A DNA stretch of 64,000 bases from Amphibalanus amphitrite. Taxonomy: Eukaryota > Arthropoda > Thecostraca > Balanomorpha > Balanidae. Below are positions 1 through 64,000 of this stretch, piece by piece; the first letter of the stretch is position 1, and the number at the start of each line of letters is the position of its first letter. The notes under the pieces were generated by a model that searched no databases, was not told where the DNA came from, and was given only the letters and a program-made list of their open reading frames with translations. Location of the stretch: positions 1 to 64,000 of the forward strand of contig NW_024882756.1 of assembly GCF_019059575.1 (NCBI RefSeq), read 5' to 3'. Made by a program: the position numbers and the translations under genes.

Positions 1-3000
1 TGGCCAGACTCCGACACTACTCGCCGGCGGCACAGAGGGTCGTAAACGACTCACCTCAGTCGTCTCACACGCGCACATTACCACTCTGAGTCCATTACTG
101 TCCGTCACCGTCGCGCTCGAGACGGCAGAGACCAGAGACCGACCGCCTATTCCGAATTTCCGACCAGTGGCGGTGGCCACTAACACTTTGACCACATGCA
201 CTCGCTGTCGGCGCAGGGAACACGGTCACCACTCGCTCCAATAGCCGTGCCCGCGAGGCAGGTTGTCCTTTGTCACCAGCGCTAATTCGTCGAGCTGCAC
301 GTCTGCCGGGTCTGCGCGTCACTACCCGTGTGGTGAGCGTCCGGAGGTGCGGCCCGGGCCGCTTGCCCACTTGGAAGGCTGTAGGTCACTCGTCGCGGTC
401 GGCGCTGGCTGGGCTGACCGTTTCCGGCACGGCATGCAGGCAGGTGTGTACCGCTCCGCAGCGGCCCTGCCACTGATGACCCAGAATTGGTGCCGCAGGT
501 GAGTCAAAACGTGCTCTGCGCCAGAATGGGAGAGCTTCTTGTGTCGATCGGTGACTATCAGCCGAGTGATGTCTCCGCGTGCAGGTAGAATCACCCGGTG
601 CTTGACCTTGAAGTCTAGCTGAGCGTGGCGCAGCTGGCCCCCGACTCTTAGAAGGCCGCTCGAGTCCAGGAAGGGGTTAAGCCGGTGCAGCTGGCTGTTC
701 GGGGGAAGCCGCCTTCCGTGCTGGAGAGCGGCGATATCATCGCCGAAATGCTCGGCCTGTGTGCTGAGCAGCCAGACGCGCTCAGCTTCTCTCAGCTCTT
801 CAGCAGTCAGCGGTCCCGTCCGCCGATCAGCTGCTGCCCGGCTGCGGCTGTTGTAAGCGAACCTGCGCACCCACGCTGTCACACGCAGCAGCCTGAGCCA
901 CGATGAGAACCGGCTGGGGTTTATGGCCGGCTCAGCTCCCCTGATGACGCAGGCTGGTGCTCTCATTTCGGCCGTTTCCTCGTCTCTCGGGCGCTCTGTC
1001 GGGCGGGGCGGCGCGGCGGGCCGGTCCTGAGGACGGCGCGACAGGACGGCGCGACCTTGGCCCCACTCTTCGCCCGGTGCCACCTCAGCCACCGAGCAGC
1101 CTCGGCTGCCTATGTTCGATGAGTTCAGTGACCCTGGCACGTTTTGCCATCGAGTCACTTCCGAAGCGTCCTGGGTTTCCTCGCTGACACGGATATGGTG
1201 CACGTCCTTGTTGACTGGCAGGTTCTGGTACGGCGCGCGGCCGGTGACCGTCCAGCCGAGCAGTGTTCTCACGGCGCACGGCGCACCCGGTGGTCCGTCG
1301 ATCACCTCACGTGCCACGATCAGTTCTATGACGTCAGCGCCCAGAAGTACTTCTACTGGACCTCGAGTCGCACTCGGCAGATCCAGGTCAGCGAGATGAG
1401 GCCATTTGCCCTTCTCCCGTGACCAGTCCATGGCGTGATTTGACACACTCAGCGTCGGCGTCGTTTGGGCGTTCCGTATTTCGTGACGTGTGCCACCGCT
1501 GCTGACAGGCTCGATCACGAAGGACACACGGCATGATCTGAGTTTCACTTCCGTTTATGGTACTCAGGACCGAACTGTCAATGGGTCCAGAGATGCCGAG
1601 ACGGTCGCTCAGGCCTTCGGTCACCAGCGTTACCTGGCTCCCGAGGTCGAGAAGCGCGTGGGTCGTGCAGCGCCCAGCAGGACCATGCACCGTTATCGGC
1701 AGTGTCTGCAGCAGCACCTTACAGGGTGGCTCGACCACCGCAGTGCCGACATGTTTCACTGGTGACGGCGCGCTGCCGGCAGCACTGCGCCGTGGAAACA
1801 CACGGCCTCCGTTGTGCAGAAGCGTGTGGTGACGTTTTCCACAGTTCTCGTGTCCACAGTTTGTACCGGACGGGCACGCGGCGCTGATGTGACCTCGCGC
1901 GAGACAATTGAAGCAGAGTCCGTTACAACCGGCAACCTCTGCTCTCTCGCTCGCTGTCAGCTGTAGGAACCTGTCACAGCGCTCTACGACGTGTGTCCCC
2001 TGACAGAATACACATGCGTCCTCACTCGCGACCGGCGCTGCCTTTATTGCACTAATTTTCTGTTTTACGACCTCTCGGGGCGCGGCCGGCGCTAGCGCAG
2101 TCGCGTAAACACGCCGCTGCCGGCTCTCCCCACTGTTGACCTCGGCCTTGGATTGCTGGTGGCCCGTCAGGGTCAGGGACGCACGCCCAGCAGCCACGTA
2201 GCCGCGCAGCCAGCTGTCCAGGTCGGGGAGCGTGGGGCGGACGAGTCCGTTGTGCACAGAGTGCTCGCCCCATTTCAAAGCCAGCGCAGCAGGAAGCTTG
2301 GAGATCACGGCTGTTACATTGGTGGCAGCCGAGATGTCCGCGTCGTAGTGAAGGCACTGTAGCACACGAACCGCGGTGCGAAGGTCACGTGACAGCTCTG
2401 TCACAGCCGACATATCACCATCTTTCACCGGCCGCGAATCGAGCAGTTTTTTCATCGTCGCGTGAATGACCCGTGCAGGGTCACCGAACTCCTCCTCTAG
2501 CTCACGCATAGCCTCACCGTACAGAGAAGAGTCGCACAACATACCGCGCACTGATTCCTTGGCCGGCCCGGTGAGATGAGCCTGGAGATAGGTCAGGCGC
2601 TCGACGTCAGTCAGGTCGTCTCGATCGTGCACTAGAGCCCTGAACAGCGCGATCCATCTCGGCCATTCCAGAGCGGAGCCGCTGAACTTATCCAGGGTCA
2701 CTCGAGGCAGCTGTGGAGTCGTTTGCTGTCTCACGGGCTGTAGCGGACGTCGTGCTTCCTGCTGGTGACGGTCGTCGTATGGCTGCGCGCTCACCAGTTG
2801 TCCGTACTGGGAGGACTGCTCCACCCAGTCCCGGGTGCGTGAGGACCTGTCACCCGGCTGCAGCGGCTCACGCAGCTGGGCGGCTGGCTCACTTGGAGCT
2901 GCGGCAGCAGGCCGAGCTAGAGCCTGACGGTCGACGGCAGATGGCTGGTGATCATACTCCTCCTCCTCGAGCAGCTCCAGCTCCAGCTGACGGCGTTCCG

Positions 3001-3960
3001 CTTCGTCGGCGAGCTGTTGAGCTTCGAGAGCTGCCCGCTGTCGTGCCAGTTCCGCCTCTTACCGCGCCCGCTCCGCCTGCGTCTCCGCCTCCTGCCGTGC
3101 CCGCTCCGCCTGCGTCTCCGCCTCGCGACGCGCCCGCTCCGCCTGCGTCTCCGCCTCTTGCCGTGCCAGCTCCACCTTTGCTGCGGCCGCTCGCTGGCCC
3201 TGCTCCGCTGCGAGTTTGCTCAGCGCGGCTCGGCGGCGGGCTGCGCTGATGGTGGACGACGCTGCGCTGCCGAAGGTCTCGCTGCGGGTATGGCATGTCC
3301 GCGAGCTGCGCGTAGATTTCGCGTCACACTGTGCGACCGCCCTTGCGTCCGACCTGGCGTTCGATTTCGCGTCGGATTTTGCGTCTGACATCACTCCTTC
3401 ACTGCACTCGCGTCCGGACTGTACGTCCATTCACTCACTAGTTCACATACATCCGGCCCGGAGGACCAAAATGTTCGTGTGAATCGTGATCGTTCACTCT
3501 GATCCAGCACGGCAGACCAAAGTGTTCGTGTAATCGTCGAGTTCACTAATAATTGCGTATCTGATCGAATCGTTTCATTAACTGGAGGACCAAAAGAGTT
3601 CTTTGGTGAATGTCTATTTCTTGAATATTCACCACACAATGCACGTTAATCGTATCGTACGACGCCGTCGCCGTTGCGCCGGCGGAGCCGCGTCGCCGTC
3701 GTCGTCGCGTCGCGAACTGCCGAGCCGGCCGGCGGCGGCCGGCCCGGCGCGTCGGGCCGGTCATCGCACACATGTGCCCCAGATGACCACGCGGGCCCCA
3801 GTACACCACGTGGGCGGCGAGGCTCGGCTGAGCCCGCCGATCGCTGCCGTCTCCTCCACGGCACAGTACGTTTTCTCTCGAACATTTACCAAAAATACAG
3901 TCAAAGAACTTCACGAAAAGTAAATTCAGCTTGCCTAAAACGCAATGTTTTTAGATGACC
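1..3960 (-). mobile_element. BEL/Pao-type LTR retroelement fossil
   Basis: Virus-like LTR-kin element read on the minus strand, treated as a fossil. Seen in order from its 5' side: a leader at about 3440-3610 in which a TTTGGTCC-type motif occurs three times; a gag start near 3430 with an Arg/Glu/Ala coiled coil (about 2950-3250) built on an 11-residue repeat; a Pao-type gag domain (about 2200-2700); Cys/His zinc knuckles (about 1800-1985); a retropepsin-like motif LLDLGSQVTLV (about 1650); and an integrase N-terminal His/Cys zinc region (about 430-560). The family assignment rests on the Pao-type gag, the knuckles and the protease. The element is broken, with roughly three or more breaks, and not all expected domains are visible. 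Long open stretches remain, so its age looks intermediate rather than ancient. The right edge (LTR) is approximate and the left end runs off the window. Confidence 0.85.
3056..3175. repeat. 33-bp coding minisatellite in the gag coil
   Basis: About three near-identical 33-bp units rich in CTCCGCCTGCGTC lie inside the gag-like frame of the fossil retroelement. Each gives an 11-residue hendecad of the type REAETQAERAR, which suits a parallel coiled coil. The repeat is seen directly; the structural role is inferred. Confidence 0.7.
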
Positions 3961-4380
3961 TAGGTTGTACAGACACACAAACCCACAGACATACAAACAC
4001 ATATCAGTGACCTTGACCTAACTTGACCTGAAATGGCCTCAGCCAGCCAAAACCTAGTCGGATAGTGTAACAAAGAGGTTCTTGCTGGCTTGGCACCACA
4101 ATACGTCAGCGTCATCGGTATATGATAAGCAGCGCACTTGATATCCAACGGTGACCCCAAACAGCAACATTTTTTGTTTGACCTGACCTGGAAGGTCACT
4201 GACTGACCTGAGAAGGTAAAACTGTGTATCATTGGATTCGTCTCTTCCCAAAAAAATCTTTTTAGTCTTTACCGCGAAGCTCTATCTCCAGCAGGAACGA
4301 AATGGCGCGGGGGTGGCAACCCCCCCCCCCCCCCATGTGCGTTCTAGGATGGGAAAGTGGCATGTGCGGGCGAGGGTTAA
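3960..4380. mobile_element. TTAA-type element, right-end fragment
   Basis: The right end is clear. A G-run, GGCAA and a C14 run are followed by the tag CGCACATG in two copies (seen in reverse complement), then GGGCGAGGG and a terminal TTAA (4377-4380). The body has AGGTCA-type words typical of the complete copies elsewhere in the window. No matching left end was found, so the copy is truncated, with the left limit set approximately at the retroelement border. Confidence 0.6.
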
Positions 4381-5992
4381 ATTGCGTAGTTGAATTCACA
4401 TGCTGAACGAACTTCATCATCGGAACTTGTAGATCGTATAACAAAATGTGACCCGGGTTGCAATGTACAGTACATTCTAGGTATGTCAAGGCGTTAGTGT
4501 GACTGGTTAGTCAATCTGGTTGTGAATTTATCGTTGGTGGGTCCAGTGAATAATTATCAGCTTGTTTACTTTGTGTCTCTTGTTCTGGTGTAATTGCCTG
4601 CATTATCTCTAAGTCATTCGTTCCATAGATATTTTATCTACATGAAGATGCCCATCCAATGTCGAAACACTTTATTTTCTGCCGTCTGACTGCTTTACAC
4701 TCGTGATCGATGGTATCAGCATTCTCCTTGGTAGAAAACGAGTAAAATGAGATGTTCAAAGGTCATCGACCATCACTGTCGTCAAAATATTTCAGTAAAG
4801 TCGTACCCTATTTCGTTTTCGGAAACCTCCTTCGGGGAAATAAATCCAAAGTAAAGCTAAATTTGTCAGTTAAAAGTCGTGAAATCAAGCTCGCACGATG
4901 TTTCAGCTCACATTCCCTAACTTGAATTCCTCCAATGAAACGGCAGGATAATAAGCGTCAGGGCATCTCTATGTATATAAGACCTCTATGATCCGTTCTA
5001 CATGAATGGAAAGATGTGTTCTGGAACAAACGTTGATATTATATCTCTTGATTCACAGGCATGCACATTGACCCAGCAGTGGTGCAAGAATGCGAATGGC
5101 AAGCTCTGCACTGATTCCTCCGTTTTTAGCATTAGTGTTTCGCGTAACTTTCCGTTAAACGGACGGGGCCGCCGCCGGCCCCGGCCGCCGCCGTGCGAGT
5201 CGGCCGCCGCGCCGCTACGGACGACTGGCACACGCCACAAGTGTGATGGATTTTCGGCCAACGCGGCGACACCGGCGTAGCGTTCAATTGGCCGCGCTGC
5301 CCTGACGCTCCGGTGACGGACAGGTGGACCGAGGGCGCCGCCCGCCCATCCCTCCGGACCAGGCCAGGCCGGCCGATCTGAGGGAGGTAGGGAGGAGCCG
5401 CGTGGCTGGCCGAATGGACGGCCGCGCCGGGCCATTGTCACTGATTGTTGGCCATTGTCACTGATTGTTCATTGCCGCACCGAGGTCCGGCGATGTCACC
5501 GGAATGCCGCCACTGGTTTGAGTTTCCGCGAAACCGGCTTGCCCAGAGATGTTTGTCACTGGCATTGCTATGTGCTATTTGTGATGTTCATATATACCAT
5601 TCCCGTTACGGAGTACATATCTTGTTTTGAACGTTAAGTTCCGATATACGAACTGGCCGTCTGAAAAAGAGCCGCACGTGCACGATGCTTGTAGATATTC
5701 CTGACGACCACGAACCGACCACGAATCAGAACTGCGCCTCTCGTAATGGGAGTGCGAGTAGTTGTTGCGAGTTAGAGCTCCTTGGCGAGTGGCTGACTCT
5801 GAACTGACTGACTAAACACCGGTTAGCTGTTTCACCAGCAGTCCCAGTGGAGGGAAGTAGGCCCAGGCGAGCAGGGTGTCGCAGCGTAAGTCCGACGATG
5901 GCGGCGCAGTAGTCGAATGGCGTCCACATTTAGCCGACGAAGGCTGCGCTGAGCGCCATACCCGCCTCACCTTATCTCCGAGTCACGTGTTC
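4381..5992. other. intergenic, no recognised gene
   Basis: Mostly AT-rich unique DNA to about 5140, then a CpG- and GC-rich block (5150-5430). No reading frame here shows a recognisable domain or credible splice borders. GC-rich frames such as the minus-strand one at 4998-5441 are explained by composition. A promoter role for the GC block is possible but unsupported. Confidence 0.4.
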
Positions 5993-6344
5993 ATGACTGA
6001 CACGGGCAACCATACGGCCCGTCGTTGCCCACGCGCACCCCAGACGGGGCCGCCAGTCGCGGCCCCGGACACGTCAGTCCCCAGATCTGCAGTGATGTCG
6101 CCCGGCTCTGACGATGGCGCACAGCCGCCGTGTCCGCGGTCTCCGTCGCCGCCGCGGTATGCGGCGCTGGGCGGCGACTCGTACATGTCGCGGTCTCGCC
6201 ATTGGGGGCCGAACGATTCGCGGCTCCCGCCGACCCCGCCGGCGACGAGTTTCCTCCGGCGAGTCCTGCGCCGTCTGGCGTGGTCGACGCTGCCCGGGAG
6301 GTTCCTGGCTGGCAAGCTGCTGCTGTGTCTACCGACGCACAGAG
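5993..6344 (+). CDS. possible first coding exon, unknown protein
   Basis: An ATG at 5993 opens a frame of about 117 codons that stops just beyond a candidate splice donor (AGAG followed by GTCAGT at 6345), as expected for an exon end. The peptide is Pro/Ser/Arg-rich. Its second half (RYAALGGDSYMSRSRHWGP, then PPTPPATSFLRRVLRRLAW) looks more protein-like than the surrounding GC-rich frames, with a basic amphipathic stretch near the end. I do not recognise a family. No following exon was located, and insertions crowd the DNA to the right. It could equally be a chance frame in CpG-rich DNA. Confidence 0.3.
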
Positions 6345-7620
6345 GTCAGTAGCTCCGGTGCCGGCCCTGCAGTGCTCTGAGAGAGCGTCGAGACCGCCTA
6401 ACCGATTCTGTCCCTAATTAAGGTCTTTGTAAATATGTGTTCATCGTGCATCGTTTGTGATGTGAGCCGCGTGATCAGCTGCTAACTGATAATTTTTACT
6501 GCGATTTTGCTGTGGTCGTTGCTGGCGAATTGTTTAGTAATGTCGTGGCAAGCTGGTTGGGGACGCCCGTCTGGCTGTTCTGTTGACGGAACGCGCCGAT
6601 CGACATGGCATGCAGCCATCCAGCGCCTCAAATCGGCGAATCTGTCCAGCGTGGTCTCAATGGAGTGCTGAGCGGTGCTAAAGGACATGGTTATTTTCAT
6701 GCGTTCTGTTCACAGTTTTGTCGTGGCTGTGCTGTCCGCGGCCGTGCTCCACGGTTGCGACGTCTGCGGCCAAGCTGCCCGCTGCTGAGCTCCGCGGCCG
6801 AGCTGCCAGCGGCCGTGCTCTGCGGCCGTGCTCTGCGGTCGTGCTCTGCGGCCGTGCTTCCCGTGGCTGGGCCCTCCGTGGTCCCGTGATCGTGGCCGCG
6901 GCGAGGGTGCCGCGACCTGCGCGATGCCGTGCGCTGCAGTGATGGCGCCGCGCACTGTGCAGTGATTTTGCCGAGCGCTGCGTACGCGGTGGGTGCCGCG
7001 CGCCGCGCTGTTGAGCGTGCCGTATTCGGACGGTGGCTGCCGCGCGCAGCGTGGTGATTGCTGCGCTCTGCCATGAGTGCCGCTCACTGCCGTGGCCTGA
7101 GTGCCGCGCTCGGACGGAGTGCCACGCGCCGTTGTGTTGCGTCGCCTTCTGCCTTTTGATATGTGCTATCTCCGAATTTAATGTTGCTTGTTGCCGATGT
7201 TCGCTTCTTTTCGTTAAGAGGGTCGGGTATAGTCGGTCGATTTATTCGCACCGTTTGATTTCGTACCGGCTTCTCTTCTGTTTCTTATTGTTTTCTGCGA
7301 TGTCACTTGTCCGATTTTATATCTGATTAATTCACGTCACTTAAGTATTTATTTTATATTGTCATAATAACTTACGGCGCTGTTCCTTTATTTTCTGTTT
7401 AGTTGCAGCCCTAGTACCTTAATTTCCGATGTCTCTTCGGTTTGTTGTCGCTCGCATGTTCAGAGAGTCCTGGTTGGCCGGCGCGAGCGGCGGTTGTGGA
7501 ATACAAGCTCGTCTGTGAAGGTTGTGTGTCGGAGCCGGGTTGGCGAGGCGGGACCCGTCTACATTTCAAACACCATTGCATTTCTCTCATCAAGACGCGT
7601 CGAATGATGAATAATGTGAC
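6345..7620. other. GC-rich to AT-rich intergenic DNA with short minisatellite
   Basis: Overlapping frames on both strands at 6600-7090 come from GCGGCCGTGCTCT-like repetition and are not credible genes. From 7140 the DNA turns AT-rich with no recognisable feature. Confidence 0.4.
6806..6862. repeat. 13-bp minisatellite (GCGGCCGTGCTCT)
   Basis: About four tandem units of GCGGCCGTGCTCT, one with a T change, inside a wider degenerate GC-rich tract (6720-6960). The tandem structure is direct; no function is suggested. Confidence 0.6.
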
Positions 7621-7735
7621 CTCAAACATAGGCGCGGGAACCGGGGAGGGGGCAGTAGGGGCAGCTTGCCCCCCCCCCAACTCTGGGGCCGTGGGGCCGT
7701 GTATCTTATGGTCAGGGCGCGTGTTTGAATTTATT
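7621..7735. mobile_element. degraded end of a TTAA-type element
   Basis: A GGGGCA/TGCCCC hairpin runs into C10 and then AACTCTGGGG, and ends in GGGCGCGTGTTTGAA. In reverse complement this resembles the TTAACACGCGC start of the copy at 21355. The terminal TTAA is degenerate and no partner end was found, so the call is tentative. Confidence 0.35.
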
Positions 7736-7744
7736 TTCGGGGGT

Positions 7745-7904
7745 TGGGTCACTTAACTTGACCTGGTGACCTGACCTTTGATGACCTGGAGCTAAAATTT
7801 TCAAAGCCTGTACGGAAAAGACGTATAATAAGCTGTACCAAACCGTTTTTGAGATGTCAGCGAAAACCTGGGGGGGGGGGGCGTGAAAACGCCGAGCGGG
7901 TTAA
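7745..7904. mobile_element. TTAA-type element, right-end fragment
   Basis: The stretch begins with AGGTCA/TGACCT words homologous to the end of the copy at 58737-59921. It finishes with a G-run, a GCGT/ACGC hairpin and CGGGTTAA (TTAA at 7901-7904). Only this end is present. Confidence 0.55.
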
Positions 7905-7910
7905 TGAACC

Positions 7911-8220
7911 AGTAAGACGCCTTTCGGGGCGATACGCGAGCGAGCAAAAGGATGAGCCCTGCAAGTGCGAAACTGAGTGGGGGTATTTCCAACTGACTTT
8001 TGCACGGCACCCTGCCAACCGGTCGCTATCGGTGTATCAAATCTGAGCACAATCGGTCCAGCCGTTCCTGAGATCTGGAAGCGGCACCCTCCACGTGCGC
8101 ACGTGTAGTACACTTCAACGTTGGTCGTTGACGCATTGAAATACATTGCCAAGTTGCTCATAGGTACTCAGAATTTTCCGCCATTCTACGAAAGCTTGCT
8201 TCGCTCGCTCCGCTGGCTCG
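7911..8220 (-). mobile_element. short copy of the GGAGCGAGCGA repeat family
   Basis: Starts with AGTAAGACGCCTTTCGGGGC and ends with CTTCGCTCGCTCCGCTGGC, matching the two ends of the 0.68-kb family seen at 17876-20044 and 37452-38129. It contains one palindromic CACGTGCGCACGTG box. Its internal modules are reduced to about one, so it looks like a deletion derivative. It sits directly against the preceding TTAA fragment. Confidence 0.55.
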
Positions 8221-10305
8221 CTTGTAATAAAGCACGTAAAAAATATGTCAACTTAAAGTGCAATTTAAAAACAAAAATGTACGTCCACCTATGCACTACA
8301 TTTCAAAGCAAAAAAAAAATGTCCACTTATACCGTTATCTCAAGACAAAAAAAAATATGTCCACCTAAAAGTACAGTCCACCGAAACGCTTTTTTGCACC
8401 CAAATTCGACCGGCTACCACATCAAAACTAACCGGCATAGGACAGCGGCCAGTTGATATTTTCTTGCTACCTACCTGACGTGTGCTGCCATCTAAAAGTC
8501 ATCCTCCCAGCATGCGTAGTTTTCAAGTCCACCGAAAGACGAAATACGCTAAAGTCCACCCATCCCGGAATTTGGAATATGTGTGAGTGACTTGTTTTTT
8601 AACATTTTTATTAGCAGCTCAGAACCGCCATGATGAGGGTTCCCGCTATTTACGTATGCACCCGTTGGCTCTGCAGTGTGTGACAGCATGAACAAAAACA
8701 CAAATAAACAACCCAAAAGGTAGCACCATGGTCAAAGCGTAGTCATCCCCAGGCCTTTCAACATATGAACTGATGTAAGTAAAACATGTGACTTGTGACC
8801 TAATCACATGTCACCAGTCCTTGGTCCAGTCTCAATAGCGACTACCGTAGCTGGATCCCAGTGTGCTGCAAAGAATAAAGCCATGCTCCCGAATCCCATT
8901 CGACCCAGTCCCGCGCCACCCGGCCTGATCGGTCCACCACCACCTGCTCCCCCTCCCCACCCCTCCCCCTCCCCAGACACCGCCGACCAATCAGGCTCGT
9001 CCGGGTGCCGGAGGCGCCGCCCCATTTCAAAGGCGAGGCGGCTGTGGGGTGGTCCGCCGGCCGCCGGCCGTCACCGCCGGGACCGTTTACAGTCCAGTGG
9101 GCCAGCACAGAGACCAGCCCGGTCCGCTGATCGGACCGCGCGCCGCCCTAAACGGCTTACCGGCCGGATTAGCGGCACGATTAGGGGCCACCGGGTGGGC
9201 CGATTGGAGGATCAGCTCGGCGCTACACCGACGCCGTGTACCCCGCGCCGATACGGGGCCGGTGGCCACCCCGGTTCGGAGGAGGGAGGGGGGGAAGGGG
9301 GATTCCTAGTCGGTCCAAAGCCGTCTCAGAGTGCAGACTGCAGAGTATATATAGACACGATGACCTCAGAGAATGTTCAGGGGAGAGTGGAGCTATCGGA
9401 GAGAAAAAAAAAAACGCCTTCAGCGTTGTTCAACGGACCACTGCGCAGTTGTTGAGTCAGAAGCCCTTGTCGAACGTTAGCGTCTCTATGGCACCAAGGC
9501 ACACTTTGTTTGATATCGCAGGACCGAAAGTTGATGCTTGCCTACCTTTAGTTAGTTAATTGTTTAGTTCTTCTCTTAGGTAGTTGAATTGCCTAGAAAA
9601 TGAAGGAAAATTTCGAGGATGTGTTAAAATAACAGCAATAATAAGAAATATTCCTAGTAATTTCGAAGAGCTGCCTCACCTGTTTGAATGCACAAAGCGC
9701 ACCTACACAATGCATTTATGATTTTATGCACACTGCCTACTAAAAAGGTAGGTACTTACTCAGCACTTCCTCAATTTTTTTTTTGTAATTACGTTTTGCC
9801 GCCCGAGGGCAGATGAAGCGAAATGCGAATATCCGACCCTTGCTGATTTCTTTTGATAACGTAGGCATAGGACTTAAATGGCGCCGCACTCCCAGACCCA
9901 TCTAACTGAGAGGAATGCGACGGTGGCAATTTTGCTTCTCTCAGATAAAAACAAACGTTCTCAATAGCATTGTTCTCAATCGATTGAACGCTCGTTCTCA
10001 ATCTTTCTCTGAAAGGTTCTCGATCTATTGAACAAATAAGAGTATGGACTATATGGGTAATCAGGTATTTAGAACCTTTGCATGGTGGGTTACCTGAATT
10101 GATAAAATCTCTTGGCAGCATGCAATTGCAGGCTCTTTGCAGGCTATCACGATTGCTTTTTTACCTCCTACTGGCTACTATACCTACCTAAATTGCAACC
10201 TAAATTGTACCTATTTTATTTTATCATCAACTGCGACGTATCTCGAATATTGTCGGTCACAGTCAGATGAGGAAACGTACAATTTACCTTTCAGTGGTGA
10301 CATTT
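8221..10305. other. intergenic: AT-rich, a GC island, AT-rich
   Basis: The stretch 8250-8580 repeats the word GTCCACC several times. The stretch 8880-9300 is CpG-rich. The long plus-strand frame at 8808-9455 is compositionally biased (Pro/Arg/Gly) with no domain. No gene could be supported. Confidence 0.4.
9344..9400 (+). promoter_or_regulatory. possible TATA promoter at edge of a GC island
   Basis: TATATATAG at 9346 lies just downstream of the CpG-rich block, with TTCAGGGG about 30 bp further on as a possible initiator. The arrangement fits a core promoter, but no transcript or exon is visible downstream, so it may be chance. Confidence 0.2.
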
Positions 10306-10904
10306 TTATTCAACCCGCGCCCCATTGGGGGGAGGCGAAACGACCCCCTCTTCTTATCAGTCGATTTCTCCTGAAGTTGGTATTGCACATATCGTCACCA
10401 AACTTTCCGGATAGCTTCGGGTATCAAGTTTGCACATCGTGGCCATTTTTCCTAGAGCCTTTGATAGTTTGGCCAAAAATGACGTCAGAGTAAAGTCATG
10501 TTCTGCGATTTTCGACAAAATAAAGTTTTGCCGAAAGAGTTTACATGCCTATAGAACGGAATGTGGACTATATATTCCGTGCCTATAGTTTTGAAGATAG
10601 AGTACAATGTTAAACACCAAAGGATGTAAAATGAACATTGAACAGGTCACAAAACTGCTATCCAGGATTTTTAAAAATTTGAGATTGAACATTTTTGACC
10701 TCGAAAATGCGGTAAAGTGATTTCTGGGTTATAAAAGGTACCGTAAAAATAAATAATTTTCAAATGTAGATAAACCGAAATGCATGTTAGAACTAACGAC
10801 AACCATCGGCATGCAAAAGTTAAGCCTGATATAGTTCGTTTTTTTTCCTAAGTTCGACCCTCACTGTAAACGTCTCTGTGGACACAGCACGAAAGTTGCT
10901 ATAA
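10306..10904. mobile_element. TTAA-type element, left-end fragment
   Basis: Starts TCAACCCGCGCCCCATTGGG with a G-run/C-run pair, as in complete copies, except that the terminal TTAA reads TCAA. AT-rich body sequence follows. No right end was identified before the 6.9-kb palindromic element begins at 10912, so it is either truncated or interrupted. Confidence 0.4.
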
Positions 10905-12598
10905 GTTGTTACATAGATAACATGAACTACCTGGATTGGACACTCGTTTTTGGCGCGAAAAATAAGAGGCCACTTTGGCCTCTTATTTCTAATGACTGAT
11001 TTTCAATCAGCATTTTGAGAGGCCGATATCTCAGCAACCGCTGGGCCGATTGGCCTGCGGTCTTCTTTGTTGGGTAGCCCCATCCTTTCTGCCCCGTAAT
11101 TCACTACTCATGATGCATTCAGGTGACCGTCGTGGCACGTGGCACGTGAAGAGTCGTGGTGTTCAAGTCGTTCTGCTGAAGTAACAATTTTGAGATGCCT
11201 ATATCTCAGCAACCACTGGGGCGATTGACTTGCGGTAACTTTTGTAGAGTAGCTGTATCCCGTCTAACAAACATCATGGATACTCTTGGTGCACGTGAGT
11301 GACCCCCGCTGCACGTGCAAAGTGCAAAAATCAGAAGAGGTGTTAAATCTGTTCCCCTTACAGTAACTCAGCAACTAATGGGGCGAATTCGCTGAAACTT
11401 GGCGTGCATGTAGGCACCCACCGGTCAGTGCATATCCATATGCCATGGTTGGGGTGTTATTGCGCGTGCGCACGTGCAGGGGGTCGCTTCCAGATCTCGA
11501 GAATGGCTGGACCGATTGCGCTCAGATTTGTTACACGATTAGAGATCGGTGAGTAGGGTGCCGTGCGAAAGTAAGTTGGGACCCACATTGCACGTCCGCA
11601 CGTGCAAGGTGCCGCTTCCAGATCTCGAGAACGGCAGGGCCGATTGCGCTCAAATTTGGCACCTTGCAAGAGACCAGTAAGTAGAGTGCCGTGCACCGAG
11701 GAGTTTGTAGCTCTGCGCGTGCTCACGTGCGCACGTGCACACCCCTGTCATATCTCAGGAACGGATCACTGACCGATTGCAATGAAATGTGGTGTGTGAT
11801 TGGATGCTGAATGTGTATGAGCTTTTCTAAGTCGATGAAGGTGAGGTAATGCACGTGCGCACGTGCAGGAGTCACTTCCAGATGTCCAGAACGGCTGGAC
11901 CGATTGCGCTCAAATTTGTTACACGAATAGAGACCGGCGAGTAGGGTGCCGTGCGAAAGTAAGTTGAGACCAACATTGCACGTGCGCACGTGCAAGGTGC
12001 CGCTCTCACATCTGAAGAACGGCTGTGTCGATTGCGCTCATATTTGGCACATCACAAGAGACCAGTAGGTAGGGTGCCGTGCATCAAGGAGCCTGAAGCT
12101 CTACGCGTGCTCACGTGCGCACGTGCACACCCATCCTTCATATCTCAGGAATGGACTGGCCGATTACAATGAAATTTGGTGTGTGATTGGTTGCTGACCG
12201 TGTATGAGTTTTTCCAAGTCGACGAAGTGTGGTAATACACGTGCCGCACGTACATACTGCACACCCCATATTTACAGCTAAAAACGGACAGGCCGATCTC
12301 AGTAAAAGCTGGTGTGCGATTGGGAAATAACAAAGTGCATTTATTGTGTGCTTCAGAATGGGTGTGAATATGGACGAGCGCATGTGCACGTGCCCAACAT
12401 TAACAGCTTAAAAACACTGGAAGGTCGATTGCGATCAAATTTGTCGTGCGATTAGGAGATAAGATAACAAAGTGCATTGACTGTGTGCATCAAAATGGCT
12501 GTGAGTATGCTTGCACATATGAAGGTGCACAACCCATTTTTAGAGCTGAAAAACGGGCAGAGGCTAGTGGTGATCAAATTCGGGTCATAATCGATAAC

Positions 12599-12685
12599 GT
12601 AGCTCGCTCAGGCTGGGGAGTACGGTCAGGTCAGGTATATAACTCAAATTTGACCTGTCCGCACTCCCGAGCCTGAGTGAGCTAC
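12599..12685. repeat. 87-bp hairpin inserted in the left arm
   Basis: GTAGCTC opens and GAGCTAC closes an imperfect palindrome that includes CTCAGGCT, GGGAGT and CAGGTCA with their complements, around a loop of about 16 nt. The corresponding place in the right arm (near 14908) has GTAGCTC without this hairpin, so it is a separate small insertion or expansion. Confidence 0.6.
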
Positions 12686-12749
12686 AGGGGCCCGGGAACG
12701 ATTTTCAAGTTGGGGGGGCGAGCCTAAAATACCTGACATGATGCATATG

Positions 12750-13519
12750 AAACAGTGGCGTAGCTAGCGGTCTAAGGGGACACGTACCCCCCCCCCCCCA
12801 TCGGGATAAAAGGAACCCTCTGATCCGAGGGGCCCTGCGGCGCCATTTGACCGCTGAGGGTTAACGATGGCCATATTTTCTACTCAGAAGGACCCCATGG
12901 GGCTCGTCAGAGCACCTCATAGGCCCTAAATAGCCACACTAAGATCTCCATAAGGGTCCGACGCCGGCGTCTGAGGGCCTCTTGCGGCTTTAAGGACACC
13001 TCGGTGATCTCCAAAAGCCCGTTACCGGCCTCTGAGAGGTCTTACCGGCCTATGAGGGGCCAGTTCTAGGGGCATTTTCCGCCTGTGATGGTCCCACACT
13101 TATTTTTCTGAGGGCCCCATAACGGCAACTGTGGGGCCCTCGTCGGCGCCTATGAGGGCCGGTCTCTAAGGACCCCACATGACTTCTTCTGCCGGCGAGG
13201 GTCCCCTTGCCGGTCACTGAGACCCCCTGCCGGCTTGTAGAGAGTTCGCGTCAGCAGCTCTAAAGGCCCCACACCCGTCTGTAACGGCTCCACACCAGCG
13301 TCTATGAGGATCCACAGCAACGCCTGTAAGGACCCTCATCGGCGCCTCTGAGAGAATCACACTAGCACCTCTGAGCGCCCACACCGGCACCTGCATGGCG
13401 GCCCCACACCAGTGCCTCTAAAGGCCCCTTGCCGGCGGCTCTGAGGGCCCTACGCCGGTGATTCTGAGGGTGCTACCGATAACCGAAGGCACCACACAAG
13501 CCCTTAGTGTCGCTGAGCT
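12750..13519. repeat. degenerate ~30-35-bp GC-rich minisatellite
   Basis: Many diverged units on a pattern like CCGGCGCCTCTGAGGGCCC. The pattern resumes after the nested TTAA element (14454-14520), so that element inserted into the array. At its left is CAGTGGCGTAGCTAG with a C14 run, a sequence resembling common DNA-transposon termini, which may mark an old element edge. Confidence 0.6.
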
Positions 13520-14453
13520 TTAACCCGCGAGTTGCTGGGGGGGGGGGCGTTAAACGCCCCCACTTTTTTCGCCGGGTCATAGCATAAAAATGGCGCGCCG
13601 CAGGCGCGCCAAATTTTTGGTACCTGTAGGGAATTGATTGCAGTTTATTGTGACAAAGTTTCAAAAATATCGGTCGGAAAATTTTTGAGATATCGAGGTT
13701 TTAGTGACGTCATGATTTCTGAGTTTTCGACCAAAAACGGCATATGTTCAAAAAATCATATAAAATCACAGAATAAATATACAGACATGCCGTAAACGCC
13801 ATTAGACTGCTAATACCATGAGCAATCTAATGGCTATCTTCGATTATTGATTATTGTTCCGCATTTTCCAAAATCTTGAAATGAATCTTGGCATTTTCTT
13901 GTGACTACCTCACGACCATGATACATGAATTTCTTAAATTGAACTTTTTGAGCCAAACTCGTGCCTACACATATGAGAAAGATAATGTCACCATCGTGTT
14001 CTACGCTCCAAATTACCCATAAAACATGTGTCACAGGCTGCGAATATCAGTTTTGAATTTCGGGGATATGTGCCTACCCGGTTGACCTGACCTTGACCCT
14101 GACCTATGCTTGACTGACCCCTACATGGAGCTGACACTCTTGGAAGCCTTGTATGATGGATTGTGCACCGTTTTGACAGAGTTTATGACGAGAGGCGCCC
14201 ATTGCGAAGTCCTGAAGTCCATGCTACTGAAAGCCCGATTTCCGGTGTTTGACCTGACCTTGACCTGACCTGTGACCTCAAAATTCAACTTTAAAGTACT
14301 CATCTGAAGCGTCTCGTCGCGCTCTTTCGTTTGCCGCCTCGTGCATATCGCTGCGCCTATTGGTTCTCGAGTTATCGGCTGGGGGCGTTTAACGCCCCCC
14401 CCCCCCCCCAGCAAACGGTGGGTGGCGAAATACCCCAGCAACTGCCGGGTTAA
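13520..14453 (+). mobile_element. complete TTAA element (tag GTTGCTGG)
   Basis: TTAA at both ends (13520-13523 and 14450-14453). The left end is TTAACCCGCG, then GTTGCTGG once, then G11, a GCGT/ACGC stem and C5. The right end (reverse complement) is TTAACCCGGCA, GTTGCTGGGG, a ~16-bp spacer, GTTTGCTGG and a long G-run. The body is non-coding with TGACCT words. A piggyBac-type non-autonomous element is inferred from the TTAA target and CCC termini. Confidence 0.75.
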
Positions 14454-14920
14454 TCCCATACCGGCCCTCCGAGGGCGCCACGTCAGTGCACTCATTGCCC
14501 CACACCCCTCCATCACATCCGGAGCGGGTAAACTGTGTTATACCTATACCTAATAGCAACGATTTTACCACCGTTGTACGTTATGTATTTCTCAAAGCTG
14601 ACTCAAGCTGGTGCAGTATAAAATCTGGCCTGCCAAACTTATGGCAAAGATCAGGCCCAAATCAAAGCGGGATGACAATAGCAGATGTTGTCAAATCGAT
14701 ACCTACTGTATCAGCAGAAACCATTCAGATGGCAAGGAAAATGCCATGTGTTGATGTGTAGATGTATAAAGGAAACAAGAAGGAAAAAAGTCCGGAAAAG
14801 GGAGGAAAGATCTTTTCTCGCTGCCTCAATGTTGAGGGGGCGCCGCCCCCTCGGCTCTCAAGTTGGGGGGCAAGCGCCCCCGCTGCCCCCCTGTTCCCGG
14901 GTCTATGGTGAGCTACGCTA

Positions 14921-16082
14921 TCGATTATGACCCGAATCTGATCACCACCAGCCTGCTCGTTTTTCAGTTCTAAAAATAGGCTGTGCATACTCACACTTAT
15001 TTTCTATGCACACAGTCAATGCACTTTGTTATCTTACCTCCTAATCGCACGACAAATTTGATCGCAATCGGCCTTCCAGTTTTCAAGCTGTTAATGTTGG
15101 GCACGTGCACATGCGCACGTCCATATTCAAACCCATTCTGAAGCACACAATAAATGCACATTGTTATTTCCCAATCGCACACCAGCTTTTACTGAGATCG
15201 GCCTGTCCGTTTTTAGCTGTAAATATGGGGTGTGCAGTATGTACGTGCGGCACGTGTATTACCACACTTCGTCGACTTATAAAAACTCATACACGGTCAG
15301 CAACCAATCACACACAAAATTTCATTGTAATCGGTCAGTCCTTTCCTGAGATATGAAAGATGGGTGTGCACGTGCGCACGTGAGCACGCGCAGAGCTTCA
15401 GGCTCCTTGATGCACGGCACCCTACCTACTGGTCTCTTGTGATGTGCCACATATGAGCGCAATCGACACAGCCGCTCTTCAGATGTGGGAGCGGCACCTT
15501 GCACGTGCGCACGTGCAATGTGGGTCCCAACTGACTTTCGCACGGCACCCTACTCGCCGGTCTCTATTCGTGTAACAAATTTGAGCGTAATCGGTCCAGC
15601 CGTTCTCGACATCTGGAAGTGACTCCTGCACGTGCGCACGTGCATTACCTCACCTTCATCGACTTAGAAAAACTCATACACATTCAACGTCCAATCACAC
15701 ACCAAATTTCATTGCAATCGGTCAGTCCGCTCCTGAGATATGACAGAGGGGTGTGCACGTGCGCACGTGAGAACGCGCCGAGCTACAACCTCCTCAGTGC
15801 AAGCACTCTACTCACTGGTCTCTTGCGAGGTGCCAAATTTGAGCGCAATCGGCCCAGCTGTTCTCGATATCTGGAAGCGGCACCCTGCACGTGCGCACGT
15901 GCAATATGGGTCCCAACTGACTTTTGCACGGCACCCTACTCGCAGGTTTCTAATCGTGTACCAAATTTGAGCGCAATCGGTCCAGCCGTTCTCGAGATCT
16001 GGAAGCGGCTCCCTGCACGTGCGCACGTGCAATAGCACCCCAACCATGGCATATGGATATGCACTGACCGGTGGGTGCCTAT
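14921..16082. repeat. right-arm modules of the foldback element
   Basis: Inverted counterpart of about 11400-12600. CACGTGCGCACGTG-type boxes recur near 15240, 15368, 15499, 15627, 15754, 15885 and 16014, about 125-130 bp apart. Between them are variants of ATCTCGAGAACGGCTGGACC followed by CGATTGCGCTCAAATTTG. Frames through these modules give repetitive conceptual peptides that I do not accept as genes. Confidence 0.7.
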
Positions 16083-17146
16083 CATCATCATCATCATCAC
16101 ATTTATTAGGCATCACAACCGGTGACAAAGCCAACAACACATAACAACAGTCGAGCATCAGACAATGAATATATCACCATGGTGGTTTGCAAACATGATG
16201 TTCAAACGCTTCATCTAGGTGGCATGACAATCAAGCGTAACAAATGACGCGACATTCTGTCTGTGTGCGCAGCTAAAAAGCGCAGTGAGTCAACCACCCC
16301 ATTGGACTCCATCTGCGGGCGGACTATGTCAGTGTCAATATGCCCCGAGGCTATCCTGAGCACAGTTCCGATGTCCAAGTTGCATATCATGTAGACAAAG
16401 TGTAAAAATGACCCATCTAACTGGCCAGGATCTGTAGCTAGAACAGCCATGCCCCGCACCATAGCTCTGGACAGCCTATGCTCATCCTTCATAGCATTTG
16501 AGAGGGCACGCAATGCCACGCCTCGTAACGTCTCCTGAATACTCGGCACACCCAGCGCAGCGAGAAGGTCCGTATGGTGAGCCTGTGGCGGAAGCCCAAG
16601 GGTAGCCTTTATATGACGTGATTGAAAGCGTTCAAGGTCACATATGTCAGTGGTTCCGAGTGGGGAAAATGAGATCCCGAATGTTAGAGAGGGGGCTACT
16701 ACAGTGTTCCATAAAAATGCTTTATCTGAAGGTGTCAACCGTTTGTTGAATATACCAGCAGGAGTTAGACCATAGAAGGAACCACGGGCACGTTTAATCC
16801 GCTGGTTGACATGTTGCCTCGCCTGCAGGTCAGACGACATGATAGTGCCAAGATGCTCCGTCTCGTGGACCACTCTTAGCTTCTGGTCACCGAGAAACCA
16901 TGATGGTGTGTTCACCAACAAATTATTTCCGAAGATAATACAGTGGCTCTTGGTTTTGTCAGGATCAGAACATGTAAACTCTAGTCTCCATTTCGATGCA
17001 AAGCCATCGACAAGGGAAAGAAGATGTCCAAGAGAGTGAACATTACAGGAAATGAGGCATAAATCATCTGCATAACATACGGCAGGCACATGACACCCGT
17101 GGAGCACTGCCCCTCTATAACAACTTAGCCCCTCTACAACTCTAGG
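16083..17146 (-). mobile_element. 5'-truncated LINE with RT remnant
   Basis: The minus-strand frame 17161-16211 stays open for over 300 codons and includes VCYADDLCLIS, the catalytic YADD box of non-LTR reverse transcriptase. A thumb-like region and a C-terminal segment (RFQSRHIKATLGLP) follow, as in CR1/L2/Jockey-type LINEs; the clade was not resolved. At the 3' side the sequence ends with AATAAATG and a (GAT)n tail at 16083. The endonuclease and the first RT motifs are missing, so this is an ordinary 5'-truncated insertion. It interrupts the right arm of the foldback element between GGTGGGTGCCTA and the matching CACGCCAAG sequence. Confidence 0.85.
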
Positions 17147-17352
17147 CTTATATCTCAGCAACCACTTGACCGATTTACACGCGGTAATTTTTGTAGGGTA
17201 GCTTCATTCCTTCTACCAAGTATTGGACTATTCCCGATGCATTTACACGCTTATATCTCAGCAACCACTTGACCGATTTACACGCGGTAATTTTTGTAAG
17301 GTAGCTTCATTCCTTCTACCAAGTATTGGACTATTCCCGATGCATTCACGCC
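17147..17352. repeat. two tandem ~100-bp units next to the LINE 5' junction
   Basis: A unit starting CTTATATCTCAGCAACCACT and ending CCCGATGCAT is present twice in tandem. The same unit occurs once in each 0.68-kb repeat (near 17995, 18678, 19467 and, inverted, 37935-38035). This links the two families. Confidence 0.75.
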
Positions 17353-17875
17353 AAGTTTCAGTGAAATCGCCCCATCAGTTGCTGAGTTACTGTAAGGGGA
17401 ACAGATTTAACACCTCTTCTGATTTTTGCACTTTGCACGTGCAGCGGGGGTCACTCACGTGCACCAAGAGTATCCAATGTTTGTTAGACGGGATACAGCT
17501 ACTCTACAAAAGTTACCGCAAGTCAATCGCCGCAGTGGTTACTGAGATATAGGCATCTCAAAATTGTTACTTCAGCAGAACGACTTGAACACCCCGACTC
17601 TTCACGTGCCACGTGCCACGACGGTCACCTGAATGCATGATAAGTAGTGAAACACGGGGCAGAAAGGATGGGGCTACCCAACAAAGAAGACCGCAGGCCA
17701 ATCGGCCCAGCGGTTGCTGAGACATCAGCCTCTGAAAATGCTGATTGAAAATCCGTCATTAAAAATAAGAGGCCAAAGTGGCCTCTTATTTTTCGCGCCA
17801 AAAACGAGTGTCCAATCCAGGTCTGTAGTTCATGTTATCTATGGTTGTTATCAAGGTATATAAAAACACTGTTGT

Positions 17876-18577
17876 TACGGAGCGAGCGAAGCGAGCGTAG
17901 TCTTTCCTTAGATTAACGGAAATTTCTGAGTATGAGCGGCCGGCCGGCCGGCCGGCCGGCCGGCCGGCCGGCCGTGCGGACGCTTTTGCGAGGCTTATAT
18001 CTCAGCAACCACTTGACCGATTTACACGGGGTAATTTTTGTAGGGTAGCTTCATTCCTTCTACCAAGTATTGGACTATTCCCGATGCATGTGGGTGACCC
18101 CTTTTGCACGTGCCACGCGCAAAACGAAGAGGTGTCAGTTTTGTAATTGTTGCAATATCTCGGTAACTACTTGGCCGATTGCGCTGAAAGTTGGCATGTA
18201 GGTAGGCACCCACTAGGCACTGCATATCCATATGCCAGAGTTGGGGTGCTGCTGCACGTGCGCACGTGCAGGGGTCGTTTCCAGATCTCGAGAACGGCTG
18301 GACCGATGTCGCTCAAATTTGGTACACGGTTAGGGACCAATTAGTAGGGTGCCGTGCAAAAGTCAGTTGGGACCCATTCTGCACGTGCGCACGTGCAGGG
18401 TGCCGCTTCCAGATCTCGAGAACGGTTGGGCCGATTGTGCTCAAATTTGGCACATCGCTAGAGATCGGTTAGTAGGGTGCCGTGCACAAGTCAGTTGGAG
18501 GTACCCCCTCGAAATTTCGCACGTGCAAGGCTCACCCTCTCGCTCGCTCCGTTACTCGCCCCAAAAGGCGTTATACT
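17876..18577 (+). mobile_element. 0.68-kb GGAGCGAGCGA repeat, copy 1
   Basis: Runs from TACGGAGCGAGCGAAGCGAG to AGGCGTTATACT. Contains a (CCGG)n run of about nine units, the ~100-bp CTTATATCTCAGC unit and two CACGTGCGCACGTG modules 124 bp apart. It ends with CTCGCTCGCTCCGTTA, making subterminal inverted repeats. Non-coding. Confidence 0.7.
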
Positions 18578-18583
18578 GGTTAT

Positions 18584-19259
18584 TACGGAGCGAGCGAAGC
18601 GAGCGAAGTCTTTCCTAGATAACGGAAATTTCTGAGTATGAGCGGCCGGCCGGCCGTGCGGACGCTTTTGCGAGGCTTATATCTCAGCAACCACTTGACC
18701 GATTTACACGCGGTAATTTTTGTAGGGTAGCTTCATTCCTTCTACCAAGTATTGGACTATTCCCGATGCATATAGGTGACCCCTTATGCACGTGCCACGT
18801 GCAAAACGAAGAGGTGTCAGTTTTGTAATTGTTGCAATATCTCGGTAACTACTTGGCCGATTGCGCTGAAAGTTGGCATGTAGGTAGGCACCCACTAGGC
18901 ACTGCATATCCATGTGCCAGAGTTGGGGTGCTGCTGCACGTGCGCACGTGCAGGGGTCGTTTCCAGATCTCGAGAACGGCTGGACCGATGGCGCTCAAAT
19001 TTGGTACACGGTTAGGGACCAGTTAGTGGGGTGCCGTGCACAAGTCAGTTGGGACCCATTTTGCACGTGCGCACGTGCAGGGTGCCGCTCCCAGATCTCG
19101 AGAACGGCTGGGCCGATTGTGCTCAAATTTGGCACATCGCTAGAAACCGGTCAGTAGGGTGCCGTGCACGAGTCAGTTGGAGGTACCCCCTCGAAATTTC
19201 GCACGTGCAAGACTCACCCCCTCGCTCGCTCCGTTAGTCGCCCCAAAAGGCGCTATACT
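18584..19259 (+). mobile_element. 0.68-kb GGAGCGAGCGA repeat, copy 2
   Basis: Same structure as copy 1 and in the same orientation, separated from it by only GGTTAT. The CCGG run is much shorter (about two units). The very close spacing suggests tandem duplication or insertion next to an existing copy. Confidence 0.7.
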
Positions 19260-19367
19260 GGTGTATAAATTGCTATAAGTTGCTATAAGTTGTTATATAG
19301 CTGAATTACCGAGAAAACTGGTAGACGCAAATTTATTTCATAGACGACCAACTTTCATCAAAATTAT

Positions 19368-20044
19368 TACGGAGCGAGCGAAGCGAGCGTAGTCTTTCCT
19401 TAGATTAACGGAAATTTCTGAGTATGAGCGGCCGGCCGACCGTGCGGACGCTTTTGCGAGCCTTATATCTCAGCAACCACTTGACCGATTTACACGCGGT
19501 AATTTTTGTAGGGTAGCTTCATTCCTTCTACCAAGTATTGGACTATTCCCGATGCATGTGGGTGACCCCTTATGCACGTGCCACGTGCAAAACGAAGAGG
19601 TGTCAGTTTTGTAATTGTTGCAATATCTCGGTAACTACTTGGCCGATTGCGCTCAAAGTTGGCATGTAGGTAGGCACCCACTGGGCACTGCATATCCATG
19701 TGCCAGAGTTGGGGTGCTGCTGCACGTGCGCACGTCACAGGGATCGATTCCAGATCTCGAGAACGTGTGGACCGATGGCGCTCAAATTTGGTACACGGTT
19801 AGGGACCAGTTAGTAGGGTGCCGTGCACAAGTCAGTTGGGACCCATTCTGCACGTGCGCACGTACAAGGTGCCGCTTCGATCTCGAGAACGGCTGGGTCG
19901 ATTGTGCTCAAATTTGGCACATCGCTAGAGACCGGTTAGTAGGGTGCCGTGCACAAGTCAGTTGGAGGTACCCCCTCGAAATTTCGCATGTGCAAGGCTC
20001 ACCCTCTCGCTCGCTCCGTTAGTCGCCCCGACAGGCGCTACACT
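19368..20044 (+). mobile_element. 0.68-kb GGAGCGAGCGA repeat, copy 3
   Basis: Third direct copy, about 108 bp after copy 2. Here the CCGG run is almost absent. One CACGTGCGCACGTG box is altered, and a short loss lies near 19879 compared with copies 1 and 2. Confidence 0.7.
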
Positions 20045-20182
20045 GGTTTCTAGGTACATGGCTTCTATATTTCCAGACTCTCCTCAGCTCGTATAACTAC
20101 CTATTCTATTTTATTTTCCTATATTTACAATTCCTCAGGTAGGTATATGTAGACGACTTGTCAGGAATTATAACTGAAATAG

Positions 20183-21358
20183 TTAACCCGCTCCGGGCCG
20201 GGGGGGTGTTTGAACACCCCCCTTGCTGTTTTTCGCAGATATCTCAAAAACGGCGGCGCGGAGCGCCGCCGTTTTTGGCACACTTGTTTGTGCATCTTTT
20301 CCGCACATGTTGTGAAAATTTCAGACCCAGGTCACCTTAGGTCAGGTCACCAGGTCACGCCAAGTGACCTCACCTCAGAAAAAATAAGAATGCTCGTCAT
20401 AGCTACACCGACTGAACGATTGCCTCGAAACTTTCAGCGATTGATTAGAGCAACACTATCTGAAAAATGTATATCTCGGAATTTTGATATCGGTGACTTA
20501 AGGTCAGGTCAGTTTTGCGGCCTCTCCATTATAAGTCAATGGGAGAAAATTGAAAAGCGTCTGTTTTGCACGAACGCTATTCTAGACACTCTCAAACATC
20601 GAGATGTAGGTAAAATAGACACACTGAACCAGAAAATGGCAACTGTGACCCCTCGTTATGTCCCCGAGGTCATCTCAGGTCACGAACAGAATCTTACAGT
20701 TTTTCGATGATAACTTCTGATAGAGGAGTGCTAGAGCGCTGAAAACGCCTTAGTTGTGTTCGGCTCGACGTTGCGGATCGACTGATATGCAACATGACCT
20801 TTTCCGGTCAGGTCATGACCTTGACCTGAGGTCAAATTTTCAAGTTGACCTTTCAAGGTCAAATTATAGTTCATTCGACGCGTCTCGACGAGAGGAACAC
20901 GATGCTAGCAAAAGTAATGTCATAGCTCTTTTGAGTCAAAAGTTATTGCCGAAAAACCGTTTTTCGTAAAAACGGCTATTTTTGGAGTTTTTGCCCTCTG
21001 GAGGCTAAACTGTTGACCTGAGGTCAAATCTGAGAACATTACTCAGAAAGGTCTGTAAAAGGGCTATCGAATGCGCTTTTTTTGCAGCGCTGTAGCTCTA
21101 TCGGTTCCCGAGATAGCCGTTGGCAGTTTCCAAAATGTTGAAATAGTCAACATTTTACCTTTGGTGACCTCTGGTGACCTGACCTTTGACCTGACCCAAA
21201 AAATGACCCAAGTGTTTTCGTCCTTATTTTGACGTTCTTTCGATTGCCGCTTACCGCGTGTCGCTACGTGGCCCAGGAGCCAAGTTAGAAGGGGGGGTGT
21301 TCAAACACCCCCCGCGGCCCGGCGCGGAATCTCAGAGCACCGGCCCGGCGCGGGTTAA
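20183..21358 (+). mobile_element. complete TTAA element (tag GCGCCGGGCCG)
   Basis: TTAA at 20183-20186 and 21355-21358. The left end has a single tag (CTCCGGGCCG), then G7 and a perfect GTGTT/AACAC hairpin. The right end carries the identical hairpin and, in reverse complement, GCGCCGGGCCG twice around a ~14-bp spacer. The body has a GGCGGCGCG/CGCCGCC hairpin next to the single-tag end and many AGGTCA words. No coding frame with a domain was found. Confidence 0.8.
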
Positions 21359-22388
21359 CACGCGCACTGCAGGGGGGGGGGTTGTTTTCAACCCCCCTGT
21401 GGTTTTTCGCAAATCGCGAGAAAACGGCGGCGCGTAGCGCCGCCAAATGTTGCATACCTGTTCTCCCAACTTTTGCACACCTTGAGTAAAAATTTTGACC
21501 CCAGGTGACCTATGGTCAGGTCACCAGGTCAGGTCAAGTGACCCTACCTCGAAACGTAAAGTTCGAAGTTTGCAATCCCACCAAGCCCACAGTTGTTGAG
21601 ATATGATCTTGAAACCCACAGGAAATAGTAAAGTCATCACGAGCTACAACTTGTATATCTCGGAATTTTTATATCGATGACCTAAGGTCAGGTCATTTTT
21701 GCGACCGGCCCATTATAAGTCAATGGGAGAAATTTCAACTTACTCTGAATGCCATCCTATGACTTCAATACGCTCAGGATCATAGTATTACAGGTCCCTG
21801 TTGGTGATTTCACCGAAACCTATCACTTATGACCTTTGGAAGGTGATCTCCAGGTCATCTTAGGTCACCTGAGGTCACCAGCGGTTTTTCTTCAATAACT
21901 TGAGATTGAATAGAGATAGAGACTCCGTTCGACGTTTATCGTGTTTTTCTCGTCAATGCGGATCGAATGATATGCAACATGACCTATTTCGGTCAGGTCA
22001 TGACCTTGACCTGAGGCCAATTTTTCAACTTGACCTTTCGAGGTCATATCATATATCATTCGATGCGCCTTGACGAGCTAAGAACGATGGCGTTCGAATC
22101 GATCCTCTGTCTTGTGTGCAAGACAAGTTATTCAAGAAAAACTACCGCGAAATTCCTGTTGTGAAAATCGTAACATTTTGTCTTCGGTGACCTCTGGTGA
22201 CCTCGTTTTTGACCTGACCCAAAAATGATCTTAGTATTTCTTGTAGATCTCATCTCAACCTATCCAACGCCGTTTACCGCTTGTCGCTACGTTGCGCCGT
22301 TTTCGAGATCTCAGGGGGGGGGGGTTGTTTTCAACCCCCCCCCCTGCAGTTCGTGTTCGGCTCAGACCCGCTGCAGTGCGCGTGTTAA
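21355..22388 (+). mobile_element. complete TTAA element (tag ACTGCAG), shares TTAA with its neighbour
   Basis: Starts in the TTAA that ends the previous element and finishes at TTAA 22385-22388. The left end is TTAACACGCGCACTGCAG with one tag; the right end, inverted, has ACTGCAG twice about 20 bp apart. G10 with a TTG/CAA stem and a C-run lies next to both ends. The body is clearly related to the preceding copy (for example around 21640-21740 against 20460-20550) and in the same orientation. Termini differ from the neighbour's. Confidence 0.8.
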
Positions 22389-23154
22389 TACATCGCACGG
22401 CGATTTGTATACCTAACAGCACATCATCGGTGTTTAAAACTTATTTGGAAAATATTATTCATATATCCAATACAATGTGCGCTAACCAGTCTTCTCAATA
22501 AATCAGCTAGAAAATCTCGTGTTGTGTTCAAAAAGAAGTTTGCAGTGTGGGTCGAACTTAACCCGCGCCCGTATTGGTGTTTTTCCCATCCGCGAACGTA
22601 TAAGGGGGGGGGGGGGGGCGTTGGACCCCCCTTGCCGTTTCGCCCCTGATCAAGCTATACCTCCACAGAAAAACGAGCGTGTTGCCCGTGACGAGAGGAA
22701 GCCGATGATACCCAATTTTAAGCCAAGGTCCTCGGTCCTTGGTTGACCTTCCAGGTCAGGTCAATGACCCAAAAGTCGGGAAAATCGGGACCTGTTAGAA
22801 CGTCGTAAAGTGTGGCACCTATGGGGGTTTTCAGGGTGCTGATCACGAAAACCATGATGGTTTTGATCACAGATAATGTCTTCATGCATTTAGGCCAGGT
22901 CGAACCAGGTCAGGTCAGGTCAACCAGTATCTAGGGGTCGTGACGGGTATTCGTAGTACCTGTCATCCGACTCTGACAGCTTTGTAACATGTTACGAAGG
23001 CATGCTAAATATACTTTGTAAATGTTCTGATGGTTGCTAAATTCGAATTCAGCTCCAAAAACCAGCCTAGAAACATGTGAAACTCGAAAAAGTGAGCCGT
23101 GGTCATCAAAGGTCAATGACCTGACCTGACCTTCAGGTGACCTTGACATCCACT

Positions 23155-24616
23155 TTAAAGGGACTATCCCACCTTCTAAAATGTTGTTAAAACCAGTTAA
23201 ATTGTGCCCGACTTTATAGATTGGATGACCAGGAACACGGTTCTGGCATTTATTTTTCATTAAACATCTTAGGCTTCCCATATTCCAAGCACAAACATTC
23301 AAATATGTGACGTCACAGCCCAAAATTACCTCCTTCCCCAGGCCACATTACTGTCATAAAGCTGATTCTTTTTACTCTGTAGGCACCACAATAAAGTTCA
23401 GACCAAGTTTTAAGCGATTTTTCAACGAACAAACCCATTTAAATCAGAATGACTAAACGAGGTGACGTCACACTAACGGTCGCTCCATGTTGAAGATCGG
23501 GCCTTGTACAAGGCCCATTTTCAAATGAAGGGAACGAATTTCTTCAACACCAAGAGGCCGCGGGGGTTGCAACCTAGATAGATAGTGGTTTCTGAACCTC
23601 GCCGCAAACTTGGCTATCTCAACTCAAACCCCATGTTAACCCTCGCCCGTAAACGGCGATCTGCCACCTTCACCCATGCAGGGGGGGGGGGGTTGGTGCG
23701 ACCCCCCCCCCCCTTTGGCGTTTGAAAACGGAGCGTTGTAGAGCTTAGCGGAAAAGACCAACGGATTGCTCTCGCCGAGATCTCGCGATTGGTGGTATAT
23801 TTTTTGGTCCTAGGTCAACATTTGACCTACTTTTGACCGGTCAAAGGTCAAATTTTCGGAAAAATAGACTTTTTTTCAACTTTCCGCGGCCATTGCGGCA
23901 AAACGGTAGGAGATATCGACTTGAAACCTTCACTATCGTGTTCCTTGATCAATTCTCTATCGTTTGGTATGTATTTCGTTTCCCTAGCTCTAAAAATGGC
24001 GCGTTGGGAGCGCCGGAAGTCGGCAAGGTCACAGTCGGCGGCATAAATTCGAAAAATCAAAATTTAAATTTTTGAAATCTGATTGTATTTTTGGATTTGG
24101 GAGGTCCATTTGCTCCCTATAGAAGCTAATATTGCTGCATATTCCCATTGAGGTGACAAGAATTAGCAAAATAGTGGTTCGGGCGCTTTTCAAAAATAGT
24201 ACCGGACGCTGTTCCTCTTGTGACGTCATAGCTCCGTGGCCTGACCTGACCCGGTCAAGTTTCTTATACCATATGATAGCCAATACTTGCCCCAACATGC
24301 ATGGGAAGTTTCATCACGATCCATCAACCGATGTCCGTACCACCGGCAGGAAACCTCGGGCGTTGGCACTCAGTTTGTGAAAATCCGGCCGGAGGCTGTT
24401 CCCTTTGTGACGTCATAACTCCGTGACCTGACATGACCCGGTCAATTTTTTTATCAAAAGATGCGCAAGGTTTGCCCCATAAGGTACCCAAAATTTGGCG
24501 GCGCTGCGCGCCGCCGTTTTTGCACTATTCCCGAAAAACCTCAGGGGGGGGGGGGGGGTTGCACCAACCCCCCCCCCCTACATGGGCGAGGGTTAAACAT
24601 GGGATAGTCCCTTTAA
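23155..24616. mobile_element. TTAA element with AGGGACTATCCC inverted ends
   Basis: TTAAAGGGACTATCCCA at 23155 is matched by the inverted sequence ending at 24616. The right inverted repeat lies only about 20 bp from the inner element, which inserted close to this end. It lacks the G-run hairpins and so belongs to a different TTAA-target family. Confidence 0.6.
23636..24596 (-). mobile_element. innermost TTAA element (tag CCCATGTAGG)
   Basis: TTAA at 23636-23639 and 24593-24596. The left end has two tag-like words (CCCGTAAACGG and ACCCATGCAGG); the right end, inverted, has CCCATGTAGG once. G12/C12 and G15/C11 hairpins flank. The body is almost identical to the copy at 32523-33470 in the DAAM intron, including CGGTCAAAGGTCA, yet the outer ~75 bp differ. 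Confidence 0.8.
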
Positions 24617-24890
24617 TGCATGCAGGCAACATCATATCACATGTTTGAACGCTTGAAACCACGAAAAGACTGCAAACGCGCGGCTAATGCGAGACGACAT
24701 GCGCCGAATCACGATTCCGGCTAAACATGGTCTCGAAAAGTAGGTCACAGGTCAAAGGTCATTTGGGTCTGGGTCATGAAATTTTTAGAGAATGTGTTAT
24801 ATTGATTAACTCGAGGGTACTGAAAGTTTCGTCGCGATCGGCCTCTTTTTACGCGAGTTATTTGCGAAAAACCGAGAGAGGGTGTTCGGC

Positions 24891-25235
24891 AGCGGCGTCG
24901 ACGCGTAAGGAAAACTGGTCCGACTTTTTCTCGGGGGGCCCCCACCGGTGGGGGCCCCCAGGGGCCCCCGTGGCCGCAGCAGGGCCCCCCGAGAGCCCCA
25001 ACAGGGGCCCCCCGCGGCCGCAGAAGGGGACCCCGCGGGCCGCAGCAGGGCCCCGCGGTGTCTAGCAGGGCCCCAGAGGCGCAGCAGGGCCCCCGCGGTC
25101 TCTAGCAGGGCCCTCCGAGCCGCAGTAGGGCCCCCGCGGTCTGCAGCAGGGGCCCCCGCGAGCCACAGCAGGGCACCGCCTAGTCGAAAAAGTGGTCCGA
25201 CTAGTCGGAAAAGTCGGACCGGTGTCGACGCCCCT
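24891..25235. mobile_element. 345-bp element with 10-bp target duplication
   Basis: GGTGTTCGGC occurs perfectly at 24881-24890 and 25236-25245. Between them the ends are AGCGGCGTCGAC and, inverted, AGGGGCGTCGAC, followed by subterminal GGTCCGACTTTTTC. The interior is a ~25-bp GC-rich minisatellite (units like CCGCGGTCTGCAGCAGGGGC). A 9-10-bp duplication with inverted ends suggests a Mutator-like non-autonomous element; this is inference. Confidence 0.65.
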
Positions 25236-25272
25236 GGTGTTCGGCCCCGCCCCCTATACGGGCGAGGGTTAA

Positions 25273-26379
25273 AAAACGAAATTCCATTTTTTGGCAAAGT
25301 TATGTTCTCAAAATGGTTTAAGTCAAATGTTCAAACTCAATTTTAGCAGTTCTAGCCCACGTAGGTACCTAACGAAAAACAAAGACCACCGTTAGATTGT
25401 CCGTCGCGAGCTGCATCGAATAACTAGGTAGGTAGGTATCCTTTTTATGCAAAATATCAACTTTGAAATGTAATGATTTTCCTTTTTTACAATAACTTGA
25501 CCTAACCTCCACTAGAGCGTAACCTAAACTGGCTCTTATGGTCGCCTAACCCACACCATTGAATTTGTAATGTAAAATTGGCCACAAAGCATGTTATATC
25601 TAACCTAGCAATGACATGAAACATGGGTTACAAAACGAATAGTGCGAAGACTATTTGTTTGTATAGTCGGGTTCATATTAGGCCTTCTCACGACGGCTAT
25701 CTGGTACAGATTTGATGCACATTAGATGCGGGTTTGTTGCAGATTTGGTCAAATTAGGTTAATTGTGTTTCTTAGAAGTTATCATCTTGGGTTGAAGAGT
25801 TACTTATATACCTGTTTGTTTTAACTATCAGACATTATTTACTAATAAAACACTGAAATAAAATCATGATATGAAGATTTTTGCTATAAAAGAGATTTGG
25901 TGCAGATTTGGTCAAATTTGGTGCATTCGCCAATCGCCAGAAAGCCCGTCGCGAAAAGAGATAGGTACTGTAACCTTAGTGACCAGACCTTGGCCAGGCA
26001 AAGCCCATACCGGTAATTTGGCGTTTTTTTTTTGCTTGGGGCGTGGTAGCATGCCGGTATCCCAGAAAATTTTTGTGGGGCGGGGCGGTGCCGGTAGCAG
26101 CCCATTGGGAAAACTTTGCAACTCTAGTCCTTGTGTTTCTGATTGACAGATAGGTAACAGAGCCTTCGCGTATCAGCGATTAAAAAAACTCATATGGTTT
26201 AAAGAGAGAACAGTAAGTTAGAATCGTTGTACCTACTACCTACCTTTCCACGAAGGTCAGCCGGCCTTGACAGATACGGACTAAAACAGCTGTTACTTCT
26301 CACACGGAGTTCAGGAACCGTTCAGGTAAGTGGAGCCGCTGCCAGTAGATCTCTGCGAGTGACCTGAGCAGCAGTGGTT
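25273..26379. other. intergenic, upstream of the carboxypeptidase
   Basis: AT-rich unique DNA. CAGGTAAGT at 26321-26329 is a perfect donor consensus about 55 bp before the start codon and could end an untranslated first exon, but no matching acceptor between it and the ATG is convincing. No TATA box was located with confidence. Confidence 0.35.
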
Positions 26380-27768
26380 ATGGTGTCGCCCTCATTGGCA
26401 GCCCTGCTTCTGGCGCTGGTGCTGGTGTGCAGGGCTCACGGCTCCGCCGACCCGGGCGAGCCGCTGTTCCTGACCCCGCTGATCGAGGCCGCGGAGCTGC
26501 AGCAGGCCCGCGAACAGAGCAGGGTGCTCGGCCTTCCCGGCGCCGGCGCCAATGTCACCAGTCACTCCGGCTTTATCACCGTCGACAAGGAGCGCAACTC
26601 GAACCTCTTCTTCTGGTTCTTCGAGTGTCAGCAGGCGTCTCCGCTCGAGGCTCCAGTTCTGCTCTGGCTACAGGGTGGCCCGGGCGCTTCAAGTCTCTAC
26701 GGCCTGTTTGCAGAAAATGGCCCATTCAGTGTCGACACTGATTTGAATCTGGTTGCTCGTAACTTCAGCTGGAGCAATACCCACAACCTGCTGTATATCG
26801 ACAATCCCACAGGCACAGGATTCAGCTTTACCTATGACGAGCAAGGCTTTGCCAGGAACGAGGAAGACGTGGCTCGTGATCTGTATTCGGCTCTTACGCA
26901 GTTCTTCACCGCATTTGAGAAGTTCCGTGACAATGAATTTTACGTGTCCGGGGAGTCGTATGCAGGCAAGTATCTGCCAGCAATCGTCAACAAGATTCAC
27001 GTGGAAAACCCAACAGCCGAGGTGAAAATAAACCTGAAAGGCATGGCGATCGGTGATGGATTCGTCGATCCAATCAATCAGGTGGACTACAGTGAGTACT
27101 TCTACAATGTCGGATTGGTTGACGCCAAACAAAGCGAACAGTTCCACGACGTAGCCACGCAAACCGTGGATCTGATCAACCAGGGGGATCTGGCGGAAGC
27201 ATTTCTACTGTGGGACACTGTGTTGATCGGCACGGTCTCTCCCTACCCGACACTCTTCCAGAACATAACGGGATTCACCAACCAGTACAACTACCTGCAG
27301 CCGAACGACGCAGGAAACGACCCATTCAACGACTTCCTGAAACTGCCGGCCACGCGAGCTTCCATCCACGTGGGGAACTTGCCCTACAACGAAGCTGTCG
27401 ACGCCGTGATCCACTACATGATCAGTGACGAGATGAACACGACCAAGCCGCTGTTGGCCAGTGCCCTGGACGCCGGCTATCGAGTGCTCATCTACAGCGG
27501 CCAGCTGGACATTTGTGTGCCGTACCCGCTGACGCAGCGGTGGCTGGCCTCGATGGAGTGGCACGGCGCCGAGCAGTACCGGGACGCCGAGCGTGTCATC
27601 TGGCGCGAGCGGGGCGAGATCGCCGGCTACGTGCGCCAGGTGGACAACCTGTATGAGGTGCTGGTCCGCAACAGCGGCCATATGGTGCCCACCGACCAGC
27701 CAGAGGTCGGCTATGCGCTCATCACTAGGTTCACGGGCACATACGGAGCGCAGGGGTGGCAAGACTGA
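26380..27768 (+). CDS. secreted serine carboxypeptidase, S10 family (CPVL-like), intronless
   Basis: Intact 462-residue protein from ATG at 26380. A GTG six bases upstream is in frame, but ATG is the sensible eukaryotic start. Residues 1-21 form a signal peptide (hydrophobic ALLLALVLV core). The fold landmarks of peptidase family S10 are present: the oxyanion segment LWLQGGPGASS (about 95-105), the nucleophile in GESYAGKY (Ser193), the aspartate in YSGQLDICVP (Asp377) and the histidine in NSGHMVPTDQP (His434). Several N-glycosylation sequons (NVT, NFS, NIT, NTT) fit a secretory or lysosomal enzyme removing C-terminal residues. Length matches the family. Related animal genes usually have introns and this one has none in its coding region, so it may derive from a retrocopy, though all catalytic residues are kept. 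It is convergent with DAAM, 890 bp away. Substrate is unknown. Confidence 0.95.
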   Translation: MVSPSLAALLLALVLVCRAHGSADPGEPLFLTPLIEAAELQQAREQSRVLGLPGAGANVTSHSGFITVDKERNSNLFFWFFECQQASPLEAPVLLWLQGGPGASSLYGLFAENGPFSVDTDLNLVARNFSWSNTHNLLYIDNPTGTGFSFTYDEQGFARNEEDVARDLYSALTQFFTAFEKFRDNEFYVSGESYAGKYLPAIVNKIHVENPTAEVKINLKGMAIGDGFVDPINQVDYSEYFYNVGLVDAKQSEQFHDVATQTVDLINQGDLAEAFLLWDTVLIGTVSPYPTLFQNITGFTNQYNYLQPNDAGNDPFNDFLKLPATRASIHVGNLPYNEAVDAVIHYMISDEMNTTKPLLASALDAGYRVLIYSGQLDICVPYPLTQRWLASMEWHGAEQYRDAERVIWRERGEIAGYVRQVDNLYEVLVRNSGHMVPTDQPEVGYALITRFTGTYGAQGWQD

Positions 27769-28658
27769 TGCTTCGACGCAATCTGATGCTTCGACTCTTT
27801 AGTGCCCTGGACGCAATCTGTCTTGGGCTAAAATGAGTCTTCATGCGTATGTGCGTTCATGCGATGGTGAGATAAAACTATACCAAAGAAAGCGCCAGCC
27901 GCCAACATGCTTTGAATCAGGACTCCTCCGATGTTGGAGAATGTCGGGCCGACATTCTGCCGACATTGTCGGCACCGCGCATGTATCTGTCTACAAATAT
28001 AACGTTCCAATTGACATGGGGTTGCCGAATATCGGTACGCGAATGCTGTACTGTATCGTTGCATCGTTCTCACAACTTCACTAGTTCACGACAGTTAGCC
28101 AAAGAAGCCGATGAACCTATGAGGTTTGTATTCAGAGCGACACTAGAAATATGTAAACAGGTCACATAAAATTACAAAAGGGCATACCAATAAGATAGAT
28201 GAGCTTCCTGACGAGGCAAAACAACGCATCAGCTTCTATTGAATGAGAGCGCATGCGCGTAAGCACATGCACTCCGCACACATACACATGCATATGTATT
28301 CGTTGCATGAATGAACATCACGAACATCACAACAGCTACAGCACCTGGCAGCGTTATCCGATCCACAGGCCTCATCATCGGCCGGCCCCAGAGGGCCCGC
28401 GTCCCTGCCATCCCCGTCAGGGGCGTTCGATGGCCACAGGCAGCTCCGGCTGCACCGTCCCCGCCAGAGTCAGGTCCAGTCCCTGGTCGGCAGAACGCAC
28501 CCCATCCGGCCTCCCTCCCTCCCTCCCGAACCCCACCCCTGTCACACACAGCCGCCGGACACCGCAGCGCCCCTGGCGGCGGCCTCCCGAACCACACAAA
28601 GAAACGAAGCACCAGCAGACTAGAGCGGAGCACGCCGCGCACGGCCCGGTTTCGCGCG
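27769..28658. other. 3' flanks of two convergent genes
   Basis: Holds the 3' region of the carboxypeptidase and, on the other strand, the likely DAAM 3' UTR. No AATAAA was found in a convincing place for either gene. The GC-rich frames at 28229-28837 look like shadows of UTR sequence. Confidence 0.4.
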
Positions 28659-28901
28659 CTACACAATGCGAATGGCGCGCTCGCGACTCTCCTCGTAGCG
28701 ACTCTCGCGGCGCGCCAGACTGGGCGGGCTCTTCTTTTTGCGCTTAGCGCAGCGGAAGCTCTCTGAGAACACCTCACCGGTGCGCAGCGCCGAGATGAGG
28801 TCGTCGAACTCGCGGTTCTGGTCCTGCTTGGCGTCACTGTCGCCGTCGCGCCGCAGCTGCGACTCCCGGTTACCGCGCCTTTGTAGCGTCATCTGCTTCA
28901 G
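28659..28901 (-). CDS. DAAM: DAAM last exon (DAD)
   Basis: 80 codons and a TAG stop at 28659-28661. [15 protein letters not shown] is the diaphanous autoregulatory motif, followed by the basic cluster RCAKRKKK, which usually strengthens the autoinhibitory contact. Acceptor TTTGCAG. Confidence 0.95.
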   Translation of the reverse strand: MKQMTLQRRGNRESQLRRDGDSDAKQDQNREFDDLISALRTGEVFSESFRCAKRKKKSPPSLARRESRYEESRERAIRIV

Positions 28902-31900
28902 CTGCAAACGACAGAAAAACGGAGCGTTAGCTACAGGAGACGATAAGACCCAGCGCACTGAGAGCAAGCGTAACTCGAGCGACGGTTTAGTGTGACACAC
29001 ATAAAAACGAAAAGATGATTACAGCAAATAAAGGAACGTCTACGAGTCCCTTGGGAAGGGTTTCATGAAATCACCCAGGTGGCACCCAACGCCTACCTCC
29101 TGTTCATGTCGGAGCCTCTTCTCTTCCTCCTCCCTCTTCTTTCGGACGTTGATGTTGTCCTCGGTCGCCGCGGCAAACGAGGTGAGGAAGGCGTCGAAGA
29201 TGCCGAAGAACTCGTCAGGGTTGGTGGTGTTCGGCTCTTCACCGAAGAACTGCACCACCTTCTCAAACTGAAAACGAACAGTTCGTCATTGTTTCATATG
29301 ATGCTTGTACGAGTAACGACGGTTCAGCCATCGTTAGGGATGCTCATAAGTCACAACGTGGTTGAAATTGTATGCTGAGCAACATGGGTAAAGGACACAT
29401 CTAAACTGACATCATTCGTTTGATCATAGTGAGCTTTCTTCATCTCCCGAAGAGGCCCAATTAGTGAACCCACTTACCCTGGCCCGCATATCTGAGAACT
29501 CATCCTCCAGCTGGCGGCACTTGTAGGTGGCCTTGGCGGCGAACTCCTTCATCGTCGGCACGAACAGGTCACTGGAGTCGGCCGGACGACTGCGCTGGAA
29601 GTCCAGCTCCTTCTGGATGTCCTTCAGGCCGGTCCGGATCAGCGCCATGTCTTTCTGCAGTTCCGACATGCTGTCCAACAAGCGGTGAAATGTAAGGGAT
29701 TGGTGCAACGCAAACAGTGCCGGTCCGAGGTAAGGGATATAGATTACTGCTACACAGACGATTTATCAAGCATTTCTTACATAAATGTGACCATAGCGCA
29801 CTCGCCAGTTGGTAAAATGCAGTGCATAGTGTATGCTCGATTATAGACATGAGTATTCAAAATAAATTGCCCAGAGATATCAAAGGCTGCTACACCAGTC
29901 CCAACACATATCACTGGAACAGAACAAGCAAGCACGCAGCAGCCCCGCAGCCAAAAACGTCTGCAACCCACCTGACTTTGGCAGCATCTCGAACGCTTCC
30001 CAAGTCCTCGCCAAGCCTCAGCACGTCGGGGAACTTGGTCTCCAGCAGCTCCACGATGTAGTGCAGCAGCGTGATGTGTTTCCTCGTGCTCGACTTGGTG
30101 TCGCCGATCCTGCGCAGACTCTCCAGTCGGAAGCCCTGCGCGTTGCCACGCTGGCCGCGGTTCATGTAGTTTCCGAACGCCAACACCAGTTCCAGAAGCT
30201 TCTTGAGCCGTCGGCTACGCTGCAGCTCTTTCGAAGCTTCGACCACGGCCGCGATACGTGGCCGCAGCTCTGCCAGCCGCTCGGCAAAACGCTTCTTGTA
30301 GAAGAGCGACTTCAGTCGCGCCTCGTAGTGGGTGATTCTGAAATTTCAGATACGATGTTTCAAAAAAATGTTTTAGCTAAAACTCTATCAACTTGTAACG
30401 ATCGGAAATTAATTCTGATCAAAAACTAAATTTAGATAAGTCTCACCTAACCCTGGGCCTGGCAGATTATCACTCAATCTCCAGTTCACTCACCCTATAC
30501 ATTGGTTTCGCGCGAATAAATTCCTTCAAACTCAAACAGTATTAGAAGGTGACTATCCAACAAAGCAAAGCATATCTCTCTTTGCTGCCACTCACTGCGA
30601 GATCTCGTAGAGGAAGCGATCAGCGCGCGCGAGACTCTTGAGCTCGTCACTGTGCTCCTCCAGCAAGGCCTTCTCCTCGGCCGACGGCGTGAACTTGAGG
30701 AGCTGCTCCACCATGTCCGGCGGCAGCTGATCCTTGGTGTCCATCGACATAAGGGCCCTGGGGGCAGGAGGAAGACCACATCACCAAGTTAGGCGTATCG
30801 CAAAAATGAAAAGAAAAAATAGTGACGCTACGCTCGATCCCTGTTCTATTAATTTACATATTCTACCTACTCTCGTTTCCAGAATTCAAGCACTCTTGAA
30901 GCTGTGTATCTCACGGGTCATTCTCTCAGATGAAGTCCGTTAACCGTTTACTCACAAGCTGATTTCATCGTCGTGATTTAAAAAAAAAAAAAACACGTCA
31001 AAATAGAAAGGTTTCAAGCCCATCATATCCCCAACCAAGTCATCGGGTGAGGCTCTAGGCAAACTCACGATTTGATCTCCTTGTCGGAGAGTTTCAGCTT
31101 TGAGAGCAGTATGGTACAGTTCTGCGCCCTCCGGGCATCCACAACGCTGATGACCTTGTTCCGTGAGCGGGTCAACGTGCCGGCATTCGTCAGGTCGTCC
31201 AGCGAGCTGTCCAGCTGCGGGGAAACGAGGTCATGTGGAGGTCAACAGAAGGTCAGCAGGAGCTCAGACGGAGACGGCTTAGAAAGCGAGAAGTCGGCCC
31301 ATAGACGACGCGTGATAGTAAAGGGTAGATAGACGTTTTTTCAGGAGCGATCGTCATTGAAAACGAGAAAAAGTGACCAACTTGCTAAAGCTTGCGGGAT
31401 TACGGATTATAGCGGCACTTATCAGGGTAATAAAGAGACAAACCTTAAATACAATGCTAAAAAGATAAAATTCACTTTCCTTGACTGCATGCATGAACCA
31501 CCAACATGCGGCTCCCAGGTTCCTAAATACGCTGTGAGAACGACATGTAGTTTGCCTTGGTGGCTCACTTTTCACTTACATTGTCATTTGCCGACAAGTC
31601 CACCGAATTATCGGCCTGAAATGCCGCGTGTGAAAAGGCATACATCTCATGAAAGCAACAGCAGCTATGTGGTGGTAATAGTACAGCGCCATCTAGCCTA
31701 AACGACCCACTGTGGTCGAAATACCGAACATTGGCTGGGCTATCTGGACTTCTTCCTCTCATTCCAAAAGTGACTCGCCCACTAGAATGCTATAAATTAT
31801 CTGTAGGAAACTTTGTTTTGGCAAGACCCCTACAAAATTCACAAAATTTGCCAACTGTCCCCCAAATACCTCGATCACCTGAACCTCTATGAAAATAGAG

Positions 31901-34900
31901 GTTCAAAAAAGTCACCTCGATCACCTGACTTCTCTATGTGAAACGTACACCTGTGGTGGCTCATCAAGCGATCGGCCTCCCTCGCTCCTTTCACCCTTTC
32001 TCCCTCTCTCAGACACTCACCAGGCCGTTCTGCCGCTGATAGGCCGAGAATGTCCTGTCCACGTCCGCCAGGTCAATGCAGCTGTACAGACGCTCCTCGT
32101 CTAGGTCGTTCCAGATCGTTCCGCCAATACGGTGGGCCGGCAGCTTGGACCAGTTAAAGCTCTTGAGCGGGTTGCCAGCCTTCGGCACCTTCTTCTGCTT
32201 CACCGGAGGAGCGTGCCCGTTGAGGAGGGGTGGTGGTGGGGGCGGCACTCCGCCGGGCGGCGGGGGCGGGGGCGGGGGCGGAGGCGGCGGCGGCGGTCCG
32301 GCGCCGGCAGAGGTGCGTGATGGTAGGGTGCTGATCTTGGCCTCATCTGTGATAGCGGCCTCCTTCAGACTGCGTCCCGAGCTGTACTGCAGCTCCTGAA
32401 GCCGCTGGATAGCCTGTAGGTGACCTGGGGACGCAGGAAGGTATTGGTGCGGTTAGATACCTAAAAAGTACTTCAACAGACTAATGGGCTTAAATAAATA
32501 TCGCAAATAACTAGCATCAATATTAACCCTCGCACGACCAGGCCATTTCTCATAAAACGAACGACCAGGGGGGGGGGGGTGTTACGACCCCCCCCCTGGC
32601 GTTTCGAAACGGAAGGTCGTAGAGCTTAGCGGAAAAACCCAACGGATTGCTCTCAACGAGATCTCGCGATTGGTGGTATATTTTTGGTCCTAGGTCAACA
32701 TTTGACCTACTTTTGACCGGTCAAAGGTCAAATTTTCGGGAAAATAGACTTTTTTCAACTTTCGGCGGCGATTGCGGCAAAACGGTGGGAGATATCGACT
32801 TGAAACCTTCACTATCGTGTTCCTTGATCAATTCTCTATCGTTTGGTATGTATTTCGTTTCCCTAGCTCTAAAAATGGCGCGTTGGGAGCGCCGGAAGTC
32901 GGCAAGGTCACAGTCGACGGCAGAAATTCGAAAATTCAAAATTTAAATTTTTAAAATCTGATTGTATTTTTGGATTTGGGAGGTCCATTTGCTCCCTATA
33001 GAAGCTAATATTGCTGCATATTCCCATTGAGGTGACAAGAATTAGCAAAATAGTGGTTCGGGCGCTTTTCAAAAATAGTACCGGACGCTGTTCCTCTTGT
33101 GACGTCATAGCTCCGTGACCTGACCTGACCCGGTCAAATTTCTTATACCATATGATAGCCAATACTTGCCCCAACATGCATGGGAAGTTTCATCACGATC
33201 CATCAACCGATGTCCGTACCACCGGCAGGAAACCTCGGGCGTTGGCACTCAGTTTGTGAAAATCCGGCCGGAGGCTGTACCTCTTATGACGTCATAACTC
33301 CGTGACCTGACATGACCCGATCAATTTTTTTTCGGCAAAAGATGCGCAAAGGTTGCCCCAGAAGGTATTGAAAATTTCAGCCCGCTACGACAAGCCGTTT
33401 AGCGTGCACTTCTAAAAAACCTCAGGGGGGGGGGTTGATACAACCCCCCCCCTAGGCGTTCTAGGGTTAATACCGTCACAGGACTCTGAATATGAGCAAA
33501 ATAAGTTAGTTTGTGTATGGTTCGCATAACGCTGAAAATCACTGATTAAAATTGTACCGGCTACAGATGTAGAAAAAAACTTTATGAAGTACTTATCGCA
33601 ATGCTTATGAATCTATTTGTTACGATATGTACGACACGTTGAGCTTCACTACATGCTTATGACATACCCATGGACTCGGTCTCAAACTTCTCCTGGAGAC
33701 GACTGAGACTGGTGCTGAGGTCGTCACGCTCCTGAGTCCTGATGTCACACTCCTGCTCCTTTTCGCTGAGCTTAGTCATCAGGTCGAGGTTCTCCTTCTC
33801 CAGGTCCTCGGCCTTGGTGAGCGCACCTCTCAGCTCCTCCTCCTTGGCAAGCCTGAGGGCACAAAGGTCGGTGACGGGTCAGTTTGCCAGAAGAACGCGC
33901 AGCCTGGCTAGATATTCCCTAAAATGCATGAAACCGTCGAGGTTTTGCAGTCAGTATCTCACTGGCCATAGAAACGGTATCAACTGGTCACATTTCATAT
34001 CTTCCTCTTTCTTAGATTGAACGCTTGAGAGTGTATATGTGGGCTCGGTTGTTACGCTAACCAGAGCTGTTCCGAGTGACATCATGAGTCCACTATTAAA
34101 CCTTGCTGTTTGCTTAGCATGTTCCTATAGAAACTTCTTTAGCAAACGCTACTCACATCTGTACGAGGTTGTTGACGTTGATGTCGGTCGGCCGCAGGTC
34201 GCAGTCCTCTCCGTTCTCTGATTGGAGGATCAGCTGCTGACAGATGCGGTCGAACAGGAGCCAGTGCTGAGGATACGACCCATAGTCCACTGCGAAACAG
34301 CAAAAATGGCGAACCTCCAGTCAAACAGGTGGATATCAATTTTACATTGTCGGTTGCTACGGAATATTTTTAGCTTTATACCGATACACTGGTTGCAAAT
34401 TTCAACATCATCCGATAAAACAAACTGTATATCGTCGTAAGAGAAGTTGGAGTATCGGACAAAACAGCTAGTGACGACTCACGAGGCAGCAGGAGGCAGT
34501 GTTGTAGCAGAGACAGCAGGTGAGGATAGGCCGCTGTGTTGTTCAGCTTGGTCCTGAGGAGCTCGAACATGGCTGACGCCGACTTGGTGTCCACGTGAAT
34601 CTCCTCGTACCGTTTGGCCAGTTCCCGCTCGTCGTCCGTACGAACGAGCTCGAAAAAGTCCAGATGCCTGAGAGCACAAGCGCAGCAAGTTAGGTGACGT
34701 TCGCATCTACCTATATTGAGATCCCACGTCAAGCCATGTTCATTGTTCACCCTTGGAAACATGCATGCATCGTTAAATGTTTACACGAACGTTACGCCTT
34801 ACCAATCTACAAAATTAATCAAATATCCTTATTTTACGACTAGTTATACTCGTTGGGATTGTCGAGTTGACTGATCTGGTTCCACGACACCGAACTGAGG

Positions 34901-37900
34901 CTCTACCACCACGCTGCCTACTCTGGTACCGCTCTCTCCAGCGCCACCTAACGACCAAACATTCCGGCTGAACCGATCGAGCTCAAAGAACCTCCCTTCC
35001 TCTCCGCCTGCGGACCCACCTGTCCAGCGTTTCGTTCTCGAGTTTGCGCAGCTTATCGATGACTGGCTGCACGCCCAGCATCAGGAACTCGTATCGCAGG
35101 TGGAGTCTGAACTCGAGGCTCTCCTTGCCGGCGCCGTAGCTGAGCACGGCGTTGACGAAGGACATGATGGCCGTCTTGAGACTGACGTCGTCGGCGTACG
35201 TACCCGTCGACCGGTCCAGGTCGTTCACGATGCGCTGAAGAGGAGGTCACATGTTAACACCAAGCGTTTGAGATGTATCAGGGATGTCATATCACGTTGC
35301 CCGATATCTCGATAAGTGCTGGGGTTGCTGTTATGCATCGCATGTATGTACAACGCATATGTATACCTAAAATAAACATACTAACTTGATGATAACCACA
35401 CACGTAATAGAATGAATAAAACAGAAGTGACAAATGCACTTACGACATCACTAAGAAGATACCTACATGATAAGGCACACCTATTGCATGCAAATAAACA
35501 CGAGAGTTAGCCTGCAAATTTAATACAAACAATGACCAAACGCTTCCACTCTACTCACAAGCTTGGTGACTGGATTTGCATTGCAAACAGCCCAACCCAG
35601 TCCCCACAAGAGACGCCCTTGACATACCTGAAACCGGGTCCTCTCGCCGGCGTACTTCTGGTAGTAGGCCATCGAGTCGAGGACCTTCCGGTGGCCTCCG
35701 GGAACCAGACACACGGCGCCCAGAATCTCCAGCACCGATACCTTGGTCTTGACGTTCTCACACGACAGGCTCTGGGAGATGACATTCAGGCCCTCCGGGT
35801 GCACCAGCACGTGCGAACGCCCGTTCTGAGGACGGGGAGGAGAGGGTTAGAAGTGGCGCAACGGGTTATATTACGTACTCCAGCGTGGCTGAGTGTCCTC
35901 ACGGGTCGTCTTCATGCATAGGCGAAAATATGGAGATGAATCACACAGCGGTCATGGGCGCCATATGATTGCTTATGCAAGCGCAAAACGTTTAGCTAAG
36001 CTACCGCGAAGGTCACTTTGGATTTCGTTTGATGCATCAATGCATTTGTTCTGCGTACACAACGTCGTTAAACTTTCTACAAACTTCTACTAGCCACATT
36101 GAATAAAAAAGAATAATCGGTTATAAAATTGTTATCCGCCATATCAACTCCAATTTATCATCCGACATATCTGCATGTTATCATAACTCGTATAAAAACA
36201 CCGATCCCAACATTGCCGCTCGCCCCCCGTATAGGAGCCACGTTCTCCTTCTCGCGCTGTCAGAGCATCCCCTATCCCGGTCCACTCCCCGTCATACCGT
36301 GTTATTCATGAGCGCCTTGACGCAGCCGATCAGGCTGCTGTGAATGCTGCTCTCGGCTGTGCTGTGATCCATCGAGTTGAGGAACTTCTGACATGCCTCC
36401 AGGCCCTCCAACTCCAGGAACTTGATGACGAATGAGTTGGGCTGCGTGCGCAGCGCCGTGCGCAGAGACTCCAGCTGCTTGGTCCGCTTGGTGACCTCCT
36501 CCTCACTCTTGTGAGGGAAGGACAGCTGGAACGGGAGTAGCATGGTCAGATGGGAAGTCCGCAGTCGTCAGATGGGAACATAACAGGGATCATATATGGA
36601 TGAAAATAGTATCAAACGGGCAATAAACTAGTTACTTGTTATGTTCGCAACTTCAAAACACACAAACACGAAAGCTCAAAACTCATATCCACGCTTAAAA
36701 GTTATACGAAATCATTACACCAACAATATTCTTTGACCGAGAACAGTGCCTTTGACATATTTAACTTTGATACGCCTTATTATCATGTGTTTCAGCCATA
36801 GACATCTGTATACAGAGGTCTATGGTTCCAGCATATGTCATCAGATTCAGACCTCACACATCCCGTTTCATGCGTCACGGCAAAGAACTAAGCTTTAGAC
36901 GGGCTCAGCGGTGAACGGATCCCGGGCTCAGCGGTGAACGGATCCCGTGATTCCGTGTGTCGCGACGTACAGCGGCATCGTCAACAAGTAACGGGCGTGA
37001 ACTCACGACGCCGAGGTACCCCCAGCCCGGATAACATAGAGTGGATAGCCATCTTTGTCGCAAACGGCGCTGTCCGGTGCTCGTTCGCGTCTCTGATATA
37101 GATCAGCGGCGTCCGAAATACTGTAAACCGCCTTGTAGGCTGTGTTGGACACTGCGAATCAGCCCGTCAGCTCTTTTCCGTAAGGGTTGTTGGAATCGCA
37201 TGCCGAGGCGATTGCGAGCCACGGGTGAAACTACCCAGCGGCTGTTGACACCGCCAGATTCCGGAGGCGATAATTACGCCCCGGAGTGGTGTAAATCGCG
37301 TAATTACGACCGGTGACTTTCCACCACCGGTCTGGCGAGAGATCCTCGCATAATGAAGCGTTTAGCGTACACATCGTGTGCCGGTCGGTTAGATCAGATT
37401 ATCGCTAATTAACCAAACAGCCGCGGAATTTCTGCTGACCCACTTAACACCAGTATAACGCCTTTTGGGGCGACTAACGGAGCGAGCGAGAGGGTGAGCC
37501 TTGCACGTGCGAAATTTCGAGGGGGTACCTCCAGCTGACTTGTGCACGGCACCCTACTAACCGGTCTCTAGCGATGTGCCAAATTTGAGCACAATCGGCC
37601 CAGCCGTTCTCGAGATCTGGAAGCGGCACCCTGCACGTGCGCACGTGCAAAATGGGTCCCAACCGACTTTTGCACGGCACCCTACTAACCGGTCCCTAGC
37701 CATGTACCAAATTTGAGCGCCATCGGTCCAGCCGTTCTCGAGATCTGGAATCGACCCCTGCACGTGCGCACGTGCAGCAGCACCCCAACTCTGGCACATG
37801 GATATGCATTGCCTAGTGGGTGCCTACCTGCATGCCAACTTTCAGCGCAATCGGCCAAGTAGTTACCGAGATATTGCAACAATTACAAAAGTGACACCTC

Positions 37901-40900
37901 TTCGTTTTGCACGTGGCACGTGCATAAGGGGTCACCCACATGCATCGGGAATAGTCCAATACTTGGTAGAAGGAATGAAGCTACCCTACAAAAATTACCG
38001 CGTGTAAATCGGTCAAGTGGTTGCTGAGATATAAGCCTCGCAAAAGCGTGACCACGGCCGGCCGGCCGCTCATACTCAGAAATTTCCGTTAATCTAAGGA
38101 AAGACTACGCTCGCTTCGCTCGCTCCGTAAACACCCACGCCTTGTGGTGCGCTTATGACGTAACAACAGACAGGTTTACGAATTTTTGGCTAAAGGGTAG
38201 ATGGACAGCGGCAATTTCTCTGAATTAAACGTAAGTTTGTGAAAAAAGGTTCGACCCATTTGTAGCCTTGAAAAAAATTGCCGTATTATGATCTATAGTC
38301 ACTCTGTGCTATCAGCACATAAACGGTCAGTCGTCGACAAGGGAACAGTGGCGAGAGAGACATGGGAGAAAGGTCCTGAGGTGCGATCGGAATGCCTGGC
38401 TCGCCTGACCGATGACCACTCTCTCTCTCTGTCACCGATCCTTCCGTGATCCACCTGATTAGCAGCAGCGCTCATTAGCCCCCATCAGCCCCGGTCACGT
38501 GTCTGTGACCGGTCATTAGGCTGACCCCAGGTCACGCGCGTGTCAGCGGAGCGCACAGGAGAGCAGCAGTGGCCACGGGGCGGGGAAACCAGACCCCGAG
38601 CCAGTGCCAGACGGGCCAATCGGACCATCTCAGCGCTGCGGACCGGTCGAGGCGGCGGCGGCGGCGGAACCCGTTTTGGGGAGCCGAGGGAGGTATCCGT
38701 CCCCGCCCGCGGCCACAGACAGCCGGGGAGGGAGGGAGGCCGGCAGCTGCCGCGTCGAGGACACCCGCACTGGCGGTGCTGTACGACACTTGCAGACGAC
38801 AGCAGAGGAACGGATCCGCCAAAGATCCGGGAGGAAGCCTTGGGAGTAACCGCCGAGTCCCTCCTCGGTCGAAAAGGACCGTAATAATGTTTCAGGAAGA
38901 TATTCGAAAAAGGAATGTGACAGCCGGCGATAGAAAAGCGAAAGTCGGCGAGTTAATCTGATTGGACTATTTCCTGGTTTGGGACACCTTAGGCGTCCCC
39001 TTTCCAGATGGCAAGATAACGGGCCTCCAATTTCTCCCATGAACCACCATTAGGAAATAGAATACCTGTTTCCACTTTCTGATATTTCTATACCTAACTT
39101 TAGAAGAGACACCAAACTCGTCCATCTGATACACTGCGCCTTCATCGAGATTTTTACGTTCCGTCTATTGGGGAAGTATTTTCAAGATAAAGTGCGAAGA
39201 CATGTGGTGAATTTGTGTCAAAACTTACCTCCCCACCCGAAGCGATTTTGTCATGGAATACCTTGGTGCTCATTCACCCATTGACTTCTTGGTGAAGGAA
39301 GATTTTGTCGATGTAATACTCCCACCAAAACTTACCCCGGTGAGGGAGGTGATTTTGTCGATGTAGTAGTCGGGCAGCCGGGCCAGGTAGCTGTGGCCAT
39401 TTCCATTGTCCGTGTCATCCTGTAACACACAACAAACGCCATTGTAATAAATGTTCAAATCACACATTCGATTCTCACTTTTCCTTCCAAACAAGCAGCT
39501 ATTACTGACCCAGCAACATTAGCAGGGCACATGCCCCGGCGACCACGCCATTGCGCTCTTTCCGTTGCCTGCAGGCCATGCGGCACAGCATACTTTACGG
39601 CGCTCACTGGTAGCGCCATCTATGGACGAAAATATCGGATCACCTGTGTTGTGCGGTACAGCGTACCTACTGCAGTACGCGCCTCCGTGGCCTGTGATAC
39701 TGTAGGACAAAAAGACTAAGAAACGACGTAGGACAAATTGGTTGTTACGCTGACAGTGTGTTTATTGCCTTCTCAACACTCTATGTAAAAGCCAAAAGGG
39801 ATTGTCTTTGCGACCGTGCGCTCTCTAACATTAGTGTTTCAATAGCGCAACCTAACACAGATCTAGTCATATTTACTCACATGAAATATAAAATAAAATG
39901 CTGAGTTCACACTTAAAAGTGAGGTCATTTATAAGTAGGAAAGCTGAGTGATGCAAATGAACCTGAAATGAATGCTGAAAAGCATCCCTAGCTAATCTTA
40001 TGTTGGGCCAATTAAGATACGAGATACTTGAAAACGTTGGACAACAGTTACGCCACACCAGACAATGTCGTCGCAACTTGAGCGGGTGATACTGTTTTTA
40101 GTACGGAACTGGAGAGATCGTAAAGCTGTAATGGGAAAGGTGAATGATCGATGTTACGCTTGTTGGAGCTCAGAAGGAACAATGCCCCATTTGGACAGGT
40201 GGTTAATGCGAGCGTCCGCTACAAGGCAGCCTCTCCACAAAAAGTCATCTTTGTATCTCTCGTACTGTTTGTTCGGGAAAATCTCAGCATGTTGCTAGTT
40301 AACGGGATACCTGCGCAAAAGTGAACTGGACAAGTAAGCTGAATGGAATTGATTGCCATTGTGGTAACAATAACCAACAACGAGAAGCTGTCGATTGACG
40401 TGGTCAGCTTAGACAATCCGAAAAAAGACGGTAGTTAGCACTACTTTATCGACAATTATCGCCATTCAGACCTGTGCGCTAGCGCTACTCTTGAGTGGTT
40501 TTCCACGGGCCGTGACGCGGCAATACCAGTTCAGTACCCACCCGAGCCCAAACGTTTCCCGTGACAGGGCCGCCGAGCGAGGAGACAAACAAAAAGACCG
40601 CTCGGCAGCCGGCGCGCTGGGTCTCGGACCGGCGTCGCTGGCCTCCGAATAGACTCCAAAGCCGTCGCGGGAAGTCGTTGCGGTCGTTCCCACTCCCGAC
40701 GGACTGGAACACTGCTCTCCACGCCTCAAACCACTCACAGAGACAATGCCACTAAATTGTCGGACGACCCACGGCCAATGACGCGTATTGACATGCGCTG
40801 GAACACCACATTAGCATGGCCATTCGAGAGTGAGGACAAGTTATCCCACGGTCGTGACATTTGACCTTGACTCGCTAAAGCTTGTGTCAGGCACCGGAGG

Positions 40901-43900
40901 AGTGTGCTTTTAATAGTACGAGTTCCGGGCCGAAGGGCATTCAGTCGATTTTTACAGTGACGTCCACTGTCCTTTATGATACTATCACCGTTCAATGGAC
41001 AGTCATTTATCCATAAAATGTATCGTCCCTCTGTCCTGACGGAGTAGTTTGTACAGGGGTGTGCGCTAGAATCCGGAAAAAAAAACTAAGGGAAAGAACT
41101 GAAGTGTTTATTTGGTATCGCAAGGCTTCACTTCAAAATTTTTACTTTTATAGCGAAGACTGATCCTTCCTCTGCACTATCGTTCGACTTAACCCCCTCC
41201 AGCTCCAATCACAGCCTCCACAGGAAGCCGGAACCTGCCGCAGGCGTTGGTGACCTGCTCCCGGGTCAAGTTGGTCACGGCCTGGATAATGGCGGTCCTC
41301 AGGGAGTCAAAAGTGTTGTAAGTTAAATCACGGCCGAAATCGCCCCTGGCGGCAGGCCGAAAACACAAAGCAAGCAAGCAAGCAAGTTGTAAGTTCCTTT
41401 GTTGGACTCTCTCTCAAGGACGCCTCACAGCTAGTGGTCGACCGGACACAGAAGATCTTCTCGCAGAGAAAGAAGCAGATCCGGCCGGCAGTTCTGTGCT
41501 TCAAAGAAGTGATGAGCAGCTCACATCTCTGAGTTTCCTGGTCTTTATGACTTCTGAGAGCATCTGCCTCACCTCGAGAACGTAGCTCATGATATCGGAG
41601 ATCCTCGTGAATGGCACGAAGAATTGTTGCCCTGCGCAGATTGAGCCTCGAGGTCACCTTCTGCATGGGAAGGCTCGGACCTTCTCCAATAATGACCTCG
41701 GGCTGCTCCAAGAAGTCCTTATTCCGCTTCCGAACCTCGAATCGGCCCTGTTCCTTCCTCTTGGGAGTCAGAGACTCACTCATCGTCTCTTCAGACTCTT
41801 TGAGCAGCTTCGCAAAGTCGTACACGGTCAATTTCGGGAACTGAAATATGTCCAAAATTTCCTTGGGCGCGCGGCCGCAACGGAGGGCCACAAAAATTGC
41901 GGTGCGGCGCTCTAACTCAGAGGACATTTCTACTTATTTTGTTTCCGATCGAAGGCGACTCAAATCACAAACCTATGAGGAAAAGAAGAGTGATATATTT
42001 AAAAAGTTTATATGGGGCGTTCCACGACAAATCGACAAATAAAAAATTAAATTTGCACCCTCATATTTTATTCTTCGTTGAAAACTGGTGTAAGGGGTTG
42101 TGATGGGCGGGGAAGCCAGCTGTGGCAAGGATTTTTTTTCTTCGAACAACGGTTTCCGAGATATAGCCTCGGGCAATTCCTGGATTTCGCGCTGCAGCCC
42201 TATGTTTGGCGGCCTATAACTCAGAAACTATTGGTTTTTTACGATAAAAACTTTACATGGTTCAACTCACAATCAACCAACAAACATTTTGGCTATCTCG
42301 GATTTTCAATTTTTGAAATTTTTGATCATGTGACCTTTTGTCCTATTTTTCGAAGAGTGATCTTGATATTTTCCCCACTGAAAGTTGCAATTTTGTCTGA
42401 TGACGATGAAAGCCTTATCGATTGTCATTCATATGCGATAATAAAAAAGTGGTTATCGCCCTGCGTTGACCTCAGGTCAGGTCATTTTTTTGACCTGTCC
42501 ATTATTACGAGCGGGAGCGACAGCGAGATCTCGAAAATAAAGCAAGATATCGACAAGCGGTAAACGGTAAAGGGTACACACGGATAAGGTCTATAATTTT
42601 TACTGAGGTCATTTTCAGGTCAGGTCAAAGATGACGTCACAGGAGCTAAAAGGAAGTCAAAATAGCGGCACTATACATATATATGAAGTTTTTCTCAAAT
42701 AACTTTCAAGGTATCCCAGCTAGGAACAAACTAATAGCACCATCGTGATCCTCTCGTCGATCCGCATCGAAACATCTGTATGTTGACCTCGAAAGGTCGA
42801 AAGGTCAAAAGTTGGCCTTAGATCACGTGACCACTTTTTTATTATCGCATATGAATGACAATTGATAAGGCTTTAATCGTCATCAGACAAAATTGCAACT
42901 TTCAGTGGGGAAAATATCAATGTCACTCTTCGAAAAATAGGACAAAAGGTCACGTGATCAAAATTTTCAAAAATTGAAAATCCGAGATAGCCAAAATGTT
43001 TGTTGGTTGATTGTGAGTTGAACCATATAAGGTTTTTATCGTAAAAAGCCAATAGTTTCTGAGTTATAGGCCGCCAAACATAGGGCTGCAGCGCGAACTC
43101 CAAGAATTGCCCGAGGCTATATCTCGGAAACCGTTGTTCGAAGAAAAAAATCCTTGCCACAGCTGGCTTCCCCGCCCATCACAACCCATTGGACCAATTC
43201 TAAGCAAAAAATAAAATATGAGGGTGCAGGGCACTTGTCGATTTGTCGTGGAACGCCCCATATGATACATCAAGTTTAAGTTTTTCCGGATTCTAGTGCA
43301 CACCCCTGTATTAGTCGGTCGCCTTCATGTAAAAGGCTCCCGATTCGTCTATTCCAAATAACCTTTGGAGCGATCTTCAGCATAGCCCAGCAAGTTAAAC
43401 GCATCTGAATGTCGCTCTCCCAATCCCAGTCCTGTTCATTCTCGGTATCGTGGGGGCAGGTTTTCTCCAGAGCTGTCCACTGTCCCTTCATTTCTATACC
43501 GAGAGTCGGGTGACAACCGATAGCGCATCATCACCGAACCGAGATAGAATGAAATCAGACACGGTCACCGCGACGTAGTGGCAGAAGGTAATTAAAAAAG
43601 ACAGGTGAAAGTCGTCATGACGTTTTCCACTGAGATGACACGGAAAACGAAAAAAATCGTAAGATGGTGAAACACATTTGGTAAGACTTACATACGGCCA
43701 TCGAATATCATAAACATGACGTAGCCACTAGCCAGCGTACGCTGAGCCACACCTACGCCGACCTCACTTTGTCAAACTCCCACCTGGTGGCGTTCAAGGA
43801 GCATGAGCCCCCTATAACCTGGTCACGTCCACCAAGAAGTATGGTCGGAATAACCCATTCTCTCAGGGACATCACATGGATTATTGGCAGTGCCAAGGCC

Positions 43901-45015
43901 AGTGACAATACCCCGAGGGGTGCCACCCGCCCGGTCGGTAACCAGCACAATACCCCTCCGTTACCGAGACGTTCCCTCGCGAGGCTTCACGGCGAGCCCC
44001 CCGGATTGTGCTTCAGGGACACTCGATACACTGCTGTATCCGTGACGATATTCCCCGAAAGTGTTGACAGCTATCGCATCATGACACCGCAGCATTGGCC
44101 AACTATTCTCCCGCTCTGACAGCCCAAGGACGAGTCTGCGGATCCAGGCGCCACCTGACACACAGATGTTTGTTTGGTTCAACTGGCTTTTTTATTTTGT
44201 GGTGGCGATGCACGTACCTTTTTCTTTCGGCTGCAGTAGAGCTGCCACTTTTTCTCCAGCGGCAGCTCCAGCATTGCTGACCGGTTCGCCGCGGTGAGAT
44301 CAAGCTCGTCCTGTAAGAAGAAAGAACATCATCGGTGAGCAGAATGATAACTGTTTCAACATGAAATATGGTGGTTATGAATTGTCCATCAATTCAGGGC
44401 GGCAATATTCTGCTCACGGCTAACGCTCGTCCATCATTGCATATTTATTTTGCATACCTAATGGTCGCTTTTTTATCGGTAGGGTTCTTCTCCGTGTATT
44501 TAAAAATTGTTTTATCAATAAAAATCATTTAGCAGTACAGGACAGCATGCACATTAGTGTGCCAATAGCAAAGCAGTCTATTCCATCCGCACCTACTTTG
44601 AAACCACGTAAATTGATATGGTATGTATTGCATTTAGGGCCTTGTGTAATGTGTATTGCAACAGTACTCCTCCGATAGAAGGCCTATCACGAGTGTGGCA
44701 TCAGCTCACTCCTCCGTATCAAACGCCGAGCATTCAGATTCTGTACCATGCCCCGTACCATCCGGCTCTGTGCAGTAGCACGTGCTTGGTCCAGGTGACC
44801 ATACCCCATCGGTACCCTCGAAGGTAGAGTGAAAGAGGAGGGGGCGACTGTGCCGTGCATGGAATGCGGACAGATTCGGCACGGCACTGAGTCACAGGCC
44901 GGTTTACGGACCCATAGGCGGAATAGAGAGGGTTCTTATTTAGTCACGGCCGTAGTTCCAGTCCACATACACGTGTTCATCAATATTAACCTCTCTCCTT
45001 TCTTCCCTCCCTCCA

Positions 45016-45087
<72 letters not shown>

Positions 45088-48000
45088 TTTTCTCTCTCAC
45101 TCTATTTCACTTTCCCTTCTGATTCCTCCTTTCTTGTGCTCTGTATTTTTATTGCTTCAGTCGATACAAAGGCGACTATAACGAACTTCCAGAATCGGCA
45201 AGCGTTGGTAGCTCCACTGTGCAGCACGCAGGAATCCCCCTGACATTCCCTCGCAGCCAATCCATTCACTGGGTTCAATGTGGACAGAGAATGCAGTCCC
45301 AGGAATGGTGACAACCCATAGTGCCGGGCACACACGTCATAGTGCACGGAATTATCCCGAACTGAACGGAATGCCCTCAATAGATCACTAAATCATTCGG
45401 CAGGTCACGCACCCTTTACTGTGCCGCCGGTTGACGAACACAGCGGACAGGCGGAAGGGCGCACACTTCACCTGTCGATGACGTCACCAGTGACCCGGTG
45501 GCACGCAGGTCAGTCGTGTCGCACTGCCGGACATGAAGGAATGTCGCGGCAGATGGTGGACATTCGGCCGGCCTCGTGTGTCATACCAGGCACGAGGCAC
45601 GAGAGCAGCCCAAGGCCGGTCCGTGACAGGCTGAGAATCGCGGCCGGACCGGCTTCTATCATGGTATGGAGTGGCTCGGGTTTTGGCACAAAATCTGGCT
45701 TACGAAGATCCTGAAGATCTAACGGGACAGTGGCACGAGCCGGGGAGGTTTAGTTCCCGGCCCACTAGCCTCCCGTGCCAGCTGTAATTCACCGGCCGAC
45801 ACCGGCCGCCGCCGTGGTTCACGCTGCGGGTCGATATCGAATCACGAGCGAGCCGTGAGTGGCTGTCGTGACAGTGGTACTGCTTTCCCGGCACGCGCCG
45901 AGCGGCGGCCAGAGGGCCGGGCGCGGCCTGCTCGCTCGCGACGGCCTTTCTCCCGGACCGCGGACCAGATAGGACCGAGCCGCCCAGACGGACCGAACGT
46001 GGCGACACGGCCGTCCGGCCGTCCGCGCCGCAAAATTAATGAACGCTCGTGACAGTCTCTCTCCTCCCTCTTTCTCTTCCTCTCTCCAAGAGAGCAGGAC
46101 GAGTCGTCTGCGGTGTCTCCTCTGCCATTATCCGCCTCCGCTTCGACCTTCGCCGGCCGGCGTCAAAACGAGACCGGTCGCCATAAACCACGCCGAGACG
46201 CTGAGAGGATCCTGGGAATCGTCAAATACATTTCCCTCAGTTCTAGAACCTATGAGGTTCAATAACTTGGCGTAAGTTTAAAACACCGAACAGGTCATCA
46301 GGTGTGATGAAGGTTGACTGAGAGGTCGCGGAGGTCGCGGATAACGTCACACAGAGTCACCGTGACGCGTCAAAGCCGTGTCGCCAGTTTCGTGACTCTG
46401 TCACGCCCGTGATGCATCTCCGTGATGAACTGGTGACGGTCGTCTGACATGCTGCGGCGCATCACGACAGATCGTAACGGGGCGTCACGCTTCGTCTCGA
46501 CAGTCTGAGGTCGTCACGGCAGTCCAACAGAGGTCGTCACGAAGGGTTCAGACTGCAGTCGACACCAGCAGACCGCATCGGCACTCGGTAGCACCATCAT
46601 TATCCGGGCTACGCTACCTCCGCGGCCTTTTCCGCGACAACGTCCGCGTACCGCCACTGGACAAACGGTATTTACGCGGCTGTTCCACCACTGCTGCTCA
46701 GTGCTCGGCGGCGGCGGGGCGGAGGAGGCGACGCGTGACCCCCCAGAGGAGGTGTGCAGTGATGTATCGCTGTGTAATCGCCACGACGAAACGGCCGCTC
46801 GTCACGGACTCGGTTCCGGTGGTGGCGTTTGTTCGGAGGAGTGCTACGGACCGGCAGTGGGTTCGCCGTGAGGGATGGCTCGGCGAGATGGAGAGCTACG
46901 TACACAACGTACGGCGTCATTGAGGTAGCTTCTCACAGTAAGGGGAGCTACCACAGCGGAAACTGGGATTTATAAAAGTCTTCTAGTTTGTAATTATCTG
47001 ATATTATACGCTGGAATAGGAATAGCTCTGGGATTTATAAAAGTAAAAATGCATAAAAGGTACAGCAAGTCAGAAGACTCTACAAACCCCTGGCACGTTC
47101 GTTCGCAGCTTCTCTTCTGGTTATCAGTTCCAAGAGAAAACGTTCCAAGAGTTGAGACCAAGAAGTTCATATGCAGATGATTACCCGATTTGCCGGTCGA
47201 ATGCCGACCACATCCTTCTCCTAGGGAGACTCACAATCACTTTGCACTGGTGCTTATCCGATAGAAGTACCACAAGACTCTGGCGTTTTTTAGACTTCCG
47301 CGCCAGTAGAACGCTTCACTCCAGGCATTCTGATTCATTCCATGAGTGCACGTGTGGTGCTCAGAACTGGGTACCTACCGGACCACGGAGTGTTCCTGGT
47401 ACACACCAGTTAGCTTCCGCCTTTGATTATAAGAAAAGACGCGGGATCTTTCCTAGGTTTCTTTGAACTTTTGCTGTTCATCATGCAAGCCTAACGAAAG
47501 CGCAGATGACCTTAAAAGCGAGTCTCGCAAAGCTAATTGCTATTTCTATTAGTATAGCTAAAATCTACGATATTGTAATGATAAAAGGTGCAACGCAATA
47601 TTATGTATGCACCGTATTTATAGCATCATGGCCAATTGGCCACCCCTTCATTCCCAGCTCTGCCATCTCTGATCATTCGTTACGGTCCAAGGCGGACATG
47701 AGGACAGGTGGCGCCGCCGCCACTCGCATAGCGGCGGGAATGTGAACTAACCTGTTTACCATAAGGCCGCTGTGCTAACGGCCGCTGCGGGCGCCGTTTC
47801 GGGCTAGTTTTGACTTTGTACCGCAATTAATGGTTTATTTATAATAAAAAAATGGACTAGCGAGAGTCGTGCCGGAATCAGAATTCAATGTTCTACAAAA
47901 CTAAGCCATTTTCATTGTGATCACGTCATCGACTTCACCGCCCAACCCAATAAAGCAGAAATATGTCGTGTCACCGGTGATTACACGCAAAAATTCTTTG

Positions 48001-51000
48001 GCATATAGCATAAAAACCAGAACACCTTTGACTGCAGCGACTATGCGGTACTACAGAAAATTGTATGGCCTACCTAATGGTGCCCATTATTTAATAATTA
48101 AGCTGAGTATTTCGTCGCCTAACTCTTGTAAAACCGTATGTCCGCTTGTCTATGGAGTTTGGACCGTAACGTGGCGTGACTTACCAGTACTTCCAGGAAT
48201 TTGGCCTCCACCTCCTCGGCTCTCGGCATGGGCTGAGTCGGCGTCAGCATCTGCAGGTTCAGCGCGTCACCCGTCTTGCTGACACAGTAGGTGATCTCCG
48301 GCGGTTCGTCCTTCTGCTGGTCACACGGGGTCAGGGGTCAGGTCAGTCATTGGGCGCACAGTGACAGGTGAGAGTCGCCCGATGTCCCCACATGGCACTC
48401 GCTGGTGTCGCACAGAAAGAGAGAGAGAGAGAGAGTGGCTTGATGGAAGAGCGATGTCCTTGGAGAGATGAGAGCTGTCGCCTTGTGGTGTCGGGGCTCT
48501 GGTGGGTGGCGAGAGGTGCATGGAAAGGTCGAATGTGGGGTCCGACTTTCGTGATGCATGGGTGTGAGTAACTTTTCCGGTCTTCCGGCCGCTGTAACGT
48601 ACCAGCAACCTTACATTCATACAGACATACCGGGACAATTGTTGTGCTGCTTAATATGCTTAACAGTAAAACTGTAAAATCATGGCGAACAAAGTTGCGC
48701 CGCGCTGCATATACGCAAGAGACCGTTGCGGGTCTGTGGCATCTGGTCTGTGATCTCTGGTCTGCGGTCGCTGAACTGTGGGGGTTGACCTGTGGACTGA
48801 TTATGAGACGGGCCGTTGATGCACGTATGAGACTGCAGTTCCGGCACATCTTCATAAGCCCGTCACGACATTGTCCCAGACGGGCAGACGCTCAAGGCCG
48901 CACATAGCATAATGCACATATCTATTGAACGTCGCCTCAGGTGTCGGCAACTATGAATGAATTTGTATGGTAATGCCAGAGGGATGGTTGAATGAGTATG
49001 GCCTGCAAATGTCCCTTCGGCTGCAGAACAAATAAAGCGTAGGCAAATATGCATTTTTTTTTGGCAGGTTCCCTTCTCAATTTAGTCCTATGATGCACGT
49101 TACAGGCCCCGCACCGTTCAGGGCAGGGGCGGTGCCGCTCGGTGCATCCGTAGACCACCGACCGGCATCCAGCACTAGTCCGTGAGACTGTGGCAACGGA
49201 GCGGGGGCCGCGGCACCGCAGGACGGCAGATGGGGCCGAGCTGCGGTCACCGCCGCCACCGCCGACCGTTCAACACACACCAGACAGACAGACACACAGA
49301 CAGACAGTGTTCAGTGTCCGACCGACTCGCATTTGGGCCGATCGGGATCCCTATAAACCGTTTATTTCATGGGTGGCGATGGAAGCAGGCCATTTTTTAA
49401 ATTTTAATAAGCTACACTTCATTAAACAAGCTTGGCCAAGGAATTCTTTAACATTTTATCTCCAAGTGCTATAAAAATAAAATATGAATGTTTTAAATAA
49501 CACATTTTTAGATTATGACCGGCTGTTAGTTGATTTTAAGGCATTTACGCCTTTGCATTCCCTCTTTTTCAGCCAGTTAGACCCGTACTTTCTTTTCAAT
49601 CGAAGCGGACAGTAAATTCAAACTTATTTTATATAGGCCTCGTTCTCGTCTCGTTCTGCAGCTGAAGAACGAACATGACGCCTCATCCGTCCGTGCTCTG
49701 TCGTCGCCCTCGGTTCATTAGCTGGCCGAGTTGCGCCATTCAGCTGTGTTGTGGTGACACGGTGTCGAGTGGCTCCGTCGGTCGCCCCAAGGCCGCCAGC
49801 GCGAGGCGCGGGCGATGACAGAAAGTGGCGGGCCCAGTCAGCAGCCTTGTGGCACACCGTGAGCGATCGGCGAACCGGCGCCACGTCGTCATCTCGTCAT
49901 GGAGCGAGTGGCAAGGAGACGCGCAGACAAAAGCTCGGCGTTTTTGCGACCATTTACAGAACGTTTCCGGTGCGCATTTGATGGCGGAAGAAGGAAATGT
50001 GTGAATTAAAAGGGCTCTGCGATGACATAATGGCTGCACGGCCATGGAAATTCCTGTTTGCAAAGCTGTGAGTTGGTTTAGAGTTTGAACTTTGTAAATA
50101 TAGCGACACGTGTTTGGCAGCTCAAGGTGACGTTCTAAGTAAACTAAAGGGTATTTCAAACGCAGATTTGAACGTTATTCCTGATTCCTGATTTATATCG
50201 CAAGGCGGTACCCTACTTGGTAAAGGAATACAGAAGAACAGCGGGATGGAAAACACATTTTTTAACGCCATTTCAGACGGCGTGATCGAAACATTGTTCG
50301 CGATTCCGTAGCGGTCCCCGTCTGAACAGAATGGAACTGGTGTCTCTTCCTAGTTCCTAAACAGTTGCGACTCGAGATTCGCACCGTTACCAATCCTGAG
50401 GCTGGTGAGACGGAGTGCGAACAGTTGGACGATACGCCGTTACGCCATTAGCATTATTCAGATTCTGACATATTTCCCTGGCGTAAATCGATACAACACG
50501 GCCAGTCATGCGTGAAGATGATAACGGCAAAATCAGTCGACAATCGACATGTCACTGATATGAAGGCTTTTGCGGTATCCTCCTCCGTAAAGATGTGTGA
50601 ATCCTGTTATATGATGGAAATGTATTGATATATTTCAACTCAGCAATATTTATAGGTGATAGAAGTTCAACTGTTACAAATATTGTTTTCTTTTGCAGCC
50701 TGATAATGAATAACATATCATTCATAGCAAAAACAAGCACCTTTGGCTGCTCCATCGAACCTCAATTTGTATACCGGATGGCAGGTCAACTTCGGTCAGC
50801 CAAAGGAAGCACATGCCTCTCTGTTTTTCGGCTCAACATAGCACAGAAACAGACATCGTGTACATCGGCTCGTGGCCAGGGTGGAAAATTCCTTCCCAGT
50901 TCTCTCCTGCTCTGGCTGCCAAATTTCACTGTTCAGGAAACATGGGCTGCCAACTGCCATAGAATATGCCGGGCAGTATGCAGTAGGGGTACCCATTTTT

Positions 51001-54000
51001 CCCGATTTTGGAAATTTGTGGGTGGGGGTGGTTTTTCCCATTATTTCGCGGCTCCTGATTCCAATGGTGCCAAAAATATTGAAATCAAAGGTGGTTTAGG
51101 GGTCGCGAATTGAGATTGAAATTTGCGTATTTACCTAGAAATATGCTTATTTTACGCTGATAGTAAATCGCAACGAAGGCAAACTTTTTGTTTCGAGAGT
51201 CGGGTGGAGGGGTCATTGAACGCTCCCTTTTCATCCAGATCGATGTGCTCCATCACGTGGTTACGGTTCAATGCTTTACTAGCGATCATTACAATGTCGA
51301 TATTGTAACATTTGATGAAAAGCGCCGGGATGTTTTGCTCCTGTTGCTGGTATCATTCTGGTCAGCGTGCAATCATTTTTGATATTTTCTTTTTGTCTTG
51401 CATTAGTGACCTTTGATGACCTTTGAGGTCAAACTAAACTGTGAAGTTTCAGTTGCCATATCTCAGTTCATGACAGGCTCTTTGTGTCCATTATACAATT
51501 CAAGTTTGTGCAAATTAGCTCAGGATACATCTGACAGATCATGGCTCCGAATGTATTTCAAACCATGTAATTCAAAAACGATCAAACCATTTCGACCGTA
51601 TACTTCCACAAGAAACGCCGTCCCGTTCGCTCACGGCTACGATGTAATACACCTTTAGACAGGGTAGGATAAATACCTAGGTATGGGTGTTCTATACCAA
51701 AAAAATTCAACTTCTGATCCAAAAACAGAAACTCCAAAGAGTCGATTCTATCCATGCCCACCAACCATGTACCATTTCATTTCTTCAGTGGGGACAGATA
51801 CACACCGTTCATGTAAGAGTTTCCGATACAATCCGATCATTTACGAGTTCATATTAATTATTCGACACGGGGGACTAGCCATGCGCTGATACGTGCACGG
51901 CTGATAGGTATGTGACGAAGAACTTTCACAGCTTCTGGCACAGATCATTTGTGATCTCAGGTAATTAGCGTCTGAATCTGAAGAACCTATAATGTAGCAG
52001 AAGATTTTCATCCTGCATGGGCCGTATGGTGGCACCAGGACGCATCATATAGAGGAGTGTGCGTGCAAAGGCTGAAGAGGAGGAGAATCAGGTCCGCCAC
52101 CATAAGGTCCGTGGCCCACCCACTGTCTCGGCCCCCAGGCAATGCCAAGAGTCAGTAAACGGTTCTGCCTCGGAGTTGGCTGAGTCGTTTAGACTTGGTA
52201 CCTTCCTAATTCTCAGCTTTAGGCAATGCCATTCGACTTCAGTTCAGCACCATCTGAGGGTTTGGACTGGGCCTGTGACTTGTGAGTGCAGCGTAAGATC
52301 CGTTACTTTATCTTGCAAGGATACTTCTGGCAGCGGCCATCACCAGGCACTAGAACCATGACATGATATCTGCACCCGTCTCATGTCAACAGCTGCTTGT
52401 AGTGGCACATGCCCAGAACTGGAGCCACGAGCAGTCGTGCACGCGTTCGGCCAGGCCAGTGCTGTCCGTCATCAGCAAGATTGCAAACATATTGCTTTCA
52501 TAATGGGGTGAGGATGAAGTTCATTGTTCCTCTCCTCCTGTGATGTTCTCCGCCAGCTGTCTTTCCATATGCACAATCGCATTCTGTGTGTGGTTGTGGG
52601 TGTTTGTGGGGGAGGGGCAAAGCTACACTCAAGCACAGCGGTCACCCAAAGGCGCGGTGGTGTAAAGCTTGCGCCCCTCCCTCTGCCGTCTCTGCAACTC
52701 CGGGACTCGGGGAGGTCGTCTAGCGAATTGGAAAAGGTCATGCATACCAGGATAGCTTAGTGCTGTTTTTATGTCTTTGTAGATATATTTGGTGCTCTCT
52801 TTTACCGCTGCACGTCAAATATACAACTGAAGTAGTGTTGCACGGTGTCCAACAGTCATCAATACCACTGCAACACATTGGCTTTGCATATTTATAGTCG
52901 TTAAAATGAAGCCATTTTTCCAAGTAAAATTAAAACTTCCAATGCAAGCTCGCGACCCCTAAAAGTAGTCTGATATCGTTATTTCTGTCACTGCTAGATC
53001 CAGAACGGAGCAAAAAAATGCAATAACATCAACCCCAAACTGTTGACATGGTAACCTTGTTCCAACATAAAATATTGCTAATTTGGTCGATTTTCCGCTA
53101 AAATTAACATTTTCCTTTTGAATTCGTGACCCCTAGAAATCGTTTGGTTTCGTTATATTTGGCACAGATGGAATCAGAATAGACCAAATAATGGTAAAAT
53201 TGACTCCAACCTGTTCGCATGGCAACCTTGTTCCAAAATAAAATAACATTATTTTGGTCAATTTTTCGCTAAAATTGGCATTTTCATTTTGAATTCGCGA
53301 CCCCTAGAAATCGTTTGATTTCGCTATTTTTGGCACAGATGGAGTCAGAATAGACCAAATAATGGGAAAATCCACCCCCACCTAAAATTTGGAAAATTGA
53401 CCCAAAAATGGGTACCCCTAGTATGCAGGCACAACAGTTGTCTCACCAGTCGTCTCTGCTAGTTTAATAACGATGAAAAACTTGGCTTTTATTGGATGAG
53501 TTTGCAGTATCTTTCAGAATAGAAATGGTTTGACATCTGTTATCGTGGCCAGCTTTTCAACAATTGTAATGCCTAACCAGACGTAGAATTGCTATCTGAT
53601 CTGGTTCAACCTTCAATGGAATCTAACATAATAATATAATTGAATTGCACTTCGTAGTAGCGAAAGCAATATACCACTGCGAAACAAATTACTTATATGC
53701 ACCCCAAAAATCAATACAATAGTTTACCTCAGCCTCCAAAACGCTCCGTGTCAGCAGTGACCAAAGAAGAACTACAGGGTGTCCAGAAAAAAAGATACTA
53801 CGGAAATTAAGTCGCATTCATTAACGCCACGTGCCGATTTTGTTCCAAATTTATGTGCTTATAGTGCAAGATTTGGCAAAACTCATGAGCACTGTAATGC
53901 GTCGTTGGAAAGTTGTCTGCCTGCTCTCCGAGATGGTCAACATGACCATCAGTCACCTGCAGACTGTGCTAGTGCTGGAGCTGATCCGCCGTAAGGCCGC

Positions 54001-55009
54001 TCACATTGAGTATCTGCTTTGAGGAGCTGCCGTAACTAACCAAAGAGCTTACATGCCATGTGGCACCTGCTGTCTGTTTTGCCATATTTTGGCGAATACA
54101 AGCATGTGCCATTTTAAAATGTAAGGTGTTTATTTTCGGAATTACAGCAAAAAATAATAGTATCCGTTTTTTTCTGGACACCCTGTACCTCTACGTAACC
54201 GCAGCAGTCTCAGGAGGGCCTCGGGCCGGGCGGGTGTAATTACGCCGAATTACTCCCTCCCACGCCAGCCGGAGGCGGTGGCCCATCCCGCCTCCGCGTC
54301 ATCAAACAGGTGGTCCGCCCCAAGACCCTCTTGACCTCGAGCTCAGCGTAACAGCTCGTGTTCTTGGGACATCTCTGACAGCTCAGACTACACCAGAGCA
54401 GCTCTTAGCGAAGGTCACGAGTCTCGTTACTGAACCCATTCCTGTTGATGCTGCTTACGTCAGCGGCCACTGGCAATTAGTCCGAATGTCTGATTGTATC
54501 TCCTGCTCGTTGCTGGGTGGGGCTGAGCGCGCTGAGTGGTGCACTAACATCGCTACATATGTTCCCCGATCCCACTTGGACAGAGTGCGGCGAGTCTCCA
54601 GCTGGGATACCGCCCGGAGAGGCTGCTGACAGACCCGCTGTCCGCCCCCGGCCGCCCACGGACGTCTGAGACCGGGCAGCTACCGAGGCAACTAGCCGCT
54701 ACCTACAGCTCCTACAGCTCTCTCTATGTCCATAGCCCTTAGTAGCCCCACCACCTCTCCACTGCTCTTCAGGCCCGCGACCCAACATAGCCCTGGGCGT
54801 CCACATACTCTTGCCTTACAGGTCTTCACGACTCCGACCCTCCCTGCCGGCCTCCATTAGCCAACGTGATCCTACGCACGCTGAAAGGCACCCCAACCTT
54901 CTCCAACATTCAACAACATTTCCCCGGCAGCCTGGCACTATCATCGCATCCTCCTTACCTTGAGACACCGGCACCAGCCCAGCTGGGCCCGCACTCCTTT
55001 GAGCGGCAT
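28659..55009 (-). CDS. DAAM: DAAM formin (Dishevelled-associated activator of morphogenesis), 17 exons
   Basis: Joining 17 minus-strand exons with GT/AG borders gives one open frame of 1,061 residues, close to vertebrate DAAM1. Order: N-terminal GBD (EITYCV, then [14 protein letters not shown] and EKKWQLYCS), FH3 armadillo region (about 120-330, [12 protein letters not shown] and [14 protein letters not shown]), dimerisation and coiled coil (about 333-500), a short FH1 (14 prolines at about 544-557, then GGVPPPPPP), FH2 (about 575-975, with [14 protein letters not shown] and [15 protein letters not shown]), and a DAD ([13 protein letters not shown] at about 1014-1026) followed by RCAKRKKK. 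In the family, FH2 dimers nucleate and elongate actin filaments, FH1 recruits profilin-actin, and DAD-GBD/FH3 contact autoinhibits until Rho or Dishevelled releases it, acting in planar polarity, muscle and tracheal actin. All domains appear intact. Introns are heavily loaded with transposons. An upstream coding extension is possible (see the exon entries at 54959 and 61409). Confidence 0.95.
29097..29267 (-). CDS. DAAM: DAAM exon 16 (FH2 end)
   Basis: 57 codons, [12 protein letters not shown] to RLRHEQE, with [12 protein letters not shown] and the basic/acidic tail helix. Acceptor TTTCAG, donor GTAGGC. Confidence 0.94.
29478..29670 (-). CDS. DAAM: DAAM exon 15 (FH2)
   Basis: [19 protein letters not shown] to EFSDMRAR, corresponding to human MTELDKEISTLRSGLK. 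Acceptor GGACAG, donor GTAAGTG. Confidence 0.94.
29972..30337 (-). CDS. DAAM: DAAM exon 14 (FH2 core)
   Basis: [17 protein letters not shown] to GSVRDAAKV. Contains the most conserved FH2 motif [15 protein letters not shown] and [15 protein letters not shown], needed for actin binding in the family. Acceptor TTTCAG, donor GTGGGT. Confidence 0.96.
30596..30757 (-). CDS. DAAM: DAAM exon 13 (FH2)
   Basis: [19 protein letters not shown] to ADRFLYEIS, the FH2 segment with [10 protein letters not shown]. Acceptor CCCAG, donor GTGAGTG. Confidence 0.95.
31069..31214 (-). CDS. DAAM: DAAM exon 12 (FH2)
   Basis: [12 protein letters not shown] to LSDKEIK, with the FH2 signature [18 protein letters not shown]. 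Acceptor CCGCAG, donor GTGAGT. Confidence 0.95.
32021..32424 (-). CDS. DAAM: DAAM exon 11 (FH1 and start of FH2)
   Basis: 134 codons. Starts with the coil end ([12 protein letters not shown]), then FH1 as a P14 run plus GGVPPPPPP, then [19 protein letters not shown] and the first FH2 helices ([19 protein letters not shown]). FH1 is short for a formin. Acceptor CCCAG, donor GTGAGT. Confidence 0.95.
32523..33470 (-). mobile_element. complete TTAA element in a DAAM intron (tag CGACCAGG)
   Basis: TTAA at 32523-32526 and 33467-33470. The left end has CGACCAGG twice around a ~19-bp spacer, then G11/C9. The right end, inverted, has CGCCTAGG once, then G/C runs with a TTG/CAA stem. The body closely matches 23636-24596, including a DR1-like CGGTCAAAGGTCA (32718-32730). 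Lies between exons 10 and 11, so splicing must tolerate its hairpins. Confidence 0.8.
33668..33852 (-). CDS. DAAM: DAAM exon 10 (coiled coil)
   Basis: [18 protein letters not shown] through KFETESM: charged heptad-rich coil before FH1. Acceptor CCTCAG, donor GTATGTC. The following intron holds a TTAA element 198 bp away. Confidence 0.93.
34157..34289 (-). CDS. DAAM: DAAM exon 9
   Basis: [19 protein letters not shown] to NVNNLVQ, matching QYWLLLDRIIQQ of DAAM1, at the start of the coiled coil. Acceptor TCGCAG, donor GTGAGT. Confidence 0.94.
34483..34667 (-). CDS. DAAM: DAAM exon 8
   Basis: [13 protein letters not shown] to [12 protein letters not shown], including [13 protein letters not shown]. 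This is the end of the FH3 region and the dimerisation helices. Acceptor CTCAG, donor GTGAGT. Confidence 0.94.
35020..35234 (-). CDS. DAAM: DAAM exon 7
   Basis: 71 codons plus two bases, [11 protein letters not shown] to ETLD. Contains [14 protein letters not shown] and [13 protein letters not shown]. Donor GTGGGT; the split arginine codon is completed by exon 8. Confidence 0.95.
35628..35825 (-). CDS. DAAM: DAAM exon 6
   Basis: 66 codons, [14 protein letters not shown] to ERTRFQ, with [17 protein letters not shown], nearly identical to vertebrate DAAM1. Donor GTATGT. Confidence 0.95.
36298..36525 (-). CDS. DAAM: DAAM exon 5 (FH3 start)
   Basis: 76 codons, [10 protein letters not shown] to VKALMNNT. 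Contains [10 protein letters not shown] and the [13 protein letters not shown] helix of the diaphanous-type armadillo region. Acceptor TTCCAG, donor GTATGA. Confidence 0.93.
36901..36946. repeat. 23-bp direct duplication
   Basis: GGGCTCAGCGGTGAACGGAT plus CCC is present twice in immediate tandem in DAAM intron 4. Simple duplication, no function inferred. Confidence 0.7.
37452..38129 (-). mobile_element. 0.68-kb GGAGCGAGCGA repeat, copy 4, with 6-bp TSD
   Basis: Inverted relative to the copies at 17.9-20.0 kb and highly similar to them. AACACC flanks both sides (37446-37451 and 38130-38135), which fixes the element borders. In the element's own orientation it starts TACGGAGCGAGCG and ends AGGCGTTATACT. 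Lies in DAAM intron 4. Non-coding; superfamily unresolved. Confidence 0.75.
38540..38890. other. CpG-rich block in DAAM intron 4
   Basis: GC-rich with a GGCGGCGGC run; frames on both strands are compositional. It could be an internal promoter, which DAAM genes can have, but no initiator or exon was recognised. Confidence 0.25.
39336..39419 (-). CDS. DAAM: DAAM exon 4
   Basis: 28 codons, [16 protein letters not shown] then [12 protein letters not shown], corresponding to human WPEFYIDQLNSM. Donor GTAAGTTTTG. Two diverged copies of its 3' part lie directly downstream (39219-39326), one with its own donor. Confidence 0.88.
41052..43310 (-). mobile_element. mariner/Tc1-type transposon, defective, with nested foldback element
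   Basis: Inverted ends TACAGGGGTGTGC followed by CTAGAATCCGGAAAAA lie at both sides with TA. A minus-strand transposase remnant starts at 41927 ([18 protein letters not shown], helix-turn-helix [16 protein letters not shown]) and keeps [17 protein letters not shown]. It then has FFLCEKIF where FFSDEKNF is usual, so the first catalytic aspartate is lost. A separate C-terminal piece (41189-41377, [19 protein letters not shown]) remains. The middle of the catalytic domain is deleted, so it cannot be autonomous. Lies in DAAM intron 3. Confidence 0.85.
42013..43260. mobile_element. foldback/MITE nested in the mariner
   Basis: TGGGGCGTTCCACGACAAAT at the left is the inverse of the right end, with TA on both sides. 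The arms (about 42013-42452 and 42829-43260) are near-perfect inverted repeats of ~435 bp around a ~375-bp centre rich in AGGTCA words. Non-coding. Confidence 0.8.
44218..44310 (-). CDS. DAAM: DAAM exon 3
   Basis: 31 codons, [14 protein letters not shown] to YCSRKKK, phase 0 on both sides. Acceptor TTACAG, donor GTACGTG. Very close to the human DELDLTDKHREAM and EKKWQIYCSKKK. Confidence 0.92.
45019..45083. repeat. (CT)n microsatellite
   Basis: About 32 CT dinucleotides in DAAM intron 2. On the DAAM strand it reads (GA)n. Confidence 0.95.
45430..46930. other. GC-rich intron block with GTCACG clusters
   Basis: CpG-rich DNA in DAAM intron 2 with many GTCACG/CGTGAC words between 46320 and 46560. 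No frame shows a domain. An enhancer or alternative promoter is possible but not shown. Confidence 0.3.
48185..48313 (-). CDS. DAAM: DAAM exon 2
   Basis: 43 codons, [11 protein letters not shown] to FLEVL, matching the HPEITY start of the GBD in DAAM1. Acceptor CCAGCAG, donor GTAAGTC. The use of 48313 rather than 48316 as the edge is a choice between two tandem AGs (one glutamine difference). Confidence 0.9.
49278..49308. repeat. CAGA/CACA microsatellite
   Basis: Short run of CAGA and CACA units in DAAM intron 1, next to a GC-rich stretch. Confidence 0.8.
50984..53420. mobile_element. hAT-like non-autonomous element with 8-bp TSD
   Basis: GTATGCAG flanks both sides exactly (50976-50983 and 53421-53428). 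The ends are TAGGGGTACCCATTTTT in inverse orientation, and similarity continues for about 150 bp into each side. The right part carries a ~172-bp unit repeated about 2.5 times (around 52950, 53126 and 53297), each with GCGACCCCTAGAAATCG or a variant. No transposase frame was seen. The 8-bp duplication suggests hAT; this is inferred. Lies in DAAM intron 1. Confidence 0.75.
53773..54187 (+). mobile_element. 415-bp mariner MITE / deletion derivative
   Basis: TACAGGGTGTCCAGAAAAAA at the left and its inverse at the right, with TA at the edges, typical of mariner. A short frame ending [11 protein letters not shown] (to 54022) resembles the C-terminal tail of mariner transposases (GGHFEHLL type). 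It therefore looks like an internally deleted copy. DAAM intron 1. Confidence 0.8.
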
Positions 55010-55189
55010 CTTGGGCCGTCCGAGTGCGGTCAGGTCGAGCTTTGCCAGCCCTCCGGCTAGCCGTGCGCTCAGGTCGGAGCCCAGGGTCCCGAGAGGACCC
55101 AGCGGACACCAGAGGGATCCCGGCGGCGGCTGCTCGGTCCCCGGTGTCCCCTGCGAGCCCGGAGCAGCCTCCTCCGCCGGTGGCGCGCT
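54959..55189 (-). CDS. DAAM: DAAM exon 1 (short form starts at 55009)
   Basis: ATG at 55009 in the context AAGATGC begins [17 protein letters not shown], in the position of the human MAPRKRGG...FCCF start, and ends in phase 0 at CTCAAG before GTAAGG. Upstream of the ATG the same frame remains open for 60 codons back to an acceptor (TTGCAG, exon edge 55189), also phase 0. The exon may therefore be fully coding in a longer isoform, or 5' UTR in the short one. Confidence 0.75.
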
Positions 55190-55544
55190 CTGCAACAGAC
55201 AGAGGGAGGACGTGGTCAGAAACGCACGCAGATGCTGAGACGCACAGCCGGACACACCTCCAGCGAGACAGACGTATGATACATTGGCTCTAAAAACACT
55301 CGCAGAAAGGGGGGTATTTGGGCCAGGATGTTGCCCAGCGAACCGTTTATTAGGTACCACACATGATCACATCCCCAACCATGTTGTTACTACGACATGG
55401 CATTGACACCAGCCTGAGCTCCAAAGTAGCCACAAAGTAGCCAAAGTAGCCACACGATTCTCTCCACTTCCCACTGTAGATACACGAACGCAGGTCACGG
55501 CCCGCCACGAAACGGTGCCATCTCAGACGCCGCGCGGACTCCGC

Positions 55545-55590
55545 CTCCGCCTCCGCCTCCCTCCGCCTCCGTCTCCGCCTCCGGTCACGC
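55545..55590. repeat. CTCCGC hexamer repeat
   Basis: About seven units of CTCCGC, with small changes. The Arg/Glu frames across it are compositional. Confidence 0.8.
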
Positions 55591-56660
55591 AGCAGGCGGC
55601 GGAAGAGGCGCGGGCGGACTATCACGACCGAGACACGTCGGGGATGGCCGGCGGAGGGACGATGAACTGCCCTCACGACCTGGCTGGTGTCGTGACGTTC
55701 TGCCGCCCGGGGGAGGAGCGGGTGACCTGCGAGAGATGAGCCTAATGGAGGAGGAAGGTAAAGTGGATGGGAGTGATATAGTTGGGGATATGGACAGATA
55801 TCCGATATGAGCAGAATGTGATCGAAGAGAGAGTAGCACGTTGATAAACAAAACAAAGCCAAATGCGATGTGAAGCAGCTTGACACATATGGACGAATAA
55901 AAAATAAAGCAACGTCAATGAAATGAAGGGATGACCAACAAAAGTTGTCTTATCAAGATAGAGAAAAGATATTGAGTGATGGGATGGAATTGACGTGTTC
56001 ATTTTACGGAAGGAGAAAAATTGGAGCAAGGCTGCTTGCAAGCAACCAAGGAAAACAAGGGAAGTGGATGGCGAAGGGCCCGTTCGGCCCCGATATAAGG
56101 GGTGTGGTGGGGTGATTAGCAGAACAGGACGAGGGGAGACGCCGGCCGCTGCAGTGGACTAACGGTGCACGACGGACCAGCACTAAACGACAGACAAAAA
56201 CAGGCCAGGCCGGACAGAGGAAGTTGTACTACTGCAGAAACCGTTATGTGTCGAAGAGCTGCACCTGACATGCGTTGTATCGACACATGATTCGTGCAAA
56301 GAGGGATTAATTAGTCCGATAGGACATAAGTAAGTGTACCTACACACCAACGAATGAAGAAGACCGAAAGATGATCCATGCGACGCTTCACTAATCATAT
56401 TTACAGCGTTCACATGACATCAGCAATATGGCCGTAAGGTTGGTTCTGATGACACTAACACCACGTTCACATGAGTATACCATTCCCTGATTACGGCAGC
56501 CTCTGCACGCCAAAGGCATGACGTGAACCGCTCAAAGAAATAACATGGAAGATGCATCAGCGGGCCCTACCGAATACGGCAGCTATCCCCATCAACACTG
56601 GAGATCCGCCTACATCGCCACAGAGACAGTCTGTATGAAGGGGTGGCGGGTAGCCAGATG

Positions 56661-56705
56661 TCTGTCTAGTCTGTCTAGTCTGTCCGTCTGTCTGTCTGTC
56701 TCTCT
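56661..56705. repeat. CTGT/CTAG microsatellite
   Basis: Units of GTCTGTCTA then GTCTGTCTGTC, a simple tetranucleotide-type repeat. Confidence 0.85.
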
Positions 56706-58234
56706 CGCGCCTGTGTCACTGAGAGCCAGAGCAATGACTGCAGGATTCATTAATAAGAGAGCTTCTGTCATCCGATGATTAAGTATCGGGGCGTGCACGG
56801 TTCTGATGAGCGGATTGCACGCCCAGCTCAACACAGAAGAGCTCGTTTACAAGTAAGACCAGCAGCAAACCCACAAAGAGCCGCAGCATCCTCGAACGTT
56901 GCGAAGCGCCGGTTCCAGACAAGGCGCAGATCTCGATTTGCCGCACCAGGGCCACCAGAGACTGTATGATGAAGGCGGGACAGACACTATCAGTGCTGCT
57001 GTTTGACGGCTTCGAGCCACAGCGTGCACAGGAGGATCGCTCATGTCAGTCAAGGGGATACAGAGTGACAGTGAGACATGCGCCTGGACTCCGAGACGGA
57101 CACCTGGCTGAAGGGGGACGACATATTGTCGACTGCAGAGGTCCAGTTGTCCTCCGGGCACCTCGTCAAAGGGGTGCCCTCCAAATCAGAGGGGGCGGAA
57201 CCAAGGCCGACCAGTGGTAGCGTCATCAGCGACCTTGCAGACGGCCCGACCGGCCAGTCGAGTGTATTTCAGGGGGGAGTAATTACCAGGAGCGGGATGG
57301 CCGACCTTGCTCAGGCCGACCGAACCAGTTTTATCCAATCCGCCCACTTTGCATGTGGCGTGATCACCGGGATATTACGTGAGATCCGATGATTTCCATC
57401 TATGGGCTGACTGAACGGCATTGCCACGTTTTCCTCGGAAAGGTATAATTATAAGAAATTCGAGGCTTAAGTCAAGGAACAATTTAGCGGTGTGCCTTTA
57501 CCTTGAAAGGCATGCTTAACAAATCAAGGCTACCGTCTAATCCCATCAGCTCAACATTGCCCCACCGGACCATACATACAGTCTAAGCAGCAGGGTTGTA
57601 TACGACTCAATCAATAGCAATCAATTCAATCACGACAAATTTGGGAAACCAATCAAATCAATCAAGTCAGAGCAGTTTTCGGGAATTGATTCAATCGACT
57701 CAAACGCGACAATGAAAGGAATCAATCAACTCAATCAAACGACTCAAACCAAGACATACATTAGGTTTTTTGCCCCACCAACTTGGAAAAGTGTCCATAG
57801 CAGTCTGATGTACCTACCTACCTACCTACCTACAGAAGAAACATAAAAATATTGACATTTAAAATTATAAACTGCCATGCCATTCAAAGTTTCTACGTAA
57901 TAAGGAAGGATACCTAGTGATGGACAGGTGGATCATGATATTGAGGTTCAATGGGTAGAATTGGAGCAGAAGTGTCATTTATTGGGTGCAAAATGACCCA
58001 GTAGTTGACTGGCCCCTTAACCCAAATCACCACCTTTCACCTAAAAGTTGTCAATTTAATTTTGGCCATATTCCAACTCCATTTACACTAAATATCGGAT
58101 ATTGCAGTTGAAAGTTGGCTGCTCGGATTTTGGCAGTGTTCATGATTTGGCCATTTACCCTACACCATGTCTATTTTAATGGATAATATGCATCAATAAC
58201 ATATTAACCATAGGGAAATAGAAAAATATCTTAC

Positions 58235-58345
58235 CTGCATCATGCATGTGACGGTTTCGGTTAGACAGAGACTGACGGGCAGCCTGAAAAATCATTCCAC
58301 ACAATGTGCATTTGAGACATGGGATGCTGTCAGATTGGGTAGGAA
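58235..58345 (-). pseudogene. BED-like zinc-finger exon remnant of a hAT transposase
   Basis: 111 bp bounded by TTCCTAG and GTAAGATA. Cys pairs (CLKCTLC) and RHMH give the likely metal ligands, though spacing is looser than in a C2H2 finger. Its position inside the hAT element explains it better than a host zinc-finger gene. Confidence 0.45.
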
Positions 58346-58736
58346 CTAGGAAGAGATTTGAAGTATTTAGCGGTCCACGATTCTGGACGTGGCATGTCAA
58401 TGTTAGGTACCTATGTGAAGAATTCAAAACATTTTATCGCAATACAATTTGAAACTGTTAGGACTGGGGGATAGGGATGAGGATTAAATTAAAAGGAAAT
58501 GGAGAGGACAGGGACTCTGGGAAAACGGCACGGCGCGACTGCGAAACAACGAAAACGTTTGGTTTTGCCAATAAGTATGCTAAGCTTTTATAAATCCTTA
58601 TTCTACTTCTTTTGACTTTTTGGTAAGATGACGTCATTGATTATCATGTAGTATGGTAGATCATCATAAAATAAATCGGTTGTATTGTACAGCACCAATT
58701 TCGTTTTAATTATTATTTCATTTGAAATAAAAACAC

Positions 58737-59921
58737 TTAACCCGCGCCCCAGTGGCGGTCTCAGCCAACTTCGCCCTAGTGGGGGGGGGGGGCATATGTT
58801 ACCACCCACCTCTAACTCAAAAACTAAGAGGGATAGAAAGACGCGGTAAAAAGCAGTCGATAGCTCTCAATGCGTACGTTTGAAAGTATTTCGGTCATTT
58901 TTCACCTTTGAGCAATATTGGGGTCACCAGAGGTCATCAAAGGTCAAAATTTGCCAATGTCATTATATTTTTCAGAAAACATGTCCCTATCTCAGGAACT
59001 ATGGTAGCTAGAAAAACGCATGGAACAGAAAACGATAGCTTTTTAGCTCTTCTTTTGAAAAGGTCATTATCAATATTGACCTCAGGTCAACGGTTTAGCC
59101 TCCAGAGGGCAAAAACTCCAAAAATAGCTGTTTTTACGAAAAGTGTTTTTCGACAATAACTTTTGACTACAAAAAGCCACGGCATTTCTATTGCCAGAAT
59201 CGTGTTCCCCTCGCCGAGACGCGTCGAATGAACTATAATTTGACCTTGAAAGGTCAACTTGAAAATTAGACCTCAGGTCAAGGTCATGACCTGACCGGAA
59301 AAGGTCATGTTGCATATCAGTCGATGCGTCTCGGTAAGACAAACACAATGAGACCATCCCCAGCGATCTATCTCTTTCCAATCGCGAGTTATTGGCAAAA
59401 ATCTGTTTGTAGCCTCAAATGACCTCGGATGACCTTTCTAGAGGCTATCAGCAAAAATGACACCCTGGTCATCACGGGTGGTCCAAATCATTGTGATTCT
59501 GAAATATTTGGACTGTTCCCATGCGTACACACGGATCTAGAGGCATTTTCATTTTTCTCCATTGCCTTATAATGGTAAGGTCACGCCACTGACCTGACCT
59601 TAGGTCACGGATATGAAAAATCCGAGATATACAAATTGTAGGCGCCCATAACATCATGCAATCCACCAAGTTTGAAACCTTTCTGACAAACACTGCAGGC
59701 TGGACATGATTGCAAACTTTTTTTTAGGCTTGGTCAGTTTACTTGACCTGGTGACCTGACCTGACATGACCTGGGGTCAAAAATTTCACACATTGTCCAA
59801 AATTGATGTACAAAAAGCTACCCCAAGCGGCGCGGCGCTACGCGCCGCGCTTTTTTATTTACACGCGAAAAACGCGACAGGGTGGTAACATATGCCCCCC
59901 CCCCACTGGGGCGAAGGTTAA
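58737..59921 (-). mobile_element. complete TTAA element (tag CGCCCCAGTGG) inside the hAT
   Basis: TTAA at 58737-58740 and 59918-59921. The left end has CGCCCCAGTGG and CGCCCTAGTGG around a ~16-bp spacer; the right end, inverted, has CGCCCCAGTGG once. Both ends share a GCATATGTTACCACCC sequence after the G-run. The body is the inverse of 20183-21358 (for example 59090-59330 against 20760-21010). Confidence 0.8.
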
Positions 59922-60948
59922 TAATATTCGGTAAAATATTTTAAGGAAAATGAAATATATTAAATATGTTATGCTTAGGCTCTCAAGAGAAAAGGATCAA
60001 CAAACGGCAAAGTAGCTATCAATTGTACGTAAACGTAATCAGCGAGACGAAAACGGCGCTTTTGTTTCAGTTATTTTTGTAGGGGTTTCAGATATTTATA
60101 GAGTTCAGTGGGTTGTTTCTGAGCCCTGAGGAGATGTGGAGATGTGAATTATTAATTAATCACACTTTATTAGTATATAGGGCCTTGCACTTTATCATCT
60201 GGAATAAATAAAAAAAAAAAAAACGTTTCCTGCTGAGTGCAGAAAGGAAGGTAGGTTCTATCACCAGGATTGGAGCAGTTATTGCAGTTGAAAGTCAACG
60301 TTGGCTGTTCATGTTGTTTAGGCCCTGTTCTTTATTTGGCCATCTACCCCATATTGCAGTTGTGATGACAAGCAGTTTTCAGTGTAGTTTTGTGATCTTT
60401 GGTTCATTAATTGGTGTCATTATTTCTAGTCAACTAAAACTTATTTGAACTTTCCATTCAATCGACTCAATCATACGAGTCACTCTAATTTTCGGGAATC
60501 AAATCAGTCAACCAGTCGCTAAAGTCAAACGAGTCAGTCAACCAGTCATCTCGAAAAGTCAATCGACTCAATCCAATCAACTCAAAATACGCGTTGAAAC
60601 AAATCAATCAATTCAATCGACTTGATTGGTATACAACCCTGCTAAGCAGCCATGATAAGCTATCAGCCTGCGTGCAATGTCCAAAAGACACTGCAGTCAT
60701 AATCCTTTCCGTGGATATCCGCCACGCAGTCAGTAAAAGTTCAACTCCTTCGTCATCGGTAGCTCTTGCATCCCTCCGGTAAAGGATGCCTCTCTGGCTG
60801 TCGCGCTATCTTGCTCTTTCTGTCACCTCTCTGATTTTTATACAATTCACCACTCGCCAAACTAACAGATTTTTGCCCGCCTCCGACACCTGAGTCCATC
60901 CCCTCGCGATACAAAACCACTCCCCAGCCGTCGTTTACACCTCGGGTG

Positions 60949-60974
60949 TTGGGTCGCATCCTGATGCGACCCAG
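60949..60974. repeat. perfect short palindrome
   Basis: TGGGTCGCATC, a two-base CT centre, then GATGCGACCCA: an 11-bp perfect stem. No associated gene was recognised. Confidence 0.6.
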
Positions 60975-61408
60975 CCAATCAATCCTTCAGCGCCTGATTC
61001 CGTTTTGGTTGGTGACGTCCGTTCAGTTTGATTTGTTATCCCGGCCGAAGGAAACGAATCGTCCGTCACCGAAGCAGCGCCTCTCCAGCCCAGGTAAACA
61101 GCGCTCCAACTCCAATAATACACACTACTGAGGCATGGCAACGGAATGCGACAGAAGGCCAAACGAAACGGAGAAATGCGGAGAGAGCTGATCGAAAGAT
61201 ACATTTCAGGAGAACGGACAAAGCAAATTATTTCTGAAGTAGTGAAAACGATTCAATTCCGTTTCATTCACCCTTTGATTCACACAAAAGAAACCTCAGC
61301 GGAAAATAGGACCGGGTCTTGCATATGTAGCGGACTTTCACCCATCTCCCGGCTGTGTGACCTCTGACCCGTCTGCTCTCTGACCTCTGACCCCGGGTGA
61401 CCTCTCAC

Positions 61409-61528
61409 CTTACGACGGAGGAGCAGCACGGCTGCAGCCAGCAGTACGCAGAGCAGTGCCCCCGTCGGCCAATCGAGGAGCGCACGGCAGGAGACGGCGG
61501 CCACCCATACCCCCAGACACAGCCACAT
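61409..61528 (-). CDS. possible 5' coding exon with membrane anchor (long DAAM isoform?)
   Basis: ATG at 61528 opens exactly 40 codons to a good donor (CGTAAG then GTGAGA), phase 0. The peptide has two hydrophobic stretches (MWLCLGVWVAAV and ALLCVLLAAAVLLL) followed by RRK, like a signal anchor with cytosolic C-terminus. The next acceptor on this strand with a matching open phase-0 frame is DAAM exon 1 (55189), giving a possible 1,161-residue membrane-tethered DAAM. Between them I saw only a transposon and repeats. Alternatives are a different gene (for example a P450-type anchor) whose later exons I missed, or chance. A CpG-rich region upstream (61985-62500) could be its promoter. Confidence 0.4.
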
Positions 61529-63087
61529 GGTGGGAGGGCGCTCGGTGCAGGGGTGCAGCGGTGGATCAGCAAAGGTGCAAGGAGGGGGGAGATGGAGGGA
61601 GTTGGAAAGGAGAAAAAGTGAGACAAAGAACTACGGGGAGCAGAAATGAACGAGAGCGGATGGGTAGGAGGAATAAATCAGAAGTCAGGACGGCAGGAGA
61701 GCCATATCAGGCTGAAAATAAAATAAGGACGGTAAGGGATATGATCAACACATTATAATGCAAGATTGGGTGGCTCAGAAAGGCGACGGTTTGCTAGGCC
61801 AAACAGGATTTAGGCTCGGCAAGACCTCCCCGTTGACCACGGCAGACAACTGGGATGGTCAAGGTCCCGGCAGTCGACTGGGAAAACCGGATGGAAAGGG
61901 AGGGTTTTCTCATTCAAACGGCGCTTCGCCCGGTGTGCCACGGCGGCCGACTGGCTCCGAATGACTCAGACCACGGGCCAGCTTGAGTTCGGCCTCGGAG
62001 CACGACTCACGGCCCTCTCACGGGTCTCTCAGTCCCGTGCGGCTGTCCGCGCACCTCACACCACCACCACGACACCAGCGCACACCGGCGACCCTCGGCG
62101 GCCCTCGCCGTGACCCGACCTCGGCGGTCAGCTCGGCCCGACACCCGACCGTCGTTCGTCGGCGCCGACTATCGCCCGGTCGCCCGTCGCCCCGGCTATT
62201 TCTGTTTGGCGCGGGTCCGAGCCGGGGCGCCGGGGTACCGCCCCCTAGTCTGTCCCTGTCCTACTCGACACGACAGCTGGGAATCGGTGGCCTAGATACA
62301 TCCTCTGCCGAGCTGACACACGCGCTCCAAATTGTACGCCGAGCTGTGACACAACGTCTCAGGTGGCAGAGCTGCCTGAGCGTCGCGCCCGGCGCCCGAC
62401 GCAGCGGTACGCCCGGCGCCCGATCGCGCGCGAGGGCGTCCTTGGGCGCATAGCTGACCGGAAAGGGTGGTCGCCAGGCAACAGGCCCGCACCGTGCCAA
62501 ACCCTCTCCATCAGCATTGGCACCGGGTGGCGTCAGAGAAAGAGCCGAGAAATTCCGAGAACTTGCCAATGCTTCCTAATTATTGGTGTTGACATTTCCT
62601 TGCTTCTGGCGACTTTCTATATCGTAATAATACTTGCCGCCACATGCCTTTCCAAAAAAGTATGGAACTTTATGCAATACGCAAACCTACTTCTGAAAGC
62701 CACGTCTATTGCACGCAGATATGATTCGAGAATTGCATGGCCGGGCGATGATCTAGAATTTTTATGAAACGTTACGACCACAGCATAACGTGCATTTCAA
62801 ACCACTCTGATACCTATATCGGAAGAGTGCCCTGCCCTGAGGTCTATAGAAACATCGTGAAAATTATTCATTCCTCCTTCACTTATATCTCAAATGCTTG
62901 CTATGACTGTATAGGCAGAAAAATGCCGAGACAAGCCCAAAGAGACAACGTATAATGACTTGTGCATAGTCGGAAGAAATGACGCCCATGGAGAGTCAGA
63001 TTAGCACACATCTAACCGGTGAGATCACGGCGATGTTTAAAACACAGCCCGGTGTTCAAAACACGGTCCGGTGTTTAAAACCGATGT
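61529..63087. other. CpG-rich then AT-rich upstream DNA
   Basis: The stretch 61985-62500 is strongly CpG-rich, with long but domain-free frames on both strands. This fits a promoter or CpG block for the minus-strand exon at 61528. The stretch 62560-63080 is unremarkable. Confidence 0.35.
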
Positions 63088-64000
63088 TTAACGCGCGCCC
63101 CGCTGGGGGGGGGGGCAGAATCTGCCCCCCCTCCCGTTTTTCGCCAATAACTTCTAAACGCGTTACGCCAGCGACGTCAAACTTTCAGTACCTTATCATA
63201 CATCAATTTGACACGTTCCCTGAAAATTTGAGCAAAATCCATCGGAAATTTTTTGAGATATTGACGTTTTAGTGACGCCATGTTCGCCATTTTCGCCTCA
63301 AAAACGGCAAAATTTCAAACGCCGCTAACATCTTCATTTTTAAAGGAATCAAGACGTAACAAAAAAGGTTATACGTGATTCTACTTTGTCTATCAAATGT
63401 TTATCTCGATTTTTTGAAAATTTTGGATTTTGGCCAAAATTTTTCCAAAAACTGACTTTTTTGGGAAAATATTTATAAAATCCAAAATTTTGAGTTAATC
63501 GAAAAAAACGGAATATATGTCAAAGAAGTGGTCTATGTGCACCTACATACCAATTTTTAGAAGAATCGGTTCAAAAATGTGGGAGTTATTCAAAATTTTA
63601 TGTCGTCACGACACACAAAATTTTTGAAAAAAATGATTTTTTTGGAAGTTCTAGACCTCGTACGGAAACAAAAATAGCACCATTCGATTCGCCGTGAAAA
63701 ACTGCATCGGATAGACACCTTTTTAAGCCTTAACAACCAACTTCAAAATTTGACCTCACTTGACCTGACCTTGACCTGACCTCGACCTGAAATTCATCCA
63801 CAGGTAGTCCATATCACTTATTGAGTGTGCCTATTGAATTCCATGAGTAAAATGACCCATAAAACATGTGTCGCACATGCCCTTTTCTATATTTTGTTTT
63901 TGGTGACCTGACCTGACCTGACCTGACCTGACCTTGACCTTGACCTTTGAATGACATTGTGTGCAACGAATATTGTCTTGGTAGTCTAAGAACACGTTTT
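63088..64000. mobile_element. TTAA element running off the window
   Basis: TTAACGCGCGCCCCGCTGG, then G11 with a GCAG/CTGC stem and a C-run, opens the element at 63088. Body words (TTTTTCGCCAATAACTTC, dense TGACC repeats to 63950) match the family. Only one tag copy is seen at this end; the other end is outside the window. Confidence 0.65.
63903..63950. repeat. (TGACC)n tract
   Basis: At least six TGACC units in tandem, then TTGACC units. Equivalent to overlapping AGGTCA half-sites on the other strand. Confidence 0.85.

Follow-up and report, generated by a model that had tools for sequence, protein, structure and literature searches.

Elements with piggyBac-like ends in Amphibalanus amphitrite carry largely matched end tags that do not follow body relatedness

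The piggyBac transposon of Trichoplusia ni has unequal ends, in which base pairs 34-63 of the right end nearly repeat base pairs 7-35 of the left end at an offset of 27 bp, an asymmetry that its own structure paper terms puzzling (PMC7351741). This duplicated-motif asymmetry is not universal in the piggyBac superfamily, as piggyBat has another arrangement. The ends of piggyBat, from Myotis lucifugus, are also built of a short core motif with an imperfect palindrome behind it and are arranged differently on the left and on the right, and two transposase dimers, one outer and one inner, synapse them, but there are three motifs in the left end, the spacing is 44 bp and the right end is described without such a palindrome (PMC11707139, PMC13405395). 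Among crustaceans, Pokey and its mPok MITEs, found in Daphnia, belong to the same superfamily and show two ITR types within one genome (PMC3849761). Finally, the piggyBac families of compact animal genomes have TIRs that keep a CCC start, resemble each other at the two ends of an element and diverge from one element to the next; the survey that describes them deals with full-length elements and excludes MITEs, and no discordance between bodies and ends is seen in the portion of it available to us (PMC10813416).

Here, we describe a group of elements in a 64,000-nt window of Amphibalanus amphitrite DNA, by which we mean the whole stretch that was analysed (contig NW_024882756.1, positions 1 to 64,000). 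The first-pass annotation of this DNA had counted seven bounded copies and one doubled right end at 4380, and all are present. The seven copies are 934-1,758 bp long when nested DNA is excluded, they are all non-coding, and all seven are flanked by TTAA at both edges. At about bp 7-13 of the element ends lies a private tag, single at the left end and doubled at the right one. E1 (13520..14453, + strand) is complete, with its single-tag left end at 13520, its doubled right end at 14453 and the tag core AGTTGC. The complete E2 (20183..21358, + strand, left end at 20183) has the core CCGGGC and the palindrome loop TGTTTGAACA at both ends, and the TTAA at 21355-21358 is common to it and to E3 (21355..22388, + strand), also complete, whose core is CACTGC/AACTGC and whose loop has a flipped orientation at one end relative to the other. 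E4 (22558..25272, - strand, doubled right end at 22558 and left end at 25272, core CCCGTA/AACGTA) is complete, with an unrecognisable left palindrome, and it is the host of a nested complete copy, E5 (23636..24596, - strand, right end at 23636 and left end at 24596), in which the tag core is CCCATG at the left and inner right positions and CCCGTA at the outer right one. In the complete E6 (32523..33470, - strand, right end at 32523 and left end at 33470), the right tags are CACGAC/AACGAC and the left one is AACGCC, the left tag and loop being unlike the right ones. The last complete copy is E9 (58737..59921, - strand, right end at 58737 and left end at 59921, core CCCCAG/CCCTAG), which has E2 and E3 as body relatives. 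In addition, the lone doubled right end, R4374 (4178..4380, + strand, TTAA at 4377-4380, tag offset of 27 bp), aligns over 215 bp with the right end of E4, and the two are 68% alike there. A partial copy (7565..7904, - strand) has a left-type end at 7904 with an unclear tag and body pieces resembling E2, E3 and E9, and no right end was found for it. A further left-type end (63088..64000, + strand), made of TTAACGCGCGCCCCGCTGG followed by a G-run palindrome and by body pieces resembling E1, leaves the window.

The architecture of these ends is that of T. ni rather than that of piggyBat. The tip is CCC in 11 of the 14 ends, so that the TTAACCC-like start noted earlier as shared by all copies stands for these and gives way to TTAACAC at both ends of E3 and to TTAACCT at the left end of E9. 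The second tag of the right end is offset by 27 bp in 7 of the 9 right ends and by 26 bp in one (E2). An offset of 26-27 bp is the best self-offset of 8/9 right ends, a count that takes in R12858, scored as a miss and kept outside the tag matching, vs 0/7 left ends, which confirms that the doubled tag is confined to one end of the body; the summed score is 74, while 2,000 shuffles gave a mean of 56.2 and a maximum of 66. The tag is followed by a palindrome in 6/7 left ends, beginning at bp 14-15 in these six copies, and in 7/7 right ends, where it comes after the second tag. The palindrome arms are G-runs and C-runs of variable length, and the centres lie at bp 25.5-30 on the left and 52.5-60 on the right (six copies), whereas T. 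ni piggyBac has them at 25 and 53; the palindrome is thus placed like the site of the cysteine-rich domain in piggyBac. A sigma-70 promoter/terminator scan, which is unsuited to such DNA, returned some hairpins that are these same palindromes.

Thus, the ends share with the published LE35/RE63 ends of T. ni the TTAA target, the CCC tip, the 27-bp offset and similar palindrome positions, with a motif and a palindrome on the left and a motif-spacer-motif and a palindrome on the right (PMC7351741). The comparison with piggyBac made by the first-pass annotation was right, and it is stronger than claimed, one tag vs two tags 27 bp apart being precisely the T. ni anatomy. Since the T. ni ends have been published in this form, the asymmetric single/double arrangement cannot be called undescribed. 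The differences from T. ni piggyBac are that the letters of the motif and of the palindrome are wholly different here, that the palindrome arms are G- and C-runs of varying length, that each copy has a motif and a loop of its own and that a transposase gene is absent inside the elements (PMC7351741). None of the 32 window ORFs of at least 150 aa carries a piggyBac transposase domain according to Pfam, the sole matches among them being PF17921, PF03564 and PF00450. The end pattern gave no stretch in viral_contigs; the nine stretches that it gave in genome_contigs were taken as chance matches, because they are prokaryotic and lack a G-run/C-run palindrome within the 100 bp past the match. The interior pattern was absent from viral_contigs and is found within the window in E2, E3 and E9 alone.

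The tags are matched within copies. Tag cores are identical at 106/126 positions within copies and at 25/72 between copies with homologous bodies. Over 13-bp windows, the left and outer right tags agree at a mean of 10.57/13 positions within copies and 6.29 between them, a sum reached by 2 of 5,040 relabellings of the seven copies; the values are 10.29/13 and 6.19 for the left and inner right tags, and 9.71/13 and 5.74 for the outer and inner right tags, with 1/5,040 permutations as good in both cases, the true pairing being included in each count. The left/outer right test is independent of any offset, while the outer/inner one is partly circular because the inner offsets (27 bp, but 26 for E2) were picked from the best outer/inner match on these same ends. 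The best-matching partner is that of the own copy in 7/7 cases, ties allowed, and the inner right tag matches despite differing spacers around it. R4374 and the left-type ends near 7904, 10310 and 63088, being partnerless, were kept outside these tests. With 1-2 permutations in 5,040 as good, the matching is far above random pairing, and the earlier claim that both ends of a copy carry the same tag holds apart from the outer right tag of E5 and the left tag of E6. The palindrome loop, which had escaped the first-pass annotation, is also private to each copy and mostly common to both ends (1-2/720 permutations as good in six copies, E4 being omitted because its left palindrome is unreadable), and tag and loop are matched left to right as a single block. 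In the 20 bp past the C-run, the left/right similarity is -0.12 both within and between copies, with 423/720 permutations as good. This end of the matching directly past the palindrome points to a matching imposed by the transposase rather than to wholesale copying of the ends.

What is new here is that the tags do not follow body relatedness. Tags that simply tracked the body phylogeny would have spoken for ordinary divergence, and among the seven copies they do not track it: the middles of E5 and E6 are 98.1% identical (626/638; 12 differences), while their tag cores are alike at 5/18 positions and their ends at 72/109 on the left and 27/50 on the right. The 60 differences found in 159 end sites (18 transitions, 42 transversions) resemble those expected of unrelated sequences, and the spacer and the subterminal DNA differ too. 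Identity decays across about 70-85 columns per side (72/82 and 58/67), with no sharp breakpoint. The E5/E6 alignment covers 903 columns and the E2/E9 one 818, both extending into both subterminal regions; in the latter pair the core matches at 218/239 positions and the outer 200-column stretches at 132/197 and 118/194. Between body-homologous copies, inner flanks match at 512/789 positions, vs the low figure of the tag cores. The 62 bp of the left subterminal region of E5 agree with E3 at 51 positions vs 38 with E6, and the body of E3 is unalignable with that of E5; this link is weak (Fisher p 0.016), and here, as in the Fisher values for the E5/E6 and tag core comparisons, positions are treated as independent though they are not. 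The motif GGTCA/TGACC is dense in 7/7 bodies, the unalignable ones included, with 131 occurrences in 7,996 bp where base-composition shuffles give about 14.5. In Pokey and mPok, the two ITR types track two sequence clusters, whereas E5 and E6 share a middle and not their ends (PMC3849761). Among the papers listed by searches of open-licence literature, no title or abstract opening reported MITEs whose bodies are nearly identical while their matched end sets differ.

These elements are probably non-autonomous, MITE-like piggyBac superfamily members with T. ni-type ends, whose bodies have been exchanged among end families by recombination. The tag would be read by the core of the transposase dimer, the palindrome, as a putative site, by the paired cysteine-rich domains of the dimer, and the extra right-end tag by a second, inner dimer. 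Every tag and both palindromes of a copy would then have to suit a single transposase, and the left/right matching would therefore be imposed by mobility, the different tags corresponding to several transposase specificities active in the past of this genome. Bodies may have been swapped among end sets through ectopic events between copies, either gene conversion or recombination, which would have left near-identical middles flanked by matched ends that differ from copy to copy; recombinants with mismatched ends would rarely be mobile again. The outer right tag of E5, the left tag and loop of E6 and the missing left palindrome of E4 are counter-evidence to this explanation, as are the lack of a piggyBac transposase domain in the 32 ORFs, the gradual decay of the E5/E6 identity and the weakness of the link between E5 and E3, and the reading of body exchange draws on two body groups and seven copies in one window. 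More tentatively, the end families might represent separate piggyBac recognition codes, in which the tag changes along with the loop under a constant 27-bp geometry and through which non-autonomous bodies are passed by recombination; the fast-changing recognition code suggested by the first-pass annotation remains live.

It is unlikely that one end instead templates the other, with the G-run/C-run palindromes assisting gene conversion or template switching between the inverted ends, and thereby passes its changes on to its partner. The unusual CAC tip that E3 bears twice, its identical but flipped loop and the matching of tag and loop as one block would fit such concerted copying, but the similarity of the two ends is gone past the C-run, the inner right tag matches though its surrounding spacers differ, and copying alone leaves unexplained how a 98% identical middle came to have different ends. 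The earlier idea of end-to-end copying is thus not favoured, given where the left/right similarity halts, although short tracts may have been copied. Plain fast evolution, in which selection, whether to escape silencing or through an arms race with the transposase, makes the ends of one element lineage change by point mutation faster than the body, is quite improbable. It would agree with the poor matching of tag cores next to inner flanks in body-homologous copies; however, the 12 differences in the E5/E6 middle stand against 60 in the ends, mostly transversions, and the altered spacer and subterminal DNA, and point mutation would hardly have produced so many substitutions in that time, with three sites changing in parallel. 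Independent piggyBac families, each with the same GGTCA-rich filler as a separate repeat and no exchange, are very improbable, since the E5/E6 and E2/E9 alignments run into both subterminal regions and all copies share the end architecture, even if the GGTCA/TGACC density in all seven bodies, and the fact that TIRs matched within an element and differing between families are a normal state (PMC10813416), speak in their favour.

So far, only a few elements have served to explain the puzzle of the lopsided piggyBac ends (PMC7351741). In the natural copies described here, the motif-27 bp-motif-palindrome geometry is retained and the letters at every site vary jointly. This would be independent evolutionary evidence that the inner right-end site and the tips are recognised with one and the same specificity. 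Should autonomous partners come to light, their transposase/end pairs would show the evolution of piggyBac recognition, and transposon systems without cross-reaction could result. If the reading of separate recognition codes is true, the ends would be the lineage and the bodies their passengers, which is the opposite of the usual view of MITEs.

Seven complete non-coding elements, each with TTAA on both edges, can be found in the window, namely E1 (13520-14453), E2 (20183-21358) and E3 (21355-22388), which have one TTAA in common, E4 (22558-25272), which carries E5 (23636-24596) nested in a TTAA, E6 (32523-33470) and E9 (58737-59921). The first-pass annotation had counted the same seven, plus a single doubled right end, which indeed stops at 4380. 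Partial ends of the left type lie near 7904, 10310 and 63088; one of the right type, at 12864 (R12858), is weak.

The ends were claimed to carry tags private to each copy and the same at both extremities, and this holds: the 6-bp tag cores are identical at 106/126 positions within copies versus 134/378 between all copies, the exceptions being the outer right tag of E5 and the left tag and loop of E6. Matching was scored over 13-bp windows in the seven copies, against 5,040 relabellings that include the true pairing. The mean score was 10.57 within copies and 6.29 between them for left versus outer right tags (2/5,040 relabellings reach the observed sum), 10.29 and 6.19 for left versus inner right tags (1/5,040), and 9.71 and 5.74 for outer versus inner right tags (1/5,040). 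Left and right tags thus match far more than under random pairing, and the best match is the copy's own partner in 7/7 copies (ties allowed). The palindrome loops, which lie between a G-run and a C-run, likewise match within copies (six copies; 2/720 in the same orientation, 1/720 in either).

Tags that simply track body relatedness would be ordinary divergence, and the tags of E5 and E6 do not follow their bodies. These two loci are distinct, as their flanks differ, and their middles are identical at 626/638 aligned sites, whereas the left ends are alike at 72/109 (45/77 after masking runs and tips) and the right ends at 27/50 (15/38 after the same masking). The end differences comprise 18 transitions and 42 transversions, the pattern of unrelated DNA, versus 7 and 5 in the middle, and the zones separating ends from middle are intermediate (72/82 and 58/67). 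The left subterminal 62 bp of E5 are closer to E3 (51/62) than to E6 (38/62), and the E3 body does not align with that of E5. E2 and E9 represent a milder case, being alike at 218/239 sites in the core and at 132/197 and 118/194 in the outer stretches. Over the four pairs of body-homologous copies tested, tag cores are identical at 25/72 positions and inner flanks at 512/789. A middle better conserved between copies than the ends around it is the opposite of the usual MITE pattern.

A second palindrome, rich in G+C (like GGCGGCGCGNAGCGCCGCC), is found within the left subterminal regions of E1, E2, E3, E5 and E9 (for example at 20251-20268, 21425-21445 and 24496-24516); E6 does not have it, despite a middle 98.1% identical to that of E5. 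Near the left end of E4 lies a G+C-rich tandem array of ~21-22 bp units (24959-25174), perhaps in place of the subterminal DNA usual at left ends.

With the base next to TTAA numbered 1, the tips read CCC at 11/14 ends. At left ends, the tip is followed by a few common bases, the private tag core (~bp 7-12) and the palindrome (G-run, loop and C-run), which starts at bp 14-15 in 6/7 copies and is not recognisable in E4. At right ends, the tip and outer tag are followed by a spacer, the second tag copy and the palindrome, present from bp 41-43 in 7/7 copies. The best self-offset of right ends is 27 bp in 7/9 and 26 bp in E2, that of R12858 being 36 with a score at chance level; no left end (0/7) gives 26-27. 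The right-end scores sum to 74, a value that none of 2,000 shuffles reached (maximum 66). In the Trichoplusia ni piggyBac, bp 34-63 of the right end are nearly a repeat of bp 7-35 of the left end (PMC7351741), again an offset of 27 bp. With a palindrome finder the centres fall at bp 25 and 53 in T. ni; here the best centres fall at 25.5-30 and 52.5-60 over the six copies whose palindromes can be read, the E9 left centre resting on a low score. The single/double asymmetry, which had been noticed to recall piggyBac, is therefore known piggyBac architecture retained with different letters. The end arrangement of another member, piggyBat, differs (PMC11707139).

How far the matching extends bears on its origin. 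Within a copy, left and right ends resemble each other over tip and tag (1/720 permutations) and loop (2/720); there is no left/right likeness in the 20 bp beyond the C-run (within -0.12, between -0.12; 423/720), and none that is clear in the next 40 bp (72/720). Since this matched unit is about the region contacted by piggyBac transposase and stops past the C-run, the data favour matching imposed by recognition over the copying of one end from the other that was first suggested. Short-tract copying is possible, as in E3 both ends have a CAC tip and the loop is flipped, but wholesale copying is at odds with the lack of likeness after the C-run.

The pentamer GGTCA/TGACC, which we take to be similar to a nuclear-receptor half-site, occurs 131 times in the 7,996 bp of elements versus ~14.5 expected from base-composition shuffles, and is dense in all seven bodies, including ones that fail to align with one another; it is also dense at 4001-4500 and 63501-64000. 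At 42133-43150, inverted arms of 321 bp (97% complementary) flank a 376-bp core resembling the interior of E2, E3 and E9, possibly such a body carried within an element of a different kind. Repeats of ~128 bp, tandem and inverted, related to one another and containing CACGTGCGCACGTGCA-like motifs, lie in both orientations at 11459-12082, 15243-16038, 17961-20052 and 37447-38130. The window also holds a minus-strand ORF with Integrase_H2C2 and DUF1759 domains (322-3058), presumably the combination of BEL/Pao-type retroelements, and a plus-strand Peptidase_S10 ORF of 466 aa (26368-27768), a serine carboxypeptidase gene; genes of this sort give the window a eukaryotic look.

Part of this is already known: besides the end architecture, PMC10813416 describes piggyBac TIRs as similar between left and right and divergent between elements, and PMC3849761 describes two end types of Pokey within one genome. 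The view that no such system had been described therefore fails for the architecture. In the open-licence literature searched, we recognised no report of near-identical bodies lying between end sets that match within a copy and differ between copies, nor of a joint change in tag and palindrome that keeps the 27-bp geometry constant.

We infer that the most likely mechanism combines several transposase specificities with ectopic exchange of bodies. Against it count the lack of a transposase domain in the window (0/32 ORFs of at least 150 aa), the mismatched tag in two copies (E5 and E6), and end/middle transitions that are gradual rather than sharp. Several piggyBac transposases differing in specificity would have been active in the genome over time, and every copy would be obliged to present one of them with a matching set of sites. 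Homologous bodies would be open to ectopic conversion and, because a conversion tract across the middle would stop where the end modules lose homology, one event would give two copies a common middle while each kept its own matched ends.
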